Source of the DNA: Pisolithus tinctorius
Lineage: Eukaryota; Basidiomycota; Agaricomycetes; Boletales; Pisolithaceae
Assembly: GCA_024663395.1 (NCBI GenBank)
Contig: JANFAH010000040.1
Location: 1 to 64,000, forward strand
Direction of reading: 5' to 3'
DNA: 64,000 bases
The notes beneath the pieces were generated by a model. The model was not told where the DNA came from, searched no databases, and worked only from the letters and a program-made list of their open reading frames with translations. Shown one piece after another: positions 1-64,000 of this stretch. Position 1 is the first letter of the stretch. Each line of letters opens with the position of its first letter. Made by a program: the position numbers and the translations under genes.

Positions 1-1521
1 ATGTATTGCGCCTCGTAAGCCTCGTGGGGCATGAAGGATGCTCTCGTGGAACACCATGCCTGGCTTGATCGCACCACCTTGCAAGCGTGTCTGAGGTTGA
101 ATGAATCGCTTCAAGCTGTCAACCAACTCCACATATCCATTGCCAGGTTGGGCTGCTCCCACGGATCAGGCTGAGGCTGCGCAATCTTCTCAATAAACGA
201 GGTATCGATGTTGATGAAGGACTTGATCTCTCCCTAGTTACAAGCCGTCCTATGTCAGGTGACTCCACAAAATCCTGGAGAATCATACGCACCACCATCC
301 AGAACAATGCCAAGTCAGAGAGGTCGTGCTTCTCGTAACCTCCACCAACATCACAATGAGAGCCGGGAAACCACACCTGCAGGACCCCCCGTATGTCAGA
401 TATTCGAAAGGGAGGAACGTTGACAAAAGCTGACGTCCCTGCTTAATGACTTGATTGTCGCGCCAGCCACCATTGGGCATCTCCCAAAGGGTGGGCGAGA
501 AACGGTCTCGATTTTCCTGCAGAGACAGCGCATGCAGTGCAATATCGATGCTGGCCGGAAGACTGGGATCTGTTATGCCGAGGGTATCTCTGATGGGAGT
601 AAGGGGAAATTTATAGACAGAATCAACGGTGTCCCGTACGCCCACGCATCTTCGAGGAAGCGGAATTGTATCAGCAACAACAGAGAGCAAGGTCCATGGC
701 TGATTGAATGAAATTACTCACTTGATCCTGGTCTGACGCGTGCCAGATGGAATCGTCGGGTGTTGGCCATTGGCGAGAGCAGACCAGATCTTAAAGAAGT
801 CTCCGAGCTGCTCTCTCTCCAAGAGCCCAATACGGTCCTTTCACAAATGAATTTGAGTAAAGCAATCAGAAGATCTACTAAATCTACTAACAATTAAACC
901 AGATAGCTTTCGAGCTGTGTAGGCACCCCTAGTCAGGTTTGTTAATTGTTAGCAGCGGTAACTACGAAAATGACTCGCCTGGAAAATCTAGATGGCAAGG
1001 ACTTGTCAGTAGTTACAAGGGACCATTTGGATCATAGCCCACCCGAAGATACATATCTCGTCGCCCACTTCAAAATTTTGGGCGATAAACGCATATGCAT
1101 CCCGAATCTTACTTGCTGAAATATCATGAATATCCTTTTACGCAGGTAGACACCTAAAAAACTGACCCACTGCCGTGCCATAAGCCTCTGGAAAGGGGAA
1201 TGGCCGCATCAGCAACCGAGACGTTCGAATCGACGGGAACAGTCACTCAACGAAGAAGCGGAGCTGCGCCCACGAAGTTACCGTTAAAATCGGATTCAGA
1301 GCCGACCCCGCTCAAGCAGTAAAGGACTATTTGATGCTTCGGCTTATCACCACTACCTGCCTTCTGTATGTGCGTGATCTAGCTATAGACCCGCGGAATG
1401 GCTGTTGTACACAACTGGTGTAGCCCTCTCTTGACTCTGATGAACCTCCGTTGCCATGCCACACGATGGTGACCGGACGAAGCGACATACATGGATGGGA
1501 GATGGTGTGTCGAGTCGTCAT
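1..1521 (-). pseudogene. DUF2235-family alpha/beta hydrolase remnant, C-terminus beyond window edge
   Basis: Minus-strand coding fragments match the DUF2235 hydrolase domain in order: an N-terminal block from an ATG at 1521 (TIVWHGNGG), then QIVLYCLSGVGSESDF near 1320-1270, AYAFIAQNFEVGDEICIFG near 1110-1050, GAYTARKLSG near 925-895, a VGVRDTVDSVYK block near 640, ENRDRFSPTLWE near 510, and WFPGSHCDVGGGY near 373-335. The gene runs off the left edge (FIQPQTRLQGGAIKPG is still recognisable at 80-30). It looks broken: the family's DGT motif reads HGN, the first two blocks are in different frames with no convincing intron between them, and the nucleophile elbow (normally GFSRGAYTAR) cannot be rebuilt from the available splice sites. 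The family is assigned to phospholipase-like hydrolases; no substrate can be named. Confidence is high for the family and moderate for pseudogene status. Confidence 0.72.
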
Positions 1522-2105
1522 ATTTCGTGTCAGTCTCCGTTTGGGAGTGATTTTGCTGGCTTCCCTTCCGAGACTAATAATCATGAGTCCCCCCTGCGTC
1601 AGTGTTCGTTCCCAATAAGGTAACACCGGCACCAACTCTCGCACACATGCATCGGTGTTGAATATTTGAATCCACGCTTGTGGTGTAATTCAGCTTGCCG
1701 TACGAGCGTTTTCGCCTGAGACTTTGATGGTTCCTTTGACCCCACTTCCCCCTCTGATCCAGTGTCCGCACCTCTCCCCGCCTTCCCAGCTGCATCTGCC
1801 CCCCGTCAGCTCGTCTCGCTCCAATATCAACACCTCCCGCCTCTCAATCCGCCAAATCGCATGACTCCCTATCGTCACTATTCGCCACCGCTATCCTGGC
1901 CCACATCCCTCCACCGAACTTCTAGCTCTCGCGCAGACATCCTCCCTGGATCTGGCCTTCTCCATCAAAACGACACCCCTCTTCGCTCTCCATCCACCAA
2001 ATCAAACCTGCCTGATCAGAATCAAGACAATTCAAGCGCGAACAACTGCAACATCCACTGCCACCACCCGCTCCACCACAATCTCAAAAGGACAGCGATG
2101 ACAAC

Positions 2106-5100
2106 ATGCCAGCGACGAGCGACTTCGTCAAGAAATTGTACAAGTACGTCCTCTTCGCGGCCATCCTTCCGATCCACTGCTTACTTGCAATCAGGATACT
2201 TGAGGATCAATCCTTCCCACACACAGTATCATGCGGTCCAAACGGTGGTTGCTTTGTCGTAAAGGTCGGTCTTCCTACTTCTTTCTTGCTCTATCTCTCA
2301 TCAACCCGTCATCACTTTGATCGACCACGCGTTCTTACTTCTGACCTCTTCTCTTGCCCTACTCACATCTCCCCTTCCAATGGGACATGAACGACTTCAC
2401 GAAATCAATCCTCCCTCGCATGTTTAAACACTCTAATTTTGCCTCGTTTGTCAGGCAGCTGAACAAATACGACTGGCACAAGGTGGGTATGCGCATATAT
2501 CGCGTGCATCTTATATGCGCGCTCTGGTGTCTCTTATGACCAGAGGAAATTCCCATTCTGACATGTACTCCAGGTCAAAAATACCGACGGCACCCAATTT
2601 GGTGAACACTCGTGGACATTTCGACATCCTGACTTCCACGCTGACCGGCGAGAAGCCCTGGAAAACATGAAACGCAAGGTCCCTGCAGCGCGTGTATCAG
2701 CACCATCACGGTCCGCTATCGGACCCTCTACGCTGGGTCGTTCTGGCTCAGCCGGACCCCTAGGTGGCGAATTGAAATCTTCCCAAACGCAAACCAACAC
2801 CCTCGCGTCGCATACGAGTGCACTGCAGAACCAGCATTCAGCGCTCCAGTTGCAGATGACCGCCTTCTAGTCCCAAGCCAACGCATCGCATGCTCAAAAC
2901 GCAACTCTTCAATACGTCACAACAGGATTGCAGAACGCCGTGTCTGGCTTTCAGAACGGAATGTCAGGGTTACAACCGCAAGTCGCGGCGCTGCAGTCTC
3001 AGAACGACTCTCTAAGGACACGGTTGGTAGGTCAGAGGATCGAGTGAGAGGTTTGGAAAGGTATTACAAGGACGTGCTTGGAGAAATGGTTCGTTTCCAG
3101 AGGAATCTTGCTCAGCAGGATGGTTTGATGCAGAGTTTAGTGCAATATTTTCTGCGTGCGGAAGGCGGTGAGTCTGCTTACTTTTTTTGGTCTGGATCTT
3201 GCTCTGTTCGTTAGTGTTCCGTGTTATTTGGACCAAAGAAATGGTTGGGTTGTCAAGGGAAACTAGAAGAGGGGAGTTGGGTCGTGGGTGCAATGGATCC
3301 TTGCACCCTACCCCGTGTACACTGTGCCTGCGTCTCCGATGCACGTTCGCATACTCATCGTTGTTCCTCAGCGAAGCACAAAGATTCCGTTTGCGCAACA
3401 TCCATCGCACCCGGACCAGCACCACCTACAGCTGGCCTTGCAAATAACTCTCAGCAAATACAAAAACCCCATACATCCGTAATGCGTCCCCCGACAAGAT
3501 CAGGGTCTCTGGGACACAGTATGACTCCCAACATGCATCCACCCCCGTCCACGTTCGGACTGTCGACAAAAATGTCGACCACGGCGACTGCGATGTCAGC
3601 GACGTTGCTGGCTTCGCAACAGCCGCAGCCAAGTCCGTTTTTGCGGCCGCTCACTGCGTCTCATTCGCAGCACATGGTCGGATCCCATGGACATGGACAT
3701 GGACCGCCCACGACGTCTACGTCGTCATCGACACTTTTTCGGGCACTATCAAGAAGTCAGGCTCAAGCGCAATCCCAATCCCCGTCTCCATCAGTTTCAC
3801 AAGCACAAGGTTAGGCGCAAGGACTTGCTGAGCCACCCATACAATCTATTCAATCGATTCTATCTATGCAAGAACAGATATCTTCCATGCGAGAAACAAT
3901 CCCTCTCTCGCAAACGATTCCATCTGTGCATTCACCCATGCAGGAATCAATGTCTTCCTTACCGCAAGCGACATCGATGCAACAAATGGTGTCGGCTATG
4001 CAAACGATGCAACCCATGCAGCAGGTTCAGCTTTTACCTGTCCATGAGACCCATCGTGTGCTGGGGTTGGTTGGGGATCATCGATATCCGGATCCGACCG
4101 CGATTGCGAGGGCGAGTTTGGCACAGATGAATGAGATGTCGAGGAAGGCTGGGGCGTCTGCTGAAATGACGAGTAGTGGTACAGGTTCGGGAAATGGAAC
4201 GAGACCGGAGGGGACGGATATGACGAGTGGTGATGCTCCTTTTCTAATCCCTCCGGATACATCCTGGGACGGGACGGTCCAAACGGTTCACGAGGGATTA
4301 CAGGTGTTCACATTGGGAAATTTGCTTCCGAGGAGTGCGCTTGACGATGCGAATGGAAATTGGACGTATGGTGGGGATATACCTGGTACGCCAAATATGA
4401 ATGGGGGTGGGAATGGAGGCGGGAATGGATGTGCTGATGAAGACGGTGTAGGTGGAATTGGGGAGTGCGAGGGGGAGGGGTTCGAGAAAGAGGAAAGTCC
4501 AGGTGCTGCAGAAGTCGTGCGACCTACGCCCACAAACCCCGGCGTCCGAGAATCTTCATCAGCAACTTCCGGAGCCGCGACGCCTTCGTCTGGTGGAGGG
4601 CAGAAACTGCGAGTCAGGAGGTCAACGTTCGTCCCGGGATGGGCAGTCCCGCCACGCGTACTTCTTGTCGACGACGATGCGGTGAGCAGGAGACTGAGCA
4701 GCAAGTTTTTGCAGGTATTCAGGTGCGCGGTTGACGTGGCAGTGGATGTAGTGGGAGCGGTGAATAAGATGAACTTGGAAAAGTATGATTTAGTGCTGAT
4801 GGTGAGTTGATCTCTTTACGTGGCGGCGCCCATTGGGGCCGGCTGTTGACACACTTCGGGCTTTAGGACATTGTAATGCCCGAGATGGACGGTATATCGG
4901 CCACATCGTTGATCCGCCAATTTGATCACGTTACGCCTATCATCTTAATGACAAGTAATTCGCGTCCGAGCGAGAGGAAGGGTTGTTGGATATATTGGAG
5001 GTGAGATCCTTTCTGTACCGTATTTTCTATTTGTGCTGCGTGTGATGTGGCAGGATGGGGCTTACGAAGTTATGATCTTGTACAGAAGCACCTCATGCAT

Positions 5101-5624
5101 CTCAAGGTCATCCAGGAGATGTCGAGGGTCCCGAGGATACCATGTGCTCCGCGTCTCTCGACAGATAATTCGTTGACGGATGCGCTCGTACCCGCTTCGG
5201 CGACCCTTCTGCTGCTACTACATCGACGTCTTCCGCGTCCTCCTCGGGGACGACTGTGGCTTATTCTGGAGGGGACGGCGGTGGAATTGGACCGCCATCG
5301 GCATCCGCGAACGCGGAGGGTGTAGATGGCAACGGAAATGGTCCGTTGTTCATTGGTGGGGTTGGGACTGACATACGGATTGATCCGCTTGCCGGGATGG
5401 GGCTGACTGAGGAACGATATCAAGCGATCCTCAAAGACCTCGTGAACGGTGATAATTTGGGGGTGCCGGAAGGGTTTAGCTTTGATATGATAGAAGACGA
5501 AGGCATTGTCGATGTGGGTGTAGGTCTTAGTGAAGGGATGAGTGTCGGTATGGGTATGGGGGAGAAGAGGGGTTTGGAAGAGGAGCAGGATGGAATAAGG
5601 GAGGTGAAGAGGGAACCCGTTTGA
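2106..5624 (+). pseudogene. skn7-like: Skn7/Prr1-like HSF + response-regulator transcription factor, decayed
   Basis: The N-terminal HSF-type DNA-binding domain starts at ATG 2106 (SDFVKKLYK, then ILEDQSF after a short intron, [53 protein letters not shown]). A coiled coil, a long Gln/Ser/Pro-rich linker and a receiver domain follow (RVLLVDDDAVSRRLSSKFLQ at about 4650, phospho-acceptor DIVMPEMDG at 4867, TSN at 4950). In yeast Skn7 this architecture serves oxidative and cell-wall stress responses downstream of a histidine kinase. Lesions seen: the intron after FVVK (about 2263-2388) contains no AG, so its acceptor is gone (TGG where TAG is expected); conserved VSWG reads VSCG; an in-frame TAG lies at about 2868 and another at 3812; frame changes occur near 3040 and 5200; and a deletion near 4970-4978 removes about 20 residues, including the conserved Lys-Pro of the receiver. 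It is almost certainly non-functional in this copy. A functional allele elsewhere is likely but unseen. Confidence 0.82.
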
Positions 5625-6699
5625 AGTACTGGGTTGAGGCTGACGGTGATCTGCTCCCCTCCTATCTTTCCCTGCCCCAAGTGATTCTAGCCTCGCCCGC
5701 CTTCGATCAACCGCCCGTGTCGTGGCATTCCTCTCAATGTCTATGGCGATGCCAGCGCCCGCTACTTATGGTCATGTTCCTGGTATTGTCCCCCAACTCG
5801 GCATCTTTTCTGCTGCATCAAGTTCTCCGCATCTCCTGTTTGTCGTCGCGGTTGCATCTAGCCCCGCGAACGTCGTTACTTCTTTGTATACCACCGTCGT
5901 TCGATTTCAAGCACGACGTTCTAATCCAACCATCACACACACGTTGACGCGCTGCACACGTCACACAGTGGTACCCCACTACAACGACCTATTCACTCAC
6001 CACGCCGGCAATACTTATGACGACGCACGCACGCATGCACGCATCTTATGACTTGCACATATGCAATTGGTTTTTTTCCCGGCTTTTTCATGCTGATGAT
6101 TTTTTGCACATCTGTACCCATTGACAAACTCTTTTTTCTCTTTCTTTTTTTCACGCATGCCTACAATGCTATCTTGTCGTTGCTATCGTATAGGAATTTA
6201 CTGCGTGATGAATCGATAATGATTATGTGCCGACGGTAATCTTGGATATATATAAAAGTCATCAACTGAACGAGCCTAATACATAGGCGTTACATTTGAT
6301 TCGAATACATGTATGAAGAATACGTGTATGCATATTTGTAGATCTGTGATCATGGCGGGGACGTGGGTACAGATACTCTAACAATGACACGGAGATGCGG
6401 TATACGCTGCGGAAACGTTAAGCGGTACTAAGTGAGGATAGATGACAATTTCGACTTGAATTCGGAGGTGTACCGCACGAAACGATTCAATCTTCGAGGA
6501 TTGGAGACCCTAACGGCGAGATATATCTAATTATATAGACTAGTCCTCTACTCGAAACATTAGTATCTGTGGAACGGTTCTACCAGAAGCTAGACAGTAA
6601 AGCTCAAATGACGGATGAAAAGACACCATACCCACAACCGGGAAATGACAACGAGAATGGAATGGCTGTGGAATTCAAGTGTGTCCCAAGGGCAGCTTA
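5625..6699. other. Intergenic, no gene recognised
   Basis: This stretch is the 3' flank of the Skn7-like gene (pyrimidine-rich to about 6200) followed by AT-rich DNA. Short open frames here have no family resemblance or splice structure. It ends at the stop codon of the minus-strand BTB gene. Confidence 0.5.
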
Positions 6700-8051
6700 C
6701 TAGCCAAGCCAACGGTCCACCTTTTCCAACACCACAGCCTGCTCCTCTGTCCACTCTTCCCTTTTCTCCCGCACACAGGCAGGACATAATCCCTCAGCTG
6801 CCCAATCGAGTTGCTTTATGAATTCTAGGGTCTCGAGAGGTTTGTACACCCCACCATCTGAGATCGCGGAGGGGATGATGAGTGACATCCATTTATCGGC
6901 GAACACGTCCGTGCATGCCATATGTGGCGTTGTGGGCTGGGAAAGAAGAGCGTTAAACAGGAGCGAAAGTTGTAGTTAATGGGCGTTCGATGAGGAAGGG
7001 AGAGGGGGGATCATTCATTGCGTGCCACGTCCAACTGGCGGTTTCGGGTACGCACAAGAGACCAACAAAGGATCGCACCTACCGGTGTGAACACTATGGG
7101 CGTGAAATGATCCACAATCCCAGCCATCAACCTGCCGCATCTCTCTACATCTGCAGGCGACAAAACAGCGTGTCTGGTCTTCGAATCTTCGACGATGCCA
7201 TCTTGACCATTCGCCAGAGTGTTTTCTCTGTTGTTCACTTCTTCTTTTCCTTCCTCCTCTTCTGTTTCGAAGTCGGTTGTCGTGACGAGGCTGTAATAAA
7301 TGCCCTTTCGGATCTGAGGACGAGCACAATTATTTTCCGGTATGAAAACGTCTTGTTCACGCAATGGGATCGATCCAGACATAAGTACGTCCGAATACAG
7401 GTATAATAAAATGGCTGAGCCGACGGAGACAGACTCACCGATCTGATGTCATACGACGTCGTCAGTGCCAATGCCTCCTCGAGATGATCGGGATGCGTAA
7501 ATGGCAAAGGACCACTTGAAAACATCGCTTCTAAGTAGCTTCGTGCGAGAGCGTGTAAGCCGGGAAAGTCGAGTTGGGATGGGGAGGACACGCGGAGGAT
7601 CGAAGCGACGTGATTGAATGGAGATTTTGATGATAGGGGGCTGTGAGGAGGAAGGGGGGAAGTTCAATCGTCATTATAGCACCTGATATCGGGCCATGGT
7701 TGTTGCAACGTAGACACGGAAAAACGCTCACGTATCATGGTATAGATGTTCCAGCAATGACACGAATTCTTCCACCCGCACGCCAAGTTCAGGTGGGACT
7801 GTCACCTTTGATATGCGCGAGTTACCAGACTCGACTGACTCCCCTTCGTCTGTACCCGGGCCTTTGAGAACGCGGCCAAAGTATGTCGAGTGTCGAGCGA
7901 GCAGGCTCGAATGTAGTTTGAATAGAACTGTGGCTTCCTCCAGGACACGATTGCTGAGTGTCTAGTGGATGGTGACGATGAAGGAACCATCATTGAACCA
8001 GTACTTGGCGTGCTTGTCACTTCGGATCGCTATTGCATTGGATAATGGCAT
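6700..8051 (-). pseudogene. BTB/POZ domain protein, four exons, premature TAG
   Basis: Proposed exons (minus) are 8051-7732, 7640-7439, 7313-7083 and 6936-6700, with GT...AG introns and consistent phases. The BTB core is visible as KYWFNDGSFIVTIH, LFKLHSSLLARHSTYF and VEEFVSLLEHLYHD. The distal helical part includes LDFPGLHALARSYLEAMF, HPDHLEEALALTTSYDI, KGIYYSLVTTTDF, LSPADVERCGRLM and the C-terminal EGLCPACVREKREEWTEEQ. This matches a large agaricomycete family of BTB proteins with unknown partners. One defect is seen: codon TAG at 7962-7964 in exon 1, where the paralogous copy at 15.0-15.8 kb has Trp (TGG), so a single G-to-A change explains it. The start is shared with a divergent GTPase gene 200 bp away. 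It could still be expressed if the stop is a sequencing error. Confidence 0.75.
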
Positions 8052-8250
8052 ACTCCTCGACGTCCAAGATGGACAGGTAATGATGCGCACCGATACCGAA
8101 AGAGTTACATAAGCACATGCGTAAGTGAGAAGATAGGCGCCTTGATATCGGAAGGACTTGCTCAACACCGCGACGACGGGCTTCACGCTGGTCTCCCGCA
8201 CGTCTGAAACTCCGCATTTTTAAGTACACCGAATCGTATCTTACATTCAC
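8052..8250. promoter_or_regulatory. Divergent intergenic region between BTB and GTPase genes
   Basis: About 200 bp separates the BTB start codon (minus, 8051) from the GTPase start codon (plus, 8251), so both promoters must lie here or overlap the first exons. No clear TATA box is visible. The inference rests only on gene layout. Confidence 0.4.
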
Positions 8251-11200
8251 ATGGCTCCTGGTCGTATCAAGAAGTGGTTCAAGTCGCTCGGCAGTGATTC
8301 GCATCGCGCCCGCCAGAGCGATCCACGCGATATAGCTCCTGCTGCAACTGAAGCTGCGGCTGCAGGTGTGATATTGTTCTAGCCTACAAAACATGACATA
8401 CTTAATATGGGGACACAGAGGCTGGCGATCTTATTGGTGATGTGGCGAATCCAGTTCCCCCTCCGGAAGGTATTATTGTTGCTCTTCGTGAAATCTAAAT
8501 TGTTTAATGCTGAGTCTCAGCAACTGCGTCTTCTGGGCCGGTTTACCGTCTCAATTCTGAGATGGCTCAAGAATACATGAAAAACATCAAGCGCTTTCGA
8601 ATTCTGGTGATGGGCAGAGCGAATGCCGGTAAAACCACCATCCTCCAAAGAGTGTGCAACTCTACTGAAAATCCGGAGATCTTTGATGGAAAAGGAAACA
8701 AGGTATAGTTCTATAGGGTCGGTAGAATCCTGTGACATCTGTCTAACAATTTTCAGATTGATGATACTATCGTGCAGGGCACTTTGGCAGTAAGATGCCA
8801 CCTTGACTTGTGGAAACTCATATGAATGCTGAATGCTCCCAGCGTGGCTACCATAGAATTGAGCATGAGCTCATTTTTCAGAGTAACCTGGGCTTTGTGT
8901 TTCACGATTCTTGTGGGTTTGAAGCAGGGGCTGCAGAAGAGTTTGACCAAATGAAGGACTTCGTGGTTGACCGTGCAGCCACCCCCAAGGTGAATGAACG
9001 AATCCATGCCATCTGGTAAGGAATGCAGTGTGTGTGACTACAGTCTAAGGCAACAGAACATAGGTTTTGCATCCCCATGACTGAGAACCACAGGACAGTA
9101 ACTGCTGCTGAGCAGAAGTTCTTCAATGAGTGTGACACAGGACATGGTGAATTCTTTTGCTGGGATGATTGTCATATAACTAAGGACCTGTCTAGTGCCT
9201 GTGATAGTGTTGTTGACAAAGGTGGATACCTTGAATCTGGATGCAATTGAAGAACTTGAGGATGAAGGTTGGGAGATAGAAGGAGCACAGGAAAAGATTG
9301 CAGAAAAGGAACAGGAGTTGTTGAAAAAGTGGCTTGCACACATACAACATGAGCTTGGCAAGTGCAAGTTTCCACCTAAAGGATATGTGACACTTCAAAG
9401 TGGGTATTCTGTCACTCAGAGGTAGTGCTACTAGAAAATCCTGGTGGTGGCAGAGATGCATCAAGAGAGTGCAGACTGCAGTGCTGTGATGGATTACACA
9501 GCAAATGTGTTGAATGAGGAAGGTTTACAAAGGTTACTTATATCAACACAGCAGTCAAGTATTGCACTGTGTGTTCAATATGCTGTGGACAAGTAAGTAA
9601 GCAAGTATGTTTTGGTGCAGATACTGATCTTCTGAAGGACATTGAGAAACAGAATGGAGCTAGGTTTCAAGGGAAGATTGCAGGTGGATGCAAAAGGATT
9701 GGAATGTGATTTGCTGAAATGGTTTCCAAATTGTGATGTAAATGTCAAAATTCTTCCAACATATGGAGTGAATGACACTCCCATTTCATGTTCTCTTGCA
9801 TGTATTAACAGGATGTGAGTAATTAATGGCATGGCCATGCTGGATTTACTGACTAGGGTCATTCATACTTGATGTTGATGGCATGGCAGTATGTGAGTGA
9901 CTTCATGTCATGGTTAGTTGGATGTCTGCTCAATGGCCTCACTTGCACTCTTGATGTTGGTGGCATGACAGTGGGTGAGTGATTTGATGGCATGTTTAGC
10001 TGGATGTCTGCTCAATGGCCTCACTTGCTCTCTTGATGTTGGTGGCATGACAGCATGTGAGTGATTTGATGGCATGTGTAGTTGGATGTCTGCTCAATGG
10101 CTTCACTTGCACTCTTGATGTTGGTGGCATGACAGGCTGTGAGTGATTTGATGGCATGTTTAGCTGGATGTCTGCTCAATGGCCTCACTTGTGCTCTTGA
10201 TGTTGGTGGCATGACAGTGGGTGAGTGATTTGATGGCATGTTGAGCTGGATGTCTGCTCAATGGCCTCACTTGCACTCTTGATGTTGGTGGAATGACAGG
10301 CTGTGAGTGATTTGATGGCATGTTTAGCTGGATGTCTGCTCAATGGCCTCACTTGCACTCTTGATGTTGGTGGCATGACAGGCTGTGAGTGATTTGATGG
10401 CACATTTAGCTGGATGTCTGCTCAATGGCCTCACTTGCACTCTTGATGTTGGTGGCATGACAGGTTGTGAGTGATTTGATGGCATGTGTAGCTGGATGTC
10501 TGCTCAATGGCCTCACTTGCACTCTTGATGTTGGTGGCATGACAGCATGTGAGTGATTTGACGGCATGTTTAGCTGGATGTCTGCTCAATGGCTTCACTT
10601 GCACTCTTGATGTTGGTGGCATGACAGGATGTGAGTGATTTGATGGCATGTTTAGTTGGATGTCTGCTCAATGGCCTCACTTGTGCTCTTGATGTTGGTG
10701 GCATGACAGTGGGTGAGTGATTTGATGGCATGGTTAGCTGGATGTCTGCTCAATGGCCTCACTTGCACTCTTGATGTTGGTGGAATGACAGACTGTGAGT
10801 GATTTGATGGCATGTTTAGCTGGATGTCTGCTCAATGGCCTCACTTGCACTCTTGATGTTGGTGGCATGACAGGCTGTGAGTGATTTGATGGCACATTTA
10901 GCTGGATGTCTGCTCAATGGCCTCACTTGCACTCTTGATGTTGGTGGCATGACAGACTGTGAGTGATTTGATGGCATGTTTAGCTGGATGTCTGCTCAAT
11001 GGCCTCACTTGCACTCTTGATGTTGGTGGCATGACAGCGTGTGAGTGATTTGATGGCATGTTTAGCTGGATGTCTGCTCAATGGCTTCACTTGCACTCTT
11101 GATGTTGGTGGCATGACAGGATGTGAGTGATTTGATGGCATGTTTAGCTGGATGTCTGCTCAATGGCCTCACTTGCACTCTTGATGTTGGTGGCATGACA

Positions 11201-14200
11201 GTGGGTGAGTGATTTGATGGCATGTTGAGCTGGATGTCTGCTCAATGGCTTCACTTGCACTCTTGATGTTGGTGGAATGACAGGAGGTGAGTGATTTGAT
11301 GGCATGTTTAGCTGGATGTCTGCTCAATGGCCTCACTTGCACTCTTGATGTTGGTGGCATGACAGGCTGTGAGTGATTTGATGGCACATTTAGCTGGATG
11401 TCTGCTCAATGGCCTCACTTGCACTCTTGATGTTGGTGGCATGACAGCGTGTGAGTGATTTGATGGCATGTTTAGCTGGATGTCTGCTCAATGGCCTCAC
11501 TTGCACTCTTGATGTTGGTGGCATGACAGCGTGTGAGTGATTTGATGGCATGTTTAGCTGGATGTCTGCTCAATGGCTTCACTTGCACTCTTGATGTTGG
11601 TGGCATGACAGACTGTGAGTGATTTGATGGCATGTTTAGTTGGATGTCTGCTCAATGGCCTCACTTGCACTCTTGATGTTGGTGGCATGACAGCGTGTGA
11701 GTGATTTGATGGCATGTTTAGCTGGATGTCTGCTCAATGGCCTCACTTGCACTCTTGATGTTGGTGGCATGACAGGATGTGAGTGATTTGATGGCATGTT
11801 TAGCTGGATGTCTGCTCAATGGCTTCACTTGCACTCTTGATGTTGGTGGCATGACAGTATGTGAGTGATTTCCTGGCATGTTTAGCTGGATGTCTGCTCA
11901 ATGGCCTCACTTGCACTCTTGATGTTGGTGGCATGACAGGATGTGAGTGATTTGATGGCATGTTTAGCTGGATGTCTGCTCAATGGCCTCACTTGTGCTC
12001 TTGATGTTGGTGGCATGACAGGCTGTGAGTGATTTGATGGCATGTTTAGCTGGATGTCTGCTCAATGGCCTCACTTGCACTCTTGATGTTGGTGGCATGA
12101 CAGGCTGTGAGTGATTTGATGGCATGTTGAGCTGGATGTCTGCTCAATGGTCTCACTTGCACTCTTGATGTTGGTGGCATGACAGTGGGTGAGTGATTTC
12201 CTGGCATGTTTAGCTGGATGTCTGCTCAATGGCCTCACTTGCACTCTTGATGTTGGTGGCATGACAGGATGTGAGTGATTTGATGGCATGTTTAGCTGGA
12301 TGTCTGCTCAATGGCTTCACTTGAACTCTTGATGTTGGTGGCATAACAGGCTGTGAGTGATTTGATGGCATGTTTAGCTGGATGTCTGCTCAATGGCCTC
12401 ACTTGCACTCTTGATGTTGGTGGCATGACAGGTTGTGAGTGATTTGATGGCATGTTTAGCTGGATGTCTGCTCAATGGCCTCACTTGCACTCTTGATGTT
12501 GGTGGCATGACAGGCTGTGAGTGATTTGATGACATGTCTAGTTGGATGTCTGCTCAATGGCCTCACTTGTGCTCTTGATGTTGGTGGCATGACAGACTGT
12601 GAGTGATTTGATGGCATGTTTAGCTGGATGTCTGCTCAATGGCTTCACTTGCACTCTTGATGTTGGTGGAATGACAGGAGGTGAGTGATTTGATGGCATG
12701 TTTAGCTGGATGTCTGCTCAATGGCCTCACTTTCACTCTTGATGTTGGTGGCATGACAGGATGTGAGTGATTTGATGGCATGTTCAGCTGGATGTCTGCT
12801 CAATGGCCTCACTTTCACTCTTGATGTTGGTGGCATGACAGGCTGTGAGTGATTTGATGGCATGTTTAGCTGGATGTCTGCTCAATGGCCTCACTTGCAC
12901 TCTTGATGTTGGTGGCATGACAGACTGTGAGTGATTTGATGGCATGTTTAGCTGGATGTCTGCTCAATGACCTCACTTGCACTCTTGATGTTGGTGGCAT
13001 GACAGGCTGTGAGTGATTTGATGGCATGTTTAGTTGGATGTCTGCTCAATGGCCTCACTTGTGCTCTTGATGTTGGTGGCATCACAGTTTGTGAGTGATT
13101 TGATGGCATGTTTAGTTGGATGTCTGCTCAATGGCTTCACTTGCACTCTTGATGTTGGTGGCATGACAGGCTGTGAGTGATTTGATGGCATGTTCAGCTG
13201 GATGTCTGCTCAATGGCCTCACTTGCACTCTTGATGTTGGTGGCATGACAGGATGTGAGTGATTTGATGGCATGTTTAGCTGGATGTCTGCTCAATGGCC
13301 TCACTTTCACTCTTGATGTTGGTGGCATGACAGCATGTGAGTGATTTGATGGCATGTTTAGTTGGATGTCTGCTCAATGGCCTCACTTGCACTCTTGATG
13401 TTGGTGGCATGACAGCATGTGAGTGATTTGATGGCATGTTTAGCTGGATGTCTGCTCAATGGCCTCATTTGCACTCTTGATGTTGGTGGCATGACAGGAT
13501 GTGAGTGATTTGATGGCATGTTTAGCTGGATGTCTGCTCAGTGCAATACTTGGCACTGTTCATGATGATGGTATGGCAGAATGTATGTGAATTTAATCCA
13601 GTGTTAGATCTTTCCTGATTCCCTTGACTTCCATACTTTGGGGTCCACTTGACTTGTAGCTTGTCAGTGTTTCTACTCTGTTACCCCTGATATTTGCTAC
13701 ATTTTATGGACTCCCTCAACCACCTTTTATGGCAGAATGTGAGTGGTTGCATGCTTTTTCACATGCACATACTGATCATGATTGTGTGGTGGTGCCCTTG
13801 GTGTGACCTCTTCCATGGCAGGAGGTGTGTAACCTATAGCAGCCACAACTGGCTACATTTCTCATCCATGTATACTTTGACCATATTTGTCACACATGTG
13901 CCATTAAAACTCTTAGCTTGTAAGCATTGGCCTAATACCCCTTTTTGTCTTAGGCAAACATATAGAATAACAGCCTAAATTTGAAGTCAATACTGCTGTC
14001 CAAATGCCAGCTCTGCCCAAACATGTCACTTTGTTGGGGAGGTTCCCAAGTCTCCAGTCAATGGCTGAACATGCCATTGGTAAGTGTTTCCCAATACCTA
14101 CACAAGATATACTCACTGCTCTAGGATGCTTGCTTGTTGCTGAGCATTCTTACTTTTTAATGCAGCAAGGGCAACATCTTTGGCAGGCAGTTTTGTCATT

Positions 14201-14414
14201 GAGTGTGGAGGAATACAACAGGTTCAACATACAAGCTGCCATTTCAAATGCTGTCAAGGCAGCTTTTCATGACCATAAGGGTGATATGGATGGTTTATGT
14301 TGTGCTATTATCAAGATCATCACTGAGCATCGCATGTGTAGGTGGAGATTTTCACTATTTATGGAGTTACCATTCTGAGATGTTTTCAGCAAACAAGCTG
14401 TTGAAGGCCAATAA
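8251..14414 (+). CDS. AIG1-like P-loop GTPase with about 48 three-nucleotide microexons encoding a hydrophobic segment
   Basis: Exons: 8251-8365, 8419-8469, 8521-8702, 8757-8789, 8843-9015, 9064-9146, 9196-9399, 9454-9592 and 9638-9814; then 48 exons of 3 nt from 9890-9892 to 13822-13824; then 13974-14079, 14166-14335 and 14390-14414 (TAA). Every intron is GT...AG, phases agree throughout, and the total is 1602 nt, i.e. 533 residues. The G domain shows P-loop GRANAGKTT, G3 DSCG and G4 TKVD, followed by NEEGLQRLLISTQQSSIALC and DLLKWFPN, typical of the fungal branch of AIG1/GIMAP-like GTPases (role unknown; animal and plant relatives act in immunity). Each microexon gives the third base of one codon and the first two of the next. 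The 48 resulting codons are Ile, Leu, Met, Val, Phe or Gly, except two Arg, so this is a predicted membrane segment or pair of segments. A soluble tail follows (SLSVEEYNRFNIQAAISNAV). CpG density falls sharply after about 9.0 kb. Alternative: a single 4.16-kb intron (9815-13973) would also keep the frame. Confidence 0.8.
9893..13579 (+). repeat. Tandem array of 82-bp units: 79-nt intron plus 3-nt exon
   Basis: Each unit runs GTGAGT...CTCAC (candidate branch site, about 30 nt before the end)...GGCATGACAG, 79 nt, followed by a variable triplet and the next GTGAGT. From the triplet at 9972 to the triplet at 13498 the period is exactly 82 bp over 43 steps, with no indel. Triplets seen are GCT, GAT, TGG, CAT, ACT, CGT, GTT, GAG, TAT and TTT. 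The other 79 positions are almost invariant. A higher-order period of six units is marked by 'GGAATGACAG', 'GGCACATTTAG' and 'GGCTTCAC' variants. Flanking units (9815-9889, 13583-13735, 13739-13821, 13825-13973) differ in length or have diverged strongly in sequence. The array lies on the coding strand of the GTPase gene between two good exons. Confidence 0.95.
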
Positions 14415-14989
14415 AGTTTGAATATGGTCAAAACATTAAGAGTAGCATGTCCAGGTATGGGACTATATCTTATCATTAATTTGTAAGGCATGCTCAATAT
14501 TCAATTTGCACTGCAACATACCTGACATTAGTGTGATGTTAGTGCTTGTCACACATAAATCCATATCTCTACTGTTTCTTCACTGATTTGAATGATTGAA
14601 GTTTGAAACATTGTGTTTACTTGTATACATTGATGTGATGTAAAAATATGGAATCCCACCAGAGAATGTGTCTGAACCAATGGTAAATACTCCTACATGT
14701 AAGTACCCATGGCCATGGCTATGCTTATGTACAGGTTTCATAAGGTGTACCTTTGCATTTGTTCCAGTCATGCTCATTGCTTGCAACAATGCTTCCACCA
14801 TCAAGTGCACTCAATCCAATGGCTTTCAACCCTGCTGCAAGATATTCATGTCATAGTGTTATAGCTTTTGGGGTTGTCATGTGTTTGGAGACCAATTCAT
14901 CTGAGCCAGTCCAATCCCTAGGTGAGTCTGGACCGGAGTTGGCAACCCTGGTGCCCATCACTGCTTAGCAGCTGCAACCCAGTACTCCC
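14415..14989. other. 3' flank of the GTPase gene, nothing recognised
   Basis: CpG-poor DNA follows the TAA at 14412-14414. Open frames on both strands are short and have no recognisable motif. Confidence 0.5.
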
Positions 14990-15790
14990 CATTTCTGTTT
15001 CAAAGTCAGTTGTCATGATGAGAGTGTAATAAATGCCCTTCTGGATCTGAGGCCAAGCACAGTTATTCTCCAGTACAAAAATGTGTTATTCACATGATGG
15101 GACTGATCCAGACATAAGTCCATCCAAATATGGGTACAAAAAAACAGTTGAGTCGATGGAGACAGACTTACCAACCTGATGTCCTATGCCATTGTCAGTG
15201 CCAATGGCTCCTCGAGATGATCAGGATGCATAAACAGCAAAGGGCCACTTGGAAACATCGCTTCTAAGTAGCTTCAGACAAGAGCATGTAAGCCAGGAAA
15301 GCCAAGCTGTGATGGGGAGGTTGTGTGAAGGATCAAAGTGACATGATTGGAGACTTCAATGATAGATGGCTATGAGGTGGAAGAGGGGAAGAATTCAATC
15401 ATCAATACAACACCTGATATTGAGTCATGGTTATTGCAATGTAGACATGGCAAAATGCTCATGTATCATGGTATAGATATTCCAGTAATGACATGAATTC
15501 TTCCACCCATACACCAAGTTCAGGTGGGACTGTCACCTTTGATATTTGTGAGTTATCTGACTTGACTGACTCCTCTTCATCTGTACCTGGGCCTTTGTGC
15601 GTGTGGCCCAAGTATGTCAAGTGTTGAGTGAGCAGGCTCAAATGTAGTTTGAATACAACTGTGTCTTCCTCCAGGTCATGATTGCTGGGTGTCCAATGGA
15701 TAGTGACCATGATGGACCCATCACTGAACCAGTATGTGGTGTGCTGGTCACCTTGGATTGCTATTCCATTAGATAATGGCATACCCTTCA
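14990..15790 (-). pseudogene. Second, CpG-depleted copy of the BTB gene
   Basis: This is a paralogue of the BTB gene at 6.7-8.05 kb, colinear with its 7.26-8.05 kb part. It retains WFSDGSIMVTIHW, VFKLHLSLL, KVTVPPELGVWVEEF and MSLLEYLYHD. It lacks the C-terminal exons and has lost the downstream reading frame. Nearly every CpG of the CpG-rich copy is TpG or CpA here: of roughly 22 CpG sites in 7261-7525, about three survive. It keeps TGG where the left copy has TAG, so the two copies decayed independently. Confidence 0.8.
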
Positions 15791-17223
15791 ATGTCCAAGA
15801 TGGTCAGATAATGATGCAAACCAACAAAGCCAGATCAGTTTATGATTATGCAAGGGAAGTCTGTACTATGTAGCAGAATGCCAGCCAGTGATCAATACAG
15901 TACTTTGCTGAGTCTCTGCAGGGAATTCAACAGTACATCCCCCTGCTTGACAACTTGCTCGTACTGTGCTGTCTTGATCAACAGTCTGGTTATCTCCATG
16001 ATCCCATGCACTTTATTGATTGTGCAATGCAACTGCCCATTTGTGATGAACCACAAAAGTTCCCTATGCCATTCCCTTCAGTACATCCTACCAAAAAAAG
16101 AAGACCTTTCTGTTAACATAGTCAACAGTCACACCAAATGCACCACTGAGACTCTCTAGTGTGATGCTCTGATATGATTCCAATAATTGTGCATAGGTGA
16201 GGATATGCATTTTGCACACATAGTACCATGTATGAGGAGACAAAAGTCAGGAAGGGAGTAAATATGTTTGTTCAAGTGTGGCTGCATCATAGTGGACAGG
16301 GTAATGAATGAACAAAAGAGGTTGATGTCAGTCCATACCACATGGATTCATCAATGCACATGGTGGTGAGAGTGTACCTAGTGTGACAAAGAACTTTGCA
16401 TAATGACAGGCATAGAGATTTCACAGGAGATCTTCCAGGACAGGCAGTTCTGGAAGAACCGAGATGGCTTCAGGAGAGGCAATGAGCTGGGTGGAAGCAG
16501 CAATGATGAGTGACATGAACTTTAAACCACACCACAAAGTGGACAGACAGTCATACCTTTTTCTTCAAGTCTACCCTTGGAAGGGTGGGCATATTGCTGA
16601 TGATGGCAAGTGCAATGAAGTCATTATAGGAGATGGGTTCTGTAGCAGTGAATGTGGATGGAGCCACTTCAGTCAACCCCCCTTGGAGACCTATTAGGTC
16701 TGGAGATTTTGATATATGTTATGTTTCACCCCTATTTTCCTCCCTTTTGGCATATGTTTACCTTGTGTTTGGTCTGTTGGACTACTTTTCCTTTTCAAGC
16801 TGTCTTCTCTCTGATCCAATGGCTCCTTATTTCCACCACTAGTGTTACTTTCTTGTTACATGCTTAGGACATGTGTTGCTATTGTTCAACCAATAGCATA
16901 GTTACCTCATTACATGTGGATGCCTCATGGTCTGTCTCCTTTGTAGTATTTAGACTGTTGGCTCAAGTCCTGGAACTCCAGACTTGAGCTGCTCAATCAT
17001 ATGCAGCATTCTCTCAGAACTTTGCCCTCAGTGTCCCTAACCCAGACCACTCTTACTGGCATTGCCAAAACCCTTCATCGTTTATGAAGGTTACTGTAGC
17101 TGTTGCTCAGTAGAAACCTTAGACTGCATTTGAGCTCTCCCTACATCTTGACTTTGGTGGAGTGTAACAAAAGCTCAAGTCTACCAGCCTTTGGCCAAAT
17201 TGGTCACTGTTTAGTGCACCACC
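15791..17223. other. CpG-poor repeat-derived DNA, no gene recognised
   Basis: Low-CpG sequence has short open frames on both strands (for example 16464-16697 plus) that match nothing I can name. It may include further decayed gene copies. Confidence 0.4.
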
Positions 17224-17902
17224 ATGAACCCCCAAAACAATCGACATTGGGCACCATTGTGACCCACTTGTGAAGAATCGTCATCTGACGAAGAACAGGA
17301 GAGCACTGTCACTGACACCTCCTCCAATGAACCCAAACAACTGGATAGAGGATTCACCTCAGGTATCCTCTCGAACCTTTTCAACCAGTCTCTCGCCACA
17401 CTTGGTACTCCCATCCCACCAGTACCCACTGTCACCCTTCATACACTCCTGCCCCCATCCCAGAATACAATGTCTGGTTCATCATCAAAGGCTACAGTCG
17501 GCAATGCCACCATTAAAGCCACAGAATTGAAGATCAGTGCTCCATCTGACTTTGATGGAGACCAGAAGAATGCTATGAGTTGGCTGTACTCTGTACAGAC
17601 CTATCTCTTAGTAAATGAAGAAATTTACGACACTGACACTAAGAAAGTTGTCTACACCCTGTTGTATATGAAGAAAGGTGTTGCTCACTCTTGGGCAGCT
17701 ACCTTCCAGAAAACATTGCTGGAAAAGACACCCCCAAGTTTCAGCTCCTTTGCTGACTTCACAAAAGACTTCAAGAATTCTTTCACTTCCTCTGACACTG
17801 CCAGTACTGCTATTACCAAGTTGTGTACCATGAAACAGAAAGACTCAGTGGAACAATATATCACCGATTTTTGAACTGCTGCCACCAACTCTACCATCAT
17901 GG
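17224..17902 (+). pseudogene. Ty3/Gypsy-type gag remnant
   Basis: One frame runs from ATG 17224 to the LTR boundary. It holds an acidic/Ser-rich N-terminus and a retrotransposon-gag core (APSDFDGDQKNAMSWLYSVQ, VVYTLLYMKKGVAHSWAATF, SFADFTKDFKNSFTSSDT, MKQKDSVEQYITDF). It is interrupted by TGA at about 17260 and TGA at 17872, both readily explained as CGA to TGA at a CpG. It ends abruptly at the LTR at 17903: capsid C-terminus, zinc knuckle and pol are all missing. This is an internally deleted element. Confidence 0.75.
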
Positions 17903-19740
17903 TGTCACACACCAAAGGTGTTGTGGACATGGTTACAGCTGACTCTGCCTAACTTGTTGATGAGTTGCGCACAATGCCCAAGCATGCAGATGAAGACTAA
18001 AGGCCTCATGCGTAGAAAGACTGTTGGATGTTAACAGTCATCCTTCACACAAGAACGAGTCATCAGTGGTAAAGAGAAAAGAGGAAGCGAGTTAAGCACA
18101 TGTTAAAGGTTTTTAGTGCCCGTGTACGGCATTCCAGTTTTCGTCGTATCTCCACCATTTCCAAAGATATCGACTCTGTTCCCACACTCGCTTAAAGTGC
18201 TCAGCCCCACGATTCTTCCTTCCAAATTTGGAGAGGATCCTCACACCCTGCATGTTTCTACAGCACTCCATCCATCAGATGCTCATTTTGCTAGGTCCAT
18301 CAGTCATGGCCACCTCTTCGTCGATCATCTCGCTTGTCTCATTTGCCAGAGACAGTGGCTACGTATATCTGCCAGGCATTCCCACCAGCTTCCATCCTGA
18401 AGCCCCCTGGTTCATCCCGTCATTGTCAGCCCCATCTCATCCCATGCAGCTTGGTCAGCGTGTTCTCCTTGTCAGTATGACTTCCAGAAGGACATTCTTT
18501 GGTCGCCTCAGGTCTGTCACTCGGTTAGAAAGGTCTTATGTGGTCGTTTTGGTCTCCCCAGTTGATGAAGCATATGGATCATTCCCCCCTGCTCCCTGCA
18601 CCATCTTTATTCCAGTCTCATCTATCATTCTTCCCGCATTGTGACAGCTGCAGTATAATCTACTGTCCTCCAGCCTCCCTGATCGCATTCATGATGAGTA
18701 TGACATGCATCTTGCCTTCTTACTGCAAGATCCAGCAGAAGACATTCCCCCTTCTCCTCCTCCTCCATCAGAACCCCATTCATGAAGTTTTTGTTAACTT
18801 CACTGAGAGGATGGAAGGGTGGGAGACATGATCATGTATGCTCTCATTGCCCCACAGACCCCCAATGCCCTAGCCCCCTTTGACACCTGACTCATGCCCT
18901 TCAATTCTGGAATTAATACTTCCCTATCTGGAAACACTGTCCATCTGTCATGCTGTCTTTGGATCTAGAGATGTCTCTGCTGAGATCTAACTTGCATCGC
19001 CACCCCCTAATGTGATATCAGTGCGCTTACTCAGTTTCTGATTCTGTTTGACTCATTTTGTGATATTTTGACTATCCTTGACTTGGTTATTGCCAATACT
19101 TACCAATCTTCTTTGCTTGCTTACTTTTCATTTCTCGCTTACTCATCATGATTATTCAGTCCTTACTCATTACTTACCAAGTGTTTGTGCCTTGTTTGTC
19201 ACAAGCTGTGCTCCCCCACAGTATATAAACCCCCATGTACTTAGCTACCAAGAATCAATTCAGAAGCAGTCCAGCAGTCAGTCCAGTGCCTATCTCATTG
19301 TCGACAGTTGAGGCTCCACAAAGGGGTCTATCTGTCATCATTCGTATACTTGGTAGTTGAGGCTCATTCAGAAGAGTCTATCTGCCTCCATCATTCATCT
19401 GAAGCTTCCTCTTAGTCAACAGTCTTAGTCATCCCTCCACTCCTGTGTAACTTGTCAACGACTTGCACCAGGAGCACATTTTATCGAAGTCCATTATTCC
19501 AAGAAGTCCTTTCAACTGAACACCTTCACTCTGTTCAGCATCCCCTCCTCAGTCATCATCCATTCATCCACTCCTGTGTAACTCGTCGACAACTTGTGCT
19601 AGGAGCACCTGCCATTGAAACTCCCCCCACTTTAGGTTTCTCTGCACTCCAGGTTCCGTGGAGGCAAACCACCACTCGCTCTTATTTGTCTTTGGTGTTG
19701 GATTTGTTTGGTTTACACCAGCATTCCACACTTTGACTCA
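17903..19740 (+). mobile_element. 1.84-kb LTR, copy A of a three-copy family
   Basis: It begins TGTCACACACC and ends CTTTGACTCA, so it has TG...CA ends. It contains a promoter-like GTATATAAACCCCC at about 19220. Copies B (45571-47370) and C (51319-53121) are on the minus strand with the same ends. It directly follows the gag remnant and abuts the XPG-nuclease remnant at 19741, so the element seems to have inserted into that gene and later lost its middle and its 5' LTR. No target-site duplication is visible, as expected after deletion. A decayed open frame inside (about 18228-18780) corresponds to the intact one in copy B. Confidence 0.75.
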
Positions 19741-20660
19741 CAGTGGTGAGATTAGGCTGACAAGATGTCACACAGGTAATGGGGGGATGTCCATCATCTG
19801 ACCATGAGGTAAGAGGTGACAGATACATTGCCAGGATGGCAGGATCAGGGAACTTGAAGTGTTCCTCCTTGACGATGTGAGCAAGCTTGTGGTACCTACA
19901 TCCCAGGAAGTGCTGAGGATCTGTTCTTAGTACCTCACAGACATTATCATGCCACTTAGTGATGAATTCCATGAACTCAATGAACTGGAGTGAGACAGCA
20001 GCTTCAAGGAGGGTCCTTCCCAAGCCATAATCCACCAACCAACAGGCAACATCTGTGTCACACCAGCAGCAACCTGTCTGTAAATCGCACAGAACTGAGT
20101 AATGCATTCAGGGTACCAGATACAGTACTTACATCACTGTCTGCACTGCTCATGAGCATGATCAGAAGGAGATCACCCCATTCCAGGGCAGCACTATTTT
20201 CTATGGCTTCTGTTGAGTAGACTTCCACATCTTCATCCCCATGGATACTATTGTTTATGGCAAGTCAGACAGTCACACCAGCCATGTTTCTATGTGTGAA
20301 CAGACTCACCTGCAGAGAACACAGGTTGCACCAAACAGTAGTGCATCATTGTAAGTGGTCACCATGGCATCAATAAACCCACATGACTGAAGGCAGCTGA
20401 GCTCTGCCTCTGCCTCTCCTGGAGCCTGGTGAGTTGCATTAGCATTAAGCAAGATCCACAGTGAGCGACCTACCACATGCCAATAGAAGCCAAACACTGT
20501 CAGAAGTTCCTGAGAGTGCTGCACAAGGAGCAATGGAGGGGACCAGTGCAAGATGTCCTTTCCCCTCTTGATTTGAGGGCAGTCTGGACCATTGAAAACA
20601 ATGTAGGGGTGGAGGAGCATCCAAGAGATGGTGGAGAGGTGACAGAAGATGGTTGGCATT
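19741..20660 (-). pseudogene. XPG/Rad2-family (GEN1-like) structure-specific nuclease remnant
   Basis: Minus-strand fragments in order are YIVFNGPDCPQIKRGKD (N-region, DGP reads NGP), FGFYWHV, an intron, then APGEAEAELSCLQSCGFIDA (the XPG-I GEAEAE glutamates are kept) and TTYNDALLFGATCVL. The family's catalytic DxD reads YxD here, so one metal-binding Asp is gone. Further on, GDLLLIMLMSSADSD and LVDYGLGRTLLEAAVSLQFI...FPDPAILAMYLSPLTSW correspond to the helix-hairpin and C-terminal region. Frame changes and stops separate the pieces, and the gene is cut by LTR copy A at 19740. Family members cut flaps or Holliday junctions; this copy cannot. Confidence 0.75.
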
Positions 20661-23108
20661 TCATGGGACTGACCTGTACTGGCTCAATGCCATGAGAATA
20701 TGTTAAGCAGTGAAAACATCCAAGCACTAGTATCATTTGTCAGGGACTGAAGCAACTAAAGATGTGAGTCTTCTCAGCTATCACTTCAAACCAGAGAGTA
20801 GTGGGAGTGGAACCTGTTGATTGAGTACCAAGCTCAAAGCAAACTAGATTGGAGAAGCTGGCTATGACAAACAATGGGACTTATATACTGCCTTACTGTT
20901 TGTATGTACTGTCATGAGAGAACATTCTGGAAAGAAGTAAACAAAAGAGAGAACTATGCTATTGGATGAACACGAACATGCATTAGTAACAAGGCATGGC
21001 CCTACTAAGTATCATGTAAGAGTGAAAGAGTAAACAAAAGGAAAAGTCCAAGATGACTAAGCATCCCTAAAGCATAACCCTAACCAGAGGGTGGATATAT
21101 ATGGAGAACTAGGAAACACAGAAGTGAAAAGTCTACTGGTCATTACAGGGACAAGATGGACCGAGCATGGCAGGCCACTAACCTGGCATTAAACCCCACA
21201 GCAAGCAAACCTGCATTGTCACCAGAGAGGTCAGAGTGCTTGGCAGCAAACTTGCTGGGTGTGCAGGGTCTTCCTGCAGGCATAAGAAGCTAATTACAAA
21301 CAGTACATCAATGCGCCAGAAGGGCAGAGAGTCATCAAGTACTGACCAGCCACAGTTCACAGTCTCTCATGATGCTCTGAGCATGGCAACTCATCCAGAG
21401 GAAGCTGAGCAAGGGAATGACAAACAGAGCTGGCTGACATAGCCAGTGCCCAGCTGACAAAGACTAGGCTTACCACTTGTTGATGTAAGGTGCTGCATCA
21501 TGGTGGATGAAGTTGCAAGTGGGAAATTGGTTTCACAAGCTTATCAGTGCTGAGCAGATAATGGGAGTGGGAATAGCAACATGTCAGCTGGGTGAAACAC
21601 TCAGATCAGTGTTGGCAGGTACTCACCAATAATAATAATCATTCAATGGCCATGGATGGCAGCAAGAGCTTGAAGAGCATCAGGCGACGAAGAGGGAACA
21701 ATGGGAGGAGGCAAGGGTTCCTGCCAGCATGCACAGTGCTGCGATACACCATCTGAACCTGCCCTAAGCGATGATGTTAGTGCCATGATGTCCTCGAGGC
21801 CATGAACTGGTTCGAACCACAAAGTGCTGCAAAGTGACTTTGCAATGGGAAATGTACACTGATTTTTGCGACCACACTGGCTGGATTTGCAAGGTCGAAC
21901 CAATAAAATTGGTGAACTGTTTGACAGGGCAAGACCCTTGAAGCTTGAAGTTGCCCACTTGCTGACTTGGGTTCCATGTGATGCTGCAAGTCATTATGGT
22001 ATTACATACAGTACAGTACTAACAGGGTGGGGAGTTTCGTACATGATATGTACAGCCAATTCATGCCATCACACAGGCACCAGCTAGGGTTACATGGTTA
22101 CACTGTACTGTACATATACTACGCAGAACAAGGGCAGTCAATTTGTGGTGACCAGTATTCTGTCACTTAGATGGCAGCCCACCCATGATAAACCACTTGA
22201 TACCAATAATAGGCTGGGCTCAACACATCATATTATGTCAGTTTATTAGTATGTATATTAGATGCAGCTTGGTACAAACCAATTTAGCTCATGGGCCTAT
22301 CACAGTATTCTGTCATACATGCCAAGTCAACCACTGAGCTTGAGCGCTTGATGTGGCACAGTTGTAGGAGACACCATAGCTGCCCCCCATCAACTTCTGA
22401 GGTTGCCTGACACACATTTGCATTCAAAGAATAGCTAAGACCTCAAAGGCTCAAACTGCCAACTCATTATATCGATAAATCTTAGAGTAGGTCTACATAT
22501 TGATACCAATCACAATTGGAGCCACCCAAAGGTCTAAGCAACATTGATGGCATTCCATTCAGACCCTGAGTTCAGTGCTGAAGGTGAGTCACCCCCTACA
22601 TTTGCTTCTGCATCCTGACACCATCCTGCATGATCAACAATGCTGGTGCTGTCACGAGCCATCAGACACTCTGAACAGCTGTCCCTGCTGCCAAAGATGA
22701 GCCACTGTGACTGGGAGGCCGACGGAAAATTTGCAGTCCACCAGCACAGCCACCTGCAAATTTTCCGGAATAAATGTACTTTATTTGCGCTTTTTGGGGT
22801 TTTCCCATGCATCTGGGATGTGTAATTGGCTTCCTGTTCACTCAATTCCCATTGGGATGCCCTGAAACCTTGAACATAGATGGAGGTAGACAGGAGGAAT
22901 GTAGCTATGGTATTAAACATGTCATTCACTCAGTGAGGGAGGCATGGTGCAATGCTTTCTGGCTTTTTCCATTCCTGTTATCTCTCAGCAACTAGAGGGG
23001 TTGCTTGGTTGATCTTTGGACAGGGTGTAGATACCCTATAGACCAGCCTTCCTACCCAAGTACAGACAAATACATGCAGAAGTGAATGACAGACTTTTGG
23101 GGTGAGCC
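20661..23108. other. CpG-poor DNA, no gene recognised
   Basis: This probably includes the decayed 5' end of the XPG-type gene near 20.7-20.9 kb. The remaining open frames (for example 21643-21903 minus, 22534-22929 minus) show no motif I can assign. Confidence 0.4.
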
Positions 23109-23440
23109 AAGGCTCCAGATCACATGATTAAGGTCATGTGATAGACTTTTGCAGTGAGCCCAGTGTCCAGATCACATGATTGAGGTCATGTGACAGACCT
23201 TTGCCATGACCCAGAGCACTGGATCATGTGATGATTGTCACATGATAGCCCTTTGCTGTGACCTGAGGCACCAGATTATGTGACATTAGTCACATGACCA
23301 AGCTCCCCAGAGACATTGCAACAGGTTGTCATGTGACCACAGATTGCAGTGTCAAGGTCACATGACCATTACATCATTGGTCATGTGACTGAAAACATGT
23401 GACCTCCTATCATGTGATCTGTTGTCATGTGACTTGTCCA
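23109..23440. repeat. Cluster of TCACATGA / TCATGTGA motifs
   Basis: At least a dozen CATGTGA or TCACATG occurrences lie within about 330 bp, many as inverted pairs around a 5-6 nt spacer (for example TCACATGATTAAGGTCATGT). The units are degenerate copies of about 60 bp. The motif contains the E-box-like core CACATG; function unknown. Confidence 0.8.
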
Positions 23441-23744
23441 CTACCTCTCAACACTACACTTTTCAGAGTCAGTGGTAGTCAAAAATGTGCACTACCAAAA
23501 TGTAGCATAGTCTACACTACACAACACTAATGACTATTGCTACTTGTAATCATACTGCATTAACACCACAGGGAATGACAATGGAGTGATGTCATCATGA
23601 CAAAAGTTGTAGCTCTTGATTGTGCAATCATGACAGTATGCTTATCTTATCAGAAGGTAGAAGATTGCATGAGAAAAACACAGAATACTTAAAAAAACAT
23701 GAGTGTTGACACAAAATGTCACTGGACCTCAATGACAATTAGGA

Positions 23745-24025
23745 CTGGAGAATCCCCAGCATGCCATGGAGAATCCCCAGGGGCCATGGAGGATCTCCAA
23801 CATGACATGGAGAATCCCCAGGGGCCATGGAGAAATGACATGGAGAATCCCCAGCCAGCCATAAAGAATCCCCAGCATGACATGGAGAATCCCCAGCCAG
23901 CCATGAAGAATCCCCAGCATGCCATGGACAATCCACAGGGGCCATGGAGAATCTCCATCATCCCATGCAGACTCCCCAACATGACATGAAGAATCCCCAG
24001 GAGCCACAGAGAATGCCCCATGGGC
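23745..24025. repeat. Degenerate tandem repeat around GGAGAATCCCCAG
   Basis: Units of about 24-30 bp alternate CCATGGAGAATCCCCAG with AGCATGACAT or GGGG variants, roughly ten copies. They create open frames rich in MENPQ-type residues on one strand, which are repeat artefacts. Confidence 0.85.
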
Positions 24026-24409
24026 TGCATCAGGAAAAGAACACTTTTTCCAAGTGGTCTAATAGTCTATACTGCATTTAATGATGTCTTGATATCCACA
24101 GCACTTTAGTGCTCACTCTCCAACATCATCTAATTCATGCTGTCTTACTGACACACTTTTTTTTCTGTGGTCCTAATGTGGTCTGTAAGTGATTTATTGA
24201 CATCTTCATGCCAATATATTGCTGTAACTCTTGATTCATAGTACTCTATAGAACCATATCTGTCTTGCTTAATTCATTTGCTCTTTATGTTCCTTGGCAT
24301 CCATTCCACTTATACATCTACCCTTCTGAGATAAGTTGTGATTAGAACACTTAGAACAATCACTGTTTTCCTGATGCATGTAGAATCCCCACCAGGACAT
24401 GGCCTGGGA

Positions 24410-24715
24410 AAGTGGGTCTATTTAGCCTGGGGAAAACCCAGGTTTGCCTGGAAAGCAGGTCTATTTAGCCTGGGGAAAGCCCAGATTCACCTGGAAAGCA
24501 GGTCTATTTAGCCTGGGGAAAGCCCAGGTTCACCCTGGAAATCAGGTCTATTTAGCCTGGGGAAAGCCCAGGTTTGCCTGGCAAGCAGGTCTATTTAGCC
24601 TGGGGAAAGCCCAGATTCACCTGGAAAGCAGGTCTATTTAGCCTGGGAAAAGCCCAGGTTGACCTGGAAAGGGGGTCTATTTAGCCTGGAGAAAACCCAA
24701 TGTGGACCCCAGCTA
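24410..24715. repeat. 43-bp minisatellite, about seven units
   Basis: The unit is GGTCTATTTAGCCTGGGG followed by AAAGCCCAGGTT and CACCTGGAAAGCA, repeated about every 43 bp. Each unit holds a short perfect stem, CCTGGG-GAAAG-CCCAGG. The open frame 24444-24641 follows the repeat and is not evidence of a gene. Confidence 0.88.
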
Positions 24716-25179
24716 CCCTTTCATTTGATGTATAATATATACATATTACAGAGACAATGTTTTCTCCAACCATATTAAATTGCTGCCCTGGAGAATCTCC
24801 AGGAATGGTGGTGGAGAATCCCCAAAAGTTGGGAATTCCCAACAAAATGACACCTATTAGGTTAATACTTCACATAATGTACCTACTTTGTACCGTATCA
24901 TACAACCAAATGAGGTTGACAATCAGCTGTGTTGCACAGACTGGCTAAAGTCGAGCCCACCTCTGAGTTGTCATCATGTCACACAGCATAGCCATGATCA
25001 TTGGATGTCACCATACTGCACAGTGTGGCTGAGGGGTTACTACTATATACATCTTGCCTGGATAATCCTGGTGTGGATTCTGGCAAGTTGGGAAAGGTCT
25101 GGTGCTAACCTGGTCTGGGCTCACTGGCATGAGCCCAGCATGTGTCAGCAATTGCCAGTGGGTCAGAAGGCATTCCACT

Positions 25180-26700
25180 GTAATTCTATTGGGTTGGTAT
25201 GAATGCCAGGCTAATTCCAGTAAGCTGGGACAAATGCTGGGATAATGCCAATAAGCCAGGAAACATACCAGTCTTATGCTAGTGGGCCAGCACAGATGCC
25301 AAGGTGGTGATGGTCAGTTGGCATGGATGCTGAGCTAATTCCAGTTGGCTGGTATGGATGACAGCCACCACACTATTTCCAGTGGGTTGGAAGGCATACC
25401 AATGTACATCCATTGGGCTGGGATGAGTTATGGCAACTTCTAGTATGCTGGGTCACATACCAGCCTTATGCAAGTGGGCCATGACAGGTGCCTGGATTAT
25501 GGTGGGTAGTTGGAATATACATCTAGCCAGCTTTCATGCCAGGAATAGTAAGCTGGGACCCATACCGGTATAGTGCAAATATGCCAGAATAGAGGATAAG
25601 CTGGTGGTGGTGTGTGGGCATGGATGCTCATCTAATTCCAGGTGGGTCAGATGGGTCACAGGCTCCAGGATATTTGCAGTGGTTTGGAAAGTACACTAGT
25701 GGGATGCTATTGGGCCTGTATGACTTCCTGACATTTCCAGTTATCTGGGCCAGATCCCATGTTATGGCCAGTGAGCTGGGATATCTACCTGGCTGAATCT
25801 AGGGGACTGGCAGGGGGCCAAGGCCAGTGACAGTTGGTTGGCATCAATTCCTAACTAACTCCAGTTGGCTGGAATGGATCACACCTGCCAGGCTATTTAC
25901 AGTGGTTCAGAAGGCATTCCAGTGGGATGGTATTGGGCCAGTATATGTTCCAGCCAAATCCAGTCAGCTGGGTCAAATTCCCAGTTGTTGAACATGACCT
26001 GGGACACATACTGGCCACAATATAGTGGGCCAGCACAGGTTCAGGGCTGTTGGCAGTTGTTTGGCATCAATTCTGAACCAACTCCAGTTGGCTGGGATAA
26101 ATGACACCCTCCAGGCTATTTACAGTGGTTCAGAAGGCACTCCAGTGGGATTCTATTGGGCCGGTATATGTTCTGGCCAAATCCAGTCAGCTGGATCAAA
26201 TTCCCAGTTGTTGACCATGACCTGGGATACCTACCAGCACAGGTCCAGGGCTGGTGGCAGTTGTTTGGCATCAGTTCTGAACCAACTCCAGTTGGCTGGG
26301 ATGAATGACACCCTCTGGGCTATTTACAGTGGTTCAGAAGGCACTCCAGTGGGATGGTATTGGGCTGGTATATGTTCCAGCCAAATCCAGTCAGCCAGAT
26401 CAAATTCCCAGTTGTTTATCATGACCTGGGATACCTACTGGCCACAATGTAGTGGGCTGCCACAGGTCTAGGGCTGGTAGCAGTTGTTTGGCATCAGTAC
26501 TGAACCAACTCCAGTTGGCCAGGATGGATGACACCCTCTGGGCTATTTACAGTGGTTCAGAAGGCACTCCAGTGGGATTCTATTGGGCCAGTATATGTTC
26601 CAGCAAAGTCCAGTCAGCCAGGCCAAATTCCCAGTTGGTGACCATAACCTGGGACACATACCAGCCTTATGCTAGGGGACTGGGACAGATGCCCAGCCTA
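25180..26700. repeat. Degenerate tandem repeat, about 200-225 bp period
   Basis: Recurring blocks contain ACTCCAGTTGGCTGG, GGCTATTTACAGTGGTTCAG, AAGGCATTCCAGTGGGAT and CCAAATCCAGTCAGC. The clearest copies start near 25858, 26080, 26282 and 26507; older, more diverged units precede them. CpG is almost absent. No coding signal. Confidence 0.8.
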
Positions 26701-27513
26701 TGGTGGTTGATTGGCATGGATGCCCAGTTAAGGCCACTTGATGTTACCAGTTTAGATGATGGGCTAGTCTTTTGGCATCCCCTGGCAAATGCATGAGCCA
26801 TACAAATAGTGTCCCATATATATTGGCTGGGCTGGGAAGCTATTGTCTATGGGGCTGATATATCAGTGGCCCATGTAATAAGGCTCAGCTGGACCTGCAG
26901 TGTTCCATTTGGAACAGTGGGAGCATATTTCAGTGTGCCATGTGCATCAGCCTCAGCCCAAATTGGAGTGCCCATGTACTATGGAGGGCTTATAGTCCAT
27001 TGTACCATGACCTTGGGGTGGGCCCAGATATTGTGATCCCATAGGACAGGCTGGACAAATACTCCAGTGTTTCATGGTGTATGGGAGGCCCATGATATGG
27101 TGTCCCATCTGTCTTGAGTCAGCCTGTGTATTATGATCACCAATCCATGTGGTCTGGCACATATGCCACAGTCTCATGCACAACAAGCAAGCCAATCTCC
27201 CAGTGTGCTGTCTGACTGGATTCAGCTCGAGTTGAAGTGTTCCACCAATTATGGGCCAGCCATAGTTGAAATTGGGAGAGGTATATGGCAAATAACTTGG
27301 CTTAGGATGGCATATAATATCTATAGAACCACCTTTAAATGGACCCCCTATTGGATAAGTGTAGGTTATATGGAAGGTCCCACCAGACCTGCAGGCATCA
27401 ACCAAGTCCAGACATTCTGAACTCTCATCCAATCCCCACAGGGTATCCCTATCCAATTGTGTATGTTGTCCCTCATGTAGTAGGCAAAGCAACATCAGTT
27501 CCCACCCACAGAA
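26701..27513. other. CpG-poor DNA, no gene recognised
   Basis: Short overlapping open frames on both strands are seen, with no recognisable domain. It may be the decayed 3' part of the minus-strand sequence that follows. Confidence 0.4.
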
Positions 27514-28655
27514 CTAACCCCCATGTTGAAGAAGCTGGCTGGAAAATGCAACTACAGTGCTGGGGTTGTAAAGGAACTGAAGGCCAAGTGTGGGGATATC
27601 CAATACACAATCTTCATAATCACCAACTGTGACCAGCATGTCATACCAATTGGACTGTGAGTGTGGGTCCTGGTGAAAGGGTGTGGTCCAGTTAGAGATT
27701 ACAGAGACATTAGTAAAAACCGATGGCCAGTGCTGCAAGGCATCCTGCATATCTTGGTTATGCTGACTTGACCATGTGTCCAATGACTGCATGGCTTGCC
27801 TTCCAGCCTCATACAGGCCTGGGTGCATAATTGAAAGTGCACTGGAGAGGATGGCAGCCAGGAGGTAAGACCACTGGGACCATTCATGACTGGCATCCAT
27901 CCATAGGTCAGTGGAAACTGATGGGGCAAAGTTCAGGGTCTGGATGCCACTTGAGAGACATACCCCTGGGGTAATATAACCATACCATATGCCCCTGTTG
28001 GTGCCTGGCCAGGGAAAACTCCAGGCACCCTGGTGACTGTGAAGTGTGATTGAAATATTCAGCATTTTTCAGCCAGGAGCCACTTGTCATACTCTTGGAC
28101 ATTGCATGGTGAAGGGGGTCCAGAGTGGCAAGCATGTGTGTCTGCAGGGATGCCTGAATAATATAGAGTGTAAAGGAAATGTTTGAACTGACTTGCAAAT
28201 CATTGGTGATGGCACCAGGAAAGTACCACAATGTAATGGTATTGCCAGTACCGAGGATTACCATAGGTTCATCCACAAAGCCAGTCAGACTTGGTGGATG
28301 CACTGCCAGGTGGCCTGCCTCCCAGGTTTCATCAACCCCCAATTCCATAGCTGAAAGGTGCTCAGAAAGCCAGATCAGATTGATGCCACTTTGCTCTGCA
28401 ATATAATTTACATTTGATTTTACATTCAGCCAGGACATCAGCTTACTTCTATTATCATATGCCACATGCATGCTGGCCACTATCTGATTCATAGCAACAA
28501 TGCCATGTGTTGGAATCTGGAGTGGAGGATCTGGTTTGGGGGCATTTGGTCCTGGGAAGGTTTGACTGGAGAATTCCCAGCGCATATAGTGTGTAATATC
28601 CTGGGTGGCGCTGTGATTTATTGCCATTAAGATTGGAAGACGATATAGCGAGCAT
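27514..28655 (-). pseudogene. Unrecognised minus-strand gene remnant
   Basis: Two long minus-strand frames lie end to end: 28627-27908 (239 residues) and 28065-27514 (183 residues). They contain ITLWYFPGAITNDLQ and SQHNQDMQDALQHWPSV. Their length in CpG-stripped DNA and regular amino-acid composition suggest former protein coding, and their overlap implies a frameshift or intron near 28000. I do not recognise the family. It lies close to the KDZ transposon and may be a passenger or an independent repeat-associated gene. Confidence 0.4.
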
Positions 28656-28859
28656 GGTGTTGATGATGGGTTATCTGGTAGCCTGTAGTGTGTAGTATGG
28701 AACCATGGCTATGTATGCCAGTGTTTTCCAGACCATAGCGAAGCTGCCATGGTTACATGGCATTGGTAAATGACCATTCAAGCCTTCAAAGACAGGTGCC
28801 ACTATGGTGGCATAGTACCTCTGGCTTCCACATATTATTCTGGCATGGTATGGGTACCA

Positions 28860-29290
28860 AGATAGAGGCAATAGATGGCAAGTTCTGCTATGGCTCCAGT
28901 GCTAGCTACACTTCCTACCACACTAGTTCCATTTCATGGTGTTCATGTTCCTTTATACACCATGCCAAAGCATTAGATGATGGACCAGGGCCTTTCAACC
29001 TAATTTTGTATTCCACAGCCATTGAGAAAACATGATGCAGCCTTTTCTAGCACAGGTCCGGCAGTCCCAGTAATGCATGGATACAATGTTCTGCTACGGG
29101 TCTGGCACTAGCTACACTTCCTACCACACCAGTAATATTTCAGCATGTGGACCTTTCATTATACACTGTCCACAAGCATTGGACAATAGCCTGGGGCCTT
29201 TCCAACTAATTGCCTATTCCACAGCCATTGAGAAAATGCAGCATGGCCTTTCCCAGTACAGGTCTGGCAGTGCTGGTAATGCATAGATAC
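28860..29290. repeat. Tandem duplication, two units of about 206 bp
   Basis: TTCTGCTATGGCTCCAGTGC at 28883 recurs as TTCTGCTACGGGTCTGGCAC at 29089. The following CTAGCTACACTTCCTACCAC, the CATTGG/CATTAG block and the TTCCACAGCCATTGAGAAAA end are shared. The copies have diverged by about 20%. Confidence 0.8.
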
Positions 29291-30439
29291 ACTACGGTCG
29301 CATCATCAGCATTGTTCAGATTGATATCCAGCCACTTGGCTCATGACAACCACTGCACCAGGATAGGCCACTTGCTGTTCTGGCCTCCTGGGATGTGATT
29401 ATTGATGATCTCTTATCTTGCAGTCATCACATGTGTCAGCCACATTGCTATGTAATAACATTTTCACCCAATCCAACTCTACTCCAAATCACCATGGATG
29501 TCAGGACCACTAATCTATCCTACCTCTCCATGATAATCCAATACATCAGTGTCTGATTTAGATGGTTCACATATGCTTTGCAGCAGGCCAACAACCCAAG
29601 CGATTGACTGCCAGATGACTGGTATCAGCAGGTTCAGGTGGAAACAGTGAGTTTGTTGAAATGGATGCTGGTTCACTGTGTCACAGATTTTTCCACAGCA
29701 TATATTGAAGCAGGCCCTGGCTACCTGCAACTCATATGGGACAATCATGAAGGTCCCATATGTTGCCAATGAACTGCTTTGGTGGATGGCCATACAAAAT
29801 ATGGGAGAGACTGCCCTGCTGGCACACATCATGGAGTTGAATGTGCTGCAGGTCAAAAGAGGAGAGGTGAGACATATGATCCACACTGGTCCTATGCCAC
29901 ATACCTGGTGGACAAGGGACCCTACCCACCTGGATGGGTATGATTGTCAGTCATTGGAGGAAGTTTTGCAGGAGGCCAAGGAATTCTTTGTTGGGGTTGA
30001 GGTGTGCAGTGGTCATTTTTGGATCATTCCATTGAATCCATCCATGCCATAGGAAGGAAAAGAGAGTCTCCCACTGCTGTGTGACATGGACCAGATGCCA
30101 TCAGACAGCATTGGCTGGTTGATTGAAAGCTGTGATGAGATGATCCATCAGGAGGAGGAGGAGATTTGCCAGCTCCATGGTGTGATGGAATTCTGCAGTG
30201 AACAGCTCACCCTTTTTGACAGCCTTGGACAAGTACAGGACCAGCTTGAGGACTTCCGAGTCAATTCAGTTACCTGGCCAGGAGCCAGCAATAAGTAGGG
30301 TGCTGTCCTCATTACACATCTCATTAGAATCTTCATATGTAATTTCCCTGGTTTCATACTATCTAGAGATATATGCACATTACTCTGCCAATTCCTATCT
30401 TGAAGTACATCCTAGTGTTCCTGCTAAATCCTGATACAT
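29291..30439. other. CpG-poor DNA between repeat and KDZ element
   Basis: A frame at 29678-30052 plus and an antisense one are open, but neither carries a motif I can name. The right part may contain the decayed C-terminal tail of the KDZ transposase (minus). Confidence 0.35.
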
Positions 30440-32669
30440 CTGGGACTGCCTAGCCAAATAACATGTGAAACCAGTATTGCCCACTGCCAATGCCTCCATA
30501 TGCCAGCCACTCCAGAATTTCTCCTTGTGTAAGAAGAATTTCTGTGTCCACCCAGTCTCCAGTGTGGGTAACTCTAGCTCTTCTTCCCAGCAATCCTGTA
30601 GTGCTTTTGTATGCAGCCAGTTGACTTGATAAACTGTGATAATTCAGTCAGTATTTCACACAAGCCCAACTGATCTGCCTACATTCCAACATCCTGTCAT
30701 TTGTGGCAGAATCCCAGGGAAGGTCCATGGTCCAAAACCAGGCCAGAGTGTCATTGTGATGACCTCTTGCATTCGGGTTTGCATTTGTGGCACTCACAGT
30801 CAGGTCTGCCCTATTCAATTCTTGGTATTTGCCAAGAATGTCCTCCCCAGCCCCCAGTGCAATAAGTTGCTTTCAGCACTGGGGATAGATGGCAGCATGC
30901 TGCTGAACCATTGCCTCTGCATTGGATATCTGGCCCCATGCCCGGGTTGTCATTTTGTAGTTCCCTCCTTTCTGGACATCTGTACGAAATATCACAGCCT
31001 TGTCCACGAGGGTCAGATGCAATTCATGCAATGCATCATTTGCCTGGCCCTGTCTCAGATGTATTTCCTGTTCCACAAGACTGCCAAGGCCCATGTCATG
31101 GAAATACTGTACTCCAATATATGATGGCAGTGGAACATTGCTGACCTCCTGGTGACCAGGACGATCAGGGAGGAATGGATCATCAGTTTCATCATTACTG
31201 TCCCCATCGAATGGGGCTATACCTCTGGGCCTTTGCCTGGGGTTAACTTGCCAGTCATTTCCGATGAACTGGGCTGCTCCATGTACTAGTGCATCAGTCT
31301 GTGATTGCAACTGGTCTTGCCTGCACGAAATTGACAACTGGTCTGCCTCTGTTGCCCTGGCATCCATCTGTCATGTATCCATAGCAAGCACTATTTGAGC
31401 CTGCTCAACCTTTAATGCCCGTGCAATCCAACTAGCTGAACCGCATGAGCTGCTGAATGAATGGTTGTTATGGATTAGGTCAATCTCAATGGCTTTCATG
31501 GTGGGTGCTACCATGATGTATGTAAGTTATGGGACAGATGATACAGATGGCCCCCTTATCCTTCTCCAGCCAGACTTCATATATGTCCATGGCCTGCAGA
31601 GTATTCCACCAGCATGACTGTGCCACAAGTTCTTGTTCCACCCATAACTGACACAAGCCATCTGGTACCTTGCTATCCAACTCATTGAATTTATCTTGGA
31701 TTGTTGCTAATGACTGCTTGGCAACCTTGAACTTCCATTTCAATGCTGATGCTATGTGCAAGTAATCAAGCAGTGGTCAACCAGGTACTGTGATGACATA
31801 TGCATCCATATCATTTTGAGGAAGTTACTATCATTCATTTGGAAGTCCAGCAACTCCTGACAATGTGCTGTCACCATTCCCTGGGCTGATGGTGAGATCA
31901 TGTTGAGAGAAGACCAGAGGGTCTCCATGATTTCACCATCCACCCAGCCAGCACCCGGAATAAAGTTTGGAGCATATCTGGCGAAGCACTCTGTCTGATG
32001 GCCATGGACATGCCATAGTCCAATGCTGGGCTGAATCTGTAATCTGGAAGGCAGAGAGAGATATCTATTTTCCTCAAGCCAGTGGGCCAAGTTCTTGCTA
32101 TACTGACAATTGATGTCATAAAAGGTTATGACCAGTTGCTGGGGGTCCAATCCATGGTGCATGGCATGGACCAGAGCATAATCCATATTGACCTGCCTGC
32201 TATATTGTTAGTCATGACCAGGGACTATGAATTGGTGTGTACTGCTCTCCCTTCTGAAAGTCGACCATTGCATGAGGTACAAAACAGCCATGCCTTGCAC
32301 AGGCACATCCACCAATCCTGGTCGATTCCAACTTATTCCTTTGTGCATTTGCTTGATTAACAGCCTGGTGGTTATTGCAGTCAGATTGCTGCATGACACA
32401 ATCAGTCTGGTGCCTTTGGAGAGATCATGGCACACCAACTTCTATTCTATTTATGGTCCTGGTCAAATATTCCTTGTATGGAGCCAATGTGACCATGAAG
32501 CCATTTCCATCCATGAGCCAGACCTCTTCAGCAGCATTCTTGGGCAGCATATGCTCGGCCTTGAAGTTGCTGACCATCACAAAGGTCCTAGCAAACTGCC
32601 AGCTACACAAGTCAGGCTAACAATGCCTTTGCAATAATGAATAGAATATGGACTCAGAGAGATCGATAT
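30440..32669 (-). pseudogene. KDZ transposase, catalytic core and C-terminal half
   Basis: Landmarks on the minus strand are FVMVSNFKAEHM (near 32570), GGCACARHGCFVPHAMVDFQ (32290), ITFYDINCQYSKNL (32110), IGLWHVHGHQTECFARY (32010), AGWVDGEIMETLWSSLN (31940), AMDIYEVWLEKDKG (31600), LRQGQANDALHELHL (31050) and NPNARGHHNDTLAWFW (30760). YD and the later E of the DDE set are present, but the first Asp (FVMDGNF in relatives) reads Val-Ser. Stops and frameshifts interrupt the frame in the last 300 bp. It is inactive here. Confidence 0.82.
32665..32669. other. Target-site duplication GATAT (second copy 40256-40260)
   Basis: GATAT immediately precedes the 5' LTR and immediately follows the 3' LTR. 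Removing one copy with the element restores a continuous KDZ sequence. Confidence 0.93.
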
Positions 32670-33198
32670 TGTCATAGCCATGTCTCGACCCCGGCCGGAC
32701 TCGGCCTCGCGCTCACTCAGTCCGGCCTCGGCCTCGCCAATCCCGTATCTCCAGTTGGTCTAGCGCGGTAGACACTGCTTTGCAGTGTCTGTCACTTCGG
32801 TTAAGTCCTCGCCCGGTCTTGTCCCCGGTCCACTCTGTCCCGGTCTCCGTTACCTTAGTCATACGTTACTAATATCTGCCTTACCAATCCTCTTAGCAAT
32901 CCTTGCGAGACCGGCATTACCGGTCTCCGTACTATAGTTACTTCTAGTATATAAACTCATAGATACTCGGCCTGTAGACCTCAGTCTGAAATCAACTAAG
33001 TCACCTCTGATAACTCCGTCTCGGCCTCGGACTCGGACTGAGACCCACGCAAGGGAATAGCGCTGTATCCTCAGTCGCTAAGTCCAAACAGTCCAAAACT
33101 TCTGTACTCTCGTCTCCCCCCTCGATCCCGACCCCTCGGCCTCGCACCCGCTTTGGTCTCCGGTCCGGCCTCAACCCGGACAATCCCCGTACTTAACA
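32670..33198 (+). repeat. 5' LTR of the chromovirus
   Basis: TGTCATAGCC...ACTTAACA, 529 bp, with a TATATAA promoter motif at 32948-32954. Confidence 0.95.
32948..32954 (+). promoter_or_regulatory. LTR TATA-like box
   Basis: TATATAA lies in the middle of the 5' LTR, upstream of the expected transcript start near 32980. An identical motif sits at the same offset in the 3' LTR. Confidence 0.55.
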
Positions 33199-33236
33199 GT
33201 ATTTCAGACTCGCCACTTGTGTGGGTCTAAACCATC

Positions 33237-34616
33237 ATGGCAACCAAGACTCGCTTCCAACCTCCCCGTGGCCGCTCTGCCACCAATCCCGACTCCGCTT
33301 CAGCCAGTGGGGCTCACCGCGAAACAGCACTAGCTGCTTTGGGCACCACTAGGCGCTCCCCAGGTCCCGTCAGCCCTTTCAGGGGCTTCTCAGCCCGCAC
33401 ATCCAATACCCCCACTCCACGTCGTCCCACTGCTCCCATCCCCGAGGGTGACCCCGGCGATGATGGGCCGGGCGACGATGATGACAACGACCCAGGCGAT
33501 GATGACCCCGGTGATAATGGTCCCGGTGATGATAACCCGGAAGATAATGATCCGGAAGACGATCCGGACTTCCCAGACCCGGACACCGAACCCGCGGTCG
33601 CGGTCTTCGATAGTCTCGCAAAGGCCATCAAGCTGTTGGCTCGCAATACCCGTACTAGTCCTGAGTCCTCAAGCAGGACCAAGTTATGCGAGCCCGACAC
33701 CTTTGACGGCACCGACCCAAAGAAACTTCGCGCTTTCTTCATCCAGTGCGAACTCAATTTCCAAGACCGTCCCCGGGCTTTTAGGACCGACCGCGCCAAG
33801 GTCATCTTCGCCCAGTCGTACCTCAAAGGCATGGCCTTAGAGTGGTTCGAGCCGGACTTACTCGGGCTCGATGACCCCGATGACCGGCCTCTCTGGATGG
33901 ACTCCTGGCGGGAGTTCGTCCTGGAGTTGCAAACCACCTTCGGCCCCCACGATCCGGTCGCTGACGCCGAGAGCCAGCTCGACCATTTACATATGAAGGA
34001 AAGTCAGCGCATTAACAAATACGTAGTTGACTTTAATCGGCTTGCTTCGCAAGTCCGAGGCTACGGAGATGGTGCGCTGCGCCACCACTTCTACTCCGGA
34101 CTCCCAGACCGAATTAAGGACGAAGTCTGTCGAGTTGGTAAACCGCGGACTCTACACGAGCTCCGTCATCTCGCCCAGGAGATAGATGCGCGCTATTGGG
34201 AGCGCAAGGAAGAAGTCCAGCGGGCGAGTAAGCACCAAGGCTCGTCCAACTCCAGCAACAACAAGTCCGGAGGTTCCGGCAGTAACAGTCAGCCTAAGAC
34301 CGGTCAAGATAAATCCAAGACCGGCAACAATAATAACTCCGGTTCCCCCCCCAAGGCGGCTTCATCGAAGCCGGGCAATGGTAATAACAGCAATTCGTCC
34401 AAGCCCGAGCCTAGCAAACTCGGCAAAGATGGAAAGCTTACCCCTGAGGAACGCAAGCGTCGCATAGACGGAAACCTCTGCATGTTCTGTGGAGGGTCCG
34501 GTCACTTCGCTGACAAATGCCCCAAGAAGACCGGAAAGGCCAAAGCTCGCGCTGCGGCTACCACTGAGGCCGCACCGGCCTCGGGCTCGGGTTCTACCCC
34601 CGAGACAAAAAAATAG
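33237..34616 (+). CDS. gag: Chromovirus Gag polyprotein
   Basis: 459 residues from ATG 33237. The N-terminus is Pro/Ser-rich, residues about 75-120 are a low-complexity acidic stretch of DDPGDN-type repeats, residues about 150-310 are the retrotransposon gag (capsid) domain (KLRAFFIQCELNF, YLKGMALEWFEPD, FVLELQTTFGPHDP, DHLHMKESQRINKYVVDFNR), a Ser/Asn/Gly-rich linker follows, and a CCHC zinc knuckle CMFCGGSGHFADKC sits at about 415-428. Gag forms the virus-like particle and binds RNA. It ends TAG at 34614-34616 directly after a run of seven A, and pol follows in the -1 frame. The frame is intact. Confidence 0.95.
   Translation: MATKTRFQPPRGRSATNPDSASASGAHRETALAALGTTRRSPGPVSPFRGFSARTSNTPTPRRPTAPIPEGDPGDDGPGDDDDNDPGDDDPGDNGPGDDNPEDNDPEDDPDFPDPDTEPAVAVFDSLAKAIKLLARNTRTSPESSSRTKLCEPDTFDGTDPKKLRAFFIQCELNFQDRPRAFRTDRAKVIFAQSYLKGMALEWFEPDLLGLDDPDDRPLWMDSWREFVLELQTTFGPHDPVADAESQLDHLHMKESQRINKYVVDFNRLASQVRGYGDGALRHHFYSGLPDRIKDEVCRVGKPRTLHELRHLAQEIDARYWERKEEVQRASKHQGSSNSSNNKSGGSGSNSQPKTGQDKSKTGNNNNSGSPPKAASSKPGNGNNSNSSKPEPSKLGKDGKLTPEERKRRIDGNLCMFCGGSGHFADKCPKKTGKAKARAAATTEAAPASGSGSTPETKK
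34607..34616 (+). promoter_or_regulatory. Candidate -1 ribosomal frameshift site A AAA AAA followed by TAG
   Basis: 34607-34613 is A7, positioned in the gag frame as A AAA AAA and followed at once by the gag stop. A -1 slip puts ribosomes in the pol frame, which is open from this point without a stop. This fits the X XXY YYZ slippery rule. A downstream stem was not proven. Confidence 0.75.
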
Positions 34617-37600
34617 GTAGCGGCTCCCAGGACTCCGCACAATCTGGGAGCTGCGTTGACTCCGGTTGTGCAAACTTGGAGGCTCGTCTCAACGCGTCCG
34701 CTCTTTCCAGCCCGAATTCTTTAACCCCGTATGTCACATTAGAAAACCCAGAAATACCTCGGCTTCGTACCTTAGTGGACTCCGGTTCCACACATTGTTT
34801 CATAGATAATCAGTTTGTTAATCAACACTCGTTTACCCCTTACTTGGTCTCACCAATCCGACTCCGGCTCTTCGATGGAACGTCCACCTTCACTATAACC
34901 CAAGCAGTAGATGTCAACATCCGCTTTGCGTCTGGCGATGTCACACCGGTAACCCTGTTTCTAGCCCCGTTGGATTCTGAGTGTAAGATAGTTCTCGGAC
35001 ATGACTGGCTCACCCGCTACAATCCGTTGATTGATTGGGTACTGAGTAGTCTAACATTCCGGACTCCTGCACAAGGAATGCCAACCCCGTCGACACCCCC
35101 TGTAAGCACGGTCTCCACCGGCCTTCCTGACTCCGGTCCTAGTGACCAACCCGGCCTCGCGCCATCTGTACCGGTCTCCGACTCCCCGGCTCGCACCCCT
35201 CTGAAAGCCCCTCTTGTTTCCCTGATCAACGCAGCCGCCTTTGTGCGCGCCTGCAAACTAGAAGGGTCCGTCCAATTCCAACTTCAGCTCCGCCCCTCAG
35301 ACTCAGCTCAAGCCCGATCGGCCTCGGCCTCCCCTCCTCCGGCCTTACCCAACGTACCGGAAGAGTACCATGACTTCGCTGATGTATTCAGCAAGGCCAA
35401 GGCCTCGGTACTCCCGCCACACCGGGAGTACGACCTAAAGATAGAGCTCGAAGAAGGAACAACCCCGCCTCTCGGCACAATCTACTCGCTGTCCCCGGTT
35501 GAGCTCCAAGCTCTCCGGACATTCATCGATGAAAACCTTACTACTGGATTTATTCGTCCGACTTCATCCCCTTATGCTGCACCGGTCCTCTTTGTCAAGA
35601 AGAAGGACGGCTCCCTCCGGCTCTGTGTAGATTTCCGCGGCCTGAATAAAATCACTAAGAAGGACCGATACCCGCTACCGCTCATCTCCGACCTCTTAGA
35701 TTCACCAAGCCGAGCCAAGATCTACACTAAGATTGATCTTCGGCATGCCTACCATCTCGTCCGGATTGCTCCGGGCGATGAATGGAAGACCGCCTTCCGG
35801 ACTCGGTATGGATCCTACGAGTGGTTAGTGATGCCTTTCGGCCTCACCAATGCCCCGGCCGCCTTCCAGCGCTTCGTCAACACTATCTTCGCGGATATGT
35901 TAGATGTCTGTGTGGTCGTCTACCTAGATGACATCTTGATCTACTCAGGAGATAAGGAGTCTCACAAGCAGCATGTCCGAGAGGTACTCCGCCGGCTTCG
36001 GCTTCACGGCCTTTATGCGAAGCCGGAGAAATGCGAGTTCCACTCGGACTCGGTCGAATACCTCGGATTCCACCTCTCCCCTGCCGGCCTCACGATGTCC
36101 AAGGAAAAGGTCCAGACCATCTGCGATTGGCCTGAGCCTCGCAAGGTCAAAGACATTCAGTCTTTCCTCGGATTCGCCAACTTCTACCGCCGGTTTATCT
36201 TTAATTACTCGGACATCGTCGTACCGCTGACTCGGCTTACCCGCAAGGGGGCTCCCTGGAACTTCTCCGAGGAGTGCCGCCGGTCATTCAACAACCTCAA
36301 GGCCGCCTTCACCACTGCGCCGGTCTTAACTCATTTCATCCCCGGGGTTCCTATCACCGTCGAGACCGATGCTTCGGACTACGCCATCGCCGGCATCCTT
36401 TCTATCACCTGCGGCGACGGCCAGATACATCCGGTCGCTTTCTACTCCCGGACTCTGACGGCCCTGGAATTGAATTATGATACTCACGACAAGGAATTGC
36501 TTGCTATTTTCGAAGCATTCCGGACCTGGCGCCACTACCTTGAGGGCTCGGCCTCACCGGTCGACGTTGTAACCGACCACAAGAACCTCGAGTACTTCTC
36601 TACCTCTAAAGTACTCACCCGCCGCCAAGCTCGCTGGTCGGAATTCCTTTCTCAGTTTAATATGATCATCAGGTTCAGGCCCGGTAAGCTCGGGGCTAAG
36701 CCCGACGCCCTAACTAGACGATGGGACGTCTACCCTAAAGAGGGGGATAGCGGCTATGCCCGAGTGAACCCGCAAAATCTGAGACCGGTCTTCACCCAGG
36801 AGCAACTAGCGGTCTCCCTCCGCGCAACTTACCTAGAGTACCCGGTCTTACGAGCAGTTGCCTTAATGGATGTCGAGAAACTTCATAATGATATCCTGAC
36901 CGCACTGCCAGACGACCCGGTCTCACAAATCCGCCTGTCCGACATATCAGATCCCCGGTGGTCAGTAGATGACACCGGTTTCCTTCGGCTTGATGGAAGG
37001 ATCTACGTGCCGGACTCAAATGACCTCCGCCTTAGGGTCTTGCGCCTCAAGCATGACCACCCTCTGTCCGGCCACTTCGGCCAAAACCGCACTTTAGAAC
37101 TCATACGGCGTGAGTACACCTGGCCCGGCCTCAGGACCTTCGTCAAGGACTATGTCCGGTCTTGCACGGCCTGCGCTCGGGCTAAGGTTCCCCGCCATCG
37201 GCCTTACGGCCTTCTCAAGCAACTTCCGGTGCCGGAGAAAACCATGGAATTCTATCTCTATGGATTTCATCGAACAACTTCCGGCCTCAACCGGCTTCAC
37301 GGCCATCCTTGTTGTAGTTGACCGGCTTTCCAAGCAGGCCATATTCATCCCCACCCACGACACTATCACAGCCCCAGAACTCGCCCAACTATTCCTACTC
37401 CATGTCTTTTCGAAGCACGGAGTACCGGCCCATGTAACCTCAGACCGAGGCTCGGAGTTTGTCTCCCACTTCTTCCGGTCACTCGGTAAGGCCCTGGATA
37501 TGCGCTTACATTTCACCTCGGGCTACCACCCCGAAGGTGATGGCCAGACCGAGCGGACTAACCAGACTCTCGAGCAATACCTCCGAGTGTACTGCAACTA

Positions 37601-38333
37601 CCAGCAGGACAATTGGGCTGACTTACTACCTCTGGCCGAGTTCGCCTACAACAATGCCCCTAGCGCTACTACCGGTGTTTCACCCTTCTTCGCTAACAAG
37701 GGCTACCATCCCAACATTTCAGTATACCCGGAGCGCGATCTTACCTCCGCCCGGGCTCGTGACTATGCAGTCGACTTAGACTCACTGCATCAATACCTAT
37801 GGGAAGAAATGACCCTAGCACAGCAGCGCTACCAAGGACCGGCCGATGCTAAACGCATGCCGGCTCCGGACTTCAAGGTCGGTGACCAGGTATATGTGAA
37901 AGCCAAATACTTCCGGTCAACTCGGCCTTCCAAGAAGCTCTCGGAAAAGAACCTTGGACCGTATCCGGTCATAGCTCAGGCCGGTACCCACTCATTCACA
38001 CTGCGCCTGCCGGACTCAATGCGCGCAGTCCACCCGGTCTTCCATGTTTCCCAACTCGAGCCGGCCGTCCCTAACACCATCCCGAACCGGACTCAACCAC
38101 CACCTCCACCTGTCGAAGTCGATGGTGATCTAGAGTTCGAGGTAGCAGAAATCCTCGACTCTAAGGTCGACCGGCGACGCCGCTGTTGGCTTCAATACTT
38201 AGTCCGGTGGACCGGCTACGAGGGGACCGATGAAGAAACTACTTGGGTACTCGCCACTGAACTAGACAATGCCTCTGAACTCGTACAAGAGTTCCACTCC
38301 CGCTACCCCGCTAAACCCGGCCCATATCAGTGA
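34607..38333 (+). pseudogene. pol: Chromovirus Pol (PR-RT-RNaseH-IN-chromodomain) with one frameshift
   Basis: The -1 frame entered from gag runs to 37321. Protease has LVDSGSTHCFID. Reverse transcriptase has LRLCVDFRGLNKI and catalytic YLDDILIYS, RNase H has VETDASDYAIAGIL, and the integrase zinc region has HPLSGHFGQ...SCTACARAK. An extra A in the run at 37238-37241 then breaks the frame. The rest continues in the next frame to 38333: integrase core with Asp in SMDFIEQLP, Asp in VTSDRGSEF and Glu in GQTERTNQTLEQ, then a GPYPVI domain and a chromodomain (WLQYLVRWTGYEGTDEETTW), which guides integration to heterochromatin in this clade. All catalytic residues are present. The single frameshift is either inactivating or an assembly error in a short A run. 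Confidence 0.92.
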
Positions 38334-38501
38334 GGACCGGTCTCAACCGGCCTCAGTTCTCTGTTCTGTCTTCTATCGGTATCTAGTTTTCTTGATCTCT
38401 TACTTACTTTGTTTTCTCTTTCTTGTCTTCTCTTACTGTACTATAGAACACCGGACACATGTCATTCGCAGAGGAAGGTACTACAAGGCCTGCGCTACAA
38501 G

Positions 38502-39589
38502 CTACTCGGCCTCGGCCATGGTCTTGTCCTCCCCTTCGTCCTTCCCCTCGGACTCCTCCTCTTCCTCGCCATGGGCCCTCAGCCAGTCGGCCTCCTCGCG
38601 CAGCTCTTCGGAGTTGAGCTCAGACGAGCCCGAGTCCGAGGGCGACACCGCCATCCCGAAGCCGTAGGACTCGTCGAGCATCGCCTCAAGCGCGTCGGCG
38701 ATCCTACCAGAGTTCTCGGCCACGGTCTCATGGGCTTCGAAGAGACCCGCCAGGTTATTCGCGATAAGTCCCGCGACGTCGATCAAGCGCTCGAGCTTGT
38801 CTTCCAAGCCCGAGAATGCTGTCGCACCGGGCCCCCTCGGTCTGCTCCCACCGGCCTCGTCTTCATCGACGTCCAGCACCTCCAGCGGCTTCTCAACGGC
38901 CTTCGCCTTCTTCTTGCTAGGCCCGGGCTCGGGCGTTTCGTCGTCCGCCTTCCTCTTCTTCCCCTTGTCGGCTTTGAGGGCGGCCTTAGGACCGGCCTCG
39001 GCATCCTTCCCATCCCCAGGCCACCGACACTTGCCTTTCGATTGGTTGCATCGCACGCAGGCGACGCGTTTCTTATTACCGTCCACGACAAATTCGCAGA
39101 CGATGTGAGCCCGGGCACAGCGGGTACAGCTAAAAAGGTTGTCAAAGAGGATACACACAAGGTTGAGAAAACCACTCACCCGGGATCCATCACCACCTTC
39201 TTCACCTCACTCCCGGTCTCATTACCACCGGCCCTGGCCTCACTGCTCTTCCCGGCCTCGGCCTTATGCTTACGTTCGGCCTCCTTCTCTTCCTCAGCCC
39301 TGCGTCTCTCTTCCTCCTCGCGTGCCCTTTGCTCCTCGGCCTCCCGCGCTATCCTCTCGGCTTCGGCCTGCTCCCTCGCCACCCTCTCGGCCTCAAGCCG
39401 CGCCTGTTCTTCGCGCCGGGCTTGTTCAGCCGCCTTTCGTCTTTTCCTTTCCTTCGACTTCGCCTTCATCACTTCTTCCTCGTCGTCGGTGTCATACCTG
39501 ATGGCGTCGTCCGGTACCTGGGTCCAGTCGACGACGACTCGGCTTTCGTCGTTATTGCCAGTCGCGCTGATCGGCCTCGAATCGGACAT
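38502..39589 (-). CDS. Antisense two-exon gene inside the retrotransposon: coiled-coil + Zn2Cys6-like protein
   Basis: Exon 1 is 39589-39180; the intron 39179-39130 is GTGAGT...TTTTTAG (50 nt); exon 2 is 39129-38502. The predicted protein has 345 residues. Exon 1 encodes an acidic start (MSDSRPISATGNNDESRV) and a long Glu/Arg/Ala-rich charged helix (about residues 45-115). Just after the splice comes CTRCARAHIVC, 12 residues, then CVRCNQSKGKC, i.e. CX2CX6CX12CX2CX6C, the spacing of fungal binuclear zinc clusters. A Lys-rich stretch and an acidic C-terminus follow. It is transcribed opposite to gag-pol and lies wholly between pol and the 3' LTR. It is intact despite being noncoding for the element's own cycle, so it is probably an element-borne accessory gene. 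Function unknown; DNA binding is inferred from the cysteines only. Confidence 0.75.
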
Positions 39590-39689
39590 GATGAATAGGA
39601 TGTGAAAGAAAGACGCAAAGGGCTTAGCGAGCCACAAGTATCGGTTTTTCAAACTCAGCCGATTTTCGGACTCAGCCCACCATCCTCGC

Positions 39690-39726
39690 AGGGGTCTCAT
39701 GGGTTCGACCCCTAAGAGGGGGATAC
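39690..39726 (+). other. Hairpin and polypurine tract preceding the 3' LTR
   Basis: AGGGGTC-TCATGGGTTC-GACCCCT (39690-39713) forms a perfect 7-bp stem and overlaps a tRNA-like GGGTTCGACCCC. The purine tract AAGAGGGGGA that primes plus-strand DNA follows and runs to the LTR. Confidence 0.6.
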
Positions 39727-40255
39727 TGTCATAGCCATGTCTCGACCCCGGCCGGACCCGGCCTCGCGCTCACTCAGTCCGGCCTCGGCCTCGCCAATCC
39801 CGTATCTCCAGTTGGTCTAGCGCGGTAGACACTGCTTTGCAGTGTCTGTCACTTCGGTTAAGTCCTCGCCCGGTCTTGTCCCCGGTCCACTCTGTCCCGG
39901 TCTCCGTTACCTTAGTCATACGTTACTAATATCTGCCTTACCAATCCTCTTAGCAATCCTTGCGAGACCGGCATTACCGGTCTCCGTACTATAGTTACTT
40001 CTAGTATATAAACTCGTAGATACTCGGCCTGTAGACCTCAGTCTGAAATCAACTAAGTCACCTCTGATAACTCCGTCTCGGCCTCAGACTCGGACTGAGA
40101 CCCACGCAAGGGAATAGCGCTGTATCCTCAGTCGCTAAGTCCAAACAGTCCAAAACTTCTGTACTCTCGTCTCCCCCCTTGATCCCGACCCCTCGGCCTC
40201 GCGCCCACTTCGGTCTCCGGTCCGGCCTCAACCCGGACAATCCCCGTACTTAACA
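39727..40255 (+). repeat. 3' LTR of the chromovirus
   Basis: 529 bp. It differs from the 5' LTR at seven positions, all transitions, six of them CpG versus TpG/CpA. TATATAA is at 40005-40011. Confidence 0.95.
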
Positions 40256-41590
40256 GATATCCTGATCTGGTACATTGATCCCTGGCTGGGGACAGGCAGG
40301 GCAGAAGAGGACAAGTTCACTGGCCCGGGGATCAGGCAACTGTTGATGGAATTCCTGCCATTTCAACAGCTTTAGGAGCCTCCACATTCTCAACACCCTG
40401 AGCAATTCCCTATACCTATTCTTCAACTGGCATGAGCAATGTGGCATATGGTAGGCCAGGGGTGATTGCACTCACTGGCACTAGGTGAGGAAACACACTT
40501 GAGGTGACTCTCTGAAGTTTGCTATAATAGTTCATGGCAGAGGTTCCACATTCAACATTGTCCCTGATGAAGTCATCCAGCACCTGGAAAGTGAAAGCTG
40601 TCCTTGGTGCCTTAGTCATAGCTGGGAATAGGCCGGCCATGGTAAGCTGAAGATGTGAATCCTCAGACCCAGGGCAGTTGCAATACTGCACATTGCAAAA
40701 GTGCATGCTGCCAGTGTCCACAACTGTCAGATAGTTTCTATCATCTGGTGGGTTGAGATGTGCTGGTCATTGACTCTCCTCAATGTCCTCCCACTCATCA
40801 TCTACATGGCTGGCAGCATCCTCCCAAGAACCTTCTCCTGCTGGGCATGGTGCTCTGGCATGGCCCAAGTGTAGCACCAAACCAACCTACAATATCAGTC
40901 ATCACAGATGATGGGTTGAAACCAGAACTCACCAGCTGTAGAGTGAAGTCTTCAAAGAATCTTCCATTCCATTTTTGTACCCAATGGAACAGTCTGAGCT
41001 TGTGTTGCTCCATGCAACATGTTTTACAAGACAATGGGCGATGTGCACAGTCCATGCATCTATATGGTGCCCCTTCTGCTTTACACACAAAACAAGCCAT
41101 GACATTGGGTGGGGCCTCCATGTCCAGGAGCACAGACAGGTATCTACTCTTATAGGGCAGCCACTCTTCCAGATAACTGTTCTGTAATATCGTAAGGCAC
41201 ACATTGCCAGCACTGGGATGTTTGATAATGCACACCTGGCTTTTTGGAATTCTTGATGTCCTCAGTGGTGATGCATCATCCATGTAGCAATATAGGTCAG
41301 CATCATTACCCTGGACTAAATTGGGTTCCTGGATGCTCGAAGATCTTGCCCTAGTAGGTGATTTGTTGCTTTGGCTGGTTGCATATCTTGCCTTCTTTCT
41401 CAGAGTAAACTTGACCATCTTTTCTTTGGATCCCCTGGTTGTTTTCACCTTTTTCCAAGTGACATGGGTTACCAGGGTGGCCACTGCAGCTCAGGCAATT
41501 TGTGACTTGCCCATGTCTAGTATCAAGTCCTTGCAGGATGTCTGCAGGCCTCAGCCATACATGCCTCATTGTGATGCCTGGCACGACTAT
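40256..41590 (-). pseudogene. KDZ transposase, N-terminal half with CxC2-type cysteine cluster
   Basis: The 41484-40798 frame contains CFVCKAEGAPYRCMDC, then SCKTCCMEQHKLRLFH and WVQKWNGRFFED. This is the C..C/C..C/C..C...H arrangement of the cysteine cluster that precedes KDZ transposases. TAFTFQVLDDF (near 40600) and FCPACPQPGINVP (near 40300) are the next landmarks of the family. The pieces are in several frames, and whether introns or decay separate them is unclear. It is truncated at 40256 by the retrotransposon. Confidence 0.8.
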
Positions 41591-41897
41591 GATTTGAGTT
41601 GGATCTCGGAATCAATGTCAGAAGATCCAATCGGGATCAAACTATACTTTATCTATATATAGTAGCAGACTGGATGATAGATGAATCAGCTTACCATGTT
41701 TGGCTACGGTACCGATCAACTGGAACAAGACCATACTAACAATGGGTATGTATCATGACCGGAACATTACTTGGCCCCTGGAACTTTATTCAAGAATGGG
41801 TGATGGTAACTATGAGGAATGGACTCTAAATTTTCTTTCAACAGAGGGTAACATTACCTGCAACTAACCAACCCCAACACCTTCTCCAACATTCAGA

Positions 41898-44083
41898 ATG
41901 GCCAGCAGTGATCACAGTACTAATGGTGTTAATACCTCAGGTGAGGAGGACTTTTCCTCCGATGAGGAATCTAGCTCAGATAGCATGGAGACAGCAAAAT
42001 CTGTGCTGGGAAAGCTGAGACTGGATGAGCTTCAAATCCTCCAAGATGGTCTAAAGGATTGGAAGGAAGCTGACACAAACAAAAGGGCCTCACTGATGGA
42101 GGGCATGCAGAACAAAATCAAGTGGCTGGATGCCAACAAGAGCCTCAAACAAAATGAATGGAATAGAAAACAGATGGTAAGCTGAACAGCATTGATGTGC
42201 TTGCAGTTGTGTTAAGTATATTTTACAGGCCATCAAGAACTGGATGTATAACAACAGTCAGTCCTGGGCACAGAAGGCCTTGGTCAAGTATGGCTCCAAA
42301 TGGATGGCCCTAAAGGTGATCAAGCTGCAGTGTAAGAAGGATATCCAGCAAGTACTTGTGAAGGCCAGAATACAGCCTGGGACATCAGCTATGATCAAAC
42401 ACTATCAGCTGGCTGTTCAGAAGGTAGTCCAGTTGTTGACCAAGGCTGAATTGGACCAGGCAGCCCATTTGGCAAAAGAGTGGAACAAGAGAAAGCTGCC
42501 ACCCAAAGCCCAGGCAGAGTAAGCATCCAAGTTCTCCCATGGGCAATACTAACTTAAATGCAGGGCCGCAACAAGTAAGGGCCAAAAGTATGCAAAACAG
42601 TTTGCATATGACATGTGGAAGCAGTGTGGGATGAGAGTGGTGATCATGTCAGCATGGAAGGATAAGGATGGTGAAGTGATGGTTGGAGTGTGAGTGCTTT
42701 CCTGACAGGCTTCACCATATCTGACTGGTGTAGGAATGACTTCAATGATGAGCTGGGTGATGGAGAGCTCTATTCAGATTGGGAAGACCTTCATGGAAAG
42801 TGGTCAGCCTATGCAAAGAAGGCCTTTGGGGCCAATGGTATGGAGGATGGCACCAGAGAGGATGAGGCCAGTCAAATCACAGTAAAAGCATGGAAAGGAA
42901 AAAAGCGGTCTCAATTCTCCCTGTCCACCAATGACAATGGCACACCCATTCTTCTGAATCTCTTGGACTTACAGACACTGGAATTAAAGGACATCATGAG
43001 GGTGTTCGTAACCAGCCATTATTGTATGTGCCAATTTCCATGGTTGATGAGTTACTAACATCTAAACACAGGCTTGGCTTGTGGGAAGATGAATGCCAGT
43101 GTACCTTGGGCCGCAATAGCTGACAACTGGGCATCCTACATGTCTTCCAAGTATCTTCCTCCCAATATCCCATTCAAAGAGCCCACCAGGCTGACACATC
43201 ATGAACTAATCGAAACCTTGGAGTTCTGGAAGGAGCAACAGCAGGAGCACCCAGAAGATGTCTTCCAGTTCCGAAGGTGGAGATCTCAGGATGGTTCTCT
43301 AGAGGAGCCAGTCTCCAAACACCAATGCTGGTCAGACAAAGCCAAAGGGAAGAGACCCTGGATGGAAGGTGAGGTCATGATCAATTTGGATATATATAAC
43401 TGATTGTGCATTAAGTAAATTCCATTGATGGCTCTGACTACAGACATCACTTGGAGGAGGAACCAGCTCCTCCCACAAAACCTTCCACCAAACAGCAATG
43501 GATAGATGGTATGTTGAACATGACCTTGGAATTGTGTGCCATAGATCATCCCACTGGAACATCCAATGCACAGGAGGACAACAGATGGCAGAACCAGTCC
43601 ACATCAGACCAGCACAATATGGCTACTGCATACCCCAAGCCAGCTGGTAAGTGGTATCTGGCAACAATGAATATTGCTGATAGAATTGTATCAGACAATC
43701 ATGCCAATGATGGTGTCGATTCAACTGCAAGGAAGCCCAAGCCCAAGCCAAGAATCAGATCCAATGGTCAGTTTCCATGCACACTTGGTTAATCCTCTCA
43801 TTACAGCATTCTACAGCAGCCCAGAATGATAAGACAGTCATATCACCTAATGATGGTAGGTATACATCCATAACACAATTACACATGCTTATCTATGTCA
43901 GGAGTTGATCTGGTGGGTAGGAATTTGAATGCCAGGCCTAGAGGCCATGCAATGGACAGGGATGATAGACTGTTGGATCAAGCAGAAGAGGATGGTGTGG
44001 CTTGTCACCTGGAGCAGAATCATAGGCCCCCATGGTGGCCAGATGATAATTATCCTACTCCAACCATGAGGAGGCAAAGGTAG
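41898..44083 (+). CDS. Multi-exon agaricomycete gene of unknown function
   Basis: The first five exons can be placed exactly and stay in frame: 41898-42176, 42229-42518, 42564-42689, 42734-43023 and 43072 to about 43370. Further exons run to a stop near 44083 (ARPRGHAMDRDDRLLDQAE). Landmarks are an acidic N-terminus, KQMAIKNWMYNNSQSW, KYGSKWMALKVI, QFAYDMWKQCGMRVVI, NDFNDELGDGELYSDWEDLH, NDNGTPILLNLLDL and KMNASVPWAAIADNW. I recognise this as a repeated, agaricomycete-restricted family often next to transposons. No enzymatic motif is seen. CpG is low but the frame has survived, so it may be functional. The exon order after 43370 is uncertain, because two acceptor phases are open. Confidence 0.6.
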
Positions 44084-44282
44084 AATTGAGGCCAGTACCT
44101 AATGGTTTCCTGTAGACTGGCAACAAACATATATAGTGCACAGTGCAAGAATCACCAGTGAATTACCGGCCCCATAGCTACCATGTACTGTAACCCACTG
44201 TCACAATCCAATCACGGCCAATTTGTGCACTTCTCCAATTCCATTCAACATAATGTTCATTGAAATGAGTTAAATATACAAA

Positions 44283-45475
44283 TTAAAGCTGGTCTGGTTT
44301 AAGATGGTAGCCTACAATTGCCGGCTCTTCCTCCAGAAGATCTGCTAACTGTTGCCAGAATCTGGTAAGCATGGAATGCCACTCAACATGTGATTGCCAC
44401 TCCCTGATTGCATCCACCAGGGTATTTGCATAATACCTATATGCAGTGATCAGATTGGCATCATGTGCAGCATTGATGTCTGGCTGACACACCCCACTCC
44501 TAGCCACGATACTGGAGATCTGCCTTGACATTTGAACTGGTAGACATGTTTAGCTATGGTTGTGTAGGAACTTCTGGACTTATGCTCAGTTTGTGGAGTA
44601 TCAACTCCCGGCTGTATGGCGAACTCCTGGGAGACTGCAAAAAGCTCTGAATGCGACAATGGGATTGGAACCAGTGATGGGAATCTAGCTGGTGGTATCG
44701 ATGTGGAGCTGAATGATGCAGGAGCATCTGAAAGGTCCATAGGTTGATGAGGACCGGGGAAATTGCCGCCAGGTGATGCAAATGTTGTTGGGCTGGGAAC
44801 TGGGATAGGATTGTGATGGGCTGGTGACATAGAGGGAGTCAAGGACCGAAATTAAGGCTCATGCAATAGGATGAGTGGTTGTGATGATTGGCCAGCTGCT
44901 TGAGTTGGGTAGATGTGAGCTGATGATCTTGTGGCAGCAGGCAACTGAAATGCCAGTTCTTTTAAAGGACTGACTGGTGGGGACTGAAATGGTGGGGGCA
45001 ACCCCCAAGGTGGCTTGTGCAATGGAGTACTTGGGGAAACAGGTGGTGGTGATTTGTCCCATGCCAGCTCAAGTAACAGGGTGCTGTCAGAGAGGTGTGT
45101 TGATATGGAGTCCCAAGGAGGCTCAACCAATGGGCTGCTAGAGGAGGGAGATGGTGCAAATGACGCCTATGCTGGCTCTATCAAAGGTGATCTGGGCAAA
45201 CCAGGGGACTGGAAGGAGGGTTCCAGTCTGGTTGTGCATGTTGTTTGAGCTGGGGACAGCTCAAAAGCTGGCTTGTGTAATGGGGATGATGGCGTGTCCA
45301 GCAGGTCATCTTCAGTAAGCATTTCCTCATCCTCATCAAGAGATGTGAGCTGCTGCATATCATGGTGTGATGGAATTACTGCACACAGTCATTAGAAGTA
45401 ATGGTCCTTGGACCAGCTGACTTATGGAGTTTATCTGGACTGCTGGAACTGAATCTAACATTTCTGGGAGCCATA
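44283..45475 (-). CDS. Pro/Ser-rich hypothetical protein
   Basis: The start MAPRNVRFSSSSPDKLHKSA is at 45475. A probable short intron follows near 45380-45355, then TSLDEDEEMLTEDDLLDTPS and several SPLHKP / PPFQSP repeats (45330-44860). After a gap comes a structured C-terminal block (ANLITAYRYYANTLVDAIRE, WHSMLTRFWQQLADLLEEE) ending at 44283. The order of exons in the middle is unclear. The LTR copy B lies 95 bp upstream in the same orientation and could supply the promoter. Family and function are unknown. Confidence 0.45.
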
Positions 45476-45570
45476 TGAAAGTTCAAAACATTGTAGGCAC
45501 TGTGGGGATTACACCAATGTTTGAGAATGATTTTGGTACCAGTGATAAGACTAGAACATGGCTGGTGCTG

Positions 45571-47370
45571 TGAGTCAAAGTGTGGAAAGGTGGTGAAAAC
45601 CAACCAAAACCAACACAAAAAACAAATGATGTGTGAGTGGTGGTTTGCCTCTGCGGAACCTGGAGTGCAGAAAAACCTAAATGTGGGGGGGGGACTTCAA
45701 GTGGAGGTGCTCCTGGCACAAGTTGTTGATGAGTTACGCAGGAGAGGATGAATGAATGCTGATTGAGAAGGGGATGCTGAACAGAGCAGAGGTGTTCAGC
45801 CAAAAGGACTCCTAGTGCAAGTCATCAATGAGTTACACAGGAGTAGATGGATGACTAAGCAGGTGTGCTGACAAAGCACAGATGATATGTCAGATGATGA
45901 AGGATGGCAGATAGACTCTTCTGAATGAGCCTCAACTACCAAGTATATGAATGATGACAGATAGACCCCTTCATGGAGCCTCAACTGTTGACAACAAGTT
46001 ATGCTGAGAAGAACTGACTGACTGCTGAGTGACTTCTGATTGCTTGGGGATGTAGCTAAGTACATGGGGGTTTATATACTGTGGGGGGAGTGCAGCTTGT
46101 GACAAACAAGGCACAAACACTTGGTAAGTAATGAGTAAGGACTGAGTAATCATGATGAGTAAGTGAGAAATGAAAAGTAAGCAAGCAAAGAACATTGGTA
46201 AGTATTGGCAATGAACAAGTCAAGGACAGTCAAAATATCACAAAACAAGTCAAATGGAGTCAGAAACTGAGTAAGCACACTGATATCACACCAGGGGGTG
46301 GCGATGCAAGTCAGATCTTGGCAGAGACATCTCTAGATCCAAAGATGGCATGACAGATGGATGGTGTTTCCAATCAGGGAAGTATTAATTCCAGAATTGA
46401 AGGGCATGAGTCAGGCATCAAAGGGGGCTAGGGCATTGGGGGTCTGAGGGGCAACAGGAGCATAGGTGATCACGTCTCCCACCCTTTCATCCTCTCAGCA
46501 AAGTTAACAAAACAAAAGCTTCATGGGCAGGGCTCTGATGGAGGAGGAGGAGAAGGGGGGACATTTTCTGCTGGATCTTGCAGTAAGAAGGCAAGATGCA
46601 TGTCATACTTGTTGTGAATGTGATCAGGGAGGCTGGAGAACAGTAGATTATGCTGCAGCTGTCGCAATGTGGGAAGAATGATGGACAAGATTGGAATAAA
46701 GATGGTGCAGGGAGCAGGGAGGAACAATCCATATGCTTCATCAACTGGGGAGACCAAAATGACCACATAAGACCTCTCTAACTGAGTGACAGACCTGAGG
46801 TGACCAAAGAATGTCCTTCTGGAAGTCATACTGACAAGGAGAACATGCTGACCAAGCTGCATGGGACGAGACAGGGCTGACAATGATGGGATGAACCAGG
46901 GGTCTTCAGGACAGAAGCTGGTGGGAATGCCTGGCAGATATATGTAGCCACTGTCTCTGGCAAATGAGTCAAGTGAGATGATTGATGAAGAGGTGGCCAT
47001 GATTGATGGACTTAGCGAAATGAGTGTCTGATGGATGGAGTGCTGTAGAAATGCATAGGGTGCGAGGATCCTCTCCAAATTTGGAAGGCAGAATCGTGTG
47101 GCTGAGCACTTTAAGCGAGTGTGAGAACAGAGTTGATATCTTTGGAAATGGCAGAGATACAATGAAAACCAGAATGCCATACACGGGCACTAAAAACCTT
47201 TAACATGCACTTAACTTGCTTCCTCTTTTCTTGACTGCTCATGTCTAGCAGTCTTTCTATGCATGAGGCCTTTAGTCTTCATCTGCATGGCATGGGCATT
47301 GTGCACAACTTGTCGATGAGTTAGGCAGAGTCAGCTGTAACCATGTCCACAACACCTTTGGTGTGTGACA
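45571..47370 (-). mobile_element. 1.80-kb LTR, copy B (minus orientation)
   Basis: The ends TGTCACACACC (at 47370, minus) and CTTTGACTCA (at 45571, minus) match copies A and C. A promoter-like TATATAAACCCCC lies at about 46075 (minus). There is no 5-bp duplication at its edges, so it may be one LTR of a deleted element or a recombinant. It is CpG-poor. Confidence 0.75.
46521..47180 (-). CDS. Open frame inside LTR copy B, conserved across the three copies
   Basis: 219 residues without a stop. The segment MATSSSIISLDSFARDSGYI...VLLVSMTSRRTFFGHLRSVT...LERSYVVILVSPVDEAYG is recognisable in copy A (18300-18640 plus) and copy C (52802-52386 minus), with mostly conservative changes. No family is recognised. 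A conserved frame in an LTR is unusual, so it may be a captured gene or the remains of one. There is no independent evidence of translation. Confidence 0.35.
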   Translation of the reverse strand: MAFWFSLYLCHFQRYQLCSHTRLKCSATRFCLPNLERILAPYAFLQHSIHQTLISLSPSIMATSSSIISLDSFARDSGYIYLPGIPTSFCPEDPWFIPSLSALSRPMQLGQHVLLVSMTSRRTFFGHLRSVTQLERSYVVILVSPVDEAYGLFLPAPCTIFIPILSIILPTLRQLQHNLLFSSLPDHIHNKYDMHLAFLLQDPAENVPPSPPPPSEPCP

Positions 47371-47800
47371 GCACCACCAGCAGGCACCTTGTTTACCATG
47401 CTGGAACACAGTCATGACCAGTGGGTTTTGCTGTGCAGAGTCAATTGTCAGGCAGATGTGCAGATGTCAAAAAAAGTGTCTCATTTTTGGGCTGGAGTGA
47501 CCTGGTAAACAAGGTGATTGTATTTCACAATATTTTTTCACCAGTCATCATGCAGGATGTGCAAGTGCATACATAATGTAAATGGGCACTTAGTGGAATG
47601 ACTGTCAACTGCCATACATTACTCCCAGCAAAATATGTTCAATGGTTAAACCAGTACATTGAATATTGTAAATCACAGCATCACTGGAGTGAGCATTTGT
47701 ATTGTGCTTATGTAAGCCTATTGAATGGTGTATGCTAGCTGGTGAATTCACCACACCGCTCAAGCACCCACCACCTGCACACCCAAGGTTAAACAGCACT
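47371..47800. other. Upstream region of the next gene, nothing recognised
   Basis: AT-rich, CpG-poor DNA between LTR copy B and the ATG at 47801; presumably contains that gene's promoter. Confidence 0.35.
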
Positions 47801-49643
47801 ATGTCTACCGCCAACACCAGCACCTTCATCCTGGCACAATTGACCAACAACATCCAGCCAGTCATCACTGCTGAAAATGCCAAGCAGATGGTCAAGGAGG
47901 CTGCCAGGGTTACAATGCAGGAACTAAAAGGGCTTTGGGGCCAGGACAGTACACACTGGCACAAAGTGGCTCAGCTTGTGTGGGCCCAGCTGGTAAGTGA
48001 AATTGCAGCCATGATATCCATTCCTGACATCTATGTAGGGAATGGTCCACACAGTTGTTCAACATCTACCCCCAGTATTTGAGATCCCTCCACATCTTAT
48101 TGCTATTGATATGCACATGGTTGACCTGGCAATAATCCAGGTGATGCAGATGTGGCCCCCTTTCAACCAGATGATGACAGCACAGGAGGCCAATGTGAAG
48201 GATCATCCATGGTATCGCCTTCATCACCAGCCTAAGTCTCACCCATATTACAAGATCATGGAGGAGCTTACTGGGCCTTCATTGAGGGCTGAGCACCAGG
48301 CACAGCCGGTGGATAAGGGGAAGGGGAAAGAGTTGGGTACTGAAGAGTCTCAAGGGATTCAGCTTCCAGGTGAGCACTGATTCTGACAATGGCAATTGGG
48401 TAGACCACTGACATGGGATCCGAACATGCACCTACAGACACTATGGCTAAGACCACTGGAGTTGCAATGCAGAAGCCAGGAAATGAAGAGGATCAGAACA
48501 GGGAGAAGGCATGGGGTCATAGCCAGTCAAGACTTGGCCAAGCCTGTCAATGCCAGTGATCAGACCAGTAGAGGCCAGAGCCAGTCAAGGAGACCAACAA
48601 AGAAGGTGAAACCAATCGATGAGGATGTGCAGGACTGGCAACACATCAACAACCCTCCTGAGTCTTGGGAGGTAGTGCTGGAAGCTGAGTGGTGTGTGAG
48701 ATGCCAGGACAGGAGTTGGCCATGTACAGTGCTAGCTGGCAATGCCACTGTACGAAATACTCATGCAGCTTGTTCAAGGGGAGGGGAGACAAGTCCAAGA
48801 TGCAGCAAAAAGCCTCCTGATCAAGGCCTCACCAGCAACAATCCCCAGAAGACACTGCCAGCCTTCCCACCACTTCAATGCTTGCTGTGCCAGCTCCATC
48901 AACTGGTCGATGAGCCAAATGTCAAAGGGCACCAAGCCAAAATCAATCTGCCAGTCCATCCAAAATAACAAGCCATCATTCATCTCCTGGCCCATGGACT
49001 GGCTGCCCCAGTAAGTTGTTGACAGTCCTATATTTTTGGCTAATTGGTTGAACTGATATTTCTATTGAGTAGTGGAAATTATTACTCTGTCATGGCTATC
49101 CCAATCATGGTCTCATGCAAGAAGCATTGCAACAGACCCACCCATCTCTCCAGCACCAACTACTACAACCAGTGCTGATGATCTGTGCCATTGTGATGAG
49201 TATCAGGAAGAGGTTACCGTCCTCAAGCAGGAGAATGCTGACATGAGGTGGGAGATAGAAGTAACCCATACTGAGCTTGCCACTCTCCATCAGGTGGTAG
49301 ATGCCATCCATAATCACCTATTCCTGGCCCCAGACATGCTTAACCATCCTCTGGTCCCATTTCATGCTACCTCCAACCCTACACTGGTACCTCACATGCC
49401 AGTCATGGTGGAACTTGGCACTACCACTGGTGTTGTAGAGGTTCAATCATCCCAAAGCGGCTCAAGACAGGAGTCCACTGAACCCCCCCCGGCTTCATTC
49501 GAGGGAGGTGCTGGCTTGGAAGTACCTCCTTCGAATGTCAAACCTGTGCATGGACCTGCTGGAGGTCTGGCAATCTCTATTACTCTGCCACCACCAGCAG
49601 TTGGATCAGCACCTGGACAGGAAGGTAGGATGGAGGTTGACTA
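47801..49643 (+). CDS. Multi-exon hypothetical protein with a cysteine-cluster motif and coiled coil
   Basis: ATG 47801 opens an N-terminal exon (FILAQLTNNIQPVITAENAK, AARVTMQELKGLWG). Later blocks are PPFNQMMTAQEANVKDHPWY (48160), a basic stretch (RRPTKKVKPIDEDVQDWQH, 48590), CVRCQDRSWPC (48700; CX2CX6C), and a C-terminal exon with CHCDEYQEEVTVLKQENADM (49190) predicted as a coiled coil, ending GRMEVD at 49643. The half-cluster CX2CX6C resembles the first half of a Zn2Cys6 motif; the second half is not clearly readable. Exon joins between 48060 and 49070 are uncertain. Architecture (Zn-cluster-like plus coiled coil, agaricomycete-specific) is reminiscent of the antisense gene in the chromovirus. 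Confidence 0.5.
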
Positions 49644-49869
49644 ACATTAATGTACATGTCATTTCGCAACCCATTCATGTTTTTTTGTCTTTGTACTTGT
49701 ACTTTGTTAGCTGGAGCAATATATTCTATATTGTCAAAATGCAATCTCCAGGAAGAAGTAGCTACCCCTGCTGGTAGTTGTTACTGTATGATTCAGATAC
49801 TGGAAAACCAATCTGGTACAGTGATGTCTGTACCAAGGCCATGGTGTGACAAGTGCTAAGGGCCAATGG

Positions 49870-51318
49870 AGTCATGGTTCACCTAGATGATTGAATGATG
49901 ACTGGCTGGCATAACTTAATTGCTTTTGCTGTATAGCATGATGGTGGCTTTCATGGTATTGTTCTGGCTTGCTGGAGGCCATAAGGCATTGAATTCACAG
50001 TTTAAATGCTGGGTAGTTGGCTAGTCTTCTGGACATTACCAGAGCCACCATTGTGGTAATACATGCATCTCCAGCATGGTACTGGCACCAGTATGTACAT
50101 ACACTGTGGACCTGCTTCTGGGAGGTCAGGCAGGTCAGGCAGGGTATGGTATAATTTCTGGGTGAGCCTCCATGGCATTGGTGCTGGGACAGCTTGACTG
50201 ATGGCCTCATGGCATTGGGGGATGTGCTGGAACTCATTACAATGGTGCTGTGACAGCCTGCATGATGGCCTCATGGAATTGGGGATGTGCCAGAACATAT
50301 GGCATAGGTGCCAGCACAGCTTCCACAGTATTGGTGTTGTGCTGGAATGGCCTGCATGATGGCCCCATGGCATTGGGGATGTGCTGGCACTAATTGCAAA
50401 GGTGCTGGGATGGCTTGCATGATGGACCAATCATATTGGGAATATGCCAGAATACATAGAACTGGTGCCAGGATGGCCTCCATGGCATTGGGGATGTGCT
50501 GGAACTCATTACAAAGGTGCTGGGATGGTTTGCATGATGGACCTGTGGCATTGGAGATATGCCGGAATACATGGCACTGGTGCCAGGCCGGCCTCCATGG
50601 CATTGGTCCAGTGCCAGTACACATTACAGTGGTGCCAGAATGGCCTGCACGATAGGCCTCATGGTATTGGGGATGGCCAGAACATATGGCGTAGGTTCCA
50701 GCACAGCTTCCATGGCATTGGTGTTGTGCTGGAACACATTCCAATGGTGCTGGGATGGCCTGCATGATGGCGCCATGGCATTGGGGATGTGCTGGAACAC
50801 ATGGACCTGGTGCTGGTGCCAGCTCACAATACATCTGTGCTGGGACAGCTTCCATGATGGCGCCAAGGCAGTGGTGATGTGCCAGAGCATGTGGCATTGG
50901 TGCCACCATGGCTTCCATGGCATTGGCATTGTGCTGGTTCACATTAAATCAGTGCCAGCCTGGACAGCTTCCATGGCATTAGTCCTGGGTTTGTGTTGGC
51001 CTGGCTCACATTGCTTTGGTGCTGGGATGCCTTGAATGGCATTGGTATTGGGTCTGCCCACATGGAATTGATCCCAGGACAGCCAGCATGGCATTGGTGT
51101 TGTGCCAGCCTGCATGGCATTGGTATTGGGCCTATTCATATTGCATTGGTGTTGGCCTGGCTCACATGGCATTTGTCCCAGGATGGCCTGCATGGCATTC
51201 ATGGTGGGCTGGCCCACATGGCAGTGTTGCCAGGATGGCTAGCATGGCATTGGTGTTGGGCTGGCCCATGTGGCAGTGTTGCCAGGATGGCTAGCATGGC
51301 ATTGGTGCTGGGCTGGTG
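49870..51318. repeat. Degenerate tandem repeats around CATGGCATTGG
   Basis: From about 50150, units of roughly 60-66 bp repeat GCCTCATGGCATTGGGGATG, TGCTGGAACTCATTACAAAG and GTGCTGGGATGGCCTGCATG. Near the right end the unit is 52 bp (CACATGGCAGTGTTGCCAGG, TGGCTAGCATGGCATTGG). It is CpG-poor and abuts LTR copy C. Long open frames here on both strands are artefacts of the repeat. Confidence 0.8.
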
Positions 51319-53121
51319 TGAGTCAAAGTGTGGAAAGGTGGTGAAAACCAACCAAAACCAACACCAAAGACAAATATAGAGCGAGTGGTGGTGTACCTCT
51401 GCAGAACCTGGAATGCAGAAAGATCTAGTGTGGGGGAATTTCAATGGCAGGTGCTCCTAGCACAAGTCGTTGATGAGTTATGCAGGAGAGGATGAATAAA
51501 CACTGATTGAGAAGGAGATGCTGAACAGAGCAGAGGTGTTCAGCCAAAAGGACTCCTAGCACAAGTTGTTGATGAGTTATGCAGGAGTAGATGGATGATT
51601 AAGCAGGTGTGCTGACAAAGCACAGATGATACTTCAGATGATGAAGGATGGCAGATAGACTCTTCCAAATGAGCCTCAACTACCAAGTATACAAATGATG
51701 ACAGATAGACCCCTTTGTGGAGCCTCAACTGTCAATGATGAGTTATGCTGAGAAGAACTGACTGACTGCCAAGTGAATGGCTTCTGGTTCACTTGTGGGT
51801 AGCTAAGTACATGGGGGTTTATATACTGTGGGGGGAGCACAGCTTGTGACAAACAAGGCACAAACACTTGGTAAGTAATGAGTAAGGACTGAGTAATCAT
51901 GATGAGTAAGCAAGCAAAGAAGATTGGTAAGTATTGGCAATGAACGAGCCAAGGACAGTCAAAATATCACAAAACGAGTCAAATGGAGTCAGAAACTGAG
52001 TAAGTGCACTGATATCACATTAGGGGGTGGCGATGCAACTCAGATCTTGGCAGAGACATCTCTAGATCCAAAGATGGCATGACAGATGGATGGTGTTTCC
52101 AGATAGGGAAGTATTAATTGCAGAATTGAAGGGCATGAGTCAGGCATCAAAGGGGGCTAGGGTGTTGGGGGTCTGATGGGGGAATGGGAGCATAAGTGAT
52201 TGCATCTCCCACCCTTCCATCCTCTCAGCAAAGTTAACAAAACTTCATGGGCAGGGCTCTGATGGAGGAGGAGGAGAAGGGGGAATGTCTTCTGCTGGAT
52301 CTTGCAGTAAGAAGGCAAGATGCACATCATACTCATCATGAATGTGATCAGGGAGGCTGGAGAACAGCAGACCATGCTGCAGCTGTCACAATGTGGGAAG
52401 AACGATGGACAAGACTGAAATAAAGACAGTGCAGGGAGCAGGGAGGAACAATCCATATGCTTCATCAACCAGGGAGACTGAAACGACCACATAAGACCTT
52501 TCTAACTGAGTGACAGACCTGAGGCAACCAAAGAACATCCTTCTGGAAGTCATACTGACAAGGAGAACATGCTGACCAAGCTGCATGGGATGAGATGGGG
52601 CTGACAACAATGGGATGAACCAGGGGGCTTCAGGACAGAAGCTGGTGGGAATGCCTGGCAGATATATGTAGCCCCTGTCTCTAGCAAATGAGACAAGCAA
52701 GATGATTGATGAAGAGGCAGCCATGATTGATGGACTTAGCGAAATGAGTGTCTGATGGATGGAGTGCTGTAGAAATGCATAGAGTGTGAGGATCCTCTCC
52801 AAATTTGGAAGGAAGAATCATGGGGCTGAGCACTTTAAGCGAGTGTGAGAATGGAGTCGATATCTTTGGAAATGGTGGAGATATGATGAAAACTGGAATG
52901 CTATACACAGGTGCTAAAAACCTTTAATGCACACTTAACTCACTTCCTCTTTTCTCTTTAGCACTGATGACTTGTTCTTGTGCAAAGGATGACTGTTAAC
53001 ATCCAGCAGTCTTTCTACACATGAGGCCTTCCTCTGCATGGCATGGGCATTGTGTGCAACTCGTTGACAAGTTAGGCAGAGTCAGCTGTAACCATGTCCA
53101 CAACACCTTCGGTGTGTGACA
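51319..53121 (-). mobile_element. 1.80-kb LTR, copy C (minus orientation)
   Basis: Same ends and internal order as copies A and B. The TATATAAACCCCC motif (minus) is at about 51825. The internal frame is broken. No flanking duplication is seen: its left neighbour is the CATGGCATTGG repeat and its right neighbour is the Plavaka-like remnant. Confidence 0.75.
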
Positions 53122-53139
53122 TCAGGTTGCAGAGAAGTT

Positions 53140-55930
53140 AGTACCTACAGTTCTTCATAGTCAGCAGACAGGATAAGGACAAGTGGGAAGAGCCAGCAGA
53201 GAACCTTGTTGTAGCATTCATGAAGATAACCAACCTTTGAGAGCTCTGCAACCTTCTTGAGGAGCTGAAAAAATGCTGTATGCCAGATGACACATTTGAA
53301 GTTTGCATAGCCAGTCTTCCCCTCTTCTTTTGAACGCTCAGGAACCTGTAAAACCCATTAGATCTATTTGCTATTGCTCAAAAATGAAGGCATGGTACTC
53401 ACAATTGGAAGCCAGCCAACAATGCAGCCACCACCATATTGCTCACCATTGCAAACATGAACTGGGAGGTTTGCACAATGCGCTACAACAGGGTAACCCT
53501 TGACAGTACCATGGGATGATAGCCACATCTTGTCAGCATAAATTATAAATGTGAATGGGACTGCATTATCTACATGACTGGGTAACCATGACTTTATTGG
53601 CACAACACAAAAAAGCAGATAGTAACTTTACAAAGCAGTGGTATGAGATAACATTAATTACAATGTACTTGAATATCCCACCAACAATCGCTTGTCTAAG
53701 GTTCTGTGTAGAAGCACTCATATCTCTCACCATCATGTTTGAAGAGCTGTTGGGCATCCTAGATGAAGTGTGGTGCAAGGGAGGAATTTTGCAAGAGGTT
53801 GAGGGCCTAGTCCTACAGAGGGTGGATATGGATGGGGAATGTCACATCATTGCCCTTATAGGGCATGGTAATTTCAAACTTGGAGAACTAACAAATGACT
53901 GGGAAGTGAGCCAAACATCAAAAGCACACCAGTAACAAAGAGTTTACTGGTGTTAACTGCACCACCACTCTATCCAAAGCAGTATGTAGCCCAGCATCAT
54001 TGCATAGCATGACACTTGTGGTTCCTTGACTTATACAGTGAACCAACTTGAGAAGGGAGTCAACTTGATTTGAGCTGAGCCCAGCTTCCATGGCAATCAA
54101 GGCAAAGATGTAATCGCCCTCTGAGGCAAAAGGGCGCTAGGGCTCATGGTCTGGGGGCATGCATTTGAGGTTTTGCTGGCCAAACTCTTCAGCAGATTGG
54201 AAAAGGGTCAGGTGCTTACTATGGGGATGAAATTCAGTCTTGAAGTCAGGAGGATGGTCATTTGCAGCATCTGGTGCAGCAGAGTTCCCTGAGCAACCCA
54301 TCACATGGGCTGTTATTGACACCTCAGAGTCTATAATCATATGGGCTGTCATATCCATGACTCCCGGACTCAGACTCAGCCCAGTCCGGACCCCTAGCCC
54401 CTATCTCCGGTCAAGTCCGGTCCTGGTCCAGCCTAGAAAACCCAATCCCGGCCCTAGATAACTCAACTCCGGCTTGCATAACTCAAGTCCGGTGTTTTAC
54501 CCCTATCTCCGGTCCGTTTCGGCCTCCCGGCCTCGCGCTGCTCCACCCCGGTCCTCCTAGGTCTATGTCCGGGTGACCCGGACATAACTCCGGTCTGTTT
54601 CCCTTTGTTTGTACTATATTTAGTCTAGCCCATTCATCAGACTTTGCTTACTGTACAATCCTGTGTCCGACCCCGGTTATGCCGGTCACCCAGACTTTAG
54701 CTATTAGTCTCTGCACAGCCTCTGTGGCTATCCACACTCTTGCTAATCTTCTTGCTAATAGCTTATTAACAAGTCCGGCTTCATGTTCTTTACTCCGGAC
54801 TGGCCTCCTGTATTTAACCCCTGTACATACTTCATAGCACCCTCAGTCAGAATATCAACTTAGTATTACCCTCAACTCCGTACTACCCCTCGAGACTACT
54901 CTATAGCTAAGGCCGAGCCTTAAGCTATTCCTGACCCCTGTCCCGGACCTCTCCCCGGCTTGCATAAGGGTACAGCACATAAGCTGAGACCAAGGGAGGT
55001 AGATCCAACCCCAGACCGGCTTCCCCTTGTGCGCACTCCAACACCGGTCGGTTTCCCATGCTACCGGTCTTGTTCCCGCACTCCCGGTCTTAAGTCCGGT
55101 CCTCCGGACTTAGCCCCTAACCTCCGGCCTCAACTCCGGTCCAACCGGACTTGGCCCCTGTCTCTCGGCCTTGACTTTGGCCACTCGGACTTAACCCCTG
55201 TCACCCGGTCTTGAAGCCTGGTCACCCGAGGGTAAACCCGTACTTAACATGGGCAATGAAAGATTAGTTCAAATGCCAGCTGATGACACATGCTCTGAAC
55301 CTACCTGAGTCTGACATACCCCTACCACAAGGGTCTGCCATGCCCATCAACACATCATCTTCATCGAGAGCAAAACTAGTCAGTGATCCTGTCCAGTAAC
55401 ATGTAAGTGTTGGCAAGAGCCATACTAGTGGTTTACATACCAGGAATAAATTGTGAAGGGCCTACTGTTACTGATGGCTGTCTGAGTGGCACTGGTATTG
55501 TAGCTATGTCAGAGTCAGAACCCGAAGACCCAGCAATGTGAGGGTGCACTGATGATGAGGATGTTGCAGTGGCTGCTTCCTTAGCAATATTGGCTAGTAG
55601 GCAACCATTGTAAGTTAATGGGCAGTTGAGAGGATTTCATAAAAACAATCACCTCACCCCAATGAACATCCCATATGTACACCTTATTGTGTTTGACCCA
55701 TTCTTCACAGTTCTGGAGCTCCTTCACACAGCTTCCTTCATGCCTTTTGATCCCTTGCAGCAGGTAGAGGTTCCCACAGTACCTGCAAGGTTGCTTAGTA
55801 GAAGATTCTTTTGATCACTGGTAGTTTTGATGGGGTGGCATGGTGGAGAGGACACAGGTGAAGAGAATGAGGTCTCAGTGTCACAACCAGTAATATTATG
55901 TAATTGATGGTTGAATCTAATCGATAGCAA
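53140..55930 (-). pseudogene. Plavaka-like DNA transposase remnant, split by a solo LTR
   Basis: Minus-strand blocks upstream to downstream: a Ser-rich N-terminal stretch (55930-55250), then PPDFKTEFHPHSKHLTLFQS (54240), MPPDHEP (54140), IAMEAGLSSNQVDSLLKLVH (54100-54050) and ALDRVVVQLTPVNSLLLVC (53970), then VPFTFIIYADKMWLSSHGTV (53570-53500), GYPVVAHCANLPVHVCNG and GGGCIVGWLPIV (53480-53390). The YADK...KGYPV...GGG.VGWLP sequence is a hallmark of the basidiomycete Plavaka group of CACTA-like transposases. Several frames and stops occur, and the 903-bp LTR at 54347-55249 interrupts it. It is inactive. Confidence 0.68.
54347..55249 (+). mobile_element. Solo LTR of a Gypsy element, 903 bp
   Basis: It starts TGTCATATCCATG and ends CGTACTTAACA, closely like the ends of the complete chromovirus LTR (TGTCATAGCCATG...CGTACTTAACA). 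It is flanked by the 5-bp duplication TGGGC (54342-54346 and 55250-55254). It is rich in CCGG and CTCCGG. It belongs to a related but longer LTR family; the internal region was lost by LTR-LTR recombination. Confidence 0.88.
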
Positions 55931-57138
55931 TCATGTGATATGCACTGTAGGAATAGGTAAAATAAGGTACCTATAATAGTAAATGTCAGTGATGGGCAAG
56001 ATTTGTGCTCAACCCAAAAGGGAGGTCCTGTTTTGGAGAAATGAAGTGTAGTAAAAGGGTGAAAAATGCGAACTGTAAAAGGATACTTAGCTGTGCCTGT
56101 TTAATACCTCTTGCCAGTCCTCCTGGCACTTTGGGTACTCCCCAAAGTAATAAATCTAACTTCAAAAACTCGCTGAATTGCAAGATGAAATCACCCTACT
56201 ACTGAGGGCCTGTGACATGGATTTTTTCTTATGGTAAACTGAACTCGCACGAACACAGTGCACATGCTTAGTCAGCAATGCAGCTGCTCACCACTAAGTC
56301 CAGTGGTACAATGCAAAAAAAAACAAAAGAAAACTCTCCACTCCTGAACTCATGACCCAGACTGCTTCTCCTAGGGAACTCAAACTCATTCCCTACATCC
56401 AAGGGGCAGTTTAGAATTCGACTGTCCTCAGTTGCTCTCCTCCCCACACAAACATCCTCACCCTCACACCTACTTCCCTTGACCTTTGACCTACTTCCCT
56501 CAACCTTTGAACACGGTGCCTTGCCCCTCTAACCTTGCACTACTCAAACACGACCCCCTTCTCTCCCAAGACCTGCTCCTGACTTTGCAGAAAAAACCCT
56601 CTTGGTCCTCAAATCCTCTTGCCCTCAAACACAACCCTTTCTGCCTGCAAAGTGCCACCTGGCCTCTTGAACACACACCCTGCTTCTCAAACACTCCCCT
56701 CAAGGCCCAAACCTCGAACCAAAAGATGACAGAGATAATCTCTAGGCAAGTGAACAAGTGAGTAATAATTCGAGTGTGGAGCAAGTCAAAGACTGCTCTT
56801 CAAGGCACAGTCTTTGTGTGAAATGGTAGTGGGGTGTAACACAGCACAGTGGCTGGTACAGCAGACACAGACCCTCTACGAGGCAGTTTGAAGATGTATA
56901 TGTACCTAAAAAAAGACCTCAATCAGTCGTGTATATACTATCCTTATACACATATGTGTTCTCGATTACTGCTTGTCCTTAAGACAACTTAGCACAAGGA
57001 AAATGCAGAAAACTCAAAACTACACATCAGAGTGAGTAGAATCACCCCAAGACTAGTATGACTTGGTTGAACAATGTCGCACGAAGCAAAACTTGTGTTA
57101 AGGAAAACTATATTTCAATACTCTCACCAAGACTTTCT
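55931..57138. other. No gene recognised
   Basis: Mixed-composition DNA including a pyrimidine-rich stretch (56330-56700). Open frames at 56486-56784 have no motif. Confidence 0.4.
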
Positions 57139-58760
57139 CTATACCATCCTTCTCATCCTTGTACCCTCGACTCTCTGCATGCACGCATGCTTAACTTCTT
57201 GTACTTTGTCTGGCACTTCGCCCGGTGGCCAAAGCCCTTGTGCTAAGTGCCACCAAGTGACCTCAAGTCGCCCATCTTCATTCACCACTTTTTCGACCCT
57301 AGAAACAAAGTATCCTGACATAGTATAAGCTCAAAGTAAAATAAAACCTGTCACCTTAGTTTTGTAGAGTCTCGAGCCCTCCTCGATGATAGGTCTTTGA
57401 CCCTGATGGGTGTAGGTGCTACTCTCATTCAATCTGGGTTGTCGGCCTTCGACCTCGCAGTTGGGCAGACGAAGTCTTGATGCTAAGTACTGATGGATGG
57501 CTTCGAGCCATCCATCCCCATCGATTGCCTTTTCCTTTGCACTAAAGTACCTGTACTTCGCAGTATAAAGTGTTCGAATCAAAACTAAAAAGGGTACCTG
57601 GACTTCATATATCCCCTTCCTGAGTTTCCCCTCCTTGTTTGATGCTAGCCTCGAAACCTTTCCATGGGGGAGCTTCATCTTCACAACTCAGTGGCTATCT
57701 TCTTTTGCTACCAGGTCTTCACACTCTGCCTTCAACATGCACCCCTCTGCGCTGAGGGCTGGTACCACTGCATTAAGGTCACTTGAGTCTTTGCTCGTAC
57801 TTCCTAGCTCTTCATGTAACCTTTGTACTCATAAATGCGACTGCCTTTGGTCATAGTCGCCAGGTACTCTGAAACAACACGATCATAAGTAAGTTACCAT
57901 GAAACAAAAACGAAAACTTGGATCGTCACATGCAGCAATTGAGGCCTTCCCACTGTCCCTCCAATGGGGGACTTCTCCCAGTTCAAAACACTGTCCCTCG
58001 GTGTCGAAATGCAGCACTGCAGTACATAACTCGCCCATAGCCTGTTGGGATCAATGTGTGATATCTCGAAGTTCCTTGTCAGGTGGTTTTGGTGAACATC
58101 AAGCTCGCCTCAACCCCCATTGAACTGGTCCCTTGTTTTCATACTTTGCCTTCTCACCCCACTCATAGTAACACCACTGGATCGCACCATGTTGCTTTGA
58201 CTCTTCGACTTGTTGTTTCTCCTTGTATACCGCTGTGGGATTGTGTACTGGAGGCCTTTTGCAGCCAGTAGCCTCATTGACATCTTCTAAGACCTCATGT
58301 GCCCTAGAATAACATAGCTTTAAGCAAAATGCATCAGGGAAGAAACTAAAATTCAGGCTGTTGGGCCCATCTGGTATGGCCTCTATGCATCTCACATGTC
58401 GAGCATCTTCTGCCATCGAAGACTGTTGCTGTAGTCCGATTGGTATTTGTTGGACTTGTCTCTCCATATGTCCATGCATTCTTTGCTTGTAGTCTCTTGT
58501 AGACCCTTGAATTGCAGTCGCCATCCATCATAGATATCCATTTTTCCTATAATAATGAGGAGGTAAGTATGGTGTCCTAAAATCGAAATGAGAACATGAG
58601 CTGTCAAGCTCCATGTGTAAATTCACAAGGCCTCTCCTCCTTCGAATGACTTCTGTTGCTTCAAACAACCATCGATTGCCAGCAAACCACTCCGCCATCC
58701 TTCGTACTCTTGTTCCCTCCCCTAGTCACTCGTATGTACTTTGTACCTTTGGGCTTGATA
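57139..58760 (-). pseudogene. Left part of a tandem, module-based minus-strand gene or gene cluster
   Basis: Two related blocks, KYRYFSAKEKAIDGDGWLEA (57550-57490) and MSGYFVSRVEKVVNEDGRLE (57321-57260), are a tandem duplication of one module. Upstream, 58524-58099 contains AVYKEKQQVEESKQHGAIQW and CYYEWGEKAKYENKGPVQWG, the YYEWG module also found at 62-63 kb. Short introns with CTTAC-like branch sites and a TAG acceptor lie between modules. No known family. It is interrupted on its right by the fold-back element at 58761. Some modules carry stops. Confidence 0.4.
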
Positions 58761-60334
58761 CAGTGAGGGACAAAAGTGTTGCAATGTTTGTGAGGTGTGA
58801 CTTGTTGCTGATGTAGCTTGGGCTATTCTGCACAGATGATCATGATACCTATAGCATTGGAAAGGGGTGACTCTAAGCTTTCCAGAGCACTAAGGTTCAG
58901 TCAAAACAAAGCAATACATGCTGAGATACACCCTATTCTTTCTGAAAAGTGCATTGCAACACTTTTGTCCCTGACTGGTGAAATCATGAAATGTGACCTT
59001 TTGATGGGATTGAGGGCATGGAGGATGGGAAAATATGATTACATAATAAACCACATGATCATCCAGATGATTTGTCAGCATGTAAACAATGACAAACATT
59101 GGACTTGTACCATTAATCCTCCCTCTTTTACCACAACTCATGAAATCATCTCTCTAGCTCACATGGTCATTTTCTCAAGGAATTCTTATCAAATACTGGT
59201 GGCCACCACAGTGCCATCAGTATAACATGCTCTCAGAACCATCAGTCCCTTAAAAAACCTGCTGTCAGTCATTTCCTGGACTGTTTCCTCCCCCATGCCT
59301 GATGTGTTCTGGGACTAATCAGTACTTGGAAGGCTGAAAATGTTATGGAGGTCAATCTGGCACTTCAGAACATGATCTACAAACCAGTCCCCTCTAAACC
59401 AATGCATTTCTGGCACAGGAACAGTGGTATGGATGGTAGGGCAAGACAAAATCCTCTTTACCCCTGGGTGTCATCAGAAGGATATGCTACTGAACTGCCA
59501 TGGAGCAGAATCCTGTGCTTCCATCTGGCCCTGAATATTGCCTTTGGTCACATATGACCAAATAATGGTTCCCCAGTCATCTACAGTTCAGATCAGAGCA
59601 AGATCTAGTGAACCCTCTTAGGGTGCTTGGAGCACAAGGAGGTTTTGTCTCCCCCCCAACCTCCATACCAGTGTCCCTGTGCCAGAAATTCATTGGTTGA
59701 GAGGGGATTGGTTTGTCCACCATGTGCTGAAGTGCCAGATTGACCTCCATAACATTTTCAGCCTTCCAAGTACTGATTAGTCCCAGAACACATCAGGCAT
59801 GGGGGAGGAAACAGTCCAGGAAATGACTGACAGCAGGTTTTTTAAGGGACTGATGGTTCTGAGAGCATGTTATACTGATGGCACTGTGGTGGCCACCAGT
59901 ATTTGATAAGAATTCCTTGAGAAAATGACCATGTGAGCTAGAGAGATGATTTCATGAGTTGTGGTAAAAGAGGGAGGATTAATGGTACAAGTCCAATGTT
60001 TGTCATTGTTTACATGCTGACAAATCATCTGGATGATCATGTGGTTTATTATGTAATCATATTTTCCCATCCTCCATGCCCTCAATCCCATCAAAAGGTC
60101 ACATTTCATGATTTCACCAGTCAGGGACAAAAGTGTTGCAATGCACTTTTCAGAAAGAATAGGGTGTATCTCAGCATGTATTGCTTTGTTTTGACTGAAC
60201 CCTAGTGCTGTGGAAAGCTTAGAGTCACCCCTTTCCAATTCTATAGGTATCATGATTATCTGTGCAGAATAGCCCAAGCTACATCAGCAACAAGTCACAC
60301 CTCACAAACATTGCAACACTTTTGTCCCTCACTG
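58761..60334. mobile_element. Fold-back Tc1/mariner-like non-autonomous element with TIR arms of about 690 bp
   Basis: Both ends read CAGTGAGGGACAAAAGTG inward and are flanked by TA (58759-58760 and 60335-60336), the Tc1/mariner target duplication. The left arm (58761 to about 59450) and right arm (about 59640 to 60334) are inverted copies with few differences; only about 190 bp in the centre are unpaired. The identical 135-codon frames at 58818-59225 (+) and 60277-59870 (-) are the same stretch in the two arms. There is no transposase domain. Confidence 0.87.
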
Positions 60335-60340
60335 TAGTCC

Positions 60341-61141
60341 TCACTCATGCTTGTTGTGTAGTCCTGTAATGTCCCAGAAATAAATCAGTTCTCCATTTGT
60401 GATGGAGAACACTTGTCCTTTGACTTGAGAACAGACAGTGAGGCACTCGACTTCATGTGGGTCAAATGGGGTGTTGAACGCAGATAGGATGGATTCAGTG
60501 TTGGGTGGTGGTGTGACATAGGGACTGAGTGTCCATGCTGAGTGGTGATATTTGGTTGTGGTACATACAGGAGGGAGAGCACAGTGTAGAGATTCGTTGA
60601 GCTTTGCTGTCATGCCCTCAGGGTCCAGCCTAGGTCCGCTCGATGTGGTAGAATGGTAAGGCAGTAGATTATACACGTTGAACAGCTTCTCCAGGTAGGG
60701 CACTCATTTGTTGATATTCATGACATCAGTGCCATCAAATGTGACACTTGTGGAACTTGTGTGGACGAGCCTGTGGACGCTGGCTGTGATAGCCATGCCA
60801 ACGACAGCTCTGGTGCCTTTGATGTTGATCTTGACATAGATGGAGAGGTCCTTCACACCTTGTGGTAGCAAGGCATTCTGTACAATATATGTAACACCCA
60901 ATTTCTTCAATATATCCAACACACTCCACTCATCTGTGATGTCTCCCAAATAAAATGAGACTTTGTGATGTCTCTGCATGATATCCAACATGGGGATGGA
61001 GTCTCCCTTCGCTAACTGTTCGACAATGTGTCGACTTACTAACTCGCTTTGGTCGAACAGTAATGTAGGCATCTTCATCTTGAAGGGAGGTGGTTGCAGG
61101 TCATCCCAATTGGGACCTTTGTACTGTAGGCACATCGACAC
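60341..61141 (-). pseudogene. Erg26-like sterol C-3 dehydrogenase (3-beta-HSD family) remnant with central deletion
   Basis: The N-terminal half (SRHIVEQLAKGDSIPMLDIM, DITDEWSVLDILKKLG, GTRAVVGMAITASVHRLV, TSVTFDGTDVMN) and PYLEKLFNVYN are followed directly by the C-terminal portion (MTAKLNESLHCALPPV, YVTPPPNTESILSAFN, SITNGELIYFWD). About 100 residues between them are absent, including the Lys of the catalytic YxxxK, and the glycine-rich NAD-binding start is corrupted. Erg26 removes the C-4 carboxyl group in ergosterol synthesis. A stop separates the two halves. The fold-back element inserted just past its 3' end. Confidence 0.72.
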
Positions 61142-63960
61142 TCAAGGGTTCATTGATGCTCTGTAAAAATTCGTGATCCCTAAAATGTGGTAGCTGTAAG
61201 TAAAATGGCTTAAAGAGAAAGCTAAGACTTGGGCCTTCGAGCCCACTCAGCATGGCTTCAATGCTCCTCGCATCTTGTGCATCTTGCTGTGACTTTGAAA
61301 TTCACTGTTGTACTGTATATAGATGCCCTTCTTCGATGTTGTCATCTATTCTAATACGATGTAGCTGTAAGTAGAAATTTGCAAAATGAAAATAGAAGCT
61401 AGAGCTGTTGTGCTCATTATCCATCCTCAATGATTCATCAATACTCTGTGAAAACTTGTATTTCCTGAAACAACATAGCCATAAGTTAAATGCTTTGAAG
61501 AAAAAACTAAAATTCAGGCCATTGGGCCCACTTGATGTGACTTCAACACTTCTCACATGTCTTGCTTCTTGTTGTGACTTCAAACCTCGCCATTGTGTTG
61601 CTATTCATATTAGGTTTGCATGTTATTCCATAGAGTTGCTTCGAACTTGCTTCTTGTGGCATTTCACAGTTGGCATACTTGTCACTTTGTATGTCAATGC
61701 ATTCTTTCTTTGAAGTCATCATCTACTCTAGAATAGTGTATCTGTAAGTGAAAAGTTGCACAACTAAAGGAAAAACTTGGGTCATTGGGCTCCACATCCA
61801 TGCCCATTAGATGTCATATCCTCGACAATCACCATTGTAGTTCGAGCTGTAGTCTTCGCATTTGTCTCATGGTATTCCCGTGTGATCTTCGATTGCAGTT
61901 CACTGTAGATTCTGGAGTCTCGACCATGGGGACACTGGTTGCACTTTGTTGCAACTGTCCGCCATCCCTAGAGTAGGATAGATGTAAGTAAGACATTCTA
62001 GGATCAAAACTAAACCTTGAGCCATCGAGCTCAATACCTACACTCGTCGCACCCCATCTCCTTAAGATGGCTGTTCCAGCCTCGCATGGCTGTCGCTCTG
62101 AGTCCAGCACTGTCATTGTCCTCACTGCTATTGCTGTAGTCATTATCATTGTCATCGTTGTAACCATCACTGTCACAGTCGCTAGTCCATATTCTATTCT
62201 CAAGCCTTTGGCTTGTTCTATCCACTCGCCCCATTCATAGTAACACTGTCGGATCGCTTCACATAGCTTCTCCTCGACAGTCCACTGTATTTCTGCATAG
62301 ATCTTCGTAGATCCTCGCACCATGACAGCTTGGATGTCGCTCAAGCATCATCTTGCACATCTGTTTTTCCTAGAATAGAGTAGACGTAAGTAAAATGATT
62401 TAAGTCTGAAACAAAACCTTAAGCCATTTGGCTCAGTATCCATGCTCATCGGATCTCGTATCCTCGACAACTGCAGTCATAGCCTGAACTGTAGCCATCA
62501 TACTAATCTTGTCATTCATCCATGCGACATTTGCTCATAGATTGCTGTAGTTTCTTGAATCACAGGTATCTGGGCATCACTTGGCCTTCATCATATATAG
62601 CTATTTTCCCTAGAAAAATGAAGATGTAAGTAGAATAAACCAAAATGAACATGAAACCTCGAGCTGTCAAGCTGATCGTTCATGTCCACTGTGCCTCATA
62701 TCCACCATATGGCCATTCTTGCATTGCATGGCCACTGCTCCACATCCAGCGCCATTGACCTTGTCTCCTGTTCTCCCATTGTCGCTGCCATTGTCATTGT
62801 CACCATCGCTCGTCTATATACGATCTCCTCAGGCATAGTCTCTGTACTGCATGACAAGAACAATATCACCATCATGCCTTCTGACTGTTTGCCCCATTCG
62901 TAGTAGTGCCATTGTATTATGTCGTGTAGTTTCTCCTTGATGGACCTCTGTCTTTCCTTGTAGATTGTTGTAATCCCTTGGATCGCAGCTACCTGGACAT
63001 TACTTGTATGTCGTCTCGTACATCCTTTTTTCCTGGAATAAAATAGTTGTAAGTAAAGCATTCTGGAGTCAAAACAGACCTTTGAGCCGTCGAGCTCATT
63101 ATCTGCGCTCCTTGTGCCCTGTTTCCATCAAATGGCTGCTCCAGCCTCATGCAGCCCTCGATCTGTGCTAAGTGTCAATGACATTGTTCTTCATTGTACC
63201 GCAGTCGCTGTTCATCGTAGATATTCATTTGACCTAGAATAGAAACACTGTAAATAAAACACTATGAAATTGAAACAGAACCTTGGGCCGTCGAGCCCAG
63301 TATCTGCGCTTGCCGCACCTTGTTCCCATTGAATGGCTGTCCTAGCCTTTCGCATCTGTCGGTCTGTGTAAAATGCTGTCATTGTTGTCATTCTTTGTAT
63401 TGCAATCATCGCTGTTCGTCGTAGATAGCTACCTTCCCTAGAATAGCATAGATGTAAGTAAAGCATCTCAAAATCAAAACATACCTGTGAGCCATCAAGC
63501 TCAGTATCTGCACTTGTCACACATCGTTCCCATCAGACAGCACCTCCAATCTTGTATGGCCATTTATCTGCGCTAAGTAAGGTCATCATCATCATTGCTG
63601 TTGCTCAGGTTGCTGCCATTGCTGTTGCTCGTAGTTGTGGTAACTTCCATATGGTATGCCAATCGCCCCATTCATCATATCCTGCAATTGCAGCGATCTT
63701 GCATAGTTGGTCTATAACTCTAGAGTCATCAGTATGTAGTATTACTTGAGTGCGCGCAGCCACAATGCGCGGAGCAGTCACGTGACCCTGCTTAGTCAAC
63801 ACCACTGGACTTTCTGCACAAGTCCTAACATCGAGCGCGCATATCGATTCACTCGATGAACCCTTGAATAAAACATTTATTGCCAACACTGCATGGCTGT
63901 GGAATATTTCAAGTGCGAGGGTGTCTATCCTCACTGTGTGCCTCAACATTTCGACCTGTA
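61142..63960 (-). pseudogene. Tandem paralogous modules with a shared short intron (YYEWG repeats)
   Basis: At least nine minus-strand copies of a module spaced about 200-240 bp (or multiples) carry the same elements. These are an exon end encoding LDGS or LDGP followed by Gln/Arg; a GT... intron of about 45-55 nt with TTACTTACA and a TATTCTAG or TTTCCAG end; then a Gly-rich exon start. Three modules include the longer conserved block IY.E.Q...EEKL..AI..CYYEWG (62300-62220, 62960-62890, and 58230-58150 outside this span). Sharing at the protein level suggests they were once coding. No domain family is recognised. Stops and frame changes are frequent, so most copies look dead. Confidence 0.45.
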
Positions 63961-64000
63961 AAGACCCTTCCAGTGGCTTCCTTCGTGTGACAAGCCTCGA

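Follow-up and report, generated by a model that had tools for sequence, protein, structure and literature searches.

The window, a 64,000-nt stretch of Pisolithus tinctorius DNA (contig JANFAH010000040.1), carries a gene that we model with 62 exons and 61 GT-AG introns, encoding 526 residues (Table 1). The upstream part encodes a GTPase domain with the P-loop GRANAGKT and then a helical segment that ends in LLKWFPNCD; exons 1 and 2 are the least certain of the model. The downstream part is a conserved C-terminal domain (PKFEVNTAVQMPAL...GCLLVAEHSYFLM...RMSNKLL) in frame with phase-0 triplets. It has homologues in the proteins P0013, P0121 and P0010, and the structure predicted for P0010 has it confidently modelled as helical. 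The middle of the gene is very probably a run of 50 one-codon exons, predicted to be spliced successively between the GTPase domain and the helical C-terminal domain. The original prediction for this DNA drew a similar gene with 60 exons and a TAA at 14414. Its full frame is not exactly reproducible, and the stop in our model is the TGA at 14419-14421.

Table 1. Features of the one-codon exon gene, in window coordinates
Feature	Position	Strand	Remarks
Upstream coding part	8251..9737	+	9 ordinary exons; open frame, GT-AG splice sites at every intron; P0001 homology
Upstream exons 1-5	8251-8365, 8419-8469, 8521-8702, 8757-8789, 8843-9015	+	
Upstream exons 6-9	9064-9146, 9196-9399, 9454-9592, 9638-9737	+	
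Intron preceding array	9738..9811	+	GTAAAT...TTAACAG; phase-0 donor, position shared in 12/13 loci
Array of 50 exons, 3 nt each	9812..13919	+	Predicted residues DYWHAWAAVHDWTATRDWEARRTRDYDAAWDAVATEDATAFADHHDNNEL
Regular 82-nt repeat (3-nt exon + 79-nt intron)	9868..13540	+	TRF, per-position table
Three consecutive 492-nt blocks, six units each	10218..11693 (starts 10218, 10710, 11202)	+	Matching intron variants
Array 3' end	13580..13973	+	Exons AAT, AAT, GAG, CTT still 3 nt, between diverged introns
Downstream coding part	13974..14421	+	Exons 13974-14079, 14125-14337, 14390-14421 (TGA)

The regular part of the array is a tandem repeat of 44.8 copies (TRF), and its consensus intron reads GTGAGT...CATGACAG. 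A search for the pattern CAG-NNN-GTNWG (W = A or T) finds 49 nodes between 9812 and 13822. The 50th triplet, CTT at 13917-13919, follows a TAG acceptor and falls outside this pattern. The exons start at 9812, then at 9890+82k for k=0-45 (the last at 13580), and then at 13736, 13822 and 13917. The first intron of the array is 75 nt and those of the regular part are 79 nt. The last four are 153, 83 and 92 nt between triplets and then 54 nt. The original prediction was right that 3-nt exons stand in a row, separated by GT...AG introns mostly of 79 nt, but it counted about 48 and missed the CTT. Elsewhere in the window neither strand has a second run of this kind, and no run exceeds 2 when the remainder is shuffled by single bases (20 shuffles). 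Rfam has no match in the window at gathering scores.

Variation within the array is concentrated in the triplets. Among the 45 regular units there are 21, 28 and 7 minority bases at the three triplet positions, versus a mean of 1.0 and a maximum of 10 over the 79 intron positions. The three 492-nt blocks are a segmental duplication within the array, and between them 4-7 of 18 triplet bases differ versus 4-7 of 474 intron bases.

It is worth considering how the triplets are read. The last exon before the array stops at 9737, where ...LLKWFPNCD is followed by GTAAAT, and GAT at 9812-9814 is the first 3-nt exon. The original prediction ran this exon to 9814, which shifted its frame, so that the triplets, one base out of register, came out as a membrane segment of 48 residues. 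In the window that frame has no stop either. Its apparent hydrophobicity is an artefact, since a one-base shift moves the frequent third-base T to the second codon position. The window triplets are whole codons in phase 0, reading DYWHAW...HHDNNEL. Phase 0 links the conserved domains on both flanks in a single frame across all the introns of the model. In 12 of 13 loci a phase-0 GTR donor, corresponding to the one at 9738, lies 27 nt downstream of where the LL.WFP motif begins; L035 has its phase-0 donor at +33 and, at +28, a phase-1 donor that looks better. A count of GTR sites over these 13 loci gives 18 in phase 0, 22 in phase 1 and 6 in phase 2, of which 12, 6 and 0 have G as the fifth base and then T or G.

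Stop codons are also informative. At least 18 genes of this GTPase family in the P. tinctorius genome have such arrays, and the 645 triplets read from them hold 2 stops in phase 0, versus a mean of 32.9 and a minimum of 16 in 10,000 shuffles. TGA does occur within arrays (one in L010, one in L021, three in L013). It must be noted that phase 1 has just 7 stops over the 18 arrays; in a separate count with shuffled order it has 4 versus 5.7. Phase 1 is stop-poor too, so stop counts alone hardly tell these two phases apart. The position of the donor, the phase of the C-terminal domain and the phase-0 reading of a related protein (P0026, below) all speak against the membrane segment, and we argue that the shifted frame can hardly be right.

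The arrays elsewhere in the family range from 12 to about 104 3-nt exons per gene. In 16 loci, which were chosen by the 3-nt pattern and some of which overlap or are near copies, motifs with a 3-nt exon occur 491 times, and no other exon length between 1 and 30 nt occurs more than 27 times. The 3-nt exons can be traced in chains even though most introns vary from 52 to 92 nt; the method preset the exon length at 3 nt, and a few gaps (136-233 nt) are left. A pattern search for paired units in GCAG form gives 3 pairs. The CTCAC branch-like site described in the original prediction is not conserved between arrays. Among the 378 introns of 79 nt, CTNAC is found at intron position 46/47 in 160, versus 325 with CTNAH at position 37.

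Direct support for splicing comes from P0026, a 467-aa protein encoded on a 1,695-nt contig that, from its lack of introns, appears to be a cDNA. Its residues 1-423 match exactly, save residue 344, the normal exons of two loci combined, L013 (on C4) and L024 (on C109). Neither locus matches throughout, so P0026 comes either from a third copy or from a different strain. The protein then runs 44 residues beyond the last normal exon, and 43 of these 44 equal the ordered 3-nt exons of L024. The matching triplets span 3.5 kb and 43 introns, one of them GC-AG. In the DNA of L024 these residues are not contiguous; the longest piece is 3 residues. L024 has 60 parsed array exons, and P0026 accounts for 44 of them. 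The C-terminus of P0026 is either the end of the contig or a stop, as in L013. A search for the remainder of the P0026 transcript found none.

We argue from P0026 that the one-codon exons of the window gene are likely spliced in order as well. The inclusion of consecutive 3-nt exons is thus supported over 44 exons in a sister gene and is a likely prediction for the window gene. The original interpretation is supported to this extent, that 3-nt exons are spliced in; its frame, its membrane segment, its AIG1-like label and its claim of novelty are not. A search with the array and the C-terminal part found no transcript of the window gene, and returned one short-contig protein, P0010, which belongs to another gene. 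P0010 (1,703-nt contig) and P0040 (1,889-nt contig) have about 34 and about 42 extra residues, counted by eye, at the place of the array. Those of P0010 have xY...NEL ends, and the N-E-L ending is common to P0010 and the window gene. Neither protein is assignable to a locus of this genome, as none of the matches listed exceeds 81% identity.

One could instead suppose that the array is a non-coding minisatellite within a single 4.2-kb intron that is removed whole, leaving a protein without array residues. The 82-nt unit is a regular minisatellite, and in the NCBI models P0025 and P0013, by inspection, one flanking exon follows straight on the other. However, a minisatellite does not account for P0026, for the avoidance of stops, or for chains of triplets that persist while the introns around them change in length. 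We consider a non-coding array very improbable. The NCBI model P0001, which is 95% identical, ends before the last upstream exon, so that with P0025 and P0013 it belongs to the models that skip or stop short of the array. P0002, P0007, P0069, P0070, P0122 and P0123 read into array introns. Since the public models examined truncate, skip or read into the arrays, this implies that a large, variable family is mis-annotated.

If the triplets are exons, every one of them would lengthen the stretch between the GTPase domain and the helical C-terminal domain by a whole codon. Splicing is probably sequential: the upstream exon would grow by 3 nt in each round, and these 3 nt would then abut the next 5' splice site directly. 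In such a sequence two splice sites 3 nt apart would not have to be used at once. A skipped array exon would still keep the frame intact, and this makes a combinatorial use of the triplets conceivable, in which regulated alternative splicing skips many of them in most transcripts and full inclusion is one product among others. There is a precedent in the NACHT-ankyrin (nank) genes of the truffle Tuber melanosporum, in which dozens of mini-exons are 3 bp long (Iotti et al. 2012, Fungal Biol 116:261, via passages in PMC3689799, PMC4986451, PMC10197012 and PMC9815663) and for which regulated alternative splicing is stated. P0026, on the other hand, includes every one of the 44 triplets it spans, even beside the GC-AG intron, and at the level of assembled contigs no second isoform turned up. 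Widespread skipping therefore seems rather unlikely, and we prefer inclusion of the triplets in order.

The arrays would grow and shrink by tandem duplication or loss of whole units (a 3-nt exon plus its intron), and each gain or loss would be worth one residue, in frame. The codons would diversify afterwards, often with the two ends remaining similar (xY... and ...N-L-N or N-N-E-L), and the introns would change little. The close copies L013 and L024 fit this picture; they differ by a 163-nt gap that is exactly two units, plus gaps of 1-6 nt. Introners offer a different route, in which intron elements insert at dispersed sites and leave target duplications. Repeated insertions of this sort between the codons of one ancestral exon could explain why related introns recur among the arrays compared. 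However, the constant 82-nt register, the duplication of six-unit blocks and the whole-unit difference between L013 and L024 point to tandem processes, so an origin by introners seems improbable and tandem duplication is probably the better explanation.

The L013 and L024 comparison also bears on selection. Changes number 5/174 in the triplets and 79/4,784 in the introns. The triplets do not change clearly faster than the introns, so diversifying selection is not proved. Other pairs are uninformative on rates. The window has a twin on C17 that is 100% identical over 6,300 nt (BLASTN), L024 and L019 share all 90 compared triplet bases, and the triplets of L036 do not differ from those of L037.

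The protein has features of the P-loop GTPase superfamily, with GRANAGKT in an open frame and an Arf score of 24.9 bits versus a cut-off of 22.3. Pfam was run on P0010, P0040, P0025, P0026, P0013 and the window protein, the last in its first, 433-residue, wrong-frame version. At E up to 0.1 these six proteins match P-loop NTPase models only, the weak matches being to Arf and MMR_HSR1, and none matches AIG1, NACHT or ankyrin, so the AIG1-like label was not borne out. A Foldseek search with P0010 gives weak matches as well, with TM-scores of at most 0.5 among the 50 listed. GIMAP7 ranks 40th among these best 50, behind dynamin-like, IRG, septin and G-alpha chains, all with low TM-scores.

The array segment may be a variable, probably disordered linker or a recognition element, and a hypervariable recognition segment might be its function; this is the most conjectural part of our reading. 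We tentatively suggest a fuller scenario, which as a whole falls somewhat short of probable. One-codon arrays would have evolved independently in Pisolithus for protein diversity, with the intron as the repeated unit and each duplication adding one in-frame residue. The codons would be under strong diversifying selection with their introns remaining almost identical, and the hypervariable segments would make this expanded family of GTPases recognition proteins, convergent with the NACHT-ankyrin proteins of truffles.

One-codon exons had been described before, contrary to the original claim that no such gene was known. As far as the available text of the truffle sources goes, the nank genes resemble the Pisolithus genes in having dozens of codon-sized exons, in belonging to an expanded family of an ectomycorrhizal fungus, and in that the protein part encoded by these exons is thought to be variable. 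They differ in that Tuber is an ascomycete and the protein is NACHT-ankyrin, whereas here it is a basidiomycete GTPase. Tens of 3-nt exons in one gene are found here as in Tuber (50 in the window gene), and their presence in mRNA is supported for the sister gene (P0026). The Pisolithus arrays are a second case, from a different phylum and an unrelated protein family, and seem to have had a second origin. One-codon exon arrays are then not confined to the truffle, and a single Pisolithus genome has them in 18 genes or more. They put the spliceosome to a severe natural test, with 3-nt exons up to 50-100 in number standing consecutively, and they are a system where a protein gains or loses single residues through intron duplication.

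Other known systems share part of this architecture. According to the accessible part of PMC4986451, HNWD-type fungal NLRs also have near-identical tandem units with a few variable codons and changes in unit number, and nonself recognition is the presumed role of their arrays. The NLR repeats themselves code for protein (WD, ANK, TPR), whereas the Pisolithus repeat is an intron with one coding codon per unit. The MEGs of Schistosoma mansoni, as the excerpt of PMC10526429 describes them, encode secreted proteins with 10-20 short exons per gene; exons are 3 or 6 to 81 bp, mostly 15 bp, and introns 0.1-5 kb. The likeness is in the many consecutive tiny exons, mostly multiples of three, that are hard for automatic annotation. 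The Pisolithus genes fall outside the MEG type, with 3-nt exons in the numbers given above and introns of about 79 nt (mostly 52-92) that are repeats of each other. Plant microexons (1-15 nt), in the part of PMC8831610 at hand, are likewise exons of a few nucleotides that are spliced and often missed by annotation, but they are isolated, single or adjacent, and conserved, whereas Pisolithus has long arrays of variable ones.

The predicted array of 3-nt exons in the GTPase gene of the window (G000:C40:1-64000, from a 92.5 Mb genome) is real. Pisolithus tinctorius is an ectomycorrhizal basidiomycete, and this gene has 50 consecutive exons of one codon each (see table). Each unit is a 79-nt intron, GTGAGT...CATGACAG, plus 3 nt. 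The last introns of the array have clearly diverged (153, 83, 92 and 54 nt), and the exons that separate them keep a length of exactly 3 nt. In full, the gene model comprises 526 residues, 62 exons and 61 GT-AG introns. No further run of this kind was found on either strand of the window, and the longest run in 20 single-base shuffles of the remaining window sequence was 2.

Features of the window and of related loci in the genome
Feature	Location	Description
Run of 3-nt exons, window gene	9812-13919	50 triplets
82-nt tandem repeat (TRF)	9868-13540	44.8 copies
Other tandem repeats	23087-26717 and 50199-51316	units 20-427 nt; no 3-nt exon pattern
Open frame of 314 aa	3866-4810	response-regulator-like end VLLVDDDAVSRRLSSKFL (by eye)
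Open frames like an LTR retroelement	33237-38333	resemble gag, reverse transcriptase and integrase (by eye)
CpG-poor blocks	8000-32000 and 40000-56000	observed/expected 0.07-0.18
CpG-rich blocks	0-8 kb and 32-40 kb	observed/expected 0.96
Giant array	G000:C7:536000-562999 (L014-L016)	about 104 triplets over about 17 kb; Cys/Ala/Gly codon-rich
Twin of the window gene	G000:C17:1192500-1199499 (L033)	100% identical along 6,300 nt
Unbroken array	G000:C100:12200-14900 (L040)	
Split array	G000:C4:804000-822999 (L011, L012)	halves about 8 kb apart

The original prediction placed the reading frame one base off. The upstream exon stops at 9737 after ...LLKWFPNCD, 27 nt beyond where the LL.WFP motif begins. 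Of the 13 loci with a result (14 were examined), 12 have a phase-0 GTR donor at the equivalent place. In the exception, L035, the phase-0 GTR lies at +33, and GTGAGG at +28 is a phase-1 site. There are GT sites of other phases near this motif, and none is equally recurrent with a donor-like sequence. Read as whole codons, the window triplets give DYWHAWAAVHDWTATRDWEARRTRDYDAAWDAVATEDATAFADHHDNNEL and continue in frame to PKFEVNTAVQMPALPKHV..., a C-terminal domain conserved in the homologues P0013, P0121 and P0010. The supposed membrane segment is a product of the shift. T is the third base in 55% of the triplets, and moving it to the codon middle makes the segment look hydrophobic. The AIG1 label does not hold either.

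A cDNA-like sequence of a sister gene supports the splicing idea, which is right in substance. P0026 is a 467-aa protein whose source contig is just 1,695 nt and carries the label lgn, which we take to mean the Logan assemblies. Residues 1-423, except residue 344, match exactly on the normal exons of the close copies L013 and L024 combined, though neither locus alone matches throughout, and the leader is spliced over a 49-nt intron. Residues 424-467 (DLPPYEQPQYQQQEGETREQWYERRYQEEQEQEQQHEQEYQEQQ) are non-contiguous in L024, where no contiguous piece exceeds 3 residues in any frame, and none of the genome matches listed covers them. The ordered L024 triplets account for 43 of these 44 residues; the final one differs, L024 encoding R where P0026 has Q. 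The 43 introns that separate them are GT-AG in 42 cases and GC-AG in one. Weaker sites outside our initial search pattern are also used (acceptor AAAG, donors GTGGGT and GCAAGT). P0026 includes the 3-nt exon at the GC donor (CAA before GCAAGT, position 5625 of L024 on C109), which shows that a GC-AG intron can function next to a 3-nt exon. Two further proteins also come from short contigs: P0010 has 519 aa on 1,703 nt, and P0040 has 555 aa on 1,889 nt. At the place of the array they are longer by about 34 and 42 residues, counted by eye. P0010 reads RYAAWL...ALNEL then PSFDVDVD there, and its ends are of the same kind as those of the arrays. Neither protein has a genomic locus in G000 among the matches listed.

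We infer that the introns are removed sequentially, because 3-nt exons can hardly carry two splice complexes simultaneously. Removal of intron n would attach its 3 nt to the upstream exon, directly against donor n+1. Array units would be duplicated or lost as wholes. L013 lacks 163 nt relative to L024, exactly two units, and the readings of the two copies differ by two residues.

The architecture has a precedent, contrary to the original claim. In the NACHT-ANK genes of the truffle Tuber melanosporum, codon-sized microexons of 3 bp occur by the tens or dozens, according to four papers (PMC4986451, PMC3689799, PMC10197012, PMC9815663) that cite Iotti et al. 2012. On that account the architecture was known once, in NACHT-ANK genes, whereas in P. 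tinctorius it is found in GTPase genes of a basidiomycete. No report of 3-nt exon arrays in basidiomycetes or GTPases was found in the literature searched, which included few subscription papers and no preprints. The Pisolithus arrays are apparently a second, independent case.

The pattern GGCATGACAGNNNGTGAGTG has 446 matches genome-wide, on at least 18 contigs, and its reverse has 0. After removal of twins and overlapping stretches (L033, L019, L013, L037, L011/L012 and most of L016), 18 array genes were parsed by means of a splice-site chain model. They hold 645 triplets of 38 kinds. Phase 0 contains 2 stops, both TGA, one each in L010 and L021. Column shuffles average 32.9 and never fall below 16 in 10,000 rounds. 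Phases 1 and 2 contain 7 and 92 stops. Family proteins match 18 of the 19 stretches compared, the exception being L015, from the central part of the C7 gene; loci L035-L041, added later, were picked adjoining family matches. Arrays range from 12 triplets (L036) to the giant one on C7, which is pieced from three stretches, two of them separated by 8.4 kb without units. The C4 array is split as if by an insertion. Composition is gene-specific (Q/E/Y in L024, C/A/G on C7, Y/D/G in L018, A/D/W/T in the window). Y occupies the second position in 10 of 18 arrays, and many arrays have N-L-N or N-N close to their end. Sixteen loci gave 491 motifs with a 3-nt exon and at most 27 for each other length from 1 to 30, a count favoured by sampling, since a 3-nt pattern was used to choose these loci and some of them overlap or nearly duplicate one another. 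Near-identical pairs are common among family loci. Together with the window gene's twin, they suggest that the assembly includes either the two nuclear haplotypes or duplicates of recent origin.

No C stands directly before the donor GT, either in the exact pattern (third base C 0, G 139, A 48) or in the 645 parsed triplets. Stop codons are absent from the 48 A-ending triplets and from the 100 G-ending ones listed of 139. Poor U1 pairing could keep C out. We prefer CpG decay, because NNC before GT creates a CpG whose decay to NNT is silent. CpG observed/expected is 0.02 in the array, and across eight 8-kb window blocks it is 0.07-0.18 in five, 0.38 in one and 0.96 in two. The depleted blocks are sharp, as from methylation and decay. 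The LTR-like retroelement lies inside a CpG-rich block, so it is probably a recent arrival. All five stops in 17 arrays are TGA. L013 (C4:2500500-2510499) has three in-frame TGA triplets, two of them opposite CGA in L024, as CpG decay predicts. This suggests that L013 is a decaying copy.

Triplets vary more than introns within arrays. Among 45 regular window units, minority bases number 21, 28 and 7 at the three successive triplet positions, against a mean of 1.0 (maximum 10) over the 79 intron positions. Across 903 unit pairs the per-base difference is 55% in triplets and 3.4% in flanking introns. Even where the 158 flanking bases differ at two sites or fewer, triplets differ in 54 of 62 pairs. 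Three six-unit blocks, clearly duplicates of one another, show 4-7 differences in their 18 triplet bases and 4-7 in their 474 intron bases. Among arrays with at least five 79-nt introns the triplet-to-intron divergence ratio is 13.0 in the window, 13.3 in L017 and 1.8 to 5.7 in the rest. Selection could explain this excess, and so could intron homogenisation that spares the codons. Between the close copies L013 and L024, 5 of 174 triplet bases and 79 of 4,784 intron bases are different. This counts against rapid codon change, so the excess belongs to duplicates within arrays.

In the AlphaFold2 model of P0010, built from 33 sequences and with a mean pLDDT of 69.5, the insert at 365-404 falls below pLDDT 50. 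It lies between the GTPase with its helices and a helical domain at the C-terminus that is modelled with confidence. The array-encoded segment is therefore likely to be a flexible linker or binding segment. Fold matches are all weak; the closest of the 50 listed are to a bacterial dynamin-like protein, IRG immunity GTPases and septins. The segment may have a role in recognition, as its variability, the size of the family and the truffle case suggest.

Annotation handles these genes poorly. The NCBI model of the window gene (P0001) ends before the array, P0025 and P0013 skip it, and P0002, P0007, P0069, P0070, P0122 and P0123 read into array introns. The last group includes models from P. marmoratus, P. 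orientalis and P. microcarpus, which implies that array units are present in several species of the genus.
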